Source: Acidimicrobiaceae bacterium (lineage in GTDB: Bacteria > Actinomycetota > Acidimicrobiia > Acidimicrobiales > Poriferisodalaceae). From it: a stretch of DNA of 64,000 nucleotides. The position numbers and the translations under genes are program-made. The stretch is taken from NCBI GenBank assembly GCA_026713105.1, contig JAPOPC010000064.1, positions 62,001 through 126,000 of the forward strand, in the 5' to 3' direction. Below, piece after piece: positions 1 through 64,000 of this stretch. The notes beneath the pieces are model-generated. The model did not search any database and was not told the origin of the DNA. It was given only the letters and a program-made list of their open reading frames with translations. The first letter of the stretch is position 1. Each line of letters opens with the position of its first letter.

Positions 1-335
1 CCGGTGCCGAACTCGACGCGGCCATTCGAGATGATGTCAAGCGTGCCGACCCGCTCGGCAACCCGTGCAGGGTGGTTGTAGCCGGGCAGCACCGGCACGA
101 TCCCATGGCCGATGTGGATGTTCTGGGTGGTCGCAGCGCACGCCGACAGGAACACCTCCGGCGCAGACGAGTGCGAGTACTCCTCCAAGAAGTGGTGCTC
201 CACCTCCCACACGGTGCTGAATCCGAGCTTGTCGGCGAGCTGCACCTGCTCGAGCGCCTCGTGCACGACGCGGGCCTCGGCCCCGTCGTCCCATGGGCGC
301 GGCAGTTGGTGCTCGTAGAAGATGCTGAATCGCAT
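1..335 (-). CDS. LLM-class flavin-dependent oxidoreductase, N-terminal part (cut by window start)
   Basis: The first 111 residues of a bacterial-luciferase-like monooxygenase are visible; the rest lies beyond the window edge. The N-terminus MRFSIFYEHQLPRP followed by a VEHHFLEEYSHSS stretch is the beta1-alpha1 and EHH region that lines the flavin pocket in this F420/FMN-dependent TIM-barrel family. The ATG at 335 is preceded by AAGGA six bases upstream. It lies 45 bp downstream of the beta-lactamase-like gene on the same strand, so the two are probably co-transcribed. The substrate cannot be told from this fragment. A second LLM protein sits at 26885-27940. Confidence 0.85.
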   Translation of the reverse strand, partial: MRFSIFYEHQLPRPWDDGAEARVVHEALEQVQLADKLGFSTVWEVEHHFLEEYSHSSAPEVFLSACAATTQNIHIGHGIVPVLPGYNHPARVAERVGTLDIISNGRVEFGT

Positions 336-380
336 GGCGTGTCCTTGTGTCGTACCGGCGCTGGTGCCGTCGTGGGAAAC

Positions 381-1532
381 TCAGCCAGCGGCAGCGATGC
401 TGGCGAAGGCGGAGTCCACGATGCGGTTGCCTCGTGGGTCGCCGGTGATGGTGCTCTCCATGCGGTTCATCACATAAGCCACTGACGCCCGGACATCGAA
501 GTCGATGACCGCAACCGAGCCGCCCCAGCCTCCCCAGAACATGTGGTTCGGGTTGGGGCTGGTGACCCAGCCGTCGAGGTCGCGGGCAAAGCCCAAACCG
601 TGGCGCATGCGCATATACAGCACGTCGTCGACGTTGTCGATCTGCTCCTCGAGGGCCCGACGGGCTCCGGACTCGGACATGATCCGGACGCCATCTACCT
701 CGCCGCCGCAGGCCAGCATTGAGTGGATGCGCGCAATGGAGCGGGCGTTGCCGATGCCGCCAGCAGCCGGGATCTCCGCTGCCCGCCATTCGCGGGTCTG
801 CGGCTCGGAGGCATCCAGCATGCAGCTCATCAGCGTCTTGGCACAGAGGGAGTCGAGCTCGATGGGGACGCCGTTCATCTCGAGGGCCTCGAGATTCACC
901 TCCGGGGGAATCAGCTCCCCCATGCGGCCGTCCTCGGAGGCCGGGAGACTCATGTGAAAGTCGGCGCCGAGGGGCTCGGCGATCTCGTCGCGGAACCAGT
1001 CCGCCATACGCTTGCCGGTGATGCGGTAGAGGATCTCGCCTTCGAGGTTGCCTTGGGTGACGGCGTGATAGGCCGACTTGGTGCCTGGCTCGAACCACAG
1101 CTCCTGGGCTGCGAGCCGCTCGGCGATGGCGTCGAGGTCGTACAGGTCTGCGGCCGTTACTGGCGGCTCGTAACCGGGCAGCCCGGCCGTGTGCGACATG
1201 ACGTGGCTGACCAGTACGCCTTCCTTGCCGTTCTGAGCGAACTCGGGCCAGTACTGGCACACCGGGGCGTTGAAGTCGAGCTCGCCCCGATCGGCCAGGG
1301 CGAGCATGCAGGTGGCAGCCATCGTCTTGGTGGTGGAGTACACGTTGACGATCGTGTCGCGATCCCACGGGGTGCCGTTGGGATCGGAGTCTCCGGCCCA
1401 GATATCAACAACGGCTTCGCCGTCGACGGTCACCGCCGCTGCTGCGCCGATTTCCAGCCCGTCGTCGAAGTTCTCCACGAAGGCGTCGCGGACCGCCTCG
1501 AAACCTTCCTTGCACGTCCCGTGAACTTCCAT
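381..1532 (-). CDS. Serine hydrolase of the beta-lactamase / family VIII esterase type
   Basis: A 383-residue protein of the class C beta-lactamase / EstB superfamily. The catalytic SxxK motif is STTK (Ser66, Lys69), in the usual place near the N-terminus. SHTAGLPG (113-120) is the conserved stretch after it, a Tyr at about 155 (SAYHA) fits the catalytic Tyr, and a WGGWGGS stretch near the C-terminus matches the glycine-rich third motif of family VIII esterases. There is no signal peptide, which favours a cytoplasmic esterase, amidase or transesterase over a secreted antibiotic-degrading enzyme. The ATG at 1532 follows an AGGGGG ribosome site. The substrate is unknown. Confidence 0.85.
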   Translation of the reverse strand: MEVHGTCKEGFEAVRDAFVENFDDGLEIGAAAAVTVDGEAVVDIWAGDSDPNGTPWDRDTIVNVYSTTKTMAATCMLALADRGELDFNAPVCQYWPEFAQNGKEGVLVSHVMSHTAGLPGYEPPVTAADLYDLDAIAERLAAQELWFEPGTKSAYHAVTQGNLEGEILYRITGKRMADWFRDEIAEPLGADFHMSLPASEDGRMGELIPPEVNLEALEMNGVPIELDSLCAKTLMSCMLDASEPQTREWRAAEIPAAGGIGNARSIARIHSMLACGGEVDGVRIMSESGARRALEEQIDNVDDVLYMRMRHGLGFARDLDGWVTSPNPNHMFWGGWGGSVAVIDFDVRASVAYVMNRMESTITGDPRGNRIVDSAFASIAAAG

Positions 1533-1664
1533 TGCGTGTCCCCCTTGTGGTGCCGGCCAAATGGGTCAGCACGTCAAGCGCTCATCATGGCAGTCGCGCT
1601 ACGCGGCCGCGCACGCAGATTCTGCGACCAGGGGGCGTCGTCGGAGCGTTACCGACGAGACTTC

Positions 1665-2630
1665 TCAACTCGTGGGGACTGTGACCGGCGGGGCTTGCCC
1701 GAAGCTGTCCCAATCCGTGATGACACGGAAGGAGCCGGTGCCCTCGATGAAGGCGCTGTAGCTGACCCTCCGGATCAGGTTGTCGCCATCCACCCAGACG
1801 TCGAGCTGAACACGGTCGAGCTGCTCGGTCGGCTGCTGGTTCGTGATCATCATGAACATGCCAAGCGACATGCCGAAGCCTGCTCCCGCTCCGGCGGGTG
1901 TGGTGTGCGTGCGGTAGTGGGCCACATCGACCCCATCGAATTCCTCGTCGCCCACGTCGATGAAGTCGTACAGACCGCCGAGGTCGTCGATGGCGACACC
2001 GAACGTCAGGTTCGACTGGATGGATGCACCCGGGCTGCCGGCCGCGGAATCGACTGCAATAGGGCCGTCCCATGGTCCATCCGCCACTGATCGGTACGCC
2101 TCGCCGTCGACGATGACCTCGGCGTAGGTGTCCATCTGCGGGATGCCCATGTCCTCTACCGCAGGACCAGGAGTCACCCAGTACCCGACATCGCCGCCCG
2201 AGAACGTCGTGTCGATAGCCAGTTCCCACGGTTCGGCAAAGTCGTCGAAGTCGAACGTGACCATCGTCTGGCTGGTAGCTGAGTCGCTCACCGCGATCGT
2301 GGCCTCAACAGCGTTATGCACTGCAGCAGTCGCGTCGCGGCCGGTGCCGGTGTCATAGACGATGATCGTCGCCGCAGCGACAACTGCGATCACCGCGGCG
2401 GCAGCCGCTGCACTGATCCAGCGCCGACGGGCAGGCGCTCCAAACGGGGACGATCTGCCGGAACCGTGAACCGCCCGAAGCGGCCGGGGCGCGTCTTCGG
2501 AGTCCGCCAGGATCCGCTCCAGCGTCAGCGCCGTTTCCGGGTCGGTCGTCGCCGGGAGCGAGTCGACATCGACCGGGTTGGCTCGGCGCAGCTCAGCGAG
2601 CAGTTCGTCTTCGGTATCAGTGCCGGTCAT
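1665..2630 (-). CDS. Single-pass membrane partner of the ECF sigma factor (probable anti-sigma factor)
   Basis: A 321-residue protein starting MTGTDTEDELL at 2630. The ATG overlaps the sigma-factor stop codon by 4 bases, so the two are translationally coupled. Residues 1 to about 85 are charged and presumably cytoplasmic. They are followed by RRR and one Ala/Val/Ile-rich membrane segment (about 88-112), then an acidic extracytoplasmic domain of about 200 residues. I see no HxxxCxxC zinc anti-sigma motif. The outer domain, with VWVDGDNLIRRVSY near its end, is reminiscent of LppX/LprG-type lipid-binding folds, but this is weak. Anti-sigma function is inferred from position and topology, not from a recognised domain. 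Confidence 0.7.
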   Translation of the reverse strand: MTGTDTEDELLAELRRANPVDVDSLPATTDPETALTLERILADSEDAPRPLRAVHGSGRSSPFGAPARRRWISAAAAAAVIAVVAAATIIVYDTGTGRDATAAVHNAVEATIAVSDSATSQTMVTFDFDDFAEPWELAIDTTFSGGDVGYWVTPGPAVEDMGIPQMDTYAEVIVDGEAYRSVADGPWDGPIAVDSAAGSPGASIQSNLTFGVAIDDLGGLYDFIDVGDEEFDGVDVAHYRTHTTPAGAGAGFGMSLGMFMMITNQQPTEQLDRVQLDVWVDGDNLIRRVSYSAFIEGTGSFRVITDWDSFGQAPPVTVPTS

Positions 2631-3184
2631 TGCGCTTTCCCTTCGTCCGTCCCCGCGTGTTCGAGATTGTCCAGGCGCGCCGCGAGGCGCTTGCGAGCCC
2701 TGTGGACTCGTATCGCCGAGGCGTTCGCCGAGATGCCCAGGACCACGCCGACTTCGGCGTGGCTGAGCTCCTCCCAGGCCACGAGCATGAGCACTTCGCG
2801 ATCGGCCTCGGACAGGTCGCCAAGTGCCGTTCGCAGCAGTGTCGAGCGGTCGTCTGTCTCCGGTTCGACCGGGGGGACCGCCTCGGGCGGGGTCGCGAGC
2901 CGCAGGCGATCCTGCGCCGCTTGGCGTCGACGGTTCGAACGTGTCGCGTTGCGGATCATGTTGCGGGCCACGCCGAAGAGCCACAGCCGTTCGGAGCCGT
3001 CGGGAACGTCGTCGCGTCGGCGCCACGCAGTCAGAAAGGTGTCGGCGACGACCTCGTCAGCGGTCGCGTCATCCACCCGGCGGCGGGCGTACGCCAGCAG
3101 CGGCCGGTACGTCTCGGCATAGACGCTCCGAAACCAATCCTGATCATGGTCAATTGCCATGCAGACAGCCATCATGGCTGTCAT
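2627..3184 (-). CDS. ECF-family RNA polymerase sigma factor
   Basis: Up to 185 residues. Region 2 is the FRSVYAETYRPLLAYARRR to DTFLTAWRR stretch. Region 4 is LSEADREVLMLVAWEELSH followed by the helix-turn-helix VGVVLGISANASAIRVHRARKRL. No SnoaL-like or other C-terminal extension is present. Four in-frame ATGs (3184, 3175, 3172, 3160) compete as start. The one at 3160 (MAIDHDQDWF) gives the most typical ECF N-terminus; none has a good ribosome site. A perfect 19-bp inverted repeat covers this start zone. The gene overlaps its membrane partner downstream by 4 bases, a standard sigma/anti-sigma arrangement. Confidence 0.9.
   Translation of the reverse strand: MTAMMAVCMAIDHDQDWFRSVYAETYRPLLAYARRRVDDATADEVVADTFLTAWRRRDDVPDGSERLWLFGVARNMIRNATRSNRRRQAAQDRLRLATPPEAVPPVEPETDDRSTLLRTALGDLSEADREVLMLVAWEELSHAEVGVVLGISANASAIRVHRARKRLAARLDNLEHAGTDEGKAQ
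3164..3182. promoter_or_regulatory. Perfect inverted repeat over the sigma-factor start region
   Basis: GACAGCC and GGCTGTC, separated by ATCAT, form a perfect 7-5-7 palindrome. It sits across the alternative ATG codons of the ECF sigma gene. If translation starts at 3160 it lies in the leader, as an operator or a small RNA hairpin near the ribosome site. If translation starts at 3184 it is inside codons 1-7. Function is inferred. Confidence 0.4.
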
Positions 3185-3341
3185 GTCCGCCTACACGTGA
3201 CCCTTTCACCGCCGAATCTTCGACCAACGGCGGCAGTGTGCGGGGTGGCATAGGATCGGCCGCGTTCGCCTGGCGCGACTTGCGCACCGGTGCCGCTGTT
3301 GGCGCCCTCGACGGGTGGACTCGTCTGGAATCGGGGACTCC

Positions 3342-4688
3342 ATGAATTCACGTCTGCTTCGACTGCTAGCGCTGCTCTTTGCGTTCAGCCTCATCGCCGC
3401 TGCATGTGCCGATGACTCGGACGACGACGGCGCAGCCGACGACGCTCCGGCGGCTACCGCAGCCGACGACAGCGATGACATGGCCGACGACTCCGGCGAT
3501 GACATGGCCGACGATTCTGCCGATGACATGGCCGACGACAGCGACGACATGGCTGCCATCGACCGCACCGGCGAAGTCATCAAGGTCGGCTACGTCAACA
3601 ACGAAGGCGCAGCTTTCGCGCTGCCCGAGTTCCGCACCGGCGGCGAGGTGGCTATCGCAGCCATCAACGAATCCGGTGGCATCAACGGTGCCATGATCGA
3701 AACCGTCGTGTGCCTGTCCGACGGCACTCCCGAGAGCGCCATCAACTGCGCCAACGAGCTGATTGAGGCTGACGTAGTGCTGGCATACATGGGCATCGAG
3801 GTTGCCTCCGACGCAGCCATCGGCTTGTGGGTCGACGCAGGAATCCCGTATGTCTCGTCGAACTCTTGGGGGAATATCGAGCGGAACAGCCCCGGCGCAT
3901 TCCTGTTGCACACCGCGTCGGCGGCATATGCCGTGGGACCAGCCAAGACGTTCAGCGACCTCGGGCTCAGCCACATTGCAGTGATCTTGGAGGGGACCCC
4001 GTCGGGCATCGCCTTCATCGACAGCATCGTGGCGCCAGTCCTGGCACACAACGAGATCGAGTTCGAGCGCATCATCGTGGATCCCGCAGCGCCTGACTGG
4101 ACTGCTGCCATCGCTGCGGCTCAAGCTGCGGGAGTGGAAGGCATCTGGGGCCAGCTCACCGAGCCCGGCTGCATCGGAATGGTCAGCGCCGTGGCTGCCA
4201 GCGGCTACACAGACCCGGTCTTTGCCGGCTCATGCAGTTTCTACATCGGCATCCTGGGCGAGCTGGCAATCGGCACCTATACCCAGGGTGACGTCTACTT
4301 CCCTTCAGTGAAGCAATTCGCGCCACCCGAGATCGCTGATCGACTGACCCAATACGAAGCCGAGATGGCTGCAGCCGGCTACGAGGACCACATCGAAGGC
4401 TTCGCCGTCGCGCCGTACTCGGCGTGGCGAGAGTTGGAGTTCATCCTCGAGAAGATCGAGGGTCCGATCACGTCGGCTTCGGTGATCGACGCCTTCAATA
4501 ACGCCGGCGTGACGCCCGGCTGGTTCGGCGCCGATCTGCGCTGCGGCATGGCGCCGTGGCCCTCGGAAACCTCGCACTGCGGTTCGAGCATCGCCATATG
4601 GCAGATCGGCGTGCGCGATGACGGCTCCATCGGCCGGATCCTGGTCGGCGACGGCTTCTTCGACGCCTTCGAATACAGCGGCTTCTAG
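3342..4688 (+). CDS. Lipoprotein substrate-binding protein of branched-chain-amino-acid-type ABC importer (copy 1)
   Basis: A 448-residue Leu/Ile/Val-binding-type (Peripla_BP_6) protein that would capture a solute outside the membrane for the fused permease encoded next. MNSRLLRLLALLFAFSLIAAAC is a lipoprotein signal with the modified Cys at 22. It is followed by an unusually long acidic tether with a DDMADDS repeat, then the binding domain from IDRTGEVIKVGYVNNEGAAF. The ATG at 3342 is chosen because it begins the signal peptide; an in-frame ATG 27 bases upstream would spoil it. A close paralogue lies at 8402. The ligand is not predictable, and this family also binds amides, aromatic acids and urea. 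Confidence 0.93.
   Translation: MNSRLLRLLALLFAFSLIAAACADDSDDDGAADDAPAATAADDSDDMADDSGDDMADDSADDMADDSDDMAAIDRTGEVIKVGYVNNEGAAFALPEFRTGGEVAIAAINESGGINGAMIETVVCLSDGTPESAINCANELIEADVVLAYMGIEVASDAAIGLWVDAGIPYVSSNSWGNIERNSPGAFLLHTASAAYAVGPAKTFSDLGLSHIAVILEGTPSGIAFIDSIVAPVLAHNEIEFERIIVDPAAPDWTAAIAAAQAAGVEGIWGQLTEPGCIGMVSAVAASGYTDPVFAGSCSFYIGILGELAIGTYTQGDVYFPSVKQFAPPEIADRLTQYEAEMAAAGYEDHIEGFAVAPYSAWRELEFILEKIEGPITSASVIDAFNNAGVTPGWFGADLRCGMAPWPSETSHCGSSIAIWQIGVRDDGSIGRILVGDGFFDAFEYSGF
3474..3553 (+). repeat. In-gene tandem repeat encoding the DDMADDS acidic tether
   Basis: Three copies of a 21- to 24-base unit encode DDMADDSG, DDMADDSA and DDMADDS, followed by a partial DDMA. The repeat forms the flexible acidic link between the lipid-anchored Cys and the binding domain of the importer's binding protein. 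The paralogue at 8402 has an acidic Ala/Thr spacer but lacks this repeat. Confidence 0.85.
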
Positions 4689-4751
4689 AGACAAAACCCC
4701 ACAGTTCGCGTGATGTCCGCACTCGGGCGGATCGGCATCAGGTAGTCGGCG

Positions 4752-7586
4752 ATGGAGCAGTATCTCCTGTTCGCTGTCGTCGGTTTGGGCTTCGGCAGTA
4801 TTTACGCGGCCGTGTCCATGGGCGTCGTCATCACCTACCGCGGCACCGGCGTGATCAACTTCGCCACTGGTGCCATGGCCATGTGGGGTGCCTACGTCTA
4901 CGACGAACTGGTGCGCAGCGGTGACCTGGTGTTTCCGGTGGCGGTGGTGCCCCACAGTGTGAGTCTGGGCGAGGACGGTTCATTGCCGTTCGCCCTGTCC
5001 TTCGTGCTGGCCTTGGCTTCGTGCAGCTTGATCGGCCTGCTGGTGCACTTCGCCGTCTTCCGGCCACTGCGCCGGGCGCCGGTGCTGGCGAGGGTGGTCG
5101 CCTCAGTCGGCGTGCTGTTGACAATCCAGGCGCTGATTGTGCTGCAATTCACCAGCACACCCCGCAACGTGCCGCCGATCCTGCCGAACGAACCGGTCAG
5201 CATGGCCGGCATCAGCTTCTCGCGAGACAGGCTGTGGCTGACAGCGGTCGTGGTACTGATCGCGGTGGCACTGTGGGCATGGTTCCGCTTCACCCGGCTG
5301 GGACTTGCTATACGAGCCTCCGCGGAGAATGAGCGAGCTGTCGGCTTGGCCCGCTACTCGCCCCAATTGCTGGCCGGCACCACGTGGGTGCTGTCGAGCA
5401 CCGTCGTCGGCGCCGTGATCATCTTGAGCTCGCCGACGGTGATCCTGAATCCGTTGACGTACGTGCTCGCCATCGTGCCGGCACTGGCAGCGGCGCTCAT
5501 CGGACGGCTCTCGTCGATCGGTATCACCGTCAGTGCGGCGCTGGCGCTGGGCGTCATGCAGTCCATCGTTGTGTTCCAAGCCAGCAAGACGTGGTGGCCG
5601 GACTGGGCGGTGTCGGGCCTGGGCGATGCGGTGCCATTCGTGGTAATCGTGCTGGCACTGTTCTTCGTCGGCGACGCACTCCCCAGCCGCGGTGCCGTCG
5701 AGTCCGATCCGCTGCCAGAAGTGTTCCGGCCCAAGATGCGGCCCCAAGTCGTCATCGCCATGGTGCTGGCCGCAGGCGCGGCCGTAGTGCTGACCTCGGG
5801 CAGCTATCGATTCGGGATCATCACCAGCATGATCATCACCATCATCACGCTCTCGCTGGTGGTGTTGACCGGCCTGGTGGGCCAGATTTCCCTCGCTCAG
5901 GCAGGCATCGCTGGCACGGCTGGTTTCGCCCTGAGCAAGCTGGGCGATGCTGCAGGCATACCGTTTCCCATATCGCCCTTGCTGGCAGCGCTGGTGGCGA
6001 CGGCGTTCGGCGTCTTGGTGGGCATCCCGGCGCTGCGCATTCGCGGCGCGCAACTGGCCGTCGTGACATTGGCAGGCGCCGTAGCTCTGGAGAAGTTCAT
6101 TTTCCGGAATCCCAGCTTCACCGAGGTGGCGGGGAATCCGATCTCGGATCCAACGCTGTTCGGCCTCAACATGGGCGTGCGGGAAGGACGCACAATCGCA
6201 CGCGTCGAGTTCGGGATCCTGGTGCTGATCTTGATGGCGATTTGTGCAGTCTTGGTGGGCAACCTGGCCCGCAGCGCTACTGGACGACGCTTCTTGGCAG
6301 TGCGCTCAAACGAGCGGGCAGGTGCATCGATCGGTATCTCGATTGCGAATACGAAGCTGCTGGCATTCGGCATCGCCTCGTTCATGGCAGGACTGGGCGG
6401 GTCGTTCATCGGCTACAGCCGCGGGCAGCTTTCCGCCGACAGCTTTACCGTGCTCGTCGGCTTGAGCTTCATGGCATTCGCCTACTTGGGGGGCATCACC
6501 AGCGTCTCGGGCGCTGTCATTGGTGGCACATTTGCTCCCTTGGGCATCGGGTTTGTCATCTTGGACAGGAACCTGGAACTCGGTACCGCGTATGGGCTCC
6601 TCGCCGGCATCGGCCTGGTGTTGACCGCGATCTTCAATCCGGAGGGCATCGCGGGCGCGAATCGCAAGAACTTCGAGAAGATGAAAGCGATGCTTGCGGC
6701 GCGAGCAGCCGCGAAGGTCGCCGACGCGAAGGACCCAGACGCAGCGGCGCCGGCGCCGGCGCCGCCGCTGGACGTTCAATCGTCGGGGTCCGTGCCTGAG
6801 CCATCATCCCGGGACCGGCCGAGCTTCGACGATGCCCCCGTCGTCCTCGCAGTCGATGAGCTCACCGTCCGCTACGGCGGCCTCAAGGCCGTGGACGAAG
6901 TGTCGCTGCGCGTCCGCGAGGGCGAGATCGTCGGGCTCATCGGTCCGAACGGCGCCGGCAAAACCACCATGATCGACGCCCTGACCGGGTTTGTCCCTTC
7001 CGATGGGCGCATCGTCTTCGACAGTCGGGAACTCACGAGCGAGCTGCCCTACCAGCGGGCGCGCATGGGCCTGTCGCGTACGTGGCAGTCGCTCGAACTC
7101 TTCGGCGATCTGTCGGTGCGGGAGAACGCCCAGGTGGCCCAGGAGCGAGCCTCGATTCGCTCGGTGCTCGCGGATTTTGTCAATCCGGCACGACCGGTCG
7201 ACCTCGAGCGGGTGGATGCCGCACTGGATCTGGTTGGCCTCGCTAACGACGCCGACGCCCGACCGGGCGATCTGCCGCTGGGACGCCAAAAGCTGGTCGG
7301 CGTTGCCCGGGCCTTGGCCAGCTCCCCGCGAGTGATGCTGGCCGACGAGCCCGCAGCCGGTCTCGACACCGCCGAGAGCCGGACGCTGGGCCGCGAGATC
7401 GTAGACATCGCCGAAGGCGGCGTGTCGATCCTGCTGGTCGACCACGACATGGGCCTGGTGCTGGAGGTCTGCGACTACATCTACGTGCTCGACTTCGGCC
7501 AGATCATCGCCGAAGGCACCCCGGCCGACATTCGGGCGAATGAGGCCGTCATCGACGCCTACCTTGGTTCCGAGGTCCACACATGA
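4752..7586 (+). CDS. Three-domain fused BCAA-type ABC transporter: LivH + LivM permeases + LivG ATPase (copy 1)
   Basis: 944 residues combining three normally separate subunits. Residues 1 to about 310 are LivH-like (MEQYLLFAVVGLGFGSIYAA, then YRGTGVINFATGAM). About 330-640 is LivM-like (LTGLVGQISLAQAGIAG; LRIRGAQLAVVTLAGAVALE). A Pro/Ala-rich linker from about 645 to 695 precedes a LivG-like ATPase to the end. The ATPase has Walker A GPNGAGKT (about 730), Walker B VMLADEP followed by AAGLD, and the H-loop VDHDM. The signature motif is LPLGRQK rather than the usual LSxGQ, which is unusual. The ATG at 4752 starts 63 bp after the binding protein; copy 2 starts at 9826. Confidence 0.93.
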   Translation: MEQYLLFAVVGLGFGSIYAAVSMGVVITYRGTGVINFATGAMAMWGAYVYDELVRSGDLVFPVAVVPHSVSLGEDGSLPFALSFVLALASCSLIGLLVHFAVFRPLRRAPVLARVVASVGVLLTIQALIVLQFTSTPRNVPPILPNEPVSMAGISFSRDRLWLTAVVVLIAVALWAWFRFTRLGLAIRASAENERAVGLARYSPQLLAGTTWVLSSTVVGAVIILSSPTVILNPLTYVLAIVPALAAALIGRLSSIGITVSAALALGVMQSIVVFQASKTWWPDWAVSGLGDAVPFVVIVLALFFVGDALPSRGAVESDPLPEVFRPKMRPQVVIAMVLAAGAAVVLTSGSYRFGIITSMIITIITLSLVVLTGLVGQISLAQAGIAGTAGFALSKLGDAAGIPFPISPLLAALVATAFGVLVGIPALRIRGAQLAVVTLAGAVALEKFIFRNPSFTEVAGNPISDPTLFGLNMGVREGRTIARVEFGILVLILMAICAVLVGNLARSATGRRFLAVRSNERAGASIGISIANTKLLAFGIASFMAGLGGSFIGYSRGQLSADSFTVLVGLSFMAFAYLGGITSVSGAVIGGTFAPLGIGFVILDRNLELGTAYGLLAGIGLVLTAIFNPEGIAGANRKNFEKMKAMLAARAAAKVADAKDPDAAAPAPAPPLDVQSSGSVPEPSSRDRPSFDDAPVVLAVDELTVRYGGLKAVDEVSLRVREGEIVGLIGPNGAGKTTMIDALTGFVPSDGRIVFDSRELTSELPYQRARMGLSRTWQSLELFGDLSVRENAQVAQERASIRSVLADFVNPARPVDLERVDAALDLVGLANDADARPGDLPLGRQKLVGVARALASSPRVMLADEPAAGLDTAESRTLGREIVDIAEGGVSILLVDHDMGLVLEVCDYIYVLDFGQIIAEGTPADIRANEAVIDAYLGSEVHT

Positions 7587-7624
7587 GCCCAATCGCATGA
7601 GCCTGATCGCATGAGCCCAATCGC
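7583..7624 (+). repeat. Three tandem 14-bp units forming overlapping five-codon mini-ORFs before livF
   Basis: Three copies of ATGAGCCCAATCGC (the middle one with TG for CA) lie head to tail between the stop of the fused transporter and the livF start. Each unit encodes ATG plus four codons (MSPIA, MSLIA, MSPIA). Each ends in a TGA overlapping the next ATG as ATGA. The first unit overlaps the upstream gene's stop and the last overlaps the livF start. There is no Shine-Dalgarno sequence, so livF translation probably depends on termination-reinitiation. Confidence 0.8.
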
Positions 7625-8389
<765 letters not shown>

Positions 8390-8401
8390 CGTCGGAGCCC
8401 C

Positions 8402-9757
8402 ATGAAGCTTCTCCTGCCTCGACTATTCGCAGTGCTCGTCGCCTTCGGCCTGATCGCAGCCGCGTGCGGCGGTTCCGACGACGGAGGCGACGCCGAAGAG
8501 CCCGCGGCCACCACGGCACCCGAGGCGACCGGCGATGCGGGCCCCGACCCCGATGCCGGCGACAGCTCGGCAACTGACGGCGATGACGCGACCGGCGGAG
8601 ATGACGCCTCAACTGCCACGGCTGCCATCGACCGCACCGGCGAGGTCATCCGGATCGGCTATGTCAACAACGAGGGCGGCAACATCTCGCTGCCGGAGCT
8701 GCGGATCGGCGGCGAGGTGGCCATCGACGTCATCAATCGGGAAGGCGGGATCCACGGGGCCGTCATCGAGCCGGTCGTCTGCAAGTCTGACGGCACGCCC
8801 GAGAGCGCCATCAACTGCGCCATCAAGCTGATCGAGGAAGACGTCGTCATGGCATACATGGGCGTCGAGCTGGGCTCAGAAGCGGCACTCGGGCTGTGGG
8901 TCGACGCAGGCATTCCCTACGTCTCGTCGCACTCATGGGGCCCCACCGAGCGCAACAGCCCCGGTGCCTTTCTGCTGCATGTCGCAACCGGCGCCTTTGC
9001 CGTCGGCCCGGCCAAGACCTTCAAAGAGCTCGGCATCGACCACATCGCCGTGGTCATCCAGGACTCGTCCACCGCCCTGGACTTCATGGACAACATCATT
9101 GCCCCGGTGCTGGAGCACCACGGCATCGAGATGGAGCGCGTCGTGGTCGATATCGCGGCGCCCGACTGGACCGCCGCCATCGCGGCCGCGCAATCCGCCG
9201 GCGTCGAAGGCATGATGGGCCAGCTCGACGAGTTCGGCTGCATCGGCATGGTCGGCTCGGCCGCTGCCAGCGGCTTCGACAAGCCGATCTTCGCCGGCTC
9301 GTGCACCTTGTACATCGACGTGCTCGGTCCGGCCGCGTTGGGCACATTCACCCAGGGCGATCAGTGGGTGCCGTGGGTTGCCGAATTCGCGCCGCCCGAA
9401 ATCCAAGAACGCCTCGCCGAGTACGCGCAGGACATGACCGCAGCAGGTCACGAGCGGCTCATCGAAGGATTCGCTGTGGCTCCCTACGGGGCTTGGCGCG
9501 AGATCGAGTTCATCCTCGAGACGATCGAGGGCCCCATCACCACTGAGTCGATCACCGATGCATTCGCAAACTCCGGCGAGACACCGGGCTGGTTCGGCCC
9601 CGATCTGCGATGTGGGCAGGCGCCGTGGCCCCCGGAGTCCTCGCACTGCATGTCGCACATCATGGTGTGGCAGGTCGTCGAAGCCGAAGACGGCACGCTG
9701 CGCAGGATCGTGGTCGGCGATGGACTCTTCGACGCGTACGAGCTCAGCGGTCTCTAA
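8402..9757 (+). CDS. Lipoprotein substrate-binding protein of BCAA-type ABC importer (copy 2)
   Basis: A 451-residue paralogue of the protein at 3342. The lipoprotein signal ends LIAAAC with Cys22, the same position as in copy 1. A shorter Ala/Thr/Asp spacer replaces the DDMADDS repeat. The binding domain starts IDRTGEVIRIGYVNNEGGN, nearly identical to copy 1, and both end with a paired-Cys stretch (CGQAPWPPESSHC here, CGMAPWPSETSHC in copy 1). A GGAG ribosome site precedes the ATG. The two copies differ enough to suspect different ligands. Confidence 0.93.
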   Translation: MKLLLPRLFAVLVAFGLIAAACGGSDDGGDAEEPAATTAPEATGDAGPDPDAGDSSATDGDDATGGDDASTATAAIDRTGEVIRIGYVNNEGGNISLPELRIGGEVAIDVINREGGIHGAVIEPVVCKSDGTPESAINCAIKLIEEDVVMAYMGVELGSEAALGLWVDAGIPYVSSHSWGPTERNSPGAFLLHVATGAFAVGPAKTFKELGIDHIAVVIQDSSTALDFMDNIIAPVLEHHGIEMERVVVDIAAPDWTAAIAAAQSAGVEGMMGQLDEFGCIGMVGSAAASGFDKPIFAGSCTLYIDVLGPAALGTFTQGDQWVPWVAEFAPPEIQERLAEYAQDMTAAGHERLIEGFAVAPYGAWREIEFILETIEGPITTESITDAFANSGETPGWFGPDLRCGQAPWPPESSHCMSHIMVWQVVEAEDGTLRRIVVGDGLFDAYELSGL

Positions 9758-9825
9758 CGGCCGTTATCCACACAACCTCCGGCCCATCTGCGAGCATTCC
9801 CAGATGAGCGATCGGCCGGTCTGAG

Positions 9826-12663
9826 GTGGATCAGTACCTCCTCTTCGCGATCGTCGGCCTGGGATTCGGCGGCATCTACGCAGCGCTGTCGATGGGCTTG
9901 GTCATCACGTACCGAGGCACAGGCGTCATCAACTTCGCCACCGGGGCCATGGCCATGTGGGGGGCCTACGTCTACGACGAGCTCAGCCGCACCGGCGACC
10001 TCGTGCTGCCGGTGGTGGTCCTGCGCAACCGAATCGGCCTCGGAGGCAGCTCAGGCACGGTGCCGTTCGCAGTGGCGATCATCCTCGCGGTGCTGTCGTG
10101 CAGCCTCATCGGCCTCATGGTGCATTTTCTCGTGTTCCGGCCGCTTCGACGCGCTCCGATCCTGGCTCGCGTCGTGGCGTCGGTGGGCGTGCTGCTGGTG
10201 ATCCAAGCCATGATCGTGATGCACTTCACCAGCACAGCCCGCGTCGTCGCTCCGATCTTGCCGAACGAACCGGTGAGCTTCGCGGGCATCAGCTTCTCGC
10301 GCGACCGCCTGTGGCTTACCGCCGTCGTGCTGGCGACTGCCGTGGTGGCCTGGGCATGGTTCCGCTTCACGCGACTGGGGCTCGCCACGCGGGCATCCAC
10401 CGAGAACGAGCGGGCGGTCAGTCTGGCCCGCTACTCGCCGCAGATGCTGGCGGGCTCCACGTGGGTGCTGTCGAGCACCGTCGTCGGCTTCATCGTCATC
10501 CTGACCTCGCCGATCGTCACCTTGAGCCCCTTGACCTACATCCTCGCGATCGTGCCCGCGCTGGCCGCGGCGGTCATCGGTCGCCTGCTGTCGATCGCCG
10601 TAACCGTGGCGGCGGCGTTCGGCCTCGGCATCTTCCAGTCGATCGTCGTCTACCAGACCACCAACCCGTGGTGGCCCGACTGGGCCATCACCGGGATTTC
10701 CCATGCACTGCCGTTCGGCGTCATCGTGATCGCCCTGTTCGGCTTGGGTCACACGCTGCCGTCCCGCGGCGCTGTCGAAGCCGATGCCCTGCCCGAGGTG
10801 GTGAGGCCGAAGATGCGCCCCGGTGTGGTGACAGCCGTCGTGGTGGCCGCAATCGTGCTGACCGTGGTGACCCAAGGCAGCTATCGCATCGGGATCATCA
10901 CCAGCATGATCATGACCATCGTCATGCTGTCGCTGGTGGTGCTGACCGGCCTCGTCGGCCAGATCTCGCTGGCCCAAGCCGCGATCGCAGGGGCGTCAGG
11001 CTTTGCGCTCAGCAAGCTGGGCGACTCCCTCGGCATCCCATTTCCCATCTCCCTGCTGCTGGCGGCACTCATGGCCACCGGCTTCGGCCTCGTGGTGGGT
11101 ATCTCCGCCCTGCGGATCCGCGGCGCGCAGCTTGCTGTGGTCACGCTGGCGGGTGCCGTAGCGCTCGAGGAATTCGTATTCCGCAACACCGCCATCACCG
11201 GCCTGTATGGCAACCCGATTTCGGGGCCGTCGCTCTTCGGTGTCGACCTGTCCATCCGCGAAGGCAGGAATTTCGCGCGCATGGAATTCGGGCTCTTGGT
11301 GGTCGCGGTGGTGACCGTGTGCGCGATCGCCGTGGGAAACCTGGCGCGCAGCGCTACGGGGCGCCGGTTCCTGGCCGTGCGCTCGAATGAGCGGGCCGGG
11401 GCGTCGATCGGCATCTCGGTGGCCAAGACCAAGATGCTGGCGTTCGGGATCGCGTCGTTCCTCGCCGGCCTCGGCGGCGCATTCATCGGCTACAGCAGGG
11501 GCCAGCTGTCCGCGGAGAGCTTCGCCGTGCTGATCGGCTTGAGTTTCTTGGCGCTGGCGTACCTGTGCGGCATCACCAGCGTCGCCGGAGCAATCATCGC
11601 CGGGCTGTTCGCGCCGCTCGGCATCGTCTACATCACCACCGACCGGATCGCCGAGCTCGGCCGCTGGTACCAGTTCTCGGCTGGCGTGGCACTCGTGGTC
11701 ACCGCCATCTTCTTTCCCGAGGGCCTTGCCGGCGCGTACCGGCAGAACCTCGCACGGTTCAAGGCGGTTCGGGCAGGCAGGCGCGCCAGGGCCGCGGTCC
11801 GCGGCGGCGAGTTCGGCACTGTGTTTGCCGCCGATGCCGCAGAGTCTCCCGGCGAGGTCCCAGCAGCATCGCGCTACCGGCGCAAGGTGCGCCCCCGAAG
11901 CTTCGAAGATGCACCCGTCGTGCTGGATGTCACCGATCTGACGGTTCGATTCGGCGGACTGAAGGCGGTAGACGGAGCATCGCTGCGGATCCGTGAGGGC
12001 GAGATCGTCGGGCTCATCGGGCCGAACGGCGCCGGCAAGACGACATTCGTCGATGCCCTCACGGGTTTCGTCCCATCGCGGGGGCAGGTCACCTTCTGCG
12101 GGAAGCCGCTCACCAGCGAAGCACCCCATGTTCGCGCCCGGTTGGGCTTGACGCGCACATGGCAGTCGCTCGAGTTGTTCGACGACCTGACGGTGCGAGA
12201 GAACGTGCAGGTCGCCGCCGAGCGTTCCTCGTTCGGCTCCGTGCTCGCCGACTTCGTGGTGCCGACGCGACCCGCGGAAGAGTCCCGGGTGGATGGGGCG
12301 ATGGAGCTGGTCGGGCTGAACCGCGACACCGAGGTGAAGCCCGCAAGCCTGCCGCTCGGCAGCCAGAAGCTGGTCGGCGTGGCGCGGGCGTTGGTGTCGG
12401 TGCCGCGGGTGATGCTCGCCGACGAGCCCGCCGCCGGGCTGACGACGCCCGAGAGCATCGCGCTGGGTGTGCGGCTGCTTGATGTGGCTTCCGAAGGCGT
12501 GTCGATCTTGCTGATCGACCACGACATGGGTCTGGTGCTCGAGGTGTGCGACTACATCTACGTGCTCGAATTCGGCCGGGTCATCGCACAGGGCACGTCG
12601 GCCGAGATCCGCGTCAACGAGGCCGTGGTGAACGCCTACCTCGGCTCAAGCGCCGAAGCCTGA
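9826..12663 (+). CDS. Three-domain fused BCAA-type ABC transporter: LivH + LivM + LivG (copy 2)
   Basis: A 945-residue paralogue of the protein at 4752, with the same order of LivH-like, LivM-like and LivG-like domains. The first 53 residues differ from copy 1 at only five positions. The start is GTG at 9826 (MDQYLLFAIVGLG). The linker before the ATPase is less Pro-rich and more basic (ARAAVRGGEFG, then RYRRKVRPR). Walker A is GPNGAGKT, Walker B VMLADEP followed by AAGLT, H-loop IDHDM, and the signature is again non-standard, LPLGSQK. No LivF follows; the next gene converges from the other strand. Confidence 0.93.
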   Translation: MDQYLLFAIVGLGFGGIYAALSMGLVITYRGTGVINFATGAMAMWGAYVYDELSRTGDLVLPVVVLRNRIGLGGSSGTVPFAVAIILAVLSCSLIGLMVHFLVFRPLRRAPILARVVASVGVLLVIQAMIVMHFTSTARVVAPILPNEPVSFAGISFSRDRLWLTAVVLATAVVAWAWFRFTRLGLATRASTENERAVSLARYSPQMLAGSTWVLSSTVVGFIVILTSPIVTLSPLTYILAIVPALAAAVIGRLLSIAVTVAAAFGLGIFQSIVVYQTTNPWWPDWAITGISHALPFGVIVIALFGLGHTLPSRGAVEADALPEVVRPKMRPGVVTAVVVAAIVLTVVTQGSYRIGIITSMIMTIVMLSLVVLTGLVGQISLAQAAIAGASGFALSKLGDSLGIPFPISLLLAALMATGFGLVVGISALRIRGAQLAVVTLAGAVALEEFVFRNTAITGLYGNPISGPSLFGVDLSIREGRNFARMEFGLLVVAVVTVCAIAVGNLARSATGRRFLAVRSNERAGASIGISVAKTKMLAFGIASFLAGLGGAFIGYSRGQLSAESFAVLIGLSFLALAYLCGITSVAGAIIAGLFAPLGIVYITTDRIAELGRWYQFSAGVALVVTAIFFPEGLAGAYRQNLARFKAVRAGRRARAAVRGGEFGTVFAADAAESPGEVPAASRYRRKVRPRSFEDAPVVLDVTDLTVRFGGLKAVDGASLRIREGEIVGLIGPNGAGKTTFVDALTGFVPSRGQVTFCGKPLTSEAPHVRARLGLTRTWQSLELFDDLTVRENVQVAAERSSFGSVLADFVVPTRPAEESRVDGAMELVGLNRDTEVKPASLPLGSQKLVGVARALVSVPRVMLADEPAAGLTTPESIALGVRLLDVASEGVSILLIDHDMGLVLEVCDYIYVLEFGRVIAQGTSAEIRVNEAVVNAYLGSSAEA

Positions 12664-12724
12664 GCACCGCCAAGCTCGACGGCGCCGGCGGCGAATTTTC
12701 CGCGGCGGCGTCATCACTCGTGCT

Positions 12725-15124
12725 CTAGCGCTGAGCGACCGCAGCCCTGATTGCTGCATGGACCCGGGCGGGGCTGAGGGGCAGCTCGTCGATGGTGATG
12801 CCCAACGGGGCAAGTGCATCGCAGACTGCGTTCGCTATGGCGGCATAGGGACCGAGCGTGCCGCCCTCGCCCACGCCACGGATCTGGTTCAGGTTGTGGG
12901 CGGGATCGGCGATGTGGCCGAGCTCGATCGGCGGCACGCGATCGGACGAGATCGCCAAGTAGTCCATGAACGTGCCCGACTGCAGCTGCCCGTTGCCGTC
13001 GTACACCAAGTGCTCGTACAGCGCCCCGCCCACGCCCTGGGCGATGGCTCCTTGCATTTGGCCGTCCACGATCATCGGGTTGATCGCGCGCCCGGTGTCC
13101 TCCACGCACACGATGCGCTGCACGTCCACCTCGCCGGTGTCGGGGTCCACCTCGACGACGGCCGCCTGGGCACCCGCGGCAAACGTGCCGGTGATCGGGT
13201 CGTAAAAGCGAGTTGCCTCCAGTCCCGGCTCCGTGCCGGGCGGGAGGCGATGCGGCTCGAAGTAGGCGACCGCAGCGACGTCTGACAGCGACACGCCGAC
13301 AGCAGGCGCGTCGGCGGTGTGAATGAACCCGTCGTCGATGCTCAGCCACTCCGGCTCGGCTTCCAGCAGATGCGCGGCTATGACGAGCGCCTTGGCCCGC
13401 ACCGTGCGTGCTGCGAGCGTGGCCGCACCAGAGCCGATGACGCCCTGGCGGCTGGCGAACGCCCCCAGCCCGAAGGAGATCCGGTCGGTGTCACCCATCT
13501 CGACAGACACGTCGTCGACGCCGACACCCAATTCGGCTGCCACCACCTGGGCCATGGTGGTCTCGAGGCCTTGGCCTTGGGAGGTCGCCCCCATCGCCGC
13601 GGTGACTGCGCCGGCGGGGTCGATGCGCACGCTGGCCGATTCGTGCCCAGTCCGGAACGGCAGCCGCGGACCCGCCGAGGCCTTCTGTCCCAGACCGGTC
13701 AGCTCGTTGTAGCAAGCGAATCCGATCCCGACCAGCCGCCCATCGCCGCCGGGCGCGCCAGATGCCTTCTGCAACGTGCGGAAATCCTCGTAGCCGACGC
13801 GTTCGACCACTCCTTCGAGACAGTCGAGGTAGGTGCGCGAGTCGTGCACCAAGCGGGTGGGCGCGGTGTACGGCAGGTCCGCGGGTACCACCAAATTCTT
13901 GCGGCGGATGTCGAGCGGGTCGATGTCCAGCGCCGCGGCGGCGTCGTCGAGCAGGCGTTCCATCACGAACACCGTGGCGGGCCGCGCCACCCCGCGATAG
14001 GGGCCTGTCGGCGTGGTGTTGGTGGCAACGCCTTTCACGTCGCAGCGGTAGTGGCCGAGCTTGTAGGGCCCGGTCAGCAGCCCGCCCGCCATCAGCGGTT
14101 CGATGCCTGCTGTCCATGGCGGCGCGCTGTATGCGCCCACGTTGGCGTGCAGCACGGCGTCGACCGCGATGAGCGTCCCGTCGGCGTCGAAGCCAGCCCG
14201 CGCTGTGTAGTGATGGTCGCGGGCGTGCAGCGCTGTCAGCAGATGCTCCGAGCGGGTCTCAACCCAGCCGACGGGCTGGCCGAGCCGCCGAGCGAGCTGG
14301 CTCACCGCAACGTCCTCCGGATACAGCACCGCCTTGATGCCGAAGCCGCCGCCCACGTCGCCGACCAGCAACTGCACCGCGCCGTCGGGCACCCCCAACA
14401 CCTTCGCGAGGCCGTTGCGGTGCAGGTACGGGACCTGTGAGGTGGCATGCAAGGTGAGCTTGGTGCGGTCGCTGTTCCAGCGCGCCACCGCGCCCCGGCC
14501 CTCCATCGGCGTGCCGCCGTGACGGTTCGTGCGGTACTCCCGCTCGATCACCAGGTGCGCATCGGCAAGGGCCCCATCGACATCGCCGGCATCGAACACG
14601 CGTGTGACGATGAGATTGTCAGGGGCGAGTTCATGCACGGGATCGGCCGGTTCGGCTGCTGCCGCGACGGCATCGACATGGCAGGTCAGCTCGGCGTAGG
14701 TGACCTCGACCAATTCGGCAGCATCGACCGCCAGAGCTGCACTCGTGGCGACGACGGCGGCGACTGCCTCGCCCTGGTAGCGGACTTTCTGCGCCGCCAG
14801 CACCGGCTGAGGCGTCGCGATGTGGGTTGGCAGTGCCGATTCAGCCACCAGCGTCATGTGCGCAAAGTCGGCGTCGTCTCCCGTGGCGATGTCGACCACG
14901 CCGGGGGCGTCGAGCGCCGCTGAGGTGTCGATGCCCACGATGCGGGCATGCGCGACCGGGCTGCGCACGAACGCCACCGCGAGCTGCCCGTCGTAGCGGA
15001 TATTCGCGATGTAGCTGCCGCGTCCCCGCAGCAGCCGGGGGTCTTCCCGCCGCGGGATCGGCTCGCCGAACGGGCCGCCTTCGGTGGGCGCTGTCTCGTC
15101 CAGCCGGAACGGCTCGTCTGCCAC
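12725..15124 (-). CDS. Molybdopterin-dependent hydroxylase large subunit (xanthine dehydrogenase / CoxL family)
   Basis: A 799-residue protein with the aldehyde oxidase a/b hammerhead at the N-terminus (PIPRREDPRLLRGRGSYIAN) and the molybdopterin domain after it (VGDVGGGFGIK; NTTPTGPYRGVARP). GVGEGGTLGPYAA near the C-terminus carries the base-catalyst Glu of the family. The active-site loop PYRGVARP resembles form II CoxL-like enzymes, not the AYRCSFR of true CO dehydrogenase, so the substrate is probably an aldehyde, purine or aromatic heterocycle. The GTG at 15124 is chosen because GGAGGG lies 8 bases upstream; a longer ATG-start frame to 15166 lacks such a site. No FAD or [2Fe-2S] subunit gene is adjacent, although this enzyme class needs them. 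Confidence 0.9.
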   Translation of the reverse strand: MADEPFRLDETAPTEGGPFGEPIPRREDPRLLRGRGSYIANIRYDGQLAVAFVRSPVAHARIVGIDTSAALDAPGVVDIATGDDADFAHMTLVAESALPTHIATPQPVLAAQKVRYQGEAVAAVVATSAALAVDAAELVEVTYAELTCHVDAVAAAAEPADPVHELAPDNLIVTRVFDAGDVDGALADAHLVIEREYRTNRHGGTPMEGRGAVARWNSDRTKLTLHATSQVPYLHRNGLAKVLGVPDGAVQLLVGDVGGGFGIKAVLYPEDVAVSQLARRLGQPVGWVETRSEHLLTALHARDHHYTARAGFDADGTLIAVDAVLHANVGAYSAPPWTAGIEPLMAGGLLTGPYKLGHYRCDVKGVATNTTPTGPYRGVARPATVFVMERLLDDAAAALDIDPLDIRRKNLVVPADLPYTAPTRLVHDSRTYLDCLEGVVERVGYEDFRTLQKASGAPGGDGRLVGIGFACYNELTGLGQKASAGPRLPFRTGHESASVRIDPAGAVTAAMGATSQGQGLETTMAQVVAAELGVGVDDVSVEMGDTDRISFGLGAFASRQGVIGSGAATLAARTVRAKALVIAAHLLEAEPEWLSIDDGFIHTADAPAVGVSLSDVAAVAYFEPHRLPPGTEPGLEATRFYDPITGTFAAGAQAAVVEVDPDTGEVDVQRIVCVEDTGRAINPMIVDGQMQGAIAQGVGGALYEHLVYDGNGQLQSGTFMDYLAISSDRVPPIELGHIADPAHNLNQIRGVGEGGTLGPYAAIANAVCDALAPLGITIDELPLSPARVHAAIRAAVAQR

Positions 15125-15190
15125 GCTGCTTGCCCTCCGACCGGCATCCCACCGGCACGCTGGCACGCACCGGAAAGACAGTTTGGCCGC

Positions 15191-15958
15191 CTAGACCATC
15201 GAGTAGCCGCCGTTGACCGAAATGGTCTGGCCGGTCGTCCAGCCCGACAGCGGCGAGGCCAGCAGCAGCACCATCGGCGGAACGTCATCGGGTGCACCGA
15301 CCCGTCGCAACGGATACATCTTGGCGATGCGCGCCATGCGCTCGTCGTCCGCATTGCCAGTGTGGTGGGCGAACCGCTCCGAGCGCACCAGCCCGAGCGA
15401 CACGGTGTTGGCGCGGATCCCGTTGCGGCCGAATTCCTTCGCCACCGACTTCATCAAACCCATCGTCGACGCCCTTGTGGCGGCCACGCCCGCCAGGCGG
15501 CTCTCGCCGACCCGGCCGGAGTCGCCCATGAGCGACACGATCGAGCCGTCGATGCCCTCGTCGACCATGTGGCGCACGACGGCCTGCGTCATCCGCATGG
15601 TGCCCATGACGGTCACGTCAACCATGCGCTGCAAATCGTCGGCGTCGATGTCGAGGAAGGGCCCGGTGTCGGTGTACGCAGCGTTATTGACCAGCACGTC
15701 GATGCTGCCGAGCTGGCTGACCACCTCGTCGACGGTGCGCTCCACGTCGCCTCCGTTGGTGACGTCGCACCGGATCGCCAGCGCCGCGCGGCCGGCTTCC
15801 TGCACAGCGGCAGCCCCCTTTTCCGCACCCTCGCTCGATGCGTTGTAGGCGAAGGCCACGTTCGCGCCTTCGTCCGCGAACGCCGCGGCGATCGCCAGGC
15901 CGAGCCCCTGCCCTGCTCCTGTCACGAGGACGTTCTTTCCTGCCAGCTGCAGATCCAT
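15191..15958 (-). CDS. Short-chain dehydrogenase/reductase-fold protein with degenerate active site
   Basis: A 255-residue Rossmann-fold protein with the cofactor motif TGAGQGLG (TGxxxGxG), the structural NNAA motif and SIVSLMGDSG, which supplies the conserved Ser. Where the family has Tyr-x-x-x-Lys, this protein reads GVAATRAS. Aligned to the common AYSASKAA, the Tyr is Val and the Lys is Arg. It may therefore be a poor or non-canonical oxidoreductase. The ATG at 15958 is preceded by GGAG; an upstream in-frame ATG at 15991 is less likely. It lies 66 bp upstream of the CoxL-like gene and is probably in its operon. Confidence 0.88.
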   Translation of the reverse strand: MDLQLAGKNVLVTGAGQGLGLAIAAAFADEGANVAFAYNASSEGAEKGAAAVQEAGRAALAIRCDVTNGGDVERTVDEVVSQLGSIDVLVNNAAYTDTGPFLDIDADDLQRMVDVTVMGTMRMTQAVVRHMVDEGIDGSIVSLMGDSGRVGESRLAGVAATRASTMGLMKSVAKEFGRNGIRANTVSLGLVRSERFAHHTGNADDERMARIAKMYPLRRVGAPDDVPPMVLLLASPLSGWTTGQTISVNGGYSMV

Positions 15959-16043
15959 CGCACACTCCGCTTCGTGGACACCTGCCCGCATGGGGCGCCG
16001 TCAGTCTGCCAAACCCGGTGCAGCCGATCTGCGGGGTACCGCT

Positions 16044-16733
16044 ATGGTGACGATCATGGGGTACAAGCCAGTGGAACACCACCCGGCCTTCGAGGAGTAC
16101 TCCGAGACGGTGTACGAGCTTGCCGAGGACGGCGTCGAGGTCATCCAGGCACGCATCGCCGAACGGCTGGAAGTCTCGCGTCCGGCAGTATCGGAAATGA
16201 TCCGGCGTATGCAGCGAGAGGGCCTCGTCAAGGTCGACGATGACGCCCACATCACCCTCACCGACGAGGGCCAGCAAATCGCCACGACCGTGGTCCGCCG
16301 CCACCGACTGGCAGAGCGGTTCCTGACCGACATCTTGAAGCTGAACTGGGCAGACGCCCATCACGAGGCGGGTCGCTGGGAGCACGTGATCTCTCCCCTG
16401 GTGGAGCGGGCGATGATGGATGTGCTGGAAGACCCGAACACCTGCCCCCACGGCAACCCGATCCCTGGCTCCGACTACATCGCTCCCACCGATGCCAAGC
16501 CCCTGGCCGATGTCGGCACGACGGGGAGCTTCATCGTGCAGCGCATCCCCGAGGAGCTCGAATTCGAGCCCGGTCAGCTGGAGTTCCTGGAGCAATCGGG
16601 GCTCATGCCGGGGCGCTCGGGAACCGTTATGTCGATGTCGCCCGACGGCACCGCCACCGTGGAGATGGACGAAGGCACGGTGGGCGTCAGTGCGTACACG
16701 GCTGCGCGCATTCTCGTCACTGCCGGCAGCTAG
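16044..16733 (+). CDS. DtxR/IdeR/MntR-family metal-dependent transcriptional regulator
   Basis: A protein of about 229 residues: an N-terminal winged helix (ARIAERLEVSRPAVSEMIRRM), a dimerisation and metal-binding domain (RRHRLAERFL; EAGRWEHVIS; CPHGNPIPG) and a C-terminal FeoA/SH3-like domain. It is expected to repress or activate iron or manganese genes when metal is bound. Compared with IdeR/DtxR, the primary-site Met10 position appears to be Glu and Cys102 is Gly (EAGRWEHV against EACRWEHV), while the Glu-His pair is kept. ATG at 16044 or 16056 could be the start. It is followed by bfd and bfr, an iron-homeostasis context. Confidence 0.9.
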   Translation: MVTIMGYKPVEHHPAFEEYSETVYELAEDGVEVIQARIAERLEVSRPAVSEMIRRMQREGLVKVDDDAHITLTDEGQQIATTVVRRHRLAERFLTDILKLNWADAHHEAGRWEHVISPLVERAMMDVLEDPNTCPHGNPIPGSDYIAPTDAKPLADVGTTGSFIVQRIPEELEFEPGQLEFLEQSGLMPGRSGTVMSMSPDGTATVEMDEGTVGVSAYTAARILVTAGS

Positions 16734-16749
16734 GGCGCCGCGCTACTGG

Positions 16750-16775
16750 GTGCGCCCGCTGCGTGCGCCCGCTGC
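16750..16775. repeat. 13-bp direct repeat, two tandem copies
   Basis: GTGCGCCCGCTGC occurs twice head to tail just after the stop of the DtxR-family gene. There is no sign of function; it may be a replication-slippage product. Confidence 0.6.
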
Positions 16776-16887
16776 GGAGGCGGCAGAACCCTCTGCTCCC
16801 GCGATCCAGCAGGTCGCAACGTCGCAGAGTCCCCTTCCGCCTCCGCAGCTATGGCATCTGTGTCGATCGGTGCTTGCGCGCTGTGCG

Positions 16888-16906
16888 TTAGCGTCGCCTA
16901 ACATGG
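16888..16906. promoter_or_regulatory. Iron-box-like (DtxR/IdeR) operator upstream of bfd-bfr
   Basis: TTAGCGTCGCCTAACATGG matches the DtxR/IdeR consensus TTAGGTTAGCCTAACCTAA at 13 of 19 positions, including TTAG, the central GCCTAAC and a T in the outer arm. It overlaps a possible -10 (TAACAT, 16899-16904) and ends 65 bp before the bfd start. The consensus is established knowledge; that the adjacent regulator binds here is inferred. Confidence 0.5.
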
Positions 16907-16971
16907 GGCATCAAGGGCGCGTGCGCTGATGCGTGTTGCGCGGCCACGTCGCACCGGAGCCTGCCGCTGCA

Positions 16972-17202
16972 ATGATCGTCTGCCAGTGTCTCACCACCAA
17001 TGAGGCGACTATCCGCCACCTTGCCACCCAGGGAGCCGACTCTGTGGGCGAGATCGGCAGAGCATGCGGCGCGGGCACCGATTGCGGCAGCTGTCTCATG
17101 ACGATTCGAGCGGTGCTGGATCAGTGCCGGGATGTGGCGATGGACCCGGCGCACCACTCGGTGCACTCGATCGCGTTCGACCCGGTCGCCGTCGGCGCGT
17201 AA
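16972..17202 (+). CDS. bfd: Bacterioferritin-associated ferredoxin ([2Fe-2S] Bfd-like)
   Basis: A 76-residue protein beginning MIVCQCLTTNEATI. The four cluster cysteines are in the CQC pair and in CGAGTDCGSC, the Bfd pattern CxC ... CxxxxxCxxC. In studied bacteria Bfd reduces the ferric mineral inside bacterioferritin so that iron can be released. The ATG at 16972 is chosen because the protein then starts two residues before the Cys motif, as is typical; the 13 codons upstream do not resemble the family. Bacterioferritin follows 69 bp later and an iron-box-like site precedes it. Confidence 0.9.
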   Translation: MIVCQCLTTNEATIRHLATQGADSVGEIGRACGAGTDCGSCLMTIRAVLDQCRDVAMDPAHHSVHSIAFDPVAVGA

Positions 17203-17271
17203 CAATGAGGCGGCCCGTACCTCACCGTGGCCGCGGTGTGTCTTCGCGCAGCCTGCGCGTAGGGTGGAACC

Positions 17272-17748
17272 ATGCAAGGAGCGCCTGAAGTCATCGAGTT
17301 CCTGAACGAAGCACTGACTGCCGAACTGACGGCCATCAACCAGTATTTCGCCGCCTCGAAGATCGCCGACAACTGGGGCTACGGGCGCCTGGCGTCGCAG
17401 TACCACGAAGAGTCCATCGAAGAGATGCGAGACGCCGAGAAGCTCATCGAGCGCATCCTGCTGCTCGATGCGCTGCCCAATATGCAGCGCCTCGGGACCG
17501 TGATGATCGGCGAGACCGTCCCCGAACAGCTCGCGCTCGACCGCCAGCTCGAGGAGAACGCCATCGATCGCTACCGCAGCGGCGTCCGCCTGTGCCTCGA
17601 CCACGGTGATGCGGGCACCCGGGAGCTTCTCGAGCATCTGCTGGTCGGCGAGGAAGAGCATCTCGACTGGATCGAGACCCAGCAGAGCATCATCGAAGAC
17701 ATCGGCGTCGAGCGCTACCTGCAATCACAGATCGGCGACGGCGACTAA
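17272..17748 (+). CDS. bfr: Bacterioferritin
   Basis: A 158-residue four-helix ferritin that stores iron as a mineral in a 24-subunit shell. The ferroxidase ligands Glu18 and Glu51 and the later Glu (LEENA) and GEEEH Glu/His are present, as is the haem ligand Met52. The bridging His54 of E. coli Bfr is Asp here (EEMRDAEK against EMKHAD or EMRHAE). All other core residues fit the family, so this is probably a functional variant. The ATG at 17272 follows GGTGGAACC. It lies directly after bfd, and the DtxR-type regulator is upstream. Confidence 0.95.
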   Translation: MQGAPEVIEFLNEALTAELTAINQYFAASKIADNWGYGRLASQYHEESIEEMRDAEKLIERILLLDALPNMQRLGTVMIGETVPEQLALDRQLEENAIDRYRSGVRLCLDHGDAGTRELLEHLLVGEEEHLDWIETQQSIIEDIGVERYLQSQIGDGD

Positions 17749-17815
17749 CCCGACGGCGGAATCGTGGAAGCTGCAGTCTGAGCGCTTCCTGCCGCCCGAA
17801 CTTCACCGCCTCGGG

Positions 17816-18841
17816 CTACGCCGGCTTGCGCACGAGGACGAAGTACATCGGGGTGAAGATCCGCAGCCGGCCGGATTCTGCGAGGGCTGCGGCGGCGGTG
17901 TTCAGTATTCGCGCCGCTCCCGGAGTGCCGCGCGGAACGACCCGAAGGGCTTCGAGAACCCGCAGGAACTGGTAGGTCGCCGATCGCCCGACACGCGAGC
18001 TTCGGAGACCTGTCAGCGACAGCCTGGGGCCGGCCAAGGGCTGGTACCACGGGATCGAAGGCTCGGGGGCCTCAGCCATGTCGAGTGCTTCGAGCACCTC
18101 AAAACCGACCTTGTCCAGAGCGGTATCCACCTCGTGCAGCGAGACGATGTCCTGTAGCCCGCCACCGAGTTCGATGTCGTGCTTGAGCTGGCAGTGGTGC
18201 GGGTCGCCCACGTCGAATCGATCCGTGAGGCACCACTCGAACGATAAGAAGCAGCCTCCTGGCTTGAGCAGACGGAACGCCTCCGCGAAGACGTCGACGC
18301 GATCAGGCGCATGGCAGGTCGATTCGAACGCGTAGATGGCATCGAACGACTCGTCCGGTTCATCCACAGCGGTGAAGTCCGATTCGAGATAGGTCCCGAG
18401 CTGGCTCAGCCCTGCCGCCTCGGTGTAGGCGACGGCGCGTCTGATCTGGTAGGCGCTGATGTTGACTCCCACAATCTGCGATCCCGAGAAACGGGCGATT
18501 TCTCTCAGCGGGCCGCCGACGCCGCAGCCGAAGTCAGCGACGCGCATGCCGGGCCGCAGCCCGAGCTTGAGTGCAACGAAGTGCTCCTGACGCGCAATTG
18601 AAGCAGCACGGCTCTCGCCCGGAACCCGGGGGGCAAAGTGAAACGACTCACCCCAGCCGTACTCGTACAGATCGGTCGCAAGGTCGTAGTAGTTCTCCAC
18701 AAACGCCCGGTGATCGGTCGCTCGTCGATCTCGACCGTTGCGGCGCCCGAACTCGAAACTGCGTTCGTGCGCGCCGACGCTGGACTCGACATCGTCGGGA
18801 TCCAAGGATCGTTTGAGTATCTGTGAGAGCCGGGTTGGCAT
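17816..18841 (-). CDS. Sterol C-methyltransferase (SMT / Erg6-like)
   Basis: A 341-residue SAM methyltransferase with the hallmarks of sterol 24-C-methyltransferases. YEYGWGESFHFA (59-70) is the Erg6 signature. VADFGCGVGG (101-110) is SAM motif I in its Erg6 form and continues into PLREIARFSG and ISAYQIRRA. IPWYQPLAG and IFTPMYFVLVRKP mark the Sterol_MT_C domain at the end. It would add a methyl to a sterol side chain, or to a related isoprenoid, using SAM. No squalene epoxidase or cyclase gene is in the window, so the substrate could be de novo or acquired sterol. The start at 18841 lacks a clear ribosome site. It is the last gene of a three-gene minus-strand run. Confidence 0.88.
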   Translation of the reverse strand: MPTRLSQILKRSLDPDDVESSVGAHERSFEFGRRNGRDRRATDHRAFVENYYDLATDLYEYGWGESFHFAPRVPGESRAASIARQEHFVALKLGLRPGMRVADFGCGVGGPLREIARFSGSQIVGVNISAYQIRRAVAYTEAAGLSQLGTYLESDFTAVDEPDESFDAIYAFESTCHAPDRVDVFAEAFRLLKPGGCFLSFEWCLTDRFDVGDPHHCQLKHDIELGGGLQDIVSLHEVDTALDKVGFEVLEALDMAEAPEPSIPWYQPLAGPRLSLTGLRSSRVGRSATYQFLRVLEALRVVPRGTPGAARILNTAAAALAESGRLRIFTPMYFVLVRKPA

Positions 18842-18885
18842 GCGTGTCGAGGGGGTTCGATCCGTGATTCGGCGTGCCGCGGAGC

Positions 18886-20256
18886 CTAACTGTCCAGTGT
18901 GTGCAGCCTGATGTCGGGGTCGTAGGCGGCTGCTGCGAACCAGAACGTGTCGATGTGCTCGATGGGCTGAAGTTGGGTTCCCGCTAACGGGCCTTCGAGG
19001 GCCCGGCCGAGTATCGACCATGTCGTGCCGGTCTGATCGTCGGTGAATCCTCCTGGGCCGTCCGAGCTCGCAGCGTCGGGCACGCGCGTGAAGGTCAGCA
19101 CCTGGCCGTCCACCGATGGGTCGAATGCTCCGGTCGCGCCGACATCGCGGCCGAACGCGACCTGATCGTGCTGGATCGGCGTGGCGGTACCCGGCAGATG
19201 GAAGGCGACAACCTGCGAGCCGTCCAGATCCAGCGACAGCACGCCTTCGGACTGCAGCGTGTCGTGCTGCACCGCGACCGACTCGCCGCCGTAGCGGATG
19301 ACCAGCACGCGAGTCTGCGGCGGCAGCCTCGGATCGGGCACCCCGCCGAAGAAGATCGGATTGCCGTCGGGAGAGTCGTAGTTGACATAGGGATTGGTGC
19401 CGTATGAGCGCCCAAAGCCGCCGGGGCGCTTCAACACCAGGCCATTGGGGTGCTCGTTGAGGAACGTCTCGAAGGCCACGGTGGACATGGGGATCAATTC
19501 CAGCTGCGAACCGGTGAGGGCACCTGCGATGGCCTGGCCGGTGTAGTGGGCCCACAGGCTCTCGGTCTGGCGGTCGTACATGACCAGCGCAGAGTTGTAA
19601 AGCCGGCCCGAGGTGCCGAAGTCGAAGATGCGATCGCCGAGCTGCCGGTAGTACCCGATGGCGGTGTTGCACAGCGGGCAGTAGGTGATGGTGACGGGCT
19701 CGCCGCCGACGGTGTCATTGACGATCTCGTGCCAGAGCATCACCTGCACTGGGTAGGCGCGGGCGTCGCCGTTGAGCGTGAGCGTGACGACGGCCTCCTG
19801 GGGCTGCAGAGTTCCGACATCGGTGGCTCGTTCGAATTCCGGCCCGTCGATGGAAGGGATGCCGTCGGGCGGGGGTCCGCCGGACAGGACATCGAGCGGC
19901 GAGACCAGCGGCTCGGGCAGCAGCGGTGCAGTCATGCCATCGCGCAGCGCCGAGACGGTGGCCTCGCGCGGGCCGCCGGGGATCTGCGTGACCTTGACGT
20001 CGACGATCACCTCGGATGGCGTGGTCGTCGGGGGGGCGGTGACCGTCGTTGCCGGTGCGGTGTCGGCGCTCGCTGCGCTCGTCACACTTGAGACAGCGGT
20101 ATCCGGCGCCGGCTGCTCGTCGTTCGACGAGGTGTCGGCGCACCCCAGTGCGACGAGCAAGAGCGCCGCCGCCAGCAGCGCCGGAATGCCAACAGCGGCA
20201 AGTCGTCGTGCCGGCGCGGACTTCAGCCGGAACCGATGCCACTGCCGTGGAGCCAT
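18886..20256 (-). CDS. DUF3179 domain-containing lipoprotein
   Basis: A 456-residue secreted lipoprotein. The signal ends LLLVALGC with Cys39, followed by a Thr/Ala/Pro-rich linker. The DUF3179 domain follows, recognisable from AYPVQVMLWHEIVNDTVGG, ITYCPLCNTAIGYYR and FGTSGRLYNSALVMYDR. The CPLC pair could bind metal or form a disulfide. The biochemical function of the family is unknown. The gene starts 36 bp after the membrane-protein gene and ends 44 bp before the SMT gene, so the three may form one operon. Confidence 0.9.
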   Translation of the reverse strand: MAPRQWHRFRLKSAPARRLAAVGIPALLAAALLLVALGCADTSSNDEQPAPDTAVSSVTSAASADTAPATTVTAPPTTTPSEVIVDVKVTQIPGGPREATVSALRDGMTAPLLPEPLVSPLDVLSGGPPPDGIPSIDGPEFERATDVGTLQPQEAVVTLTLNGDARAYPVQVMLWHEIVNDTVGGEPVTITYCPLCNTAIGYYRQLGDRIFDFGTSGRLYNSALVMYDRQTESLWAHYTGQAIAGALTGSQLELIPMSTVAFETFLNEHPNGLVLKRPGGFGRSYGTNPYVNYDSPDGNPIFFGGVPDPRLPPQTRVLVIRYGGESVAVQHDTLQSEGVLSLDLDGSQVVAFHLPGTATPIQHDQVAFGRDVGATGAFDPSVDGQVLTFTRVPDAASSDGPGGFTDDQTGTTWSILGRALEGPLAGTQLQPIEHIDTFWFAAAAYDPDIRLHTLDS

Positions 20257-20292
20257 CGTGCGACGCTACTCCGGCAGTCCGCGCCACCATGT

Positions 20293-22110
20293 TCACAAGC
20301 CGATACATCTGCGCCCAGGCAGATGCCACAGAGCCCAAGAGGCGGCGGGCTCGTCGACGAGGTGCCGGGCATTCCTGCACCGCTGCGCAAGATCGTCGTC
20401 GGCAATGACCAACTCCGAACAGGACGTGCTGCCGTCATTCAGGCGGACTCGTTCGTGTGCTATCTCGGGGACTTCCAAGCGGTACAGCCACAGCGCATAG
20501 TCCGGCATCGATGTTCGGTCGTGAGCGAGGCAGTCCAGATTGGCGAAATCGGCGGCGTCGGCAACTGCATGGGCTGCGGTGACCTGGTTGCGTGCAACGT
20601 TGCCGACATCGGCGAGATGGCGGTGATTCAGCACGGTCGCTGCCGCCCCGAGCCCGACGGCTGCCGCGACGAGTGCAATGACGGCGCCGGATGCCAGGTA
20701 TCGGCGCGGCGGTTTCCCGGACGCTGCCGACTCCGGCGGTGGGGCTGCCACGTGGTCTCGAGCAACGCCTCCGCAGCGCACCCCGGCCGCGGCTGCCAGC
20801 ACGCCGACAAGGGTCACGCCGAGCGCAACCACTGCAACCAGGGACAATCGCTCGTCCAGCCAGACCCACGCCGGGCTGAATGACAGGGTCATGATGCGGC
20901 GGGGAGCTGCGTCATAGGAGCCCGCGATGCCCACGACCACGGCGCAGGCGACCAGCGGTACCGCTGTGCTCACCGCCAGCACTGTCGAGTCAGGGCGTTG
21001 CCTCGCAGATCGTGTTGCCAACCAACCGAGCGCCACGATGGCAAGCGGCACCGCCCACGGGTCGAGATAGCGCCCGTAGAGCAGCGCGTCCGCGCGCTCG
21101 CTGCCGGTCAGCGTCCAACCGCCAACCAGCACGGTCCCGACCGCGCCGAGGGCCAGGAAGATTCCCGCGAACGCAAGCGGATCGCCCCCGCCCGAGCCGC
21201 TGTGCGAGCCTTCGCTTGTGCCTGCCCGCTGCTGGCGGATCAGCCGGGCCGTCCTGATGGCGAAGCCAAAGCCCACGACCAAGCCCAGCAGTCCGAGCCC
21301 GACCGTTCCGGCGCCCAAGGCCAGCAGCTGGCCAGACACCGTGGCGATCGGTTCGAGGCCACGGTCAAGCTGCGCTGCTTCGCTGAGCCGCGCTCCCGGC
21401 CACGTATCGGTGAGCAGCAGCGCCATGGTCGTCGCTGTTGCGCCGATCAGCAACCCGCCGCCGAGAGCGATCCAGGCACGGCGGCCGATGCGGCACGCCG
21501 CTGCCGTCACGACGAGGGCGACCACCAGCACGACCGTCCTGGCGTGGAGCGACACCGCCAGCGTGGCCAGCAGTCCTGCACTGCCCCAGATCCGCCATGC
21601 GGCGGTTCCGAGCTGAGTTGCGACGGCGACCGCTGTGGCGACCCCGAGCACCGCCAATCCGAGCAGCGTCTCGGGCCACGCGATGCGCGAAGCGCTCGAC
21701 AGCGACGGATGTACCGCTGCGATGAGCCCTGCTGCACCTGCCACCCACCAGCGTCGGGACAGGATCATTCCCAGACGCCCCGCAACGAAGACCGCTGCAG
21801 CTGCCGCCAGCGAATTCACGATCAGAGCGAGCTGGTGCACCGCCTCGCCCTGGACACTCAGCAGCGAGACCCCAGACAGCGCCACGAGCGGTGCAAGCAA
21901 TAGTCCGTAGCCGGGCTGGAACGGAATGCTCTCGGGCGCGAGCCCGTCGCCGCCAACCCATTGGGCGATGCCCAGATAGGCCGGGACGTCAGGTACCGCT
22001 ACCGGCCCGCCCGCTGTCATCGCCGTGATCAGGTGTCCCGAGAGCACGGCTGCCAGCACGCCCGTTCCCACGGAGAACCACGCGAGTGCTCGCGGCATGT
22101 CACGCTGCAT
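20293..22110 (-). CDS. Polytopic membrane protein, possibly GT-C glycosyltransferase-like
   Basis: 605 residues with about ten hydrophobic segments and a C-terminal extracytoplasmic part holding several Cys. The layout is TM1 at the N-terminus, then a loop with PDVPAYLGIAQWVGG and FQPGYGLLLAPLVAL, then many TMs. This resembles GT-C-fold (Dol-P-mannosyltransferase-type) integral enzymes, which use polyprenyl-phosphate sugars. No diagnostic DE or DD motif could be fixed with confidence, so the function remains unassigned. An alternative start is the ATG at 22098. It leads the run into the DUF3179 lipoprotein and the SMT. Confidence 0.75.
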   Translation of the reverse strand: MQRDMPRALAWFSVGTGVLAAVLSGHLITAMTAGGPVAVPDVPAYLGIAQWVGGDGLAPESIPFQPGYGLLLAPLVALSGVSLLSVQGEAVHQLALIVNSLAAAAAVFVAGRLGMILSRRWWVAGAAGLIAAVHPSLSSASRIAWPETLLGLAVLGVATAVAVATQLGTAAWRIWGSAGLLATLAVSLHARTVVLVVALVVTAAACRIGRRAWIALGGGLLIGATATTMALLLTDTWPGARLSEAAQLDRGLEPIATVSGQLLALGAGTVGLGLLGLVVGFGFAIRTARLIRQQRAGTSEGSHSGSGGGDPLAFAGIFLALGAVGTVLVGGWTLTGSERADALLYGRYLDPWAVPLAIVALGWLATRSARQRPDSTVLAVSTAVPLVACAVVVGIAGSYDAAPRRIMTLSFSPAWVWLDERLSLVAVVALGVTLVGVLAAAAGVRCGGVARDHVAAPPPESAASGKPPRRYLASGAVIALVAAAVGLGAAATVLNHRHLADVGNVARNQVTAAHAVADAADFANLDCLAHDRTSMPDYALWLYRLEVPEIAHERVRLNDGSTSCSELVIADDDLAQRCRNARHLVDEPAASWALWHLPGRRCIGL

Positions 22111-22267
22111 GTCGTTGCGAAGGCTGTCACACCCGGGCGAGGTGGCGGCCCGGCAACGTGTCGCGCGCCTCCCCTAACATCGAACGGGGCAGAGCGGTCG
22201 GTCGGCGTGGCAAGCACCCGACAGGCTCGGCGACCCAGCGCGAAGCGCACGCACGGAGGTCAGAACC

Positions 22268-24187
22268 ATGGCAGCAGGCCAGACGGCAGAGGATGTGGGC
22301 ATGCGTCCAGCGATCAGCATCGACTCCGATACGGGTCGCAAGGTCTTCAACACCCGGGCGGCGAAGGCATCGGAGAAGATCGCCGGCAAGGGCTACTCGG
22401 TGACAGCCGATGAGCACCTCAAGGAGCTGCCGCCTCCCCCGCCTGGTGCCGTGTTCAATGCCGAGGAGCAGGCCAAGTACCGGGACTTCAAAGAACGACG
22501 CCGGGGCGCGGCGGACTACATGGCGATGGAGGGCGAGTTCAAGCGTTACCTCGACGACGTGTATTCGGAGCCGCCGATCGAGCGTGAGGCGCTCGACGAC
22601 GAATGCGAGGTGTTGGTGATCGGGGCAGGGTTCGCCGGGCTGTTGCTGTGGCACAAGCTCAGCAACGCCGGCTTCACCGACGTGCGCTTCTGCGAGAAGG
22701 GCGGCGACGTCGGCGGCACCTGGTACTGGAACCGCTACCCGGGCATCGCCTGCGACGTGGAGTCCTACAGCTACCTGCCGCTGCTGGAGGAGATGGGCTA
22801 CATCCCCTCGATGAAGTTCGCGTCGGGCTTCGAGATCCTCGAGTACTGCCAGTCGATGGCCGACAAGTTCGGCTTCTACGACCACTGCCTGTTCCACACC
22901 ACGGTGGATTCGACAGTGTGGGACGAGCAGACCGGCCGCTGGACCGTCTACACCGACCGCGGCGATGCCATGAAGGCCCGCTACGTCATCCTGGCCAACG
23001 GCATCCTGACCAGCCCGAAGCTGGCCCGCATCGACGGCATGGCCAGCTTTGAGGGAGAGTCGTTCCACACGTCACGCTGGGACTACAACATCGATCTCGA
23101 AGGCAAGCGGGTCGGCATCATCGGCACCGGTGCCACGGCGGTGCAGGTCATTCCCGAGATCGCCAAGGTGGTCGGCGAGCTGTACGTGTTCCAGCGGACG
23201 CCTTCGTCGATCGACGTGCGCGACCAGCGGGCCACCGACCCTGAAGAGATCGCCGAGTGGTCGAAGGAGCCTGGCTGGGCGCGGGCCCGGCGCAAGCGCT
23301 TCTCGCGCATTTCCTCGGGCCGCACTGCCATCAAGGCCAACGACGACTACCTCGCCGGCCGGGTGGCGGACTTCAAGGAGCGCAAGCAGCACGAGCGCAA
23401 GCTGTCGCCCACCGAGCTGGTGCAAAAGCAGCTCAACACGAACTTCCGGATCATGGAGCAGATCCGCGCCCGGGTGGACGCGATCGTGGAGGACCCAAAG
23501 ACTGCCGAGGCGCTGAAGCCGTACTACCCGTACGGCTGCAAGCGACCGACGTTCCACGACGAGTACCTGCCCACGTTCAACCTGCCGCACGTGCACCTCG
23601 TGGACACCGCACCGATGGGAGTGCAGGAGATCAACGAGCGAGGCGTCGTGCACGAGGGCATCGAGTACCCCCTCGACGTGCTCATCTACGCCACCGGGTT
23701 CCAGTGGATGGCAACCTCGACGTTCAACATGATCGAGGGCCGCGACGGCGTGACGCTGAGCGAGAAGTGGCAGACCCAGGGCACCCGGACGTTCCTCGGC
23801 CTGCACAGCCATGGGTTCCCGAACCTGTTCATCGTGTCGGGCCCCCAAGGCGGCGGCGGCAGCTTCAACTTCACCGACGCCATCGACACCCACGGCGACT
23901 ACATCATCTGGATGCTGACCGAGATGCGGGACAAAGCGCTCAACGTGGTCGACATCACCGAAGACGCAGAGGTGTCCTACGCAGAGCACTGCCGGGTGGC
24001 CGACATCACCACCGCTCCGCTGCGCGACTGCCTGTCGTATTACAACGGGCACGGCGATGCCCAGCCCGGCAGCTTGGCGTACTACGGCGGCGGCTACTGG
24101 CACAAGTTCCGGATCGCCGCCCAGGAATCGCTCGACCCGTATCTGTTCGAGTTCAAATCGGAACGGGTGGCCCAACCCGCCGGCTAG
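22268..24187 (+). CDS. Flavoprotein monooxygenase, type I Baeyer-Villiger (BVMO) family
   Basis: A 639-residue FAD/NADPH enzyme that inserts oxygen next to a carbonyl. The FAD motif is GAGFAG (119-124). The first BVMO fingerprint is GGTWYWNRYPGIACD (149-163). The second, FEGESFHTSRWD (261-272), fits FxGxxxHTxxW. The NADPH Rossmann motif GTGATA follows at 286. About 110 residues precede the FAD domain, as in cyclododecanone- and steroid-type BVMOs with long N-terminal extensions. GGAGGT eight bases before the ATG fixes the start. The substrate is unknown; a steroid or terpenoid ketone is possible given the SMT nearby, but this is speculation. Confidence 0.93.
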   Translation: MAAGQTAEDVGMRPAISIDSDTGRKVFNTRAAKASEKIAGKGYSVTADEHLKELPPPPPGAVFNAEEQAKYRDFKERRRGAADYMAMEGEFKRYLDDVYSEPPIEREALDDECEVLVIGAGFAGLLLWHKLSNAGFTDVRFCEKGGDVGGTWYWNRYPGIACDVESYSYLPLLEEMGYIPSMKFASGFEILEYCQSMADKFGFYDHCLFHTTVDSTVWDEQTGRWTVYTDRGDAMKARYVILANGILTSPKLARIDGMASFEGESFHTSRWDYNIDLEGKRVGIIGTGATAVQVIPEIAKVVGELYVFQRTPSSIDVRDQRATDPEEIAEWSKEPGWARARRKRFSRISSGRTAIKANDDYLAGRVADFKERKQHERKLSPTELVQKQLNTNFRIMEQIRARVDAIVEDPKTAEALKPYYPYGCKRPTFHDEYLPTFNLPHVHLVDTAPMGVQEINERGVVHEGIEYPLDVLIYATGFQWMATSTFNMIEGRDGVTLSEKWQTQGTRTFLGLHSHGFPNLFIVSGPQGGGGSFNFTDAIDTHGDYIIWMLTEMRDKALNVVDITEDAEVSYAEHCRVADITTAPLRDCLSYYNGHGDAQPGSLAYYGGGYWHKFRIAAQESLDPYLFEFKSERVAQPAG

Positions 24188-24218
24188 CCCGGCGCGGCTG
24201 CCGGCGCAGCAGCGCGGG

Positions 24219-25034
24219 TCAGCGGTTGGACCACTTCACCTGGCGGCGTTCGAGGAACGACGCCATGGCCTCTTTGCTGTCCTCGGTGAGCGAGGACATG
24301 ATCTGGGTGCGGTTCTCGAGGTCGATGCCGGCGCGCAGGCTGCCGATCTCGAGGTTCGACCACATGACTTCCTTGGTCATCCACACGCCGAATGGACTGT
24401 TCGCGGCGATTTCGGCGGCGACGCCCAAGCAGGTGTCCATAAGGTCGTCGTCGGGGACCACCGCGCTGACGAGCCCGATCCGGTCGGCTTCAGCAGCGTC
24501 GATAACCCGGCCGGTGAGCAGCAGCTCCCACGCCCGCGAGGCGCCGATGAGGCGCGGCAGCATCCAACTCACACCGATGTCGCAGCCCGAGATGCCGAGC
24601 CGTACGAAAGCCGTGCCGAACTTGGCGTTCTCGGCGCAGTAACGAATGTCAGCGGCGCAGGCCATGGCAAATCCGCCGCCTGCAGCTGCGCCGTTGATTG
24701 CTGCGATGATCGGCTGGCGCACGTCGCGCATGTGGTGGACCAATTCGGCGATCTCCTGTTGGACGGCCATGCCGCGCTGGGGGCCACCGTGCTCCTCGGT
24801 ACCCGGCACAGTGCCGTAGCCGGTCAGGTCCAGCCCGGCACAGAAGCCCCGGCCGGCGCCCGTGAGCACGATGGCGCGGGCGTCGTAGTCGGCGTCGACG
24901 GCGCTCAGCGCGTCGTGCAGTTCGCTGACGAGTCCGTGAGTGATCGCATTGAGCCGTTCGGGCCGGTTCAGTGCGATACGGGTGACGCCGTCTGCTGGTG
25001 AATCGATGGCGAGGTTCTCGTAGCCGTCTGACAT
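24219..25034 (-). CDS. Enoyl-CoA hydratase/isomerase (crotonase)-fold protein lacking the hydratase glutamates
   Basis: A 271-residue crotonase-superfamily protein: RIALNRPERLNAIT, oxyanion-hole segments AGRGFCAGLDL and GAAAGGGFAMACAADIR, then FVRLGISGCDIGVSWMLPRLIGA. Aligned with rat mitochondrial ECH, both catalytic Glu positions are lost: GGGCE is GGGFA, and QPE is TAF. It is therefore unlikely to be a standard hydratase; an isomerase, hydrolase or other CoA chemistry fits better. The Asp in SGCDIGVS is a candidate catalytic residue. The start MSDGYENL at 25034 is chosen over a long upstream open frame without family similarity. It converges on the BVMO gene. Confidence 0.88.
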   Translation of the reverse strand: MSDGYENLAIDSPADGVTRIALNRPERLNAITHGLVSELHDALSAVDADYDARAIVLTGAGRGFCAGLDLTGYGTVPGTEEHGGPQRGMAVQQEIAELVHHMRDVRQPIIAAINGAAAGGGFAMACAADIRYCAENAKFGTAFVRLGISGCDIGVSWMLPRLIGASRAWELLLTGRVIDAAEADRIGLVSAVVPDDDLMDTCLGVAAEIAANSPFGVWMTKEVMWSNLEIGSLRAGIDLENRTQIMSSLTEDSKEAMASFLERRQVKWSNR

Positions 25035-25269
25035 TTCTGCGCGTCCTCTCGCTGGTCCTTGCTGACAGTGATCGGGCAGCGACAGCACAGTAGCGAGCAC
25101 GGTCTGGGCACTCTCGATGGGATCCGGTCGGGTCTGCGCGGGTCGTGGCTTCGGGTTCGTCGATTCTGATCGGCGGCGTTGATCAGAACGCCGCCGAGTG
25201 TGATGGCTGGCGACCGACTCGGGGCAATACCGGTCGCGTGCACGCCGCGCCGATGCCGTCGCCCAGAAT

Positions 25270-26826
25270 GTGCCGATGGCTGGTGGGGACCGCAGCGTGC
25301 GTGGAGGGCGACGGGGGCGCTCGAGGCGGGTCGCGGCGCGCACCGCCGGTCCTGCGCCGTCGGTGATCGGCACGACGCCGCGCCGGCATATCCCCGTCTA
25401 TGAGCTTCTGGATGACGATGCGCTGTCGCAGCTCGAGGCGCACACCGACTGGATCCTGTCCGAGATCGGGGTCGAGTTCCGTGGCGACGACGAGGCGCTG
25501 GAACTGTTCCGATCCGCGGGGGCGCAGGTGGACGGCGTGCGGGTGCGATTCGAGCCCGGCCTGGCCCGCCAGCTGTGCTCGACGGCGCCGGGGCGCTTTT
25601 CCATGTGGGGCCGCGACGGTCGGCGTATCGAGATCGGCGGCGATCACGTGCTCTTCACGCCTACGTACGGCCCGCCGTTCGTGACCGACCTTGATGGCGG
25701 TCGGCGCTATGCCACCATCGCCGACTTCCGGAACTTCGTGCAGCTGACCTGGATGTCGCCGTGGCTGGCCCACGGGAGCGGCACGGTGTGCGAACCCGTC
25801 GATGTCCCGGTCAACAAGCGACACCTCGACATGGTGGACGCCCACCTGCGCTATTCGGCCAAACCATTCATGGGAGCGGTGACGGCACCAGAGCGCGCCG
25901 AGGACTCGATCGCGATGGCCCAGATCGTGTTCGGAGCGGAGTACATGGAGACGCACTGCGTCATCCAGGGCAATGTGAACGTGAACTCGCCGCTGGTGTG
26001 GGACAACACGATGAGCGGCGCCCTGAAGGCGTACGCCCGGGCGAACCAGGGCTGCCTGATCTCACCGTTCATCATCGGCGGGGGCATGGGACCGGTGACT
26101 CAGCCGGCGCTGATCGCGCAAGCACACGCCGAAGCCATGACTGGAATCGCCCTCACCCAGCTGGTGCGGCCCGGCTCGCCGATGATCTACGGAAACTTTC
26201 TGACCACCATGGATCTCCGCTCGGGCGCGCCGACGTTCGGGACCGCCGAGTCGTCGCTGGCCACCTATGCCGTCGGCCAGCTCGCCCGACGGCTCGGCCT
26301 GCCCTTCCGCTGTGGCGGCCACTACACAGCTTCGAAGATCGCGGATGCCCAAGCCATGCAGGAATCGGCTGATGCGATGACGCCGGGGCTGCTGGCCGGC
26401 GCGAACTTCATACTGCAGGCAGCCGGGTGGCTGGAGGGCGGGCTGACGCTCGGATACGAGAAATTCGTGATGGATGCCGACCGCTGCGGCATGCTGCACC
26501 GCCTGCTGGAAGGCCTTGCCATCGACGACAACGAGCTCGGGTCGTCGGCGTTCAACGAAGCCGGACCGGGTGGCAACTATCTGGCGACGGCCCACACCAT
26601 GGCCAACTTCGAGTCGGCGAACTTCGAGGCTGCCTTGTGCGACACCCGCTCGTTCGAGCAATGGTCCGAAGAGGGCAGCCTCGACATGGCCCAGCGTGCA
26701 AACCGGCAGTGGAAGCAGACGCTGGCCGACTACGAGCCGCCCCCGCCCCTCGATCCGGCCGTCGACCGTGAACTGCAAGCCCTCGTCACCGATCGCAAAG
26801 CAGCCGTCCCCGACGCCTGGTACTGA
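25270..26826 (+). CDS. Trimethylamine methyltransferase (MttB) family protein, non-pyrrolysine
   Basis: About 518 residues (GTG at 25270 or ATG at 25276). The family is recognised from HTDWILSEIGVEFRGDDEAL at the start of the barrel, SPFIIGGGMGPVTQPALIAQ, GSPMIYGNFLTTMDLRSGAP and the C-terminal FNEAGPGGNYLATAHT. The frame is read through without an internal TAG. It therefore belongs to the non-Pyl branch, whose studied members demethylate glycine betaine, carnitine or proline betaine onto a corrinoid protein. No corrinoid protein or reactivation gene is adjacent. A basic 30-residue N-terminal extension precedes the domain. Confidence 0.88.
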   Translation: MPMAGGDRSVRGGRRGRSRRVAARTAGPAPSVIGTTPRRHIPVYELLDDDALSQLEAHTDWILSEIGVEFRGDDEALELFRSAGAQVDGVRVRFEPGLARQLCSTAPGRFSMWGRDGRRIEIGGDHVLFTPTYGPPFVTDLDGGRRYATIADFRNFVQLTWMSPWLAHGSGTVCEPVDVPVNKRHLDMVDAHLRYSAKPFMGAVTAPERAEDSIAMAQIVFGAEYMETHCVIQGNVNVNSPLVWDNTMSGALKAYARANQGCLISPFIIGGGMGPVTQPALIAQAHAEAMTGIALTQLVRPGSPMIYGNFLTTMDLRSGAPTFGTAESSLATYAVGQLARRLGLPFRCGGHYTASKIADAQAMQESADAMTPGLLAGANFILQAAGWLEGGLTLGYEKFVMDADRCGMLHRLLEGLAIDDNELGSSAFNEAGPGGNYLATAHTMANFESANFEAALCDTRSFEQWSEEGSLDMAQRANRQWKQTLADYEPPPPLDPAVDRELQALVTDRKAAVPDAWY

Positions 26827-26884
26827 GCTCGGATGGCGTCACAAGCGTCGAACTAACTTCCCGCTTTGAGACGAGGAGTACGCG

Positions 26885-27940
26885 ATGGCGCAGTCGCTCA
26901 GGTTCGGGATCGTGCACGACTTTCGCTGCCCACCGGGCAGCGACGTGACGATGCCGCAGGTGTATGCCGAGACACTCGAGCAGGTGGTCCTGGCCGAGCA
27001 GCTCGGCATGGAGCTGTGCTGGTTCACCGAGCATCACTTCATGGCCGACGGCTACCTGCCCAACTTCGTGCCTGTGGCAGGCGCTGCGGCAGCGCTCACC
27101 AGCAGCATCCGGTTCTCGACCGACATCTGCCTGATGCCGTTCCGGGACCCGGTGCGGCTGGCGGAGGACCTGGCGGTGCTCGACAACATCTCGGGTGGCC
27201 GGATGGAACTGGGCATCGGCATGGGCTATGCCGCGCACGAGTTCGCCGGGTTCGGGCTGCCACTCAGCCGGCGAGTGTCGCTGACCGAGGAGCCCATCGA
27301 GATCCTGCGACTGGCGTGGTCAGGCGAGCCGTTCAGCTACGAGGGCAAGCGGTACACCTACCGCGACCTGCGTGTCACGCCCGATCCCGTGCAGCCCGGC
27401 GGACCGCCGTTGTGGGTGGCGGCCACCAGCGTCGCGGGCGCACTGCGGGCTGCCCGATTCGACACCAACTTGCTGCCCCAAGGCCCGAAAGCTGCCGTGC
27501 TCGAGCCGTGGAAGGAAGCGCTGGCGGCGGACGGTCGAGACCCTGGCGACAAGCGGGTCGGGATCATCCGGGGCGTATACGTGACCGACGGCTCGGATCC
27601 GGCCGACGACCCGACCTGGGAAGCGGTAGCCGCGGCTGAGAAATACCGCCGCGGCGTCTATATCGGCATCATCAAGGCCAGCACCGACCACAAGCAGACG
27701 GCCCGTGAGCGTTCGGCCCGCACTGGTCCACGCCAGCCCGATCCGCTCAACCCGCTCGTGTGGACCGTCGGCGACGCCGACCACTGCGTCGGCGAGCTGA
27801 CCACGATGATCCGCGATCACGACGTCACCGACCTGGTCACCTGGGGCGGACCGCCCGGCCTGCCGCCGTCGGTCATGAACGCCTCGCTGGAACGCATGGC
27901 GCGCGAGGTGATCCCCCGAGTCCGCGCCAACTTGTCGTAG
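26885..27940 (+). CDS. LLM-class flavin-dependent oxidoreductase
   Basis: A 351-residue luciferase-like TIM-barrel monooxygenase. AEQLGMELCWFTEHHFMADG is the EHH loop, FRDPVRLAEDLAVLD the mid-barrel segment, and ISGGRMELGIGMGYAAHEF the flavin-phosphate region. It would use FMNH2 or F420H2 to hydroxylate or oxidise an unknown small substrate. GAGGAG precedes the ATG at 26885. It sits between the MttB-family gene and a small SnoaL-like gene on the same strand, which suggests a common catabolic or detoxification operon. Confidence 0.92.
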   Translation: MAQSLRFGIVHDFRCPPGSDVTMPQVYAETLEQVVLAEQLGMELCWFTEHHFMADGYLPNFVPVAGAAAALTSSIRFSTDICLMPFRDPVRLAEDLAVLDNISGGRMELGIGMGYAAHEFAGFGLPLSRRVSLTEEPIEILRLAWSGEPFSYEGKRYTYRDLRVTPDPVQPGGPPLWVAATSVAGALRAARFDTNLLPQGPKAAVLEPWKEALAADGRDPGDKRVGIIRGVYVTDGSDPADDPTWEAVAAAEKYRRGVYIGIIKASTDHKQTARERSARTGPRQPDPLNPLVWTVGDADHCVGELTTMIRDHDVTDLVTWGGPPGLPPSVMNASLERMAREVIPRVRANLS

Positions 27941-27992
27941 CGGCTAGCGGCGCGTTCGGCCCAACGAGCAAGCGCTGCCCTAGGGTCGAGCC

Positions 27993-28385
27993 ATGGATAT
28001 TGGTGACCGTCTGGAAATACATGAGCTGCCGGGCCGCTACGGCGACATCATCGACGACCGGGACTGGGACCGGCTGGGGACGATCTTCACCGACGACGCG
28101 GTGTTCGACCTGACCGATTTGGGTGCGCCCCGGCTGGAGGGGCTGGCTGCGATCCGAAAATTCATGGCGGACGACGCAGAGCACCCCCGCACCCACACGA
28201 TGACGAACATCTACGTGAACGAGACCGACGATGGGGTGGAGCTGAAGTTCCGGATCCTGGCGCTGCTGGGCGGCGGCAAGGTAGGCACCGCGTCGTATCA
28301 CGACCTGGTGGTGAAGACGTCGGACGGCTGGCGTGTGCAGGATCGGATGCTGAAGCACCGCCGGACGCAGGTGTATCCCGACTGA
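27993..28385 (+). CDS. SnoaL-like / NTF2-fold protein
   Basis: A 130-residue single-domain alpha+beta cone-fold protein (IHELPGRYGDIIDDRDWDRLGTIF; FTDDAVFDLTDLG; YHDLVVKTSDGWRVQDRML). The family includes hydroxylating, isomerising and cyclising enzymes as well as non-catalytic ligand binders. A catalytic residue cannot be assigned by eye. It follows the LLM gene by 52 bp and precedes the IclR regulator by 7 bp. Confidence 0.85.
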   Translation: MDIGDRLEIHELPGRYGDIIDDRDWDRLGTIFTDDAVFDLTDLGAPRLEGLAAIRKFMADDAEHPRTHTMTNIYVNETDDGVELKFRILALLGGGKVGTASYHDLVVKTSDGWRVQDRMLKHRRTQVYPD

Positions 28386-28392
28386 GAGACCG

Positions 28393-29196
28393 ATGAACAA
28401 CAAGAAGTCCTCGACATCGGACGACACGGCGTCGGCTGGCTCATCGAACGCTTACCCGATTCGCGCTGTCGAACGCGTCTGCGACATCCTCGACCTCCTG
28501 CAGCGTTCGCATGAGGGGGTCTCGCTCCCTGAGACCGCGACGGTCACGTCGCTGCCGAAGAGTTCAGCATTCCGGTACCTGTCGGCGCTGGAAGCCCGCG
28601 GCTACGTCGAGCGTGACACCCAATCAGCGCTGTACCGAATCGGGCTCGCCTTTCAGCCTCACAACACGCGCCAGCTCGAGGCATTTCTCGCGCGGGCAGG
28701 CGGTCCACTGCAGCGACTCCGCGACGACACCGGCGAGACCACGAACCTCGGAACGCTCCAGGGTTCGATGATCGTCCACAATCTCGTCTTCGAGAGCAGC
28801 CAGATGATGCGCCTGGCGGCCCGGGTCGGCGATCGCGCCCCCATCCACTCGACGGCCCTCGGCAAGGCGATCGCAGTCGAATTGCCCCCTGATCGGGTCC
28901 TGGCGATCCTCGACACCGTCGGGATGGCGCCGTTCACCGACGCCACGATCACGACGCCAGAGGCCTACCAGTCCGCGCTGGAGACCGTTCGAGATCAGGG
29001 GTTCGCGATCGACGACTGCGAGAACCAGGCCGACGGCCGATGCGTCGCCGTCGCCCTGCGGGGCATGCCGTTTCCCTGCGGCATCAGCGTGAGCGCACCA
29101 GCGCGACGGCTCACCATCGACATGGTGCCGTCGGTCGTCAAGCGAATTCGCAGCGTCGGCAAGCATCTGGTCAGCGACTTCCTCAACGAAGGCTGA
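28393..29196 (+). CDS. IclR-family transcriptional regulator
   Basis: A 267-residue regulator: an N-terminal winged helix (VERVCDILDLLQRSHEGVSLPE; LPKSSAFRYLSALEARGYVE) and a C-terminal effector-binding IclR domain (HSTALGKAIAVELP; YQSALETVRDQGFAIDDCENQ; ALRGMPFPCGISVSAPARRL). Such proteins usually control nearby catabolic operons in response to a pathway intermediate. It starts 7 bp after the SnoaL-like gene and stops 9 bp before the D-serine dehydratase-like gene, so it probably regulates the D-amino acid / peptide catabolic region. Palindromes at 38676-38691 and 36229-36251 are candidate targets. Confidence 0.93.
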   Translation: MNNKKSSTSDDTASAGSSNAYPIRAVERVCDILDLLQRSHEGVSLPETATVTSLPKSSAFRYLSALEARGYVERDTQSALYRIGLAFQPHNTRQLEAFLARAGGPLQRLRDDTGETTNLGTLQGSMIVHNLVFESSQMMRLAARVGDRAPIHSTALGKAIAVELPPDRVLAILDTVGMAPFTDATITTPEAYQSALETVRDQGFAIDDCENQADGRCVAVALRGMPFPCGISVSAPARRLTIDMVPSVVKRIRSVGKHLVSDFLNEG

Positions 29197-29205
29197 GGCG
29201 GCGCC

Positions 29206-30486
29206 ATGGAGCCCGAACCACCACTGCCGGCCCGGCAGGTGTCCCCCAGCGGACAGCAATCACCTTCGAGACCGAAGGGGCTGCCCCTCTCTTCGACACC
29301 GGGCTCCCGATGGTGTGTGTTCGATGCCGACGTGCCCTATCCCGCCGCATTGTTGTTCGCATCGGCGATCGAGCACAACAGCGCGGCGATGATGGCCTTC
29401 TGCGAGCGCAACAGCGTTTCCTTGGCTCCCCATGGCAAGACGACCATGGCGCCAGCGCTGCTGCGCCGACAGCTCAACGACGGCGCCTGGGCCATTACCG
29501 CAGCGACGACATGGCAAGCCAAGACCATGAGGGAGGCAGGGGTCGATCGGGTCCTCATCGCAAATCAGGTCGTCGTCCCCGCTGAGATCGAATGGCTGGC
29601 GCGGTCGGGCGCCGATGGCTTTGACGTCTACTGCTACGTCGATTCCCTCGAGGGCGTCGACATCATCAACGAGACCTTGGCCCACGTCCGACCGTCGCGT
29701 CGGCTACCGGTGCTGGTTGAGCTGGGGATAGCCGGCGGACGTACCGGGGCACGCACCATTGACGACGGCCTGCGAGTCGCGGCGGCTGCCCATGCATCCC
29801 CGTACCTCGCCCTCACAGGAACGTCGGGATTCGAGGGGATTCTCGGGCCGATGGACGACCGGCCTCCCCGAGCGGGAGTCCAGGAGTTCCTCGACCAGAT
29901 CGTCGAGCTGACGCACGCCATTGATGCCAACGGGTGGTTCGAGCCGACACCAGAGGTGATCGTCACCGCTGGCGGCAGTGCATACTTCGATCAGGTCGTC
30001 GACCGGTTCTCACTCGTCGACATCGAATCGCCGCTGCGGATCGTGCTGCGCAGCGGCTGCTACATCACCCACGACGACGGTTCGCTGCACCAGGTCTCCC
30101 CGATGGGTGCAGCGCCACGCATCGACCAAGACGAGCGGCTCGTGCCGGCCATCGAAGTCTGGGGTGTGGTGCTTTCGCGCCCCGAGCCCACGCGCGCCTT
30201 GGTGGGCATCGGCAAACGCGACGCCTCCACCGATGGCCTGTTGCCGGTGCTCAAGAAGGTCCGTCGCCGGGGCTCAGCCCGCATCGAGACCGTCGCCCAC
30301 AACCGCGCCGTCGACATCAACGATCAACATGCCTACCTGGATCTCGATGCCGACGATCCGCTTGCAGTCGGCGACCTCGTCGGGTTCGGCATCTCCCATC
30401 CGTGCACCACGTTCGACAAGTGGCGTGCGATCCCCATCGTCGACGACGACTACTGCGTGGTGGAAATCGCCGAGACGCTGTTCTGA
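29206..30486 (+). CDS. D-serine dehydratase-like / D-threonine aldolase-like PLP enzyme (alanine racemase N-terminal fold)
   Basis: A 426-residue fold-type III PLP enzyme. Lys78 in LAPHGKTTMAP is the Schiff-base Lys. ATTWQAKTMREAGVDRVLIANQVV and VELGIAGGRTGAR line the barrel. HPC near the C-terminus (SHPCTTFDKWR) matches the His-x-Cys zinc site of eukaryotic-type D-serine dehydratase. Expected reactions are beta-elimination or retro-aldol cleavage of a D-3-hydroxy amino acid. About 35 N-terminal residues are poorly conserved, so the true start may be later. The association with an N-acyl-D-amino-acid deacylase at 32029 supports D-amino acid catabolism. Confidence 0.87.
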   Translation: MEPEPPLPARQVSPSGQQSPSRPKGLPLSSTPGSRWCVFDADVPYPAALLFASAIEHNSAAMMAFCERNSVSLAPHGKTTMAPALLRRQLNDGAWAITAATTWQAKTMREAGVDRVLIANQVVVPAEIEWLARSGADGFDVYCYVDSLEGVDIINETLAHVRPSRRLPVLVELGIAGGRTGARTIDDGLRVAAAAHASPYLALTGTSGFEGILGPMDDRPPRAGVQEFLDQIVELTHAIDANGWFEPTPEVIVTAGGSAYFDQVVDRFSLVDIESPLRIVLRSGCYITHDDGSLHQVSPMGAAPRIDQDERLVPAIEVWGVVLSRPEPTRALVGIGKRDASTDGLLPVLKKVRRRGSARIETVAHNRAVDINDQHAYLDLDADDPLAVGDLVGFGISHPCTTFDKWRAIPIVDDDYCVVEIAETLF

Positions 30487-30505
30487 GCGCCGCTGAGCGT
30501 CAGGC

Positions 30506-31996
30506 TTACAGCGGGCTGTAATCGGCATCGCGCTCGTAGGGGAACATCGGTCGAGGCCGATGCGCATAGTCGAGTGCGCTGATGTCGGCGCTCGTGCAGC
30601 CGGGGGTGTTCAGCCAGATCATCTCGGCTGCGATCGGCTCATACGCGGCCCGCGGCGAGTGGACGCCCTTGGCGACGATGATCGGCTGGGTAGCCGGATC
30701 GAGGCCAGCGCTGACCAGTTCTTGGCGACTGGTGTTGCCGCGAGGATGCGACGTCAGCAGCACCATGTGATCGTCTCGCGTGTGGACCAGGGCCCTCGGG
30801 CCGTGGTCATAGAACCGCCAGCCGCCATGGGTGGGCCCGTCATCGGTGAATTTCCCGTCATCGAGCATCAGAACTGTTCCCTCGAGGGTCACCGAATCGC
30901 CGTGTTGATCGTCGGTCTTTCCGCCCGCTCGCACCACGATCTCGGCGCCCACACCAGCGTGCGCGCAGGCGGCGACCGCATCGGGATCGCACAGCGAATG
31001 GAACAGCCCGCCGATCGCCAGGCGCTGCGCTGCTGCCAGCACATGAGTCGAATCGCCAGGACTGCCCCCGCCGACATTGTCTCCGACGTCGAGGAGCACG
31101 ACGGGATGGGCGTCGGCCTGAGCGGCGCGCCGCAGCGCATCGTCGATCGCGACTCCGTCGCCTTCAAGTTCGCCGCGAGCCTCCCACACGGCGAGCGCGA
31201 GTTCGCGGGCGACTTGGCGAGCTAGATCAGCATCGTCATCGGTCACCGCCACGACGGCCATCCCCATCTCGGAGACATCGGCATACGGGAAGCCCTCGGC
31301 GATGCTGACCGACAGGACGCCTGTGCGAGTGGCAGCCTGCGCAGCCATCGCGACGAGCTCGCGCATCGGCGAGTCGTTCGTGCCCTGCCGCAGGATGTTG
31401 ACGGCTACCGGCGGCTTCTCGAGAGCCATGACCGGTCGCACTTCCCCGCGTATGGAAGCGAACAGCACCTCGGCGCATTCTCGGGCACGAATGCGAGCAT
31501 CGAGGTGGGGATTCGTCATGTAGGTGTTGACCACGTCGGCGCACTCGACCATGCGATGCGAGATGTTGGCGTGCATGTCGTAGGTGACCGCGATAGGAGT
31601 GTCAGCTCCGACAAGTTGCCGTACCCGTTCGAGGACTTCGCCATCGGCGTCACGACACTGCTCAGATGCTGCAGCGCCATGCAGGGCCAGCAGGATCGCG
31701 TCCCAGGGACCGTTGCTGTCGAGTTCGGTCAGCATCCGCTCGGTGATGTGCTCCAACGCTTCGGCCGTGATCGTGCCCATGGGGTTGAGGTCGAAGTACA
31801 CAAGCGGTACGAACTCGACATCCGCTTCAGCCGACGCTGCTTCGATGAATCCCGCCAGAGTGGCCTGCGAGGGGGCGTACTTGGCGACCAAAGCGTCGCC
31901 CTCGTCGGGTCCGCTGGCCAAGAACTGTTCGAGGCTCGCCGGCACCGGAGCGAACGTGTTCGATTCGTGGTGGAAGCCGAGTGTCGCAACGCGCAT
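30506..31996 (-). CDS. M81-family metallopeptidase, MlrC-like (copy 1)
   Basis: A 496-residue protein of the microcystin-degradation MlrC family, zinc enzymes that cleave linear peptides or amides. Candidate zinc ligands are Asp140 and His142 (TYDMHAN) and His164 (NPHLD). The C-terminal domain has DVGDNVGGGSPGDSTH. The N-terminus MRVATLGFHHESNTFAP is typical. The ATG at 31996 is preceded by GGAA. It lies 32 bp downstream of the N-acyl-D-amino-acid deacylase on the same strand and converges on the D-serine dehydratase-like gene. A second family member on the opposite strand is at 34735. Confidence 0.9.
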   Translation of the reverse strand: MRVATLGFHHESNTFAPVPASLEQFLASGPDEGDALVAKYAPSQATLAGFIEAASAEADVEFVPLVYFDLNPMGTITAEALEHITERMLTELDSNGPWDAILLALHGAAASEQCRDADGEVLERVRQLVGADTPIAVTYDMHANISHRMVECADVVNTYMTNPHLDARIRARECAEVLFASIRGEVRPVMALEKPPVAVNILRQGTNDSPMRELVAMAAQAATRTGVLSVSIAEGFPYADVSEMGMAVVAVTDDDADLARQVARELALAVWEARGELEGDGVAIDDALRRAAQADAHPVVLLDVGDNVGGGSPGDSTHVLAAAQRLAIGGLFHSLCDPDAVAACAHAGVGAEIVVRAGGKTDDQHGDSVTLEGTVLMLDDGKFTDDGPTHGGWRFYDHGPRALVHTRDDHMVLLTSHPRGNTSRQELVSAGLDPATQPIIVAKGVHSPRAAYEPIAAEMIWLNTPGCTSADISALDYAHRPRPMFPYERDADYSPL

Positions 31997-32028
31997 GGGG
32001 TTCCTTAGTTGTCAAGCAGATTGGCCGG

Positions 32029-33627
32029 CTAGGCGTTCGCGTGATGCGAGCCTCTTCGAAGGACTTGCCCGGGACGATCGGTGCTGATGATTCCACGATC
32101 CAGCACGACGGTGCCGCCGACGATGACGACATCGATGCCGGTCGGCGAATCGGCGATCCGGCCGAAGTCGGCGTTGTCGATGACGGTGTCGGGATCGAAG
32201 ATCACAACATCGGCGATCGCACCGATCTCCAGCGTCCCACGGTCGCCCAGCCCGAGCCGTCGAGCCGGCTCGCCGGTCATCTTCCGAACTGCATCGCTCA
32301 GTTCGAGCACCCCCCTGTTGCGGACATAGGAACCCAAGACCCGCGGGAAGGTGCCGAAATTGCGCGGATGGGGGCAGCCATCCGATTGCTCAAGCGGGAT
32401 CGCGTTCCCATCGGAACCGATGACCGACAGCGGATGGGCCACGAACCTCTCCACGTCCTCTTCGCTGCGGTAGAAGAGCACCACATTCAGTTCATTGCCG
32501 TAGCGCTCGCATAGCTGCAGGGTCAGTTCGTATGGGTTGATTCCCTCGCTGGCCGCGAGCTCCTCGAGCGTGCGGTTAATGCCGTAACCGTCGGGGCTGC
32601 CGCAGATGACGAATCGGTCCCACAACCAGGGAATCCCATCGAACCAGCCCCCGCGCATGTCGTGGAGCGCACGCTGACGCTCTGCGACGACGGCGAGCCG
32701 GCCACGCATCGCCTCGGTGCCGCCTGAGCGCACCCACTGCGGGAGGTATTGCGTCAACGGCGATGACGAGGCGTCATAGGGATAGACGTCGAAGAAAATG
32801 TCGATGCCGTCGTCGCGGGCATCTTCGAACATGGCGAGAAGCTCCGCTCCATGCCCCCACCGGTCGGGCCGATTGATCGCCAGGTGGCTGAACTCGACCG
32901 TCACACCCGTGCGCCTGCCGATATCGATGGCCTCCGCCACCGAAGCGCGCTCGTCGGGAGGGATCGAACGTGAATGCGTGGCATACAGCGCACCGTGGTC
33001 TGCCAGCACTCGGGCCAGTGCGGCGATCTCGTCAAAGTCGCCGTACGAACTAGGCACCAGCGTGAGCCCGGTGCTCATCCCGAACGCGCCCTGTTCCAGC
33101 GCGAGTGCGAGGTCGCGTTGCATCCGGCCGACTTCTGCGGCTGTGGCCGATCGCTCGTCCAGGCCCATTGCCGCCACCCGCAGCGTTCCGTGGCCGGCAA
33201 GCGGCGCGACATTGATCGCCAGACCCTGGTCTCCCAAGGCCTCGGCGTAGCCATCGAAGTCGGTCCACCACGGCGTGAGGGGGGCCGTCACCCCAGCGAG
33301 GTGGTCGGCGTGGAGCTTCGCCCTGCGAGGTTCGATCGGGAATGCCGAGAATGAACAGTTGCCGACAACTTCGGTCGTCACGCCCTGACGCAGCTTGCTC
33401 TCGCCGGTGCCGTCCGCCACGAGCGTCAGGTCAGAGTGCGTGTGGATGTCGACGAACCCCGGGCACACGACCCGGCCGCCGGCATCGATGGTTCTCCCCG
33501 CCGGGGATCCCACGGCAATGTCGCCGAGAGCCGTGATTCGGTTGCCGGTTATGCCGACATCGCCCGGCCGCGCAGGAGCTCCCGTGCCGTCGATCAACGT
33601 GGAGTCGCGGATGAGCAGATCGAACAT
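32029..33627 (-). CDS. N-acyl-D-amino-acid deacylase (D-aminoacylase family)
   Basis: A 532-residue amidohydrolase that releases D-amino acids from N-acyl derivatives. The metal site HTHSD (His62, His64), Cys91 in VVGNCSF, His218 (YATHSRS), His248 (EFSHLAI) and the Asp in GSDGNAI match the Cys-His-His-Asp set of characterised D-aminoacylases. The ATG at 33627 starts MFDLLIRDSTLIDGTG, a typical amidohydrolase N-terminus; an upstream in-frame extension to 33735 has no similarity. The start lies 2 bp after the stop of a 29-codon remnant ORF and may be coupled to it. MlrC copy 1 follows. Confidence 0.92.
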   Translation of the reverse strand: MFDLLIRDSTLIDGTGAPARPGDVGITGNRITALGDIAVGSPAGRTIDAGGRVVCPGFVDIHTHSDLTLVADGTGESKLRQGVTTEVVGNCSFSAFPIEPRRAKLHADHLAGVTAPLTPWWTDFDGYAEALGDQGLAINVAPLAGHGTLRVAAMGLDERSATAAEVGRMQRDLALALEQGAFGMSTGLTLVPSSYGDFDEIAALARVLADHGALYATHSRSIPPDERASVAEAIDIGRRTGVTVEFSHLAINRPDRWGHGAELLAMFEDARDDGIDIFFDVYPYDASSSPLTQYLPQWVRSGGTEAMRGRLAVVAERQRALHDMRGGWFDGIPWLWDRFVICGSPDGYGINRTLEELAASEGINPYELTLQLCERYGNELNVVLFYRSEEDVERFVAHPLSVIGSDGNAIPLEQSDGCPHPRNFGTFPRVLGSYVRNRGVLELSDAVRKMTGEPARRLGLGDRGTLEIGAIADVVIFDPDTVIDNADFGRIADSPTGIDVVIVGGTVVLDRGIISTDRPGQVLRRGSHHANA

Positions 33628-33629
33628 GG

Positions 33630-33719
33630 CTAGATCTCGATGACATCGATCAGGCCGCACTGGGCAGCCAGGACGAGGTTCTCCTCCGAGAGCGGTGTGA
33701 GTACCGAGGCGAGTTTCAT
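33630..33719 (-). pseudogene. 29-codon ORF, probable 5-prime remnant of a TIM-barrel sugar isomerase/dehydratase gene
   Basis: A short reading frame begins MKLASVLTPLSEENLVLAAQ and ends VIEI then TAG, two bases before the deacylase ATG. The sequence resembles the start of mannonate dehydratase / sugar isomerase-type TIM-barrel proteins (MKLxxVLTPLSDENLxLAAQxG), as I recall them. The rest of such a gene is missing. It may be the stub left by a deletion that joined the promoter and start to the deacylase, or a real leader peptide that couples translation. The similarity is from memory and untested. Confidence 0.5.
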
Positions 33720-33855
33720 CTGAGAACAGCCGCACGACGACGCTGAGGGGAACCTAACAGTCACCCAGCCAGCCATTCGAGGGCCCGGCGCATCAGCGGG
33801 CTCGGGGTCGAACGCCTAGAGGCCGCGGGCGAAGGCAGTGACCTAGAGTGCCGAC

Positions 33856-34710
33856 GTGACTCCCGAAGCAGTCGTGGAGTGTGCTTGCGACCTCGGGGAA
33901 GGACCCACGTGGGACGCGGCACGACAACGGTTGTTGTGGCTCGACATCGACGGTCAGGTCCTCCATCAGTTGAGCGTCGAAGGCCACCACACCGCGGTGG
34001 CCATCGATCAGCGTGTCAGTGCCGTCGTTCCCGATGTGGACGGCCATCTGGTCGCCGTCGCCGGCCTCACGGTGGCCCGGCTCGACGAGGACGGCCGCGT
34101 CGGAGCGGTGCTTGCCACGCTGCCGCCCGATGGCGACGGTCTGTCGAACGACGCTCGTTGCGACCCGAAGGGGCGTCTGTGGGTCGGCACGGTCGACCGC
34201 TCGGGAGAGATGCAGGCGGGTCTGTTCTGTGTCTCGGCCGACGGCACGATCCGCCAAGTTCGCGATCGTGTGGCCTTGTCGAACGGCATCGACTGGAGCC
34301 CTGACGGGCGAACCTGCTACTACGTCGATTCGCTCCTGCATCGAGTCGACAAGCTGCATCTCGACGACGAGGGGTTCCCGATTCGCACCGAGACCCTCGT
34401 CGAGGTCGACGCGATTCCCGACGGCCTCAGCGTCGACGCCGAAGGCGGGGTCTGGGTCGCCCTGTGGGATGGAGGCGCTGTTCACCGGTACTCCCCGACC
34501 GGAAGCCTGGACCGCATCGTCGAGGTGCCGGGAGGCTTCATCACGAGCTGCGCGTTCGGAGGCCGTGAGGGAACCACGCTGTTCATCACGAGCGCTCGGG
34601 GCGGCCTGCCCGAAACGGACCTGCGCTCCCAACCGCACGCTGGCGCCCTGTTCGGGGTCGATGTCGGCGTGGCGGGCCGCGGCTATACGCCGTTCGGCGC
34701 ATCGAATTGA
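33856..34710 (+). CDS. SMP-30/gluconolactonase family protein
   Basis: A 284-residue six-bladed beta-propeller lactonase. Candidate metal ligands are the Glu in DLGEGPTWD, the Asn in ALSNGIDWSPDG and the Asp in PDGLSVDAEGGVWVALW, with the substrate Asn/Asp in LSNDARCDPKGRLWVGT. It would hydrolyse a sugar or other aliphatic lactone. The start is GTG at 33856. MlrC copy 2 begins 24 bp after its stop, so the two are co-transcribed, divergent from the deacylase operon. Confidence 0.9.
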   Translation: MTPEAVVECACDLGEGPTWDAARQRLLWLDIDGQVLHQLSVEGHHTAVAIDQRVSAVVPDVDGHLVAVAGLTVARLDEDGRVGAVLATLPPDGDGLSNDARCDPKGRLWVGTVDRSGEMQAGLFCVSADGTIRQVRDRVALSNGIDWSPDGRTCYYVDSLLHRVDKLHLDDEGFPIRTETLVEVDAIPDGLSVDAEGGVWVALWDGGAVHRYSPTGSLDRIVEVPGGFITSCAFGGREGTTLFITSARGGLPETDLRSQPHAGALFGVDVGVAGRGYTPFGASN

Positions 34711-34734
34711 CAGCCACCAGTCAGGCAGCCGCAC

Positions 34735-36210
34735 ATGCGCATCGGGCTTATCCAGATCACCCAGGAGACGAGCAGTTTCAACCCGACGCTGACGACGCTC
34801 GCCGATTTCGAGTCGTTCGGGATCTACGAAGGCGTCGAGATGCTCGAGCGTCTGCACGCGTCGGGACCTGTCGGCGGCTACCTCGATGCCATCGGACGCA
34901 CTGACGTCGACATCGAGACCGTTCCCATCATTCGCGGTGCCGCCCGATCCGGCGGCCGGCTTTCGCTCGAGGCGTTCGAATTCTTCGACGCGAAGGTGCG
35001 AGACGGGCTGCGCGACGCCGGTGAACTCGACGGCCTGGTCATGCTGTTGCACGGTGCGGCGTCCGCAGAGGGGATCGACGACGTGGAGGGAGCCCTGCTC
35101 GCCACGGCGCGGGATGTCGTCGGGCCGTCGATGCGGCTGGCCTTGATGCTGGATCACCACGCGAATGTGACCCGGGAGATCGTCGACCGCGCCGACATCA
35201 TCGTGGGATTCCGAACCCAGCCGCACGATCAGTTCGAGACTGCTCGCGACCTGACCTCGCTTGCCGTGCAGCTCTTCAGCGGGGAGATCTCGCCGACGAC
35301 AAGCTGGCGAAAGCTCCGCATGCTCACCCATCAGGAGCAGTACCTCACTTCGCGCGGCCCGATGAAGACGCTGTTCGACCGGGCGCGCGACGCCGAGCGC
35401 GACCCCCGGGTGCTGGCCGTCTCGCCGTTTCCGATGCAGTGCTGGCTTGATGCCGCCGAAGGCGGCTGGGCGATCATCGTCGTGACTGACGACGATCCGC
35501 CGCTCGCCGAGTCACTGGCCGAGGAATTGGCCGAACTGGCGTGGTCCATGAGGGACGACTTCCAGCGCACCGAGAGCCGCCCGATCGACGAAGCCGTGAC
35601 GGACGCCGACCGAGCCGACCGAGGCCTGGTCCTTCTCAGCGACACCGGCGACTCAGTGCTGGGCGGCTCAGGAGGCGACAGCACAGTGATTCTCGAGGCG
35701 ATCCTGCGGCTTGGCATCCGGAGTCGAGCCCTCGTTCCGATGATCGACGCTGCCTCTGCTGTTCAGCTGGCGCAGGCCGGTGTCGGTACCACCGTGACCG
35801 TCGCATTGGGCGGCCGATCCAATCCCTTCTTCACGCCCCTGGAAGTGACCGGCGTCGTGCGCGCCGTCTCCGATGGAGTGGTCGAGCTGGACGGTCACGC
35901 GGAGGACCAGATCCAGATGGGTGCCACGGTTGCCTTTGATGTCGGACCGGCAACGCTGCTGGTGAGCGAATACGCCGGCATCGCCGGCATCGATCCGGCC
36001 GTGTACCGACACGTGGGGGTGGAACCAGCGGACTACAAGTTGGCCGTGATGAAGACTGCGTCCAACTTCCAGTACATGGCCCCGCTCACGTCCACGATCA
36101 TTCGCGTCGCCACGCCCGGTCCGACACAGTCCGACATCGCCGCACTGGCATGGCAACGAGTTCCGCGCCCCATCTTCCCGATGGAATCACCGCAGACCTG
36201 GCGAGGCTGA
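34735..36210 (+). CDS. M81-family metallopeptidase, MlrC-like (copy 2)
   Basis: 491 residues, paralogous to the protein at 30506 and with its putative zinc ligands at the same positions: Asp140, His142 (LDHHAN) and His164 (QPHDQ). The C-terminal domain has DTGDSVLGGSGGDSTV. The N-terminus is MRIGLIQITQETSSFNP. The two copies flank the deacylase/lactonase pair on opposite strands and have diverged well beyond a recent duplication, which points to two different peptide or amide substrates. It follows the SMP-30 gene in the same operon. Confidence 0.9.
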   Translation: MRIGLIQITQETSSFNPTLTTLADFESFGIYEGVEMLERLHASGPVGGYLDAIGRTDVDIETVPIIRGAARSGGRLSLEAFEFFDAKVRDGLRDAGELDGLVMLLHGAASAEGIDDVEGALLATARDVVGPSMRLALMLDHHANVTREIVDRADIIVGFRTQPHDQFETARDLTSLAVQLFSGEISPTTSWRKLRMLTHQEQYLTSRGPMKTLFDRARDAERDPRVLAVSPFPMQCWLDAAEGGWAIIVVTDDDPPLAESLAEELAELAWSMRDDFQRTESRPIDEAVTDADRADRGLVLLSDTGDSVLGGSGGDSTVILEAILRLGIRSRALVPMIDAASAVQLAQAGVGTTVTVALGGRSNPFFTPLEVTGVVRAVSDGVVELDGHAEDQIQMGATVAFDVGPATLLVSEYAGIAGIDPAVYRHVGVEPADYKLAVMKTASNFQYMAPLTSTIIRVATPGPTQSDIAALAWQRVPRPIFPMESPQTWRG

Positions 36211-36228
36211 TCCTGCGCGTACCACTGG

Positions 36229-36268
36229 CTGGTTTCAAGATGTGGAACCAGTGTTGCACTGTTTGACA
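36229..36268 (+). promoter_or_regulatory. Candidate operator and -35 element upstream of the class III PLP enzyme gene
   Basis: CTGGTTTC and GGAACCAG, separated by 7 bp (36229-36251), form a near-perfect inverted repeat with one mismatch. TTGACA at 36263-36268 follows, with only a weak -10 region about 15 bp later. The 178-bp gap before the ATG at 36389 makes this the likely promoter region of that gene. Regulator identity is unknown. Confidence 0.35.
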
Positions 36269-36388
36269 CGGTGTGTTACGACATACTGAGGTCCGCTCGC
36301 CTCACCGCTGACCTCACCGAGTCTCCTTTGAGTTGACCGTCCCCACCACGAGCAGGACCTGAATCGCCCATCGCAACGAAGGTGGCAG

Positions 36389-37681
36389 ATGACAGCCGCG
36401 AACTCTCCCCGCTACGACCACAGTCGGACGGAGCACGCTCGACGCAAGAAGGTCATCGCTGGGGGCGTCAATTCAAATGTCCGCCTGCACGGCGCGCCGG
36501 TGCCGCTCACATTCGTTCGTGGCGAAGGAGCACGCCTGTGGGACGTGGACGGCAATGCCTACATCGACTATGCGGCTGGCATGGGTCCCATGGTGCTCGG
36601 CCACAACCACCCGACCGTGACTGCTGCGGTGCAGGAGTCGCTCGCTGCGGGCCAGCTCTTCGCTGGACAGCACCAGCGTGAAGCCGAGTTCGCCGAAGCC
36701 CTCGTCGGCGCGTTGCCCTGGATCGAGAGCATCCGGATGGGCATGAGCGGGACGGAGATGGATCTCTTGGCGGTTCGAATCGCTCGGGCCACGACCGGCC
36801 ATCGCAAGATCGTCCGGTTCGCCGGCCACTACCACGGCTGGCTGGATCCGTTGTTCGTCGACATGTCCGTCACGACTGATCCACTGGCGCCGGTGCCGCT
36901 CACTGCGGGCCAGTCGGCCTCAGCGGCTACCGACGTGATCATGTGCGAGTGGAACGATCTCGCTCAACTTGAGCGGGCGTTGGAAGGCGGCGATATCGCT
37001 GGTGTCCTGATGGAACCGGTGATGTGCAATGTCGGATTGATCCCGCCGTCGGCCGGATACCTCGAGGGCGTCAAGGCACTGTGCCGGCAGCACGGCGCGC
37101 TGTTCATCGTCGACGAAGTCATCACCGGTTTCCGCCTGGGCCTCTGCGGGGCTCAAGGCTTCTACGGGATCCAAGGCGATATCTCGATCTATGCCAAGGC
37201 GATCGCCTCGGGTTTCCCGCTCGCGGTTCTGGGCACGAGCGACGGGCTTCTCGCTGGTGTCGGCAGCGGGAAGATCAATCATTCCGGCACCTACAACGCC
37301 GGTGTCTCGTCGGTGGCCGCCGGCGTGGCCACCCTCCGATTCCTGATCGACAACAACCCGTACCCGGAGATGGATCGTCTCACGTGTCACCTGACCGACG
37401 GCCTGCGCCGACTTGACGCGGAACTCGGCGTTGGCCTCGTTGTCGATCACATCGGCGGTTCAATGCTCCAGACCCGATTCGGCAGGCCCGGGCCGATGAC
37501 ATCGCGTGCGGAGTTCGCTGCCAACTCCGACGAAGACCGACTTGCCCGCTTCCTCGGGCATCTGCAAGATCTGGGCGTGCGGCCCACAAGTCGCGGCTTG
37601 TGGTTCGTGTCGGCCTCACATGACGAAGCGCTGATCGGCAAGAGTCTCGACGCCGCAAGAGAGGCCCTGTGCCGGCTGTAG
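36389..37681 (+). CDS. Class III PLP aminotransferase / glutamate-1-semialdehyde aminomutase-like enzyme
   Basis: 430 residues of the class III aminotransferase fold: DVDGNAYIDYAAGMGPMVLGHNHP, HYHGWLD, VIVDEVITGFRLG in the form LFIVDEVITGFR, and the PLP Lys in YAKAIASGFPLAVLG. It resembles glutamate-1-semialdehyde aminomutase but is probably not the haem-biosynthesis enzyme, given its place between peptidase and dioxygenase genes. It may transaminate or aminomutate an amino acid released by the neighbouring hydrolases. GAAGGTGG precedes the ATG at 36389. The stop lies in an 18-bp-period repeat that supplies a second in-frame TAG. Confidence 0.9.
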   Translation: MTAANSPRYDHSRTEHARRKKVIAGGVNSNVRLHGAPVPLTFVRGEGARLWDVDGNAYIDYAAGMGPMVLGHNHPTVTAAVQESLAAGQLFAGQHQREAEFAEALVGALPWIESIRMGMSGTEMDLLAVRIARATTGHRKIVRFAGHYHGWLDPLFVDMSVTTDPLAPVPLTAGQSASAATDVIMCEWNDLAQLERALEGGDIAGVLMEPVMCNVGLIPPSAGYLEGVKALCRQHGALFIVDEVITGFRLGLCGAQGFYGIQGDISIYAKAIASGFPLAVLGTSDGLLAGVGSGKINHSGTYNAGVSSVAAGVATLRFLIDNNPYPEMDRLTCHLTDGLRRLDAELGVGLVVDHIGGSMLQTRFGRPGPMTSRAEFAANSDEDRLARFLGHLQDLGVRPTSRGLWFVSASHDEALIGKSLDAAREALCRL

Positions 37682-37703
37682 GCACGGTGCCGGCTGTAGG
37701 CAC
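37669..37703 (+). repeat. 17-bp direct repeat (18-bp period) across the stop codon
   Basis: GTGCCGGCTGTAGGCAC occurs twice, one base apart. The first copy carries the TAG stop of the class III PLP enzyme. Because the period is a multiple of three, the second copy repeats the CRL-stop end in the same frame. Confidence 0.8.
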
Positions 37704-37733
37704 CGTCGCCATACAGTCGCGAGCGGATCGCCC

Positions 37734-38555
37734 ATGAAAGCCGCCTACGAACGCGACGGATACGTCTTTCCGCTCGAAGCCGTGACACCGCAGCGCGCGG
37801 CTGAGTATCGAGCCATGTTCGAGTCAGTCGAAGCCGCAAATGCAGGCGACGCCACCATCAGCCGGATCCTGAAGGGTTCCCCGGGAATCGTGCTGCCGTT
37901 CATCGGTGAGATCTCCCGCCGGCCTGCAGTCATCGAGCCGGTCAGGACGATCTTGGGCGACGACCTGTTGGTCATCGGCGCCAACTTCTTCATCAAGGAA
38001 CCGACAACGCCGGCGTTCGTGAGCTGGCACCAGGACTTGACCTATTGGGGATACGACGACGCGCTCGAGGTGACAGCGTGGGTTGCGCTGAGCCCTGCGA
38101 CATCGCACAGCGGCTGCATGCGGTTCATTCCCCGAAGCCATAGGTCAGAGATCGTCGAGCACCGAGACACCTTCGAGGAGTCGAACCTGCTGTCGCGAGG
38201 TCAGATGCTGACAGTCGAGGTGGACGAGGCAGACGCAGTCGATGTCACGCTTCAGCCCGGCGAGATGTCGCTGCATCACGGCCGCTTGTTCCATGCGTCC
38301 CATCCCAACGCCTCTGCCGACCGACGCATCGGGCTGGCCATCCGCTACGTCGCCCCATCGATGCGGCAGGTGAACGGTCTGACTCCGTCGGCACATCTGG
38401 TTGCCGGCGAGGATCGCTACGGGCACTTCCGGCTCTTGGAGCCGCCCACCGGCGTGTTGACACCCGCCGACATCGAGAACGCCCTGCAGGCGATCTCCGT
38501 GCAGGAGCGCATCGGTTATGAGGGGGCCGCCGACCGCGGCAGGCGCATCACCTGA
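37734..38555 (+). CDS. Phytanoyl-CoA dioxygenase (PhyH) family protein
   Basis: A 273-residue Fe(II)/2-oxoglutarate-dependent oxygenase. The HxD iron motif is WHQD, the distal His is in LHHGRLFHAS, and the 2-oxoglutarate Arg is in RRIGLAIRY. The SHSGCMRFIPRSHR stretch is typical of the family. It would hydroxylate an unactivated C-H of an amino acid, acyl chain or osmolyte; the substrate is unknown. It lies 52 bp downstream of the class III PLP gene. A second, less similar PhyH is at 48039. Confidence 0.9.
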   Translation: MKAAYERDGYVFPLEAVTPQRAAEYRAMFESVEAANAGDATISRILKGSPGIVLPFIGEISRRPAVIEPVRTILGDDLLVIGANFFIKEPTTPAFVSWHQDLTYWGYDDALEVTAWVALSPATSHSGCMRFIPRSHRSEIVEHRDTFEESNLLSRGQMLTVEVDEADAVDVTLQPGEMSLHHGRLFHASHPNASADRRIGLAIRYVAPSMRQVNGLTPSAHLVAGEDRYGHFRLLEPPTGVLTPADIENALQAISVQERIGYEGAADRGRRIT

Positions 38556-38878
38556 ACGCCGAATCCGGCGTGCCGAACCGCGCGCGGCAGGCATCGGGAG
38601 CGCGCCGTTTGCAGGCCCCGGGCCGCTTGACCGGCTAGGGCGTCAGGACTACGGTTCGGCTACGGTTCTAGACAGTGAAACCCCAGTTTCAGAGGTCGCG
38701 TATTCGCGACATCACTTACGCCGTTGAGAGCCGTACCGGACATGGGCCGACACCGCTTGAACGATCATGGACCAGGACGTGAGCGCTCACGCGCGCAGCC
38801 CCATTGCATCGAGCCAACCGGAACAATCCTGAACGGATTGCGCAGCGGCGTGAATACGCACCAAGAAAGGACCACCTC
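38556..38878 (+). promoter_or_regulatory. 323-bp leader of the oligopeptide importer operon: promoter and paired palindromes
   Basis: No gene is seen here. A 6-4-6 palindrome just after the PhyH stop (38556-38571, ACGCCG/CGGCGT) could end the upstream transcript but has no U-tract. TTGACC (38627-38632), 17 bp, then TACGGT (38650-38655) is a plausible promoter. TACGGTTC is repeated 11 bp later. Two perfect 6-4-6 palindromes follow: TGAAAC/GTTTCA (38676-38691) and GTCGCG/CGCGAC (38695-38710), with centres 19 bp apart. TGAAAC/GTTTCA resembles the IclR-family KdgR operator, which has a 3-bp spacer. Confidence 0.5.
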
Positions 38879-40450
38879 ATGAAGACCCACAAACGCAGTT
38901 GGCTGATAGTCAGCCTGCTCATGGCCTTCGCCCTGTTCGCAGCGGCGTGCGGTTCGGACGACGACGGCGATGATGCGGCCCCGGCGACGACTGCGGCTGC
39001 CGACGATGCCGGAGATGACGCTGGCGACGACGCCGTAGACGACGCTCCAGAACCGCAAGAGCTGATCATTGCTGTCGCCCAGGAGCCGGCCAACTGGGAC
39101 TACGTCGTCAACGGAGCGACTGCCATCAAGACGCCGCTGCTGTACAACGTCGTCGAGACGCTGGTCGAGAAGCAGGCCGACGGCAGCGTTGCCCCGATGC
39201 TCGCTGAGTCGTGGGACATCAACGATGACGGGACGGTGTACACGTTCACGATTCGCGAAGCCAAGTTCCACGACGGGAGCGATCTCGTCGCCGCCGACGT
39301 GGTCTATTCGCTGGAGTACAACCGGGCCGGAGTAGGCGACATCACCACGCCGTTCGATGCCGTCGCATCCATCGAGGCAACCGACGATCGCACCGTCGTA
39401 GTCACGCTGACCCAGCCCAGCCAGGCCTTCCTGCAGGGCATGGCACGCATCAGCTCGGCAGTCGTTCCCGAAGGGACCGGCGACGACATCGCCCAAGGCC
39501 CCGTCGGCACCGGCCCCTACGTGTTCGTCGAGTGGAAGCCTGACGTCTCGGTCACCATGGACCGTTTCGCCGACTACTGGGGTGAGCAGCCGTTCTTCTC
39601 AGATGTCACCTGGCGATTCATCACCGATGAGACCGCGAGCCTGAATGCACTGCTGGCCGGTGACATCGACGGCGTTGCAGGCATCCTCGGAGAGGGCATC
39701 GACCGCGTCGACGAGATCGACGCCGAAGAGGGCTTCAGCATCCTGACGGTCTCCGGATTCGAGATCTCATATCTCAGTCTCAATGCGACCGCCGACATCT
39801 TCCAGGACCCGCTGGTCGTCCAGGCGGTGAACCACGCCGTCGACCGTCAGCCGATCGTCGATGCTGCGTTTGCCGGGCTCGGCGAGCTGACGTGCACCTT
39901 CGTGAATCCGCCGAACGAGCCGTGGAACAGCGACTACTGCCCCTATGAGTACGACCCGGCAAAGTCTCAGGCACTGCTGGAAGAGGCTGGCGTCCCAGGT
40001 CTGGTCATCCCGTTCAAGTACCTGACCATTGCAGAGTTCCCGCCGATTCAAGAGGTCGTGACTGCACAGCTGACCGAGGCCGGCTTCACAGTCGAGCTCG
40101 AAGGCCGTGAGCTGACCACCTACCTCGACGAGGTGCTCGGTGAGACCGCGGACTACGTCTTCACATCGCTGAGCGGTCCCAGCACCATCGACGCATGGAA
40201 GTGCCCGGGCTTCTTCACCCTGTACTGCGACCCGGCGTTCGATCAGCTGCTCGACGACGGCGATGCGGCTGTCGACTCGAACGTGACGACTGAGCTTCGA
40301 CGTCAGGCAGTCGAGATGCACGCCGACGCCGGCTATCTGATTCCGATTGTCGCGAAGCTCCAGGCTGTGGCCGTGCGCTCTGATCTCAAGGGCGTCAAGA
40401 ACTTCACCGCTGGCAGCGAATTCGACCTCGGCAATCTGAGAATCGAGTAG
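38879..40450 (+). CDS. Oligopeptide/dipeptide ABC transporter substrate-binding lipoprotein (family 5)
   Basis: A 523-residue DppA/OppA-type binding protein. The lipoprotein signal MKTHKRSWLIVSLLMAFALF runs into AAAC with Cys24. An acidic Ala/Asp spacer is followed by the SBP_bac_5 domain (LVEKQADGSVAPMLAESWDI; FTIREAKFHDGSDLVAADVVYSLE split around 125-150; GTGPYVFVEW). The ATG at 38879, with AAAGGA upstream, is chosen because it begins the signal peptide; an earlier in-frame start at 38804 does not. The ligand is unknown but a peptide is likely given the peptidases and deacylase upstream. The two permeases and two ATPases follow. Confidence 0.93.
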   Translation: MKTHKRSWLIVSLLMAFALFAAACGSDDDGDDAAPATTAAADDAGDDAGDDAVDDAPEPQELIIAVAQEPANWDYVVNGATAIKTPLLYNVVETLVEKQADGSVAPMLAESWDINDDGTVYTFTIREAKFHDGSDLVAADVVYSLEYNRAGVGDITTPFDAVASIEATDDRTVVVTLTQPSQAFLQGMARISSAVVPEGTGDDIAQGPVGTGPYVFVEWKPDVSVTMDRFADYWGEQPFFSDVTWRFITDETASLNALLAGDIDGVAGILGEGIDRVDEIDAEEGFSILTVSGFEISYLSLNATADIFQDPLVVQAVNHAVDRQPIVDAAFAGLGELTCTFVNPPNEPWNSDYCPYEYDPAKSQALLEEAGVPGLVIPFKYLTIAEFPPIQEVVTAQLTEAGFTVELEGRELTTYLDEVLGETADYVFTSLSGPSTIDAWKCPGFFTLYCDPAFDQLLDDGDAAVDSNVTTELRRQAVEMHADAGYLIPIVAKLQAVAVRSDLKGVKNFTAGSEFDLGNLRIE

Positions 40451-40486
40451 AAGAGGACACTACGAACTCACGGAATAGGACGATGA

Positions 40487-41452
40487 ATGGTTCGAGTTCT
40501 GGTTCGCGCGGTCGCCTCGGTGGTGGCGTCCGCACTCATGGGCTCGATCATCGTCTTCCTCTTGTTGCGGTTGCTCAAGGGTGACGTCGCAACGGTCATC
40601 CTTGGGCAGACCGCAACCCGTGAGGCGTTGGAGGAGCTCCGAGCCGAGATGGGCCTGGACGCTTCGCTCGTCGAGCAGTACCTGCAGTGGATAGGGGGAG
40701 TACTCCAGGGCGACATGGGCACGTCGTATGCGGCGGAATTCGACATTGCCCATGAGATCTGGGTTCGGATACCGCTGACGTTCACGCTGGCGTTCTCATC
40801 ACTAATCCTCTCGGTCATCGTCGCACTGGTCATCGGCACCTTCTCGGCCATCCACGCCAAGAACTGGCGTGGCACCACGGTGGACATCCTGTCCCAGGTC
40901 GGAATCGCAGTTCCCTCGTTCTGGCTGGGCCTGTTGATGGCCACGCTGTTCGCCGTGCACCTGGGTTGGCTGCCCGCCGGCGGGTATGTCCCGCTGTCCG
41001 AGGACTTTGTGCGGGGCGTCAAATCGTTGACGATGCCAGTGCTCGCGCTGGCGATCCCGCTCAGCGCCGTGCTCGTCCGCTACGTGCGCTCAGGCATGCT
41101 CGAGGTGCTCGACGAGGACTTCATCAGGACGGCCCAGGCCAAGGGTCTCACGCTGAGACGGGCCGCGTGGCGACACGGAATCCGCAACGCGTCGATCCCG
41201 CTCGTGACCGTCACCATCTTGCAGTTGGGCCAGCTGCTCGCAGGCGCCGTTGTCATCGAGAATGTGTTCACGCTGCCAGGGCTCGGCCGCATGCTGGTCG
41301 TGGCGGTCGGCGGTCGTGAACCCCTGTCGGTCCAATCGCTGGCGCTGGTGCTGATGCTGATGATCCTGACTTTGAACTTCCTGATGGACATCGCCTACGG
41401 GCTGCTGGATCCGCGGATCCGCGGACGCGGTCGCACGGTTCTGCACGCATGA
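40487..41452 (+). CDS. DppB/OppB-like ABC transporter permease
   Basis: A 321-residue inner-membrane permease with six membrane segments. The long first periplasmic loop (EALEELRAEMGLDASLVEQY) is typical of DppB. The EAA loop, which contacts the ATPases, reads RTAQAKGLTLRRAAWRHGIRN, and the family tail MDIAYGLLDPRIR is present. It starts 36 bp after the binding protein and overlaps the next permease by 4 bases (ATGA). Confidence 0.94.
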   Translation: MVRVLVRAVASVVASALMGSIIVFLLLRLLKGDVATVILGQTATREALEELRAEMGLDASLVEQYLQWIGGVLQGDMGTSYAAEFDIAHEIWVRIPLTFTLAFSSLILSVIVALVIGTFSAIHAKNWRGTTVDILSQVGIAVPSFWLGLLMATLFAVHLGWLPAGGYVPLSEDFVRGVKSLTMPVLALAIPLSAVLVRYVRSGMLEVLDEDFIRTAQAKGLTLRRAAWRHGIRNASIPLVTVTILQLGQLLAGAVVIENVFTLPGLGRMLVVAVGGREPLSVQSLALVLMLMILTLNFLMDIAYGLLDPRIRGRGRTVLHA

Positions 41453-42363
41453 CCGACGAAGCACCTTCACAGGACACCCCGGTGCCCGAAACCGACGGGC
41501 TGGAGACGCTCGAGGGCTCGACCCGTCGATCTTTGCGGTGGCTCCCGCCGCAGCTCATCATCGGCGGATCGATTGTGGCGTTCATCGTCGGCATCGGCCT
41601 GCTGTCGCTGTTCTGGACGCCCTACGACATCAACAAAGTCGACGTCCCGAATCAGTTCCTGCCTCCGGGATCGGACGGCTTCCTTCTCGGCACCGACAAG
41701 CTGGGGCGCGACATCACCAGTCAGATCATGGCCGGCGCACGGAATTCCCTGCTAGTCAGCGTCGTCTCGACGATTGCGTCGCTGGTCCCCGGAGTCTTGA
41801 TCGGTTTGATCGCCGCTGGAGCAAAGCCGATGCAGCAGCGGATCCTCAGCCGCATGACCGATATCGGGGTCGCCTTGCCCGGCATCGTCGTGGCCCTCGT
41901 CGTGGCGACGTCGTTGGGTCCGGGCAACACGACGGCGATCGTCGCCATCATGTTCTGGCTCATCCCGACGGTTGCCCGGGTTGTCATCGGACCGGCGCGC
42001 CAGATTCTCGCGCGTGACTTCGTAGAAGCCGCTCAGGCGTACGGACGGTCTCGGCGGTTCATCCTGTTCCGGCACGTGTTGCCCAATATCGGCCCGCTCA
42101 TCATTGTCCAGGCGTCGATCATGTTCGCGATCGCGATCCTCGTCGAGGCGGCACTGTCCTATCTCGGCATCGGTGCGCAGCGGCCGACCCCGTCGTGGGG
42201 ACGCCTGCTAAAGGAAGCCCAGCCACTCATCGATCAGGCGCCGTATCTCATGATCATCCCCGGGATCACGATCATGGTTGCGGTGATCGGCTTCAACGTC
42301 CTCGGCGACGGCCTGCGGACCTATCTCGATCCCCAGCAGACCGCCAAGGGCGCGGGCGTCTGA
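41449..42363 (+). CDS. DppC/OppC-like ABC transporter permease
   Basis: A 304-residue permease with a soluble N-terminal stretch, the typical LLGTDKLGRDITSQIMAGAR segment of DppC proteins, and the EAA loop VEAAQAYGRSRRFILFRHVL. It forms the heteromeric channel with the DppB-like protein. Its ATG overlaps the upstream stop by 4 bases, and its TGA shares one base with the following ATG, so the operon is tightly coupled. Confidence 0.94.
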   Translation: MTDEAPSQDTPVPETDGLETLEGSTRRSLRWLPPQLIIGGSIVAFIVGIGLLSLFWTPYDINKVDVPNQFLPPGSDGFLLGTDKLGRDITSQIMAGARNSLLVSVVSTIASLVPGVLIGLIAAGAKPMQQRILSRMTDIGVALPGIVVALVVATSLGPGNTTAIVAIMFWLIPTVARVVIGPARQILARDFVEAAQAYGRSRRFILFRHVLPNIGPLIIVQASIMFAIAILVEAALSYLGIGAQRPTPSWGRLLKEAQPLIDQAPYLMIIPGITIMVAVIGFNVLGDGLRTYLDPQQTAKGAGV

Positions 42364-43367
42364 TGCTCGAGATCAACGACCTGAACATCACGATCGGGCC
42401 GAACGAGATCGTCTCGATCGAGCGCTTGTCGATTCCGGCGGGACGGCGCCTCGGGCTCGTCGGCGAGTCCGGATCGGGCAAGACGATGACCGCCATGAGC
42501 ATCATCGGCCTCCAGCCCCGTGAGGCCGTGGTGACCGGCTCGATCACGTTCTCCGGCACCGAAATGGTCGACCGCTCCGAGCGTGAGCTCTCCGATGTTC
42601 GCGGCGCCGAGATCGGCGTCATCTTCCAGGACCCGCTGCGGGCGCTCAACCCGACGATGAAAGTCGGCAAGCAGGTCGCTGAGGCGCTCCGACTCCACAA
42701 GACGGTGCCTCGCAAGGACGTCAAGACGCGCATGCTCGAACTGCTCGAGCAGGTTCAGCTGCCGAACCCCGCCGCCTTGGCCCGTCGATACCCCCATCAG
42801 CTCTCAGGGGGCCAGCAGCAGCGGGTGCTCATCTCCATGGCCATCGCCTGCGACCCCAAGCTGCTGATCGCTGACGAGCCGACGACCGCGCTCGATGTGA
42901 CGGTCCAGAAGGAGATCTTGGAGCTGCTGGCGCGTCTCAGCGAAGAGCGGGGCATGGCGATCCTGTTCGTCAGCCATGACCTCGGCGTCATCCAGGCCAT
43001 CTCGGACTACATTGCGGTGCTCTACGGCGGCAACCTGGTCGAGACAGGGCCCACCTCCGACATCGTCGAAATGCCGCGACATCGCTACACCGAAGCGCTG
43101 ATCAGCGTCAATCCCGGCCACCCTGAAGACATCAGCGCTTCCCTCGGCGAGCCTCTCGTCACGATCAGGGGCTCGGTTCCGCCCTCCGGAGGGTTCTTGC
43201 CGGGCTGTCGCTTTCGGGGCCGCTGTCCTCACGAGATCGAGCAGTGTGCGCAGGAGCCGCTGATCTCTGAAATGGCGGGCGGGCACACGTTCAAGTGCTG
43301 GAACCCGGTCGACGAAGCGGCACCCGCCCTCGCACACAGCGCTGAACTCGCGGACGGCCGTCGATGA
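42363..43367 (+). CDS. DppD/OppD-like ABC transporter ATP-binding protein
   Basis: A 334-residue ATPase. Walker A is GESGSGKT, the signature LSGGQQQRV, Walker B LLIADEPTTALDVT, and the H-loop VSHDLG. The C-terminal oligopeptide-transporter extension has Cys residues in GCRFRGRCPHEIEQC and HTFKCWNP. These match the Cys-rich tail of DppD, which in characterised members can hold an Fe-S cluster. The ATG at 42363, overlapping the previous stop by one base, gives a normal N-terminus (MLEINDLNITIG); longer frames upstream overlap the permease. Confidence 0.93.
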   Translation: MLEINDLNITIGPNEIVSIERLSIPAGRRLGLVGESGSGKTMTAMSIIGLQPREAVVTGSITFSGTEMVDRSERELSDVRGAEIGVIFQDPLRALNPTMKVGKQVAEALRLHKTVPRKDVKTRMLELLEQVQLPNPAALARRYPHQLSGGQQQRVLISMAIACDPKLLIADEPTTALDVTVQKEILELLARLSEERGMAILFVSHDLGVIQAISDYIAVLYGGNLVETGPTSDIVEMPRHRYTEALISVNPGHPEDISASLGEPLVTIRGSVPPSGGFLPGCRFRGRCPHEIEQCAQEPLISEMAGGHTFKCWNPVDEAAPALAHSAELADGRR

Positions 43368-44152
43368 CTGCACTCATTGAGATCGACGATCTCTTCTTCG
43401 ACTATCACGCCCACACGCCCCGGCGTGACGCCAGTGACGAATGGACGCTGCGAGACATCGCCTTCACCATGGCTGCCGGCTCCACCGTCGGCATCGTCGG
43501 CGAGTCCGGTTCAGGCAAGTCGACCCTGGTGCGGCTCCTGTGCGGCCTGCTCGTTCCTTCGAAGGGTCAGATCACCTTCGACGGTCAATCTGTGAAGGAC
43601 TGGCTGTCCAAGGATCGCCGCGAGTTTCATCGCCGCAACCAGATCGTGTTCCAGAGCCCTGCCAGCTCGCTGGATCCGAGACTGCGAGTGCGGACATCGT
43701 TGTCCGAGCCGACGAAGGCGCTGGAACAGCGCAAGCCCGGGTCCGATGAGCTCGGGGCCTGGCTCACGGACGTGGGCCTGAGCAATGAGATCCTCTCCCG
43801 CTACCCGCACCAGCTATCTGGCGGCCAACTGCAGCGGATCGCCGTCGCCCGTGCGCTGTCGGTGCAGCCCGATGTGCTGTATGCGGACGAGCCCACCAGC
43901 GCTCTCGACGTGTCAGTCCAGGCCCAGGTGCTGAACCTGCTGATGGGGTTGAAGCAACGCCACGGGTTGACGCTGGTGCTGGTTTCTCATGATCTGGCTG
44001 TGGTGGCTCGTGTGTGCGAGCAGGTCATCGTGCTGAAGGACGGACAGGTCGTCGAGGCTGGCACAACTGCTGAGGTGATGAGCGACCCCAAGACCGACTA
44101 CACCCGCACGCTGGTGGAGGCGTCCCGAGCCACGAGCTTGATCAGGACCTGA
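43364..44152 (+). CDS. DppF/OppF-like ABC transporter ATP-binding protein
   Basis: A 262-residue ATPase that completes the importer. It has Walker A GESGSGKST, Q-loop FQSPASSLDPR, signature LSGGQLQRI, Walker B VLYADEPTSALDVS and H-loop VSHDLA. It lacks the Cys-rich C-terminal extension of its partner and is shorter than typical DppF (about 330), which is common in actinobacteria. Its start overlaps the DppD-like stop by 4 bases. Confidence 0.93.
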   Translation: MTALIEIDDLFFDYHAHTPRRDASDEWTLRDIAFTMAAGSTVGIVGESGSGKSTLVRLLCGLLVPSKGQITFDGQSVKDWLSKDRREFHRRNQIVFQSPASSLDPRLRVRTSLSEPTKALEQRKPGSDELGAWLTDVGLSNEILSRYPHQLSGGQLQRIAVARALSVQPDVLYADEPTSALDVSVQAQVLNLLMGLKQRHGLTLVLVSHDLAVVARVCEQVIVLKDGQVVEAGTTAEVMSDPKTDYTRTLVEASRATSLIRT

Positions 44153-44191
44153 CGCCGCATCATCGCTGGAGCACCATCTGAAAGGGCAGCC

Positions 44192-44962
44192 GTGGGAAGA
44201 CTCGACGATCGTGTCGCGCTGGTGACCGGAGCCTCGCGTGGCATCGGTGCCGCGGCGGCGGAGGCCTTTGCCGCCGAGGGCGCCAGCGTGGTCATCAACA
44301 CGATTCCCGACGAACGAATGGAGGCCATGGCCTCCGAAGTCGTGTCGAGAATCACCGACGCAGGCGGTGCCGCCATCACAGTGGCAGCCGACGTCACCAT
44401 GCCCGAGGAGGTCGAAGCGATGGTCACCGAGGCCCGCAGTGCGTTCGGCGACATCGACGTGCTGGTCACCAATGCCGCGTACGCGAGGCGCTCGCCCTGG
44501 AACGAGATCAGCGTCGAGCAATGGGATCAGACCTTGGCGGTCAATCTTCGGGGTGCGTTTGTGTGCGCGAAGGCGGTGCACCCCGGAATGCTGCGACGCG
44601 GACGCGGCAGCATCATCACGGTGACGAGTGTCATGGTCGATCTGGGCATGGCGGGCGCTCTTGACTATGTGGCGTCGAAGGGCGGCGTCATCGGGTTCAC
44701 CCGCGCGCTTGCACGCGAAGTCGGTCCGGATGGCGTCAGGGTGAACAGCGTGATGCCGGGCGCGATCCGTACCGAGTACGAAGTCGAAACCGAGACCGAG
44801 ACCGAGGAAGAACTCGCCGAGCGGTTGGCAGAGCTTCAGTCGCTTCCCCAGCGCGGCTACGCAAGAGACCTCGCCGCCACCTTCGTCTATCTCGCGTGCG
44901 ATGACAGCGCCTTCGTGACCGGCCAAGTCATCCCAGTCGATGGCGGTTGGGTCCACCACTGA
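44192..44962 (+). CDS. Short-chain dehydrogenase/reductase, FabG-like
   Basis: A 256-residue classical SDR: TGASRGIG cofactor motif, NAAY, catalytic Ser in TVTSVM and YVASK Tyr/Lys, with the C-terminal VDGG. The active site is complete, unlike the SDR at 15191. A run of accgag repeats encodes an ETETETEEE stretch in the substrate loop. GTG at 44192 follows AAAGGG. It is 39 bp downstream of the peptide importer and probably belongs to the same operon, where it may oxidise or reduce a hydroxy- or keto-acid product. Confidence 0.93.
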   Translation: MGRLDDRVALVTGASRGIGAAAAEAFAAEGASVVINTIPDERMEAMASEVVSRITDAGGAAITVAADVTMPEEVEAMVTEARSAFGDIDVLVTNAAYARRSPWNEISVEQWDQTLAVNLRGAFVCAKAVHPGMLRRGRGSIITVTSVMVDLGMAGALDYVASKGGVIGFTRALAREVGPDGVRVNSVMPGAIRTEYEVETETETEEELAERLAELQSLPQRGYARDLAATFVYLACDDSAFVTGQVIPVDGGWVHH

Positions 44963-45024
44963 GCTGTCGAACAGGAATTGAGTCGCGTCGGGATTGAGCG
45001 TCTCAGCGCGTCGCCCGCCGCGGC

Positions 45025-54217: not shown

Positions 54218-55191
54218 TACGAGTGAGAGTCCGCGCGATGGCGAGCGTCGAGCGTTTCCAGAAGGGTTTGGGTGTCGACGGTCTGCCGGTCAGCCAAGAT
54301 GGTCGCCTTGGCGGCACCTTCAGCGGCAACGGTGATCTCGCTGTGGCTCAGCCCCTTGGCCGCGGCCCCAATCTTGCGCCAATCGATGTCAGCAAGATCG
54401 AGCGCGGCCAAGCGGTTGCGGATGACCATGTTTCCGATCCGCACATCTGGAAGGCAGTACTCCAGTCGAGTGTCGAACCTGCGGAACAGTGCCCGATCAA
54501 GGGCTTCGGGCAGGTTGGAGGTAGCGATCAGAACACTGTCGGAATCGTCGTCTTCCAGAAACTGCAGGAACGAATTCAGCACCCGCTTGATCTCGCCAAC
54601 GTCGTTAGTAGCGGCCCGCGTGCCCGCCAGCGCGTCGACTTCGTCGAAGAGATAGATGCCCGTCGTGGCGACCATGGCATCGAAGATCAAACGGAGCTTC
54701 GCAGCCGTCTCGCCCATGAACTTTGTGATGAGCCCATCAAGCCGCACCGCAAGCAGCGGCAGCGACAGTTCGCCCGCCAATGCCCGCGCCGTCATCGTCT
54801 TGCCAGTACCAGGAGGCCCCACCAGCAGCAACCGTCGAGCAGGCGCGAACCCACGAGAACGCAACCGGTCCCGCTGGCGTTGCTCATGGAGCACCCGCTT
54901 TAGCTCACGGCGCAACGGCGCAGCCAAGGACAAGTCGGCCAGACGCTCATCGGGGTACGCAGCGGTGAGCAACGACGCAAGCTCTCCGCGGGGTGCCGCG
55001 ACAGGGGTAGGCACCGCAGCACGCGGCTGGCCCCTCCCCGCGTCGATGAGGGCTTTGAGGTCCTGTGCGTAGCTTGCGTGACCGCTACGAGCCTCAGTAG
55101 CGGCAAGTTGCAGCGCGACCGCGTAGAACCGCTCGTCATCGCCAGACGCATGGCTCTTGATGAGCGCCTTGACCTGGTCCGCCGTAGCCAT
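54217..55191 (-). CDS. ietA: AAA ATPase, IetA-like component of the IetAS system
   Basis: A 324-residue AAA+ ATPase with Walker A GPPGTGKT (125-132), Walker B IYLFDEVDAL (around 179-188), sensor 1 IATSN and the Arg finger region ALFRRFD. The first 90 residues, starting MATADQVKALIKSH, are helical and may bind the protease or a substrate. The ATG at 55191 is fixed by AGGGAGG eight bases upstream; the longer frame to 55299 would run through the promoter region. It is co-translated with the subtilase and divergent from the ribbon-helix-helix gene. Confidence 0.9.
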   Translation of the reverse strand: MATADQVKALIKSHASGDDERFYAVALQLAATEARSGHASYAQDLKALIDAGRGQPRAAVPTPVAAPRGELASLLTAAYPDERLADLSLAAPLRRELKRVLHEQRQRDRLRSRGFAPARRLLLVGPPGTGKTMTARALAGELSLPLLAVRLDGLITKFMGETAAKLRLIFDAMVATTGIYLFDEVDALAGTRAATNDVGEIKRVLNSFLQFLEDDDSDSVLIATSNLPEALDRALFRRFDTRLEYCLPDVRIGNMVIRNRLAALDLADIDWRKIGAAAKGLSHSEITVAAEGAAKATILADRQTVDTQTLLETLDARHRADSHS

Positions 55192-55292
55192 GCCGCCAGC
55201 CTCCCTGCGCACCTGACGGTACCCCGACCCACCACCCCGCAGCAGACCAAGCGCGGGCAGCGCGAATAGCCGGCGCTGTAGGTGCAAATACC

Positions 55293-55316
55293 TAGACATC
55301 TTGCTATCTCGCTATC
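55293..55316. promoter_or_regulatory. Three tandem 8-bp units in the ietA / RHH divergent promoter region
   Basis: TAGACATC, TTGCTATC and TCGCTATC lie head to tail (on the other strand GATAGCGA, GATAGCAA, GATGTCTA). Ribbon-helix-helix repressors such as MetJ bind tandem 8-bp boxes, and the adjacent gene encodes such a protein. It is a candidate shared operator controlling both divergent transcripts. Binding is inferred. Confidence 0.45.
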
Positions 55317-55359
55317 GGCCGTCTACGTTCAACCGCAGTCCTGCTGCGAGGAGGACCGG

Positions 55360-55587
55360 ATGCCTACCCAAACCGACACAAAGAACTTGACCCTGCGCAT
55401 TGACCGCACGCTGGCCGATCAGGCCCAGACCGTCGCCGCCGTCGAAGGATCGACCGTGAGCGACGTGATCCGCGATGCTCTCACCGAACACGTCGAGCGT
55501 CGTCGCAGGGACCCCGAGTTCCAAGCGCGCCTCCGGCGAAACCTCGAGCGACACCAGGAGCTCTTAAACATGTTGGCGGATAGCTGA
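55360..55587 (+). CDS. Ribbon-helix-helix (CopG/Arc-type) DNA-binding protein, antitoxin-like
   Basis: A 75-residue protein. NLTLRIDRTLADQAQTVAAV supplies the DNA-contacting strand and first helix, and STVSDVIRDALTEHVERRRR the second helix; a basic/acidic C-terminal helix may bind a partner. The ATG at 55360 follows GAGGAGG. It lies between the divergent IetAS genes and the HEPN-RES gene. It could be an autoregulator of the ietAS promoter, an antitoxin for the HEPN-RES protein, or both. No small toxin gene overlaps its 3-prime end, as would be usual for a classic pair. Confidence 0.85.
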   Translation: MPTQTDTKNLTLRIDRTLADQAQTVAAVEGSTVSDVIRDALTEHVERRRRDPEFQARLRRNLERHQELLNMLADS

Positions 55588-55731
55588 AGAGGCCTGACTC
55601 CAACTCGACGGCATGCTGACCGTTACGCACGAGTATCTCGAAATCGATTGGAAGCATTGGATGGCTGAATGACAGTACTGAGGCGTCACTCTCCTGGTCG
55701 CATGACGATCAAAGACATCAGGATGAGTTGA

Positions 55732-56919
55732 ATGGGCTATTGGAAGAATCGATTGTTAGAAGAACAGCAGCAAGGCTGGACGAGCAGCGACAAGTTAGTT
55801 TGTGTCGAATGTATCGAAGAGCCTGCACTAGCGGACATAGTCCAATCTCGTGTCGATTCTAACTCGGCCTGTGACTTCTGTGGAGGATCACCTGCTGCGC
55901 CGCTTGATGTGCTTGTCGATGCCTTCGTCAACGGACTCAGGAACGAATTCGAACTCGCCATCGACAGCGTTCCGTGGGAGGGACGCGAAGGCGGATTCCT
56001 CATCAATCTACAGTGGGATACGTACGATCTCGTCTGGGATCATGTATATGCTTTTAACTCCGAAGAGCTCACGTCGGCTGTTTGTGAATCCATACACGAT
56101 GACACTTGGGTAGAGAAGGACTGGATCACTCGCCGTCGCGACGAAATACTCATGGACACGTGGTCCACATTTTGCGAAGCTGTCAAGCACCAAACCCGTT
56201 ACGTGATCTGGTTGCTACCCGATATCGAAGATATCGGGGCGGGCGAAATACAGTTATCTCGAATACTCGATCACATCGCGCGACTTCTGTCAGAACTAGA
56301 CCTGTTCAAGGAGATTACGGCCGAACGACACTTCTGGCGGGCTCACTGCCACGACGAAGCCCCGATTCAACTCACTGCAGCGCGACTTGGAACGGCGCCG
56401 CCGGATCTGGCACGCCAAGACAATCGCATGAGCCCCGCCGGCATTCCGTTGTTCTACGGAGCACTCAGTGAGGAGACAGCCGTAAAGGAAGTTGATGTCG
56501 GCGACAATTGCCCGTACCTGACACTCGCCGCTTTCGAGACTGTAAGTGACATGAAAGTGGTTGATTTCACGTCTCTACCAGAAATCCCTAGCATGTTCGA
56601 TTCGGATCTGGGCCATACTCGGCGAGAGATTGGATTCTTGCATGAGTTCGTCGCGGAACTGAGCAAGCCCATCAACTCCGCGGACACGCAAATCGAATAT
56701 GTACCGACCCAAGTCGTGACTGAGTTTCTGCTCCATGTCTTTCGCGCCGGCGAAGACTCGCCTGCCTTGGGGTTGATATACCAGTCGTCGGTCGCAGATG
56801 GTGAGTGTATTGTCCTCAATATACCGAACCATCGCTGTCTCGATACTCCTGATCTGGATGGCAGTTCTGAGCCAGGACTTCTCTTGGTCGAAGGAAGTGT
56901 GAGCACAAGAGCCAAATGA
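55732..56919 (+). CDS. HEPN-RES domain protein (RES-type NAD+-degrading toxin)
   Basis: 395 residues. An N-terminal zinc-ribbon-like pair (Cys24/27, Cys47/50) and a helical HEPN_RES_NTD1-type region lead into a RES domain from about 200 onward. Candidate RES active-site residues are Arg203 (FWRAH), Glu247 or Glu248 (LSEETAVKE) and Ser352 or 353 (IYQSS). RES enzymes deplete NAD+ and arrest growth, usually neutralised by an Xre-type antitoxin, which is absent here. The coding sequence is visibly less GC-rich and uses AT-ending codons freely, unlike its neighbours, pointing to recent transfer. Confidence 0.82.
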   Translation: MGYWKNRLLEEQQQGWTSSDKLVCVECIEEPALADIVQSRVDSNSACDFCGGSPAAPLDVLVDAFVNGLRNEFELAIDSVPWEGREGGFLINLQWDTYDLVWDHVYAFNSEELTSAVCESIHDDTWVEKDWITRRRDEILMDTWSTFCEAVKHQTRYVIWLLPDIEDIGAGEIQLSRILDHIARLLSELDLFKEITAERHFWRAHCHDEAPIQLTAARLGTAPPDLARQDNRMSPAGIPLFYGALSEETAVKEVDVGDNCPYLTLAAFETVSDMKVVDFTSLPEIPSMFDSDLGHTRREIGFLHEFVAELSKPINSADTQIEYVPTQVVTEFLLHVFRAGEDSPALGLIYQSSVADGECIVLNIPNHRCLDTPDLDGSSEPGLLLVEGSVSTRAK

Positions 56920-56952
56920 AAGCTCGAGGAGCAGAGCTTGAACTTGGCCCGA

Positions 56953-57702
56953 TCACGCCTCAGTTACCGAACCGAGCCAGATGTGCTTGCCGATGGCGGC
57001 GAGGGTGGTCTTGTGGGTCTCGTAGCCGGGCATGAGGTGGGCGACGATGGCCCAGAACTCTGGGCTGTGGTTGGTCTCGCGTAGGTGGGCCAGCTCGTGG
57101 ACGAGGACGTAGTCGATAAGGCTGGGTGGCAGTTGCAACGTGGCCCAGTGGAGGTTGATGTGTTGCGGTCCCGCGGTCAGACGAGCTGAGCCCCACCGGT
57201 AGCCGAGGTCGCGAACCTCGACACCCACGTCGTCCTCACCCATTCGGGTTGCCCAAGGGCGCACTCTTCGGCGGAGCCACTGGCTGCCGACGTCGGTGTA
57301 CCAGCGGCGCATCGCGGTAGCGCCGTTGACAGCATCGGTCGCGCGTAGGTGGAATCGGCCGCGTTCGAGACGAACGGCCGTGGGGCCTGCGACCTCGGTT
57401 GTGAGCGTCAGGCGGTAGCTGCGTCCGAGGTAGGCGAAGCCTTCTCCCTCGACGAACTGCTTGACGACCGCAGGGCCGGTGAGCGCATCCTTCTCGGCCA
57501 GCTTGCGATACACCCAGGAACGCTTCGACTTCACGAATTTCGTGGCACGCTCGACCGTCGCCGTGGGCGGCGCTTTGAGCAGCAGCGAGGCATCGCGCTC
57601 GACCACGATCTCGATGGTCTTGCGATCGCTAGGCGGGTCCACTTGAAGCTCAAGGTCGCCGACGACCAGCGACGAGACATCGTGTAGCGCAGCAGAAGTC
57701 AT
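56953..57702 (-). CDS. YgjP-like (DUF45/M48-type) metallopeptidase
   Basis: A 249-residue zinc peptidase of the YgjP/WLM-like family. The metal motif is HELAH, with the third His and Glu in the following RETNHSPEFW. VKSKRSWVYRKLAEKD and YRWGSARLTAGPQHINLHW are typical of the family. The ATG at 57702 (AGAGG upstream) follows the hsdR stop by 67 bp; the longer open frame overlaps hsdR. This family is often found downstream of type I restriction genes. Its role there is not known. Confidence 0.88.
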   Translation of the reverse strand: MTSAALHDVSSLVVGDLELQVDPPSDRKTIEIVVERDASLLLKAPPTATVERATKFVKSKRSWVYRKLAEKDALTGPAVVKQFVEGEGFAYLGRSYRLTLTTEVAGPTAVRLERGRFHLRATDAVNGATAMRRWYTDVGSQWLRRRVRPWATRMGEDDVGVEVRDLGYRWGSARLTAGPQHINLHWATLQLPPSLIDYVLVHELAHLRETNHSPEFWAIVAHLMPGYETHKTTLAAIGKHIWLGSVTEA

Positions 57703-57769
57703 GGCCTCTGAAGCCAACGGGTGCAGTGCTCCGTAGCTGGCACCGAGATCGTTGGCAACACCGGAGCAG

Positions 57770-60700
57770 TCATGACAGACGGTGCTGGTTGGCCTTGGCG
57801 AGAGCGACCAACTCGACGGCCAGCTCGTCGAGGCTGGCGTAGGCGAAGAGGTTGCTGCGGTCGAGCGTCTGCTTGATCGCCTTGCGCAGCTCGTCCTGCT
57901 TGGTGGCGTTGTCCCAGAGGCCAACCACGCCAATGATCCGGCGAATCTCGGCCACCAACTCGCTCGTCAGTGCAACCAACCGTTCACTCGTGTCGGGCTG
58001 CGAGCTGGCGACCTTCTCGGCCATCTGGTTGTGGAAGGGCAACTCGGTGTTCGGGTCCAGCCCCGTGTCTTCCTCGTCGGTTCGGCCGGCGTTGATCTCG
58101 GCGACCAACTCTTCGAACTCGAGCGCCATCTGGTCCCACCGCTCTTCGAGCCGTTCGAGGATCTCGTCGACTCGCTGCGAGAGTCGTTCGTAGTAGACGG
58201 GGTCCTCGTCGATGTGCTCACGGATGTGGTGGCGCACGGCATGTTCCATCTCCGACGCCTTCGCACGATCCGAGCCGATCCCGTTGATGTGGGCACTGAA
58301 CGCCGGATCAGTGATCCTCACCGGGCGAATCTTCCGGCTGAGGTCCAGCACGGTGATGTGCCGGTCGATCAGTCGGCGGACCTTCTCCTTGTACTTGTGC
58401 GGATCGAAGTCGCCGTCTGGCGTGTCGCGATAGCGGCGTCGGGCCAGCACCTGGACTTCGCCGAACAAGTTGACGTCATCGACGAACGGCAGCGCTTCGG
58501 GCCTGGGCAGCACCGTGTCGAACGTGGTCAAGAAATTTCGCAGCGCAACGTCGAACCCGGCCCGCAGCCGCTCGTCGGCCAACACCTGCACACAGGCTTC
58601 GATCGCGTCGATGGTCGCCGCTGGCTCGACACCTCGCTGCACGAAGATCTGGCGAACCCGCTGGCGCTGCGGCTCCAGCTTCTCGATCTCGATGGTCAGC
58701 GGGCGCAGCGCACCGTCCACATCGGGATCCAGCTCGCCATCGGTGTTGGTGTACGCAGCAAGCGCAATCGTGAGCTGAGCAGACACGCCGTAGTAGTCGA
58801 CGACCAAGCCATAGCTCTTCTTCGGCGCAGTCCGGTTGACACGAGCGACAGCCTGCAACAGCTCGGCCTCTTGGATCATCCGGTCGAGGTAGAGTACCTG
58901 AGCCTGCGGCGCGTCGAACCCGGTCAGCAGCATCGATTTCACGATCAGCAGCGCAAGCGGGTCGTCGTCAGCGCTTCCCGGCCCGAGCGGCAGCTTGAAA
59001 CTCTGGATGCGCGCCTGTTGGCGGGCCTGGTCGGTCCACTGGGCGTAGTGCGGCGGGTCGTTGTGGTCCCCCGAGATGACGGGTGCGAAGTCGAGCTCAC
59101 GGATCAGGTCGATCTGTCCCGCGGCGGTGCGCATGAACAACTCGTCGGCGTCGAGCGAGTCGCCAGGGCCATCGAGCAAGCCGGGCAACCGCTGTTCCAA
59201 CTCGGCAAGCAGTTCGTCACGCGCACGCCGCAATGCCTCGTGGTACCTCACGCATGCCTCTCGGCTGGTGGCGACAATCATCCCCTTGAAACCGTCGGGC
59301 ATCACCGTGCCGATGTAGTGCCGGAGGATGTCCTTGGCTTTCGCCTCGATCAGCTCGGGCGCTTCGAGCACCTGTGCAGTGGTGGCGTACTTGCGCTGGA
59401 GCGTTTTGCGCTGCTCGTCGGTGAGTTCGGCGAACCACTGGAAGAAGACGTCGTCCATCTTCGAGGCGCCCTTGACCGCAGCATCGGTGGTGCGGCCCTC
59501 GTACAGGATCGGCACCGTCGAGCCGTCGGCCTCAGACTCGGACAGCGTGTACCGGTCGAGGTAGCCACCGAAGATCTCCAGCGTCTTCTTGCGCTTGCCC
59601 AAGATGATCGGAGTGCCGGTGAAACCGATCCGGGCGGCGTTGGGTACCGCGTTCATCAAGTTGGCGTGCAGCGTCGACGCCTGTGAGCGATGCGCCTCAT
59701 CGACCATCACCAGGATCGATTCCGACTCGTTCAGCGTTTCGAACGTCTCGCCTTCGCCCAACCCGTCGCCGTCGTCTCCAGAGGTGTCGCGGTACTTCTG
59801 GATCATCGCCATCACCAAAGCCGGTCCTGGCTGGCGCAGCAGTTCTCGGACTTCGGCGGCGCTTCGGGCGACCTTGATGGTCTCGCCGACCAGTGCTGCG
59901 GTGCTGTTGAGCTGAGCCTGAAGGTCGGTGCGATCGGTGACCAGAACGATCTTGCAGCTTCGGAGCTGGGGATGGCTGCGCATGGCCCGGATCAGGAAGA
60001 CCATGGTCAGGCTCTTGCCCGAACCCTGGGTATGCCAGATAATCCCGCCCCGACGGTCGACATGGCCATCTATGGCGCGGGTATCGCCGGTGAGGAGGCG
60101 CCGCAAAGCCTTCTGGACGCCTCGGTATTGCTGGTACCGGCCGACGAGCTTGATCGTGCGGCCGGCGCCAGCGCCGGTGAACAGCGTGAAGTGCCGGACG
60201 ATGTCCAGCAGCCGTTCGGGCGCCAGCATGCCTGCCGTCAGCAACTCTTGTTGCGTAACGGCATTGACGGGCTTGCCGAGCGAGGCGGCGACCTCGTCGA
60301 CGGTGGCGGGGCATGGATCTTTCCACGCCATGTAGTGCTCGGGTTCGGCCGAGAACGTCCCCGCCTGAGCGCGCTCGCCCGTCGTGGCGACGGTGAGCTG
60401 ATTCGTCCAGAAGAGCTGCTCGGCACCCTCGTTGACTCCGCTGTCGCGCTGGTTGGCGTATCGGCGGAGTTGGTCGATTGCATCGGTGACGGCGCTGTCA
60501 TGGCCAGGCGGTTTGGCCTCGATCACGACCAGCGGAATGCCATTGACGAACAGCGTCACGTCGGGCCGGATGTTCGGCGCCTGCCCCGGTGTGGCCACCG
60601 CGAACTGCGACACGGCAAGAAAATCGTTGGCTGACCAGTCATCCCAGTCGATGTAGTTGACGACTTGGTCTCGGCCTCTGTCCCAGCCGTCGAGTCCCTC

Positions 60701-61018
60701 GACCGTGGTTCCGCCCAGCAGCAAGTCGGTCGACAACCGGTTTGCCTCCAGCAACTTGGCACCCGCCGGCATCGACCGCAGATCTGCGATCGCAGCGCTG
60801 ATTCGAGCCTCGTCCAGCCACGCGCTGCCGTCGGGACCACCGTTGATCTCTTTCAGCGCCTCACCGAGCCGCCGCTCCAAGATCACATCGCGATCGGCAG
60901 CACGAGCGTCGACTCCGTCAGCCTGCCGTTCGAACCAGATCAGCGTTTCCCAACCCAGCGAGAACAGATGCTCAAGCAGCGGCCGTTCCACCCGCTCCCA
61001 CTCCGGACCAGGAGTCAC
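57770..61018 (-). CDS. hsdR: Type I restriction enzyme R subunit (HsdR)
   Basis: A 1082-residue motor-nuclease subunit that translocates and cuts unmethylated DNA. The PD-(D/E)xK nuclease site is Asp153 in RPDVTLF and Glu167/Lys169 in VVIEAK, with the QxxxY motif after it (QLRRY). Helicase motifs are Walker A HTQGSGKS (329-336), DEAH (440-443), GFTGTPI and QAVARVNR. The C-terminal helical part ends NLFAYASLDELAVELVALAK. The start is GTG at 61018, overlapping the hsdS stop by 4 bases (GTGA). It appears intact. Confidence 0.96.
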   Translation of the reverse strand: MTPGPEWERVERPLLEHLFSLGWETLIWFERQADGVDARAADRDVILERRLGEALKEINGGPDGSAWLDEARISAAIADLRSMPAGAKLLEANRLSTDLLLGGTTVEGLDGWDRGRDQVVNYIDWDDWSANDFLAVSQFAVATPGQAPNIRPDVTLFVNGIPLVVIEAKPPGHDSAVTDAIDQLRRYANQRDSGVNEGAEQLFWTNQLTVATTGERAQAGTFSAEPEHYMAWKDPCPATVDEVAASLGKPVNAVTQQELLTAGMLAPERLLDIVRHFTLFTGAGAGRTIKLVGRYQQYRGVQKALRRLLTGDTRAIDGHVDRRGGIIWHTQGSGKSLTMVFLIRAMRSHPQLRSCKIVLVTDRTDLQAQLNSTAALVGETIKVARSAAEVRELLRQPGPALVMAMIQKYRDTSGDDGDGLGEGETFETLNESESILVMVDEAHRSQASTLHANLMNAVPNAARIGFTGTPIILGKRKKTLEIFGGYLDRYTLSESEADGSTVPILYEGRTTDAAVKGASKMDDVFFQWFAELTDEQRKTLQRKYATTAQVLEAPELIEAKAKDILRHYIGTVMPDGFKGMIVATSREACVRYHEALRRARDELLAELEQRLPGLLDGPGDSLDADELFMRTAAGQIDLIRELDFAPVISGDHNDPPHYAQWTDQARQQARIQSFKLPLGPGSADDDPLALLIVKSMLLTGFDAPQAQVLYLDRMIQEAELLQAVARVNRTAPKKSYGLVVDYYGVSAQLTIALAAYTNTDGELDPDVDGALRPLTIEIEKLEPQRQRVRQIFVQRGVEPAATIDAIEACVQVLADERLRAGFDVALRNFLTTFDTVLPRPEALPFVDDVNLFGEVQVLARRRYRDTPDGDFDPHKYKEKVRRLIDRHITVLDLSRKIRPVRITDPAFSAHINGIGSDRAKASEMEHAVRHHIREHIDEDPVYYERLSQRVDEILERLEERWDQMALEFEELVAEINAGRTDEEDTGLDPNTELPFHNQMAEKVASSQPDTSERLVALTSELVAEIRRIIGVVGLWDNATKQDELRKAIKQTLDRSNLFAYASLDELAVELVALAKANQHRLS

Positions 61019-62241
61019 GCCGCCACCGTCCGAATTCGACCCGAGAGCAGATCCCCTACGAGACCGGTGCGGATGCCCCTGAGCTTCTTGGCGGTAGCTC
61101 GGTGTGCTTCAATCGAGGCATGCGCCGAATCAATGCGTGCCACTTCGGCCAGCTGCATTTCGAGATCTGGAAGCGAGATCTTCGTTGCACCAATGATCTG
61201 CTTGCTTAGATTTGGTTGCCCCGAACCCTGAACTGACGCCAGCATTCGCCTGGAACCAATACGAAGGGCCCAGTAGAGCCACCGGCGATTTGCGCGGTCG
61301 TGTTCAGGCTCAACGGCCAAGACGGCCTGATTAGTCGCCGCATCAATCTCGAGCCAGCCGACCTCTCCGGCCGTTGCGCCGTACATTGCAACTACCGGTG
61401 TACCGGAGGGCACGATACGTAGCTGTAAATCTTGTACTGCCTTGGCCGAGACTGTTTCTTCGGTCGTCAGAACCGATGATCCGGCGACTTCACCAGACTT
61501 AATCCAAGGAATTCCGCCGCCGTAGTACTCAGGCACACTGCGCGGAGCCGTCCGACCGGCAGAAAGAGCACAGAAGTCAGCGAGAGCCAACGTCGAGAGC
61601 TTCGAATCGGGACGACCGAGACTGGCTCGTTGCAAGATCCCCTCGAGTACCTGCTCATGCTTGGAGATGACGCGCTCACTGGCTTGGATGGATTCGTCGA
61701 TCGTGTCAAGGATGTCTGCAATCCTTTGTTGCTCATCCAGCGGCGGTACCGGAATCACCAAATCGCGGAGCTCTTCGTCGTAGATGTGAATGACCGTCGA
61801 GCCACGTCCCAAGCGCGATTTCTGGATGCGCGATGATGCGCAATCAGCAACATGCCCTAAGAAACTCGCATTGATTTCGATTGCTGGTCGGAGAATGATC
61901 ACATCGCCGCCGCAGTAGGCGCGCCCACGCATGAGATTCACGGCGGACCGGCCAATGTCATCCACGTTCTCCCCCGAACTGGCGAAGAGGATGTCACCGT
62001 AGCGAAGTGGCGTATAGGAGTTGACGCGATCAGGGCGAATCCGCGATCGGGTGTCCGTGATTCGGCAGTCGTGATGTGTGTAGAGATCCCCATATCGAAC
62101 ACACGGAAGACCGTCATCAACCTCGTCTTGCTTGGAACCGCCGCCACTCCTAAGGAACAGGCCAATGTGTCCCAGCCGCTCAGCCGACCATCCGTCTGGC
62201 AACACTGCAAGAAGACCGCGTTTGACTCGCTCGTTACTCAT
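61015..62241 (-). CDS. hsdS: Type I restriction enzyme specificity subunit (HsdS)
   Basis: A 408-residue DNA-recognition subunit with two target-recognition domains separated by conserved coiled-coil helices. The first TRD runs from about 15 to 165. LVIPVPPLDEQQRIADILDTIDESIQA is split here as VIPVPPLDEQQRIADILDT, the central conserved region. The second TRD runs from about 215 to 350 and ends in another helical repeat. ATG at 62241 is favoured; a TTG two codons upstream is possible. It overlaps the hsdM stop by 8 bases and the hsdR start by 4. Recognition sequence unknown. Confidence 0.94.
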   Translation of the reverse strand: MSNERVKRGLLAVLPDGWSAERLGHIGLFLRSGGGSKQDEVDDGLPCVRYGDLYTHHDCRITDTRSRIRPDRVNSYTPLRYGDILFASSGENVDDIGRSAVNLMRGRAYCGGDVIILRPAIEINASFLGHVADCASSRIQKSRLGRGSTVIHIYDEELRDLVIPVPPLDEQQRIADILDTIDESIQASERVISKHEQVLEGILQRASLGRPDSKLSTLALADFCALSAGRTAPRSVPEYYGGGIPWIKSGEVAGSSVLTTEETVSAKAVQDLQLRIVPSGTPVVAMYGATAGEVGWLEIDAATNQAVLAVEPEHDRANRRWLYWALRIGSRRMLASVQGSGQPNLSKQIIGATKISLPDLEMQLAEVARIDSAHASIEAHRATAKKLRGIRTGLVGDLLSGRIRTVAA

Positions 62242-64000
62242 AGCCAAGTTGGATCAAGTGTGTTCGAAGAGCAGCGGTGGGCGCAATCCGTGCGGCGTCG
62301 AGTTGATGGAGGGTGCGTCCGTACTTCCTGACGAGGTTGTCGTACCAAGTGACGCTGTCGCGCTCCACGGTGGCGTAGTGGTCGATCACGAGCTGTTCAA
62401 GACGGCTGCGAAGCACGCCAATGACTTCGTCGGGAGCATCGGCCTCTTGCATGGCAGCGAGGGTTCGGCGGGTCGTGTCGAGGAGGGAGGTGTCAAGGGC
62501 CGTGAGCAACTTCTTTGAATTGGTGCGTTTCGATTTCATCTTCTTGATCTCGGCCAGAGTCGGGGCGTCCTCGCGGGGCACTTCCTCATCGTCGTAGGAG
62601 GCCTCGGCAGCCTTGATCTCGCCATCCAAGCTGGCGAGCGCGGCCGCAAGCTCTGCCCGGGAGGTCAACTGCGCCCCCGCGAGGAGCTTGACGGCAATCT
62701 GATCCGTCAGGTCGGGGGCGTTCTTGTCGTCTTGGCTGGCTTCGGCAGTGGTGAGCCAGGCCTCGATGACTGCCTTCCAGCCCCGGCTGACCGCAGTTTG
62801 GAGTTCGTGGACGCTGTCCTCCCACCATGTGGCTGCAATGCCGGCCGCGACGAAGCCGTCTACCCCAGCAGCGGCCATTTTGGCGCTGAAGTCCTCGACA
62901 AGCTGTCGGCGTACGCCAGCGAGGCTGTCTATACCGGGCAGGACGCGCAGCATTGGTTCGACGGTGTCGGCCCACCATTGGGGCCACGGGCTGGCGGCTG
63001 CTCGCTGAGTCGCGGCGTAGCCGATAGCGCCATGTGCGGCTTCTCGCCCTTCGGGAGAGGCGATGTTGTGGCACCAGTCGGCGTAGCCATCGCCGCGATC
63101 GGAGAACAGGACCTCCAGGGCATTCAAACCAGCCCGCTCCAACAGCTCTGCGGCACCGTTGATCTCGTCCATGGGCACGCCGCCGTGGAGGTGGGCTCGC
63201 ACGTCGTGGGGCTCGGGCGGTGGGGAGTTGTCGGCATAGCGTCGGATGTTGCAGTTGAAATCGTTCTCGGCCAGCTCGCCGATGGTGACGATCTTGGCGA
63301 AGCCGTCGACGTCGGCGAAGTCTCGGTAGGTCGCTGTGATCTTCTCTTCGTCCCGAGGACGCAGGTGATTCTGGGCACGGCCCTCGCCGTAGTCGCGATC
63401 GGCGTTGATGAACAGCACCTTGCCCCGCCGCTCGGGCGGCTTCGAACCCTTGGCTCGCAAAATCAGGATCGCAGCGGGGATGCCGGTTCCATAGAACAGA
63501 TTCGGGCCAAGGCCGATGACGGTGTCGAGCAGGTCGTCTTCGATGATCTTCTGACGAATGGACCCTTCGACCCCGCCTCGGAACAACACCCCGTGGGGCA
63601 TGACCGTGGCGAGGATGCCGTCGTCCTTGAGGACGGCCAGCATGTGCTGCAGGAACATGAGGTCGGCCTTCTTGCCGCCCTCAGGGGTGTAGCCGTAGTG
63701 AAACCGCTCTGTGTGGGTGAGCGAGTCCTTGTCGTAGTTCTGGCTGAACGGCGGGTTGGTGATGACACGGTCGAACCGCTTCAGCTCGCCGCCGCTGGTG
63801 TGCTCGGGGTTGGTGAGTGTGTCGTTGTTCTTGAGGTCGGCGTCTCGGATGCCGTGCAGCAGCATGTTCATCTTCGAGATCGACCAGGTGGTGCCGTTGT
63901 TCTCCTGGCCGGCCAGTACGAGGTTGGCTGCATTGCCGCCGTTGTCGACCACATGGTTGCGGGCGTAGATCAACATGCCGCCAGAACCCGAGCACGGGTC
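62234..64000 (-). CDS. hsdM: Type I restriction enzyme methyltransferase subunit (HsdM), 5-prime end outside window
   Basis: 589 residues of the modification subunit are visible; the N-terminus lies beyond the window. The fragment begins at SAM-binding motif I, DPCSGSGGML, and has the adenine-methylase motif NPPF (fragment residues 82-85). LDTVIGLGPNLFYGTGIPAAIL is split here as IGLGPNLFYGTGIPAAIL, the mid-domain. The long C-terminal part contains a charged KKMKSKRTNSKK helix. It methylates adenine at the HsdS-defined site and protects host DNA. Confidence 0.94.
   Translation of the reverse strand, partial: DPCSGSGGMLIYARNHVVDNGGNAANLVLAGQENNGTTWSISKMNMLLHGIRDADLKNNDTLTNPEHTSGGELKRFDRVITNPPFSQNYDKDSLTHTERFHYGYTPEGGKKADLMFLQHMLAVLKDDGILATVMPHGVLFRGGVEGSIRQKIIEDDLLDTVIGLGPNLFYGTGIPAAILILRAKGSKPPERRGKVLFINADRDYGEGRAQNHLRPRDEEKITATYRDFADVDGFAKIVTIGELAENDFNCNIRRYADNSPPPEPHDVRAHLHGGVPMDEINGAAELLERAGLNALEVLFSDRGDGYADWCHNIASPEGREAAHGAIGYAATQRAAASPWPQWWADTVEPMLRVLPGIDSLAGVRRQLVEDFSAKMAAAGVDGFVAAGIAATWWEDSVHELQTAVSRGWKAVIEAWLTTAEASQDDKNAPDLTDQIAVKLLAGAQLTSRAELAAALASLDGEIKAAEASYDDEEVPREDAPTLAEIKKMKSKRTNSKKLLTALDTSLLDTTRRTLAAMQEADAPDEVIGVLRSRLEQLVIDHYATVERDSVTWYDNLVRKYGRTLHQLDAARIAPTAALRTHLIQLGYE

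Follow-up and report, generated by a model that had tools for sequence, protein, structure and literature searches.

The window (the whole stretch of 64,000 nucleotides that was analysed) carries on its minus strand a gene for a homologue of sterol C24-methyltransferase, here called SMT1. The open reading frame begins with ATG and is translated without internal stops. The features at the locus are:

17816..18841, minus strand: SMT1, sterol C24-methyltransferase homologue, 341 aa (Pfam domains, tree, purifying selection)
18632..18667, minus strand: ERG6 region I motif YEYGWGESFHFA, aa 59-70 (computed position, residue comparison)
17822..18013, minus strand: Sterol_MT_C domain, aa 277-340 (Pfam)
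18886..20256, minus strand: DUF3179 protein, 44 bp upstream of SMT1 (Pfam, E 1e-97)
17751..17813, plus strand: FA_hydroxylase gene remnant, 63 bp, 87% identical to positions 12898-12836 of locus L005

The SMT1 polypeptide is composed of a class I SAM methyltransferase domain (Methyltransf_11, E 7e-19) followed by Sterol_MT_C, which matches at 74.5 bits (E 7e-21, cut-off 21.7) over profile positions 2-65 of 66. After YEYGWGESFHFA come, in order, DFGCGVGGPLR, FESTCHAP and FEWCLTD, and both the YEYGWG of region I (as YEYGWGESFHF) and the E-x-T-C-H-A-P box (as ESTCHAP) are present, both of them motifs of the ERG6/SMT family. The Erg6 signature, the SAM motif and the full Sterol_MT_C ending described in the initial annotation are confirmed by these matches. 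Residues at ERG6 positions 81, 82, 98, 108, 125, 195, 199, 224 and 276 are conserved. ERG6 Asp152 is Ala in the window protein and Glu in both plant SMTs; that Asp152 is essential in ERG6 is a mutational claim and no definition of the family. Against reference sequences, SMT1 is 45.5% identical to Arabidopsis SMT1 over 336 aa, 41% to yeast ERG6 over 314 aa and 35% to Arabidopsis SMT2 over 316 aa. Solved methyltransferases match at E 2e-24 or worse, the best being MitM, a non-sterol enzyme aligned over residues 51-199 only, and no solved structure found by sequence search matches the C-terminal sterol domain. The entry 6f5z, named as a 24-sterol C-methyltransferase, was considered as a solved SMT and set aside, as it matches residues 92-199 only. 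NCBIfam models, among the matches listed, fall far below their cut-offs on SMT1 and on a second SMT of the same genome. Grouping with tocopherol or other non-sterol methyltransferases, which the initial annotation had named as evidence against its reading, is not seen in the alignments and profiles, where the full-length likeness is to SMTs. Judged by its sequence, the window gene adds a member to the known ERG6/SMT family. Pairwise dN/dS among six orthologues (the window and five loci of the genus, 15 pairs) is 0.07-0.21; SMT1 is under purifying selection and its open reading frame is therefore no chance product.

The loci closest to the window (L003-L009; 84-88% identity) belong to metagenome-assembled genomes (MAGs) labelled Acidimicrobiia bacterium. 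Gene calls in the loci come from our own codon-based script, not a published gene finder. The order Baeyer-Villiger-type monooxygenase, membrane protein, DUF3179, SMT, bacterioferritin, DtxR-like regulator, SDR and molybdopterin oxidase is conserved at L003, L004, L005, L007 and L008, and as far as the contig ends in L006 and L009. DUF3179 adjoins SMT in all seven. It was considered as a sterol partner and rejected: the adjacency is genus-wide but absent from the SMT loci of other phyla, and so no function is claimed for it. None of the 10 other genes between 12.7 and 27.9 kb of the window is a known sterol ring-making gene; one lacks a Pfam match, and two, the SDR and the Baeyer-Villiger-type monooxygenase (22268-24187), come from families in which some enzymes act on steroids. 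When all called window genes were compared with a panel of sterol-cluster proteins, only SMT and DUF3179 were recovered, the latter itself a panel member.

In five relatives of the genus (G001, G002, G003, G008 and G009) the SMT domain has, at a distance of about 1.3 kb, an FA_hydroxylase domain, a member of the sterol desaturase superfamily. At L003, L004, L005 and L008, FA_hydroxylase and DUF7802 genes are inserted between SMT1 and bacterioferritin (PF04116 by profile on the L003 copy, 11065-11889, other copies by similarity; DUF7802 by profile on L004). In the window the 63-bp remnant abuts the 3' flank of SMT1 in what is a clean deletion, and the DUF7802 gene is also gone. Loci L006 and L007 likewise lack the FA_hydroxylase gene, and L007 retains a piece matching the end of its DUF7802 neighbor. 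As a genus-specific sterol gene FA_hydroxylase was rejected: among the 50 other relatives 22 also have PF04116, and the window has lost the copy linked to SMT, so the gene is not required. The statement in the initial annotation that no sterol-making genes are nearby therefore stands for ring-making genes (0/10), and has to be qualified by the FA_hydroxylase gene near SMT in the five relatives and by its remnant here.

Elsewhere in the window, a pair of similar proteins, each about 945 aa long (4752-7586 and 9826-12663), lie in two successive clusters and resemble, by eye, fused parts of branched-chain amino acid ABC transporters. A trimethylamine methyltransferase family (MTTB) protein is encoded at 25363-26826 (E 5e-206), and genes that by eye are type I restriction-modification-like occupy 57770-64000.

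The genome of the window (G000; 3.96 Mb, 117 contigs, 94% complete) carries a second, different SMT, SMT2, on contig C17. A tree was made from called genes longer than 250 aa (L035, L106 and L040, too short, were left out), in which 86 rows were reduced to 68 by dropping identical or contained sequences and three eukaryotic references were added to give 71. The tree is without a non-sterol outgroup, and the eukaryotic references fall in it outside both SMT1 and SMT2 clades; the positions of the long branches, L037 and AtSMT2, are unsure. The SMT1 clade (41 rows, support 100/100) contains the window gene and MAGs labelled Acidimicrobiia, Chloroflexi, Acidobacteria, Alphaproteobacteria, Rhodospirillales, Nitrospira and Gemmatimonadetes, and its genomes include some with and some without oxidosqualene cyclase (OSC)-type cyclases. 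At L022, two SMT1-clade genes adjoin a fusion of squalene epoxidase (SE) with OSC and genes similar to CYP51, SdmA and SdmB, and this adjacency ties the SMT1 clade to sterols. The SMT2 clade (17 rows, 100/100) holds the C17 gene, other Acidimicrobiia, the Chloroflexi genome L083, and L020. The genus has 18 Sterol_MT_C matches, which tree and similarity assign as eight SMT1, eight SMT2 and two of a third type. Both clades depart from ERG6 at particular residues. Of the 41 SMT1-clade rows, 33 have Ala for Asp152, and 20 have Cys for His199, a residue that the window protein keeps; this replacement and this variability weigh against a sterol C24-methyltransferase reading. In the SMT2 clade all 17 rows have Met at position 81, and Val, Ile or Leu replaces Glu82. 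SMT2 also lies near gyrB/gyrA-like genes (by eye) in L056, L099 and L110, from three families of the class, which suggests that its site close to the origin is ancient or favored.

The initial annotation had proposed a search of the genome for squalene epoxidase and oxidosqualene cyclase; profile searches of G000 with PF08491 for the epoxidase and PF13249 for the cyclase find neither, and PF13249 likewise has no match in any of 10 further genomes of the genus. Most genomes compared are MAGs, in which acquired islands can be lost in binning. One of 16 SMT-bearing genomes of the class outside the genus has a PF13249 match; at 354 bits and within a frame of 701 aa, it resembles a squalene-hopene cyclase. 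This profile picks up cyclases in 22 of the 35 genomes of loci L003-L037; 37 loci were found, and L038 (21 residues) and L039 (a generic SAM domain) were left out. Weak or partial matches aside, the scores form two classes, of about 330-390 and about 140-170 bits. A squalene epoxidase-cyclase fusion is present at L029, whose genome is in the lower class, and we infer that the upper class is squalene-hopene cyclase and the lower OSC. From its gene content, the bacterium of the window appears unable to make the sterol ring.

The distribution of SMT in the class is closely followed by that of the ERG4/ERG24 reductase family. Sterol_MT_C is found in 11/11 genomes of the genus and in 0/50 other relatives, and in 17 of 296 sampled genomes of class Acidimicrobiia. 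The ERG4/ERG24 profile PF01222 is found in 10/11 of the genus (absent from G001, 84% complete) against 0/50 other relatives, and, outside the genus, in 15 of 16 SMT-bearing genomes of the class (in G321 below cut-off only) against 0/20 SMT-less ones. For Acidimicrobiia as a whole the family is present in 25/27 SMT-bearing and 0/67 distinct SMT-less genomes (the 20 were taken from 279 without a match, and three are shared with the 50 relatives), the SMT-less controls being all of the window's order and none from f48 and f59, the families to which 14 of those 16 SMT-bearing genomes belong. One SMT-less genome, G168, shares its genus with the SMT-bearing G332. In other phyla (L010-L035 and L037), PF01222 exceeds its cut-off in 20 of 27 SMT-bearing genomes and not in G074, G076, G078, G081, G082, G086 and G095; the link is looser outside the class, which weighs against a salvage explanation. 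G094 (L036, labelled uncultured Acidimicrobiales), which is not counted among these 27, has SMT1, two reductases and no cyclase.

Three PF01222 copies are present in G000, at 114-149 bits, running from profile positions 73-76 to 432 of 432; two stand in tandem on C114 and one is on C13. The two of the three that were compared with solved structures are nearest to 4quv, a delta-14 sterol reductase (E 3e-39 and 2e-28). In a quick reductase tree (42 rows reduced to 35), the 28 from genomes without an OSC-type match form one branch (SH-aLRT 98) apart from seven of cyclase-bearing genomes, which were sampled at their clusters only. The cyclase-bearing G092 has a second reductase copy of the lower score class, and the split into two branches may in part be a sampling effect.

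Further genes recur with the SMTs, among them one in which GPP34, the Golgi phosphoprotein 3 domain, is fused to a cytochrome P450 in one protein, and one for a FAD amine-oxidase-like protein:

L083:4409-6394, L099:10993-12996 and L116:247-2253: GPP34-P450 fusion (Pfam)
L099:6089-7312, L083:7693-8991, L154:13232-14620, L027:826 and L020:16780: FAD amine-oxidase-like protein (similarity)

The GPP34-P450 fusion recurs near SMT genes in several phyla and, by its shared sequence start and heme motif, is present in 10 of the 11 genomes of the genus (backed by BLAST in G003, G004, G005, G007 and G010, and by Pfam in G000), with none in G002 at the E-value used. In all six neighborhoods examined (G000, G003, G004, G005, G007 and G010) its partner is a Rieske protein of KshA_C type, assigned by similarity and by Pfam on L156; the Rieske gene called in G000 is shorter, at 238 aa. 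About 18 kb separate the fusion from SMT2 on C17 of G000. A contiguous SMT2, GPP34-P450, Rieske protein, FAD oxidoreductase and MMPL transporter with a sterol-sensing domain occur in G332 (L160), and Chloroflexi L083 has the same five kinds of gene together with two reductases within 12 kb. The MMPL transporter was considered as the sterol transporter BstA and, by the BstABC-type profile comparison, rejected, scoring 30 bits against a cut-off of 1400 for the BstA model. Copies of the FAD amine-oxidase-like protein in different phyla share 79-83% identity with that of L083 and lie near GPP34-P450, often near MMPL or SMT genes. A literature search on GPP34 with cytochrome P450 gave, by title, three insect papers and none on such a fusion.

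Two of the 11 members of the genus, G005 and G007, carry a CYP51-SdmA-SdmB-like cluster, and in neither genome is there a PF13249 cyclase:

L080:10805-14467 (G005) and L142:4227-7862 (G007): CYP51 with SdmA- and SdmB-like genes (similarity)

The CYP51 of L080 matches 6mcw, Cytochrome P450 51 of Methylococcus, at E 7e-107, and the G007 copy is 95% identical. The SdmA- and SdmB-like genes of L080 score 399 and 300 bits, both below the curated cut-off of 600. No P450 of CYP51 score (204-209 bits) is found in the other nine genomes of the genus, G000 included, the next being at 165. OSC adjoins CYP51 in L029; in G005 and G007 a PAC2 gene lies there instead, within 120-200 bp (recognized in G007 by its start and order only). 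CYP51 and SdmA/SdmB-like genes are unexpected for a pure late tailoring function, and the clusters suggest either that a cyclase was lost from a former cluster or that lanosterol-type sterols of neighbors are processed.

Since neither squalene epoxidase nor cyclase is found in the genome, alkylation of sterols made by others is the best reading of SMT1. It is probable, judging from gene content and homology, that SMT1 is an SMT1-clade sterol C24-methyltransferase in a bacterium apparently unable to make the ring, most likely methylating delta-24 sterols from outside. The suggestion of the initial annotation that sterols made elsewhere are modified gains support, at the level of predicted functions, from a genome that holds SMTs and reductases and shows neither early enzyme. 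SMT1 would methylate C24, at the delta-24 double bond, of a desmosterol-like sterol taken up from a host, from the diet or from neighboring bacteria; SMT2 may introduce a further carbon or work on a different substrate; and a double bond left by methylation would then be the target of the ERG4/ERG24-type reductases. The substrate, its uptake, the order of steps and a product serving as membrane lipid are putative elements of this scheme, as is host association, for which "sponge-associated" comes from MAG naming and from the accessible text of the Ircinia study (PMC9531527).

Other activities must be weighed against methylation of sterols from outside. SMT-like triterpene methyltransferases of the alga Botryococcus act on polyprenoids, and SMT1 might similarly act on a non-sterol polyprenoid, such as squalene or the side chain of a carotenoid or quinone. 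The lack of PF13249 from 11/11 genomes of the genus would fit, as would the replaced Asp152 and variable His199 of the SMT1 clade and the SMT2 clade without Tyr81 and Glu82 in 17/17 rows; this is nevertheless unlikely given the SMT1-clade members beside the SE-OSC cluster, the co-occurrence of SMT with ERG4/ERG24-type reductases, and the full-length similarity to plant SMT1. The enzymes could instead serve the breakdown of host sterols for carbon, through attack by the KshA-like oxygenase, P450s and Baeyer-Villiger-type monooxygenase, as the KshA_C-type Rieske proteins beside GPP34-P450 and the monooxygenase at 22268-24187 would allow. However, C24 methylation is not known as a step of sterol side-chain degradation, and breakdown is judged very unlikely. 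The smallest probability is given to sterol synthesis de novo with a cyclase missed by the MAG or by the profile. Such synthesis would account for the CYP51, SdmA- and SdmB-like genes of G005 and G007, and steroid gene clusters are described for Acidimicrobiia MAGs in the available text of the Ircinia study (PMC9531527), but PF13249 finds none in 11 genomes of the genus while recovering OSC-type matches of about 140-170 bits in other phyla, PAC2 and no OSC follows CYP51 in G005 and G007, and G000 has no PF08491 match. Methylation of sterols from outside is the reading retained here.

Bacterial SMTs are less rare than the initial annotation has it: the domain occurs in 17/296 sampled genomes of the class, and Brown (2023) reports 7966 homologues in a metagenome database, 24 metagenomic ones having been tested (PMC10070321). 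According to the accessible text of that paper, these SMTs, like those considered here, come from uncultured bacteria, many from sponge metagenomes, and most are active in vitro; the active ones include an SMT of a Chlamydiae MAG that has no other sterol homologues, and use of host sterols is already raised for it by the authors. In that respect bacterial SMTs are already known, down to an active one whose genome has no further sterol genes (PMC10070321). Unlike what is described there, two SMT clades and reductases here recur in cyclase-less genomes, and no Acidimicrobiia enzyme is named in the text available (PMC10070321). In the accessible part of the Ircinia study (PMC9531527), sponge MAGs, Acidimicrobiia included, have steroid gene clusters and SMT1/ERG6 enrichment, with ERG24, CYP51, LSS and SMT1/ERG6 in clusters transferred across phyla. 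The window's genus differs in showing no LSS/OSC, in having SMT1 apart from other sterol genes, and in reductases that form a branch apart from the seven sampled in cyclase-bearing genomes. Sponge-associated chlamydiae and Coxiella have last-step sterol reductases and are thought to use host sterols, as far as the accessible text goes (PMC9666466, citing Gilk 2010); here such reductases accompany two SMTs in actinobacteria whose genomes measure 3.0-4.0 Mb. The BstABC paper, in its available part, notes that host sterols are acquired or modified by many bacteria (PMC10942540).

Plant SMT1 and yeast ERG6 share with the window SMT1 the motifs, both domains and 41-46% identity; they serve complete pathways, and the window protein differs from them in having Ala for ERG6 Asp152. 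A cyclase-less set in Acidimicrobiia was not found in titles and the starts of abstracts, most subscription journals and supplements being beyond reach. The apparent novelty lies in a "sterol tailoring" set that recurs in Acidimicrobiia without a cyclase. To it seem to belong the GPP34-P450 fusion with its KshA-like Rieske partner and, in 2/11 members of the genus, a CYP51-SdmA-SdmB-like cluster without a cyclase.

C24-alkylated steranes serve as biomarkers of eukaryotes and sponges. If bacteria without ring synthesis alkylate the sterols of others, a missing cyclase would be no ground to exclude a bacterium as the source of a side-chain signal, and screens for cyclase alone would overlook such organisms. 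The tailoring set makes the question of sterol salvage directly testable, and it supplies candidates for unknown steps in the GPP34-P450 fusion, the KshA-like Rieske oxygenase and the conserved FAD oxidoreductase. More tentatively, and with rather less than even likelihood, sterol metabolism in these communities may be divided: ring synthesis would fall to the host and to symbionts with a cyclase, and a shared pool would be alkylated and reduced by Acidimicrobiia, Chloroflexi and others that lack one. The transferable set would then consist of SMT1, SMT2, the separate ERG4/ERG24-type branch, GPP34-P450, the KshA-like and FAD oxidases, and the sterol-sensing MMPL protein. Were this so, bacteria would account for some of the holobiont's 24-alkyl sterol, and hence sterane, signal, with no need for one that produces sterols.
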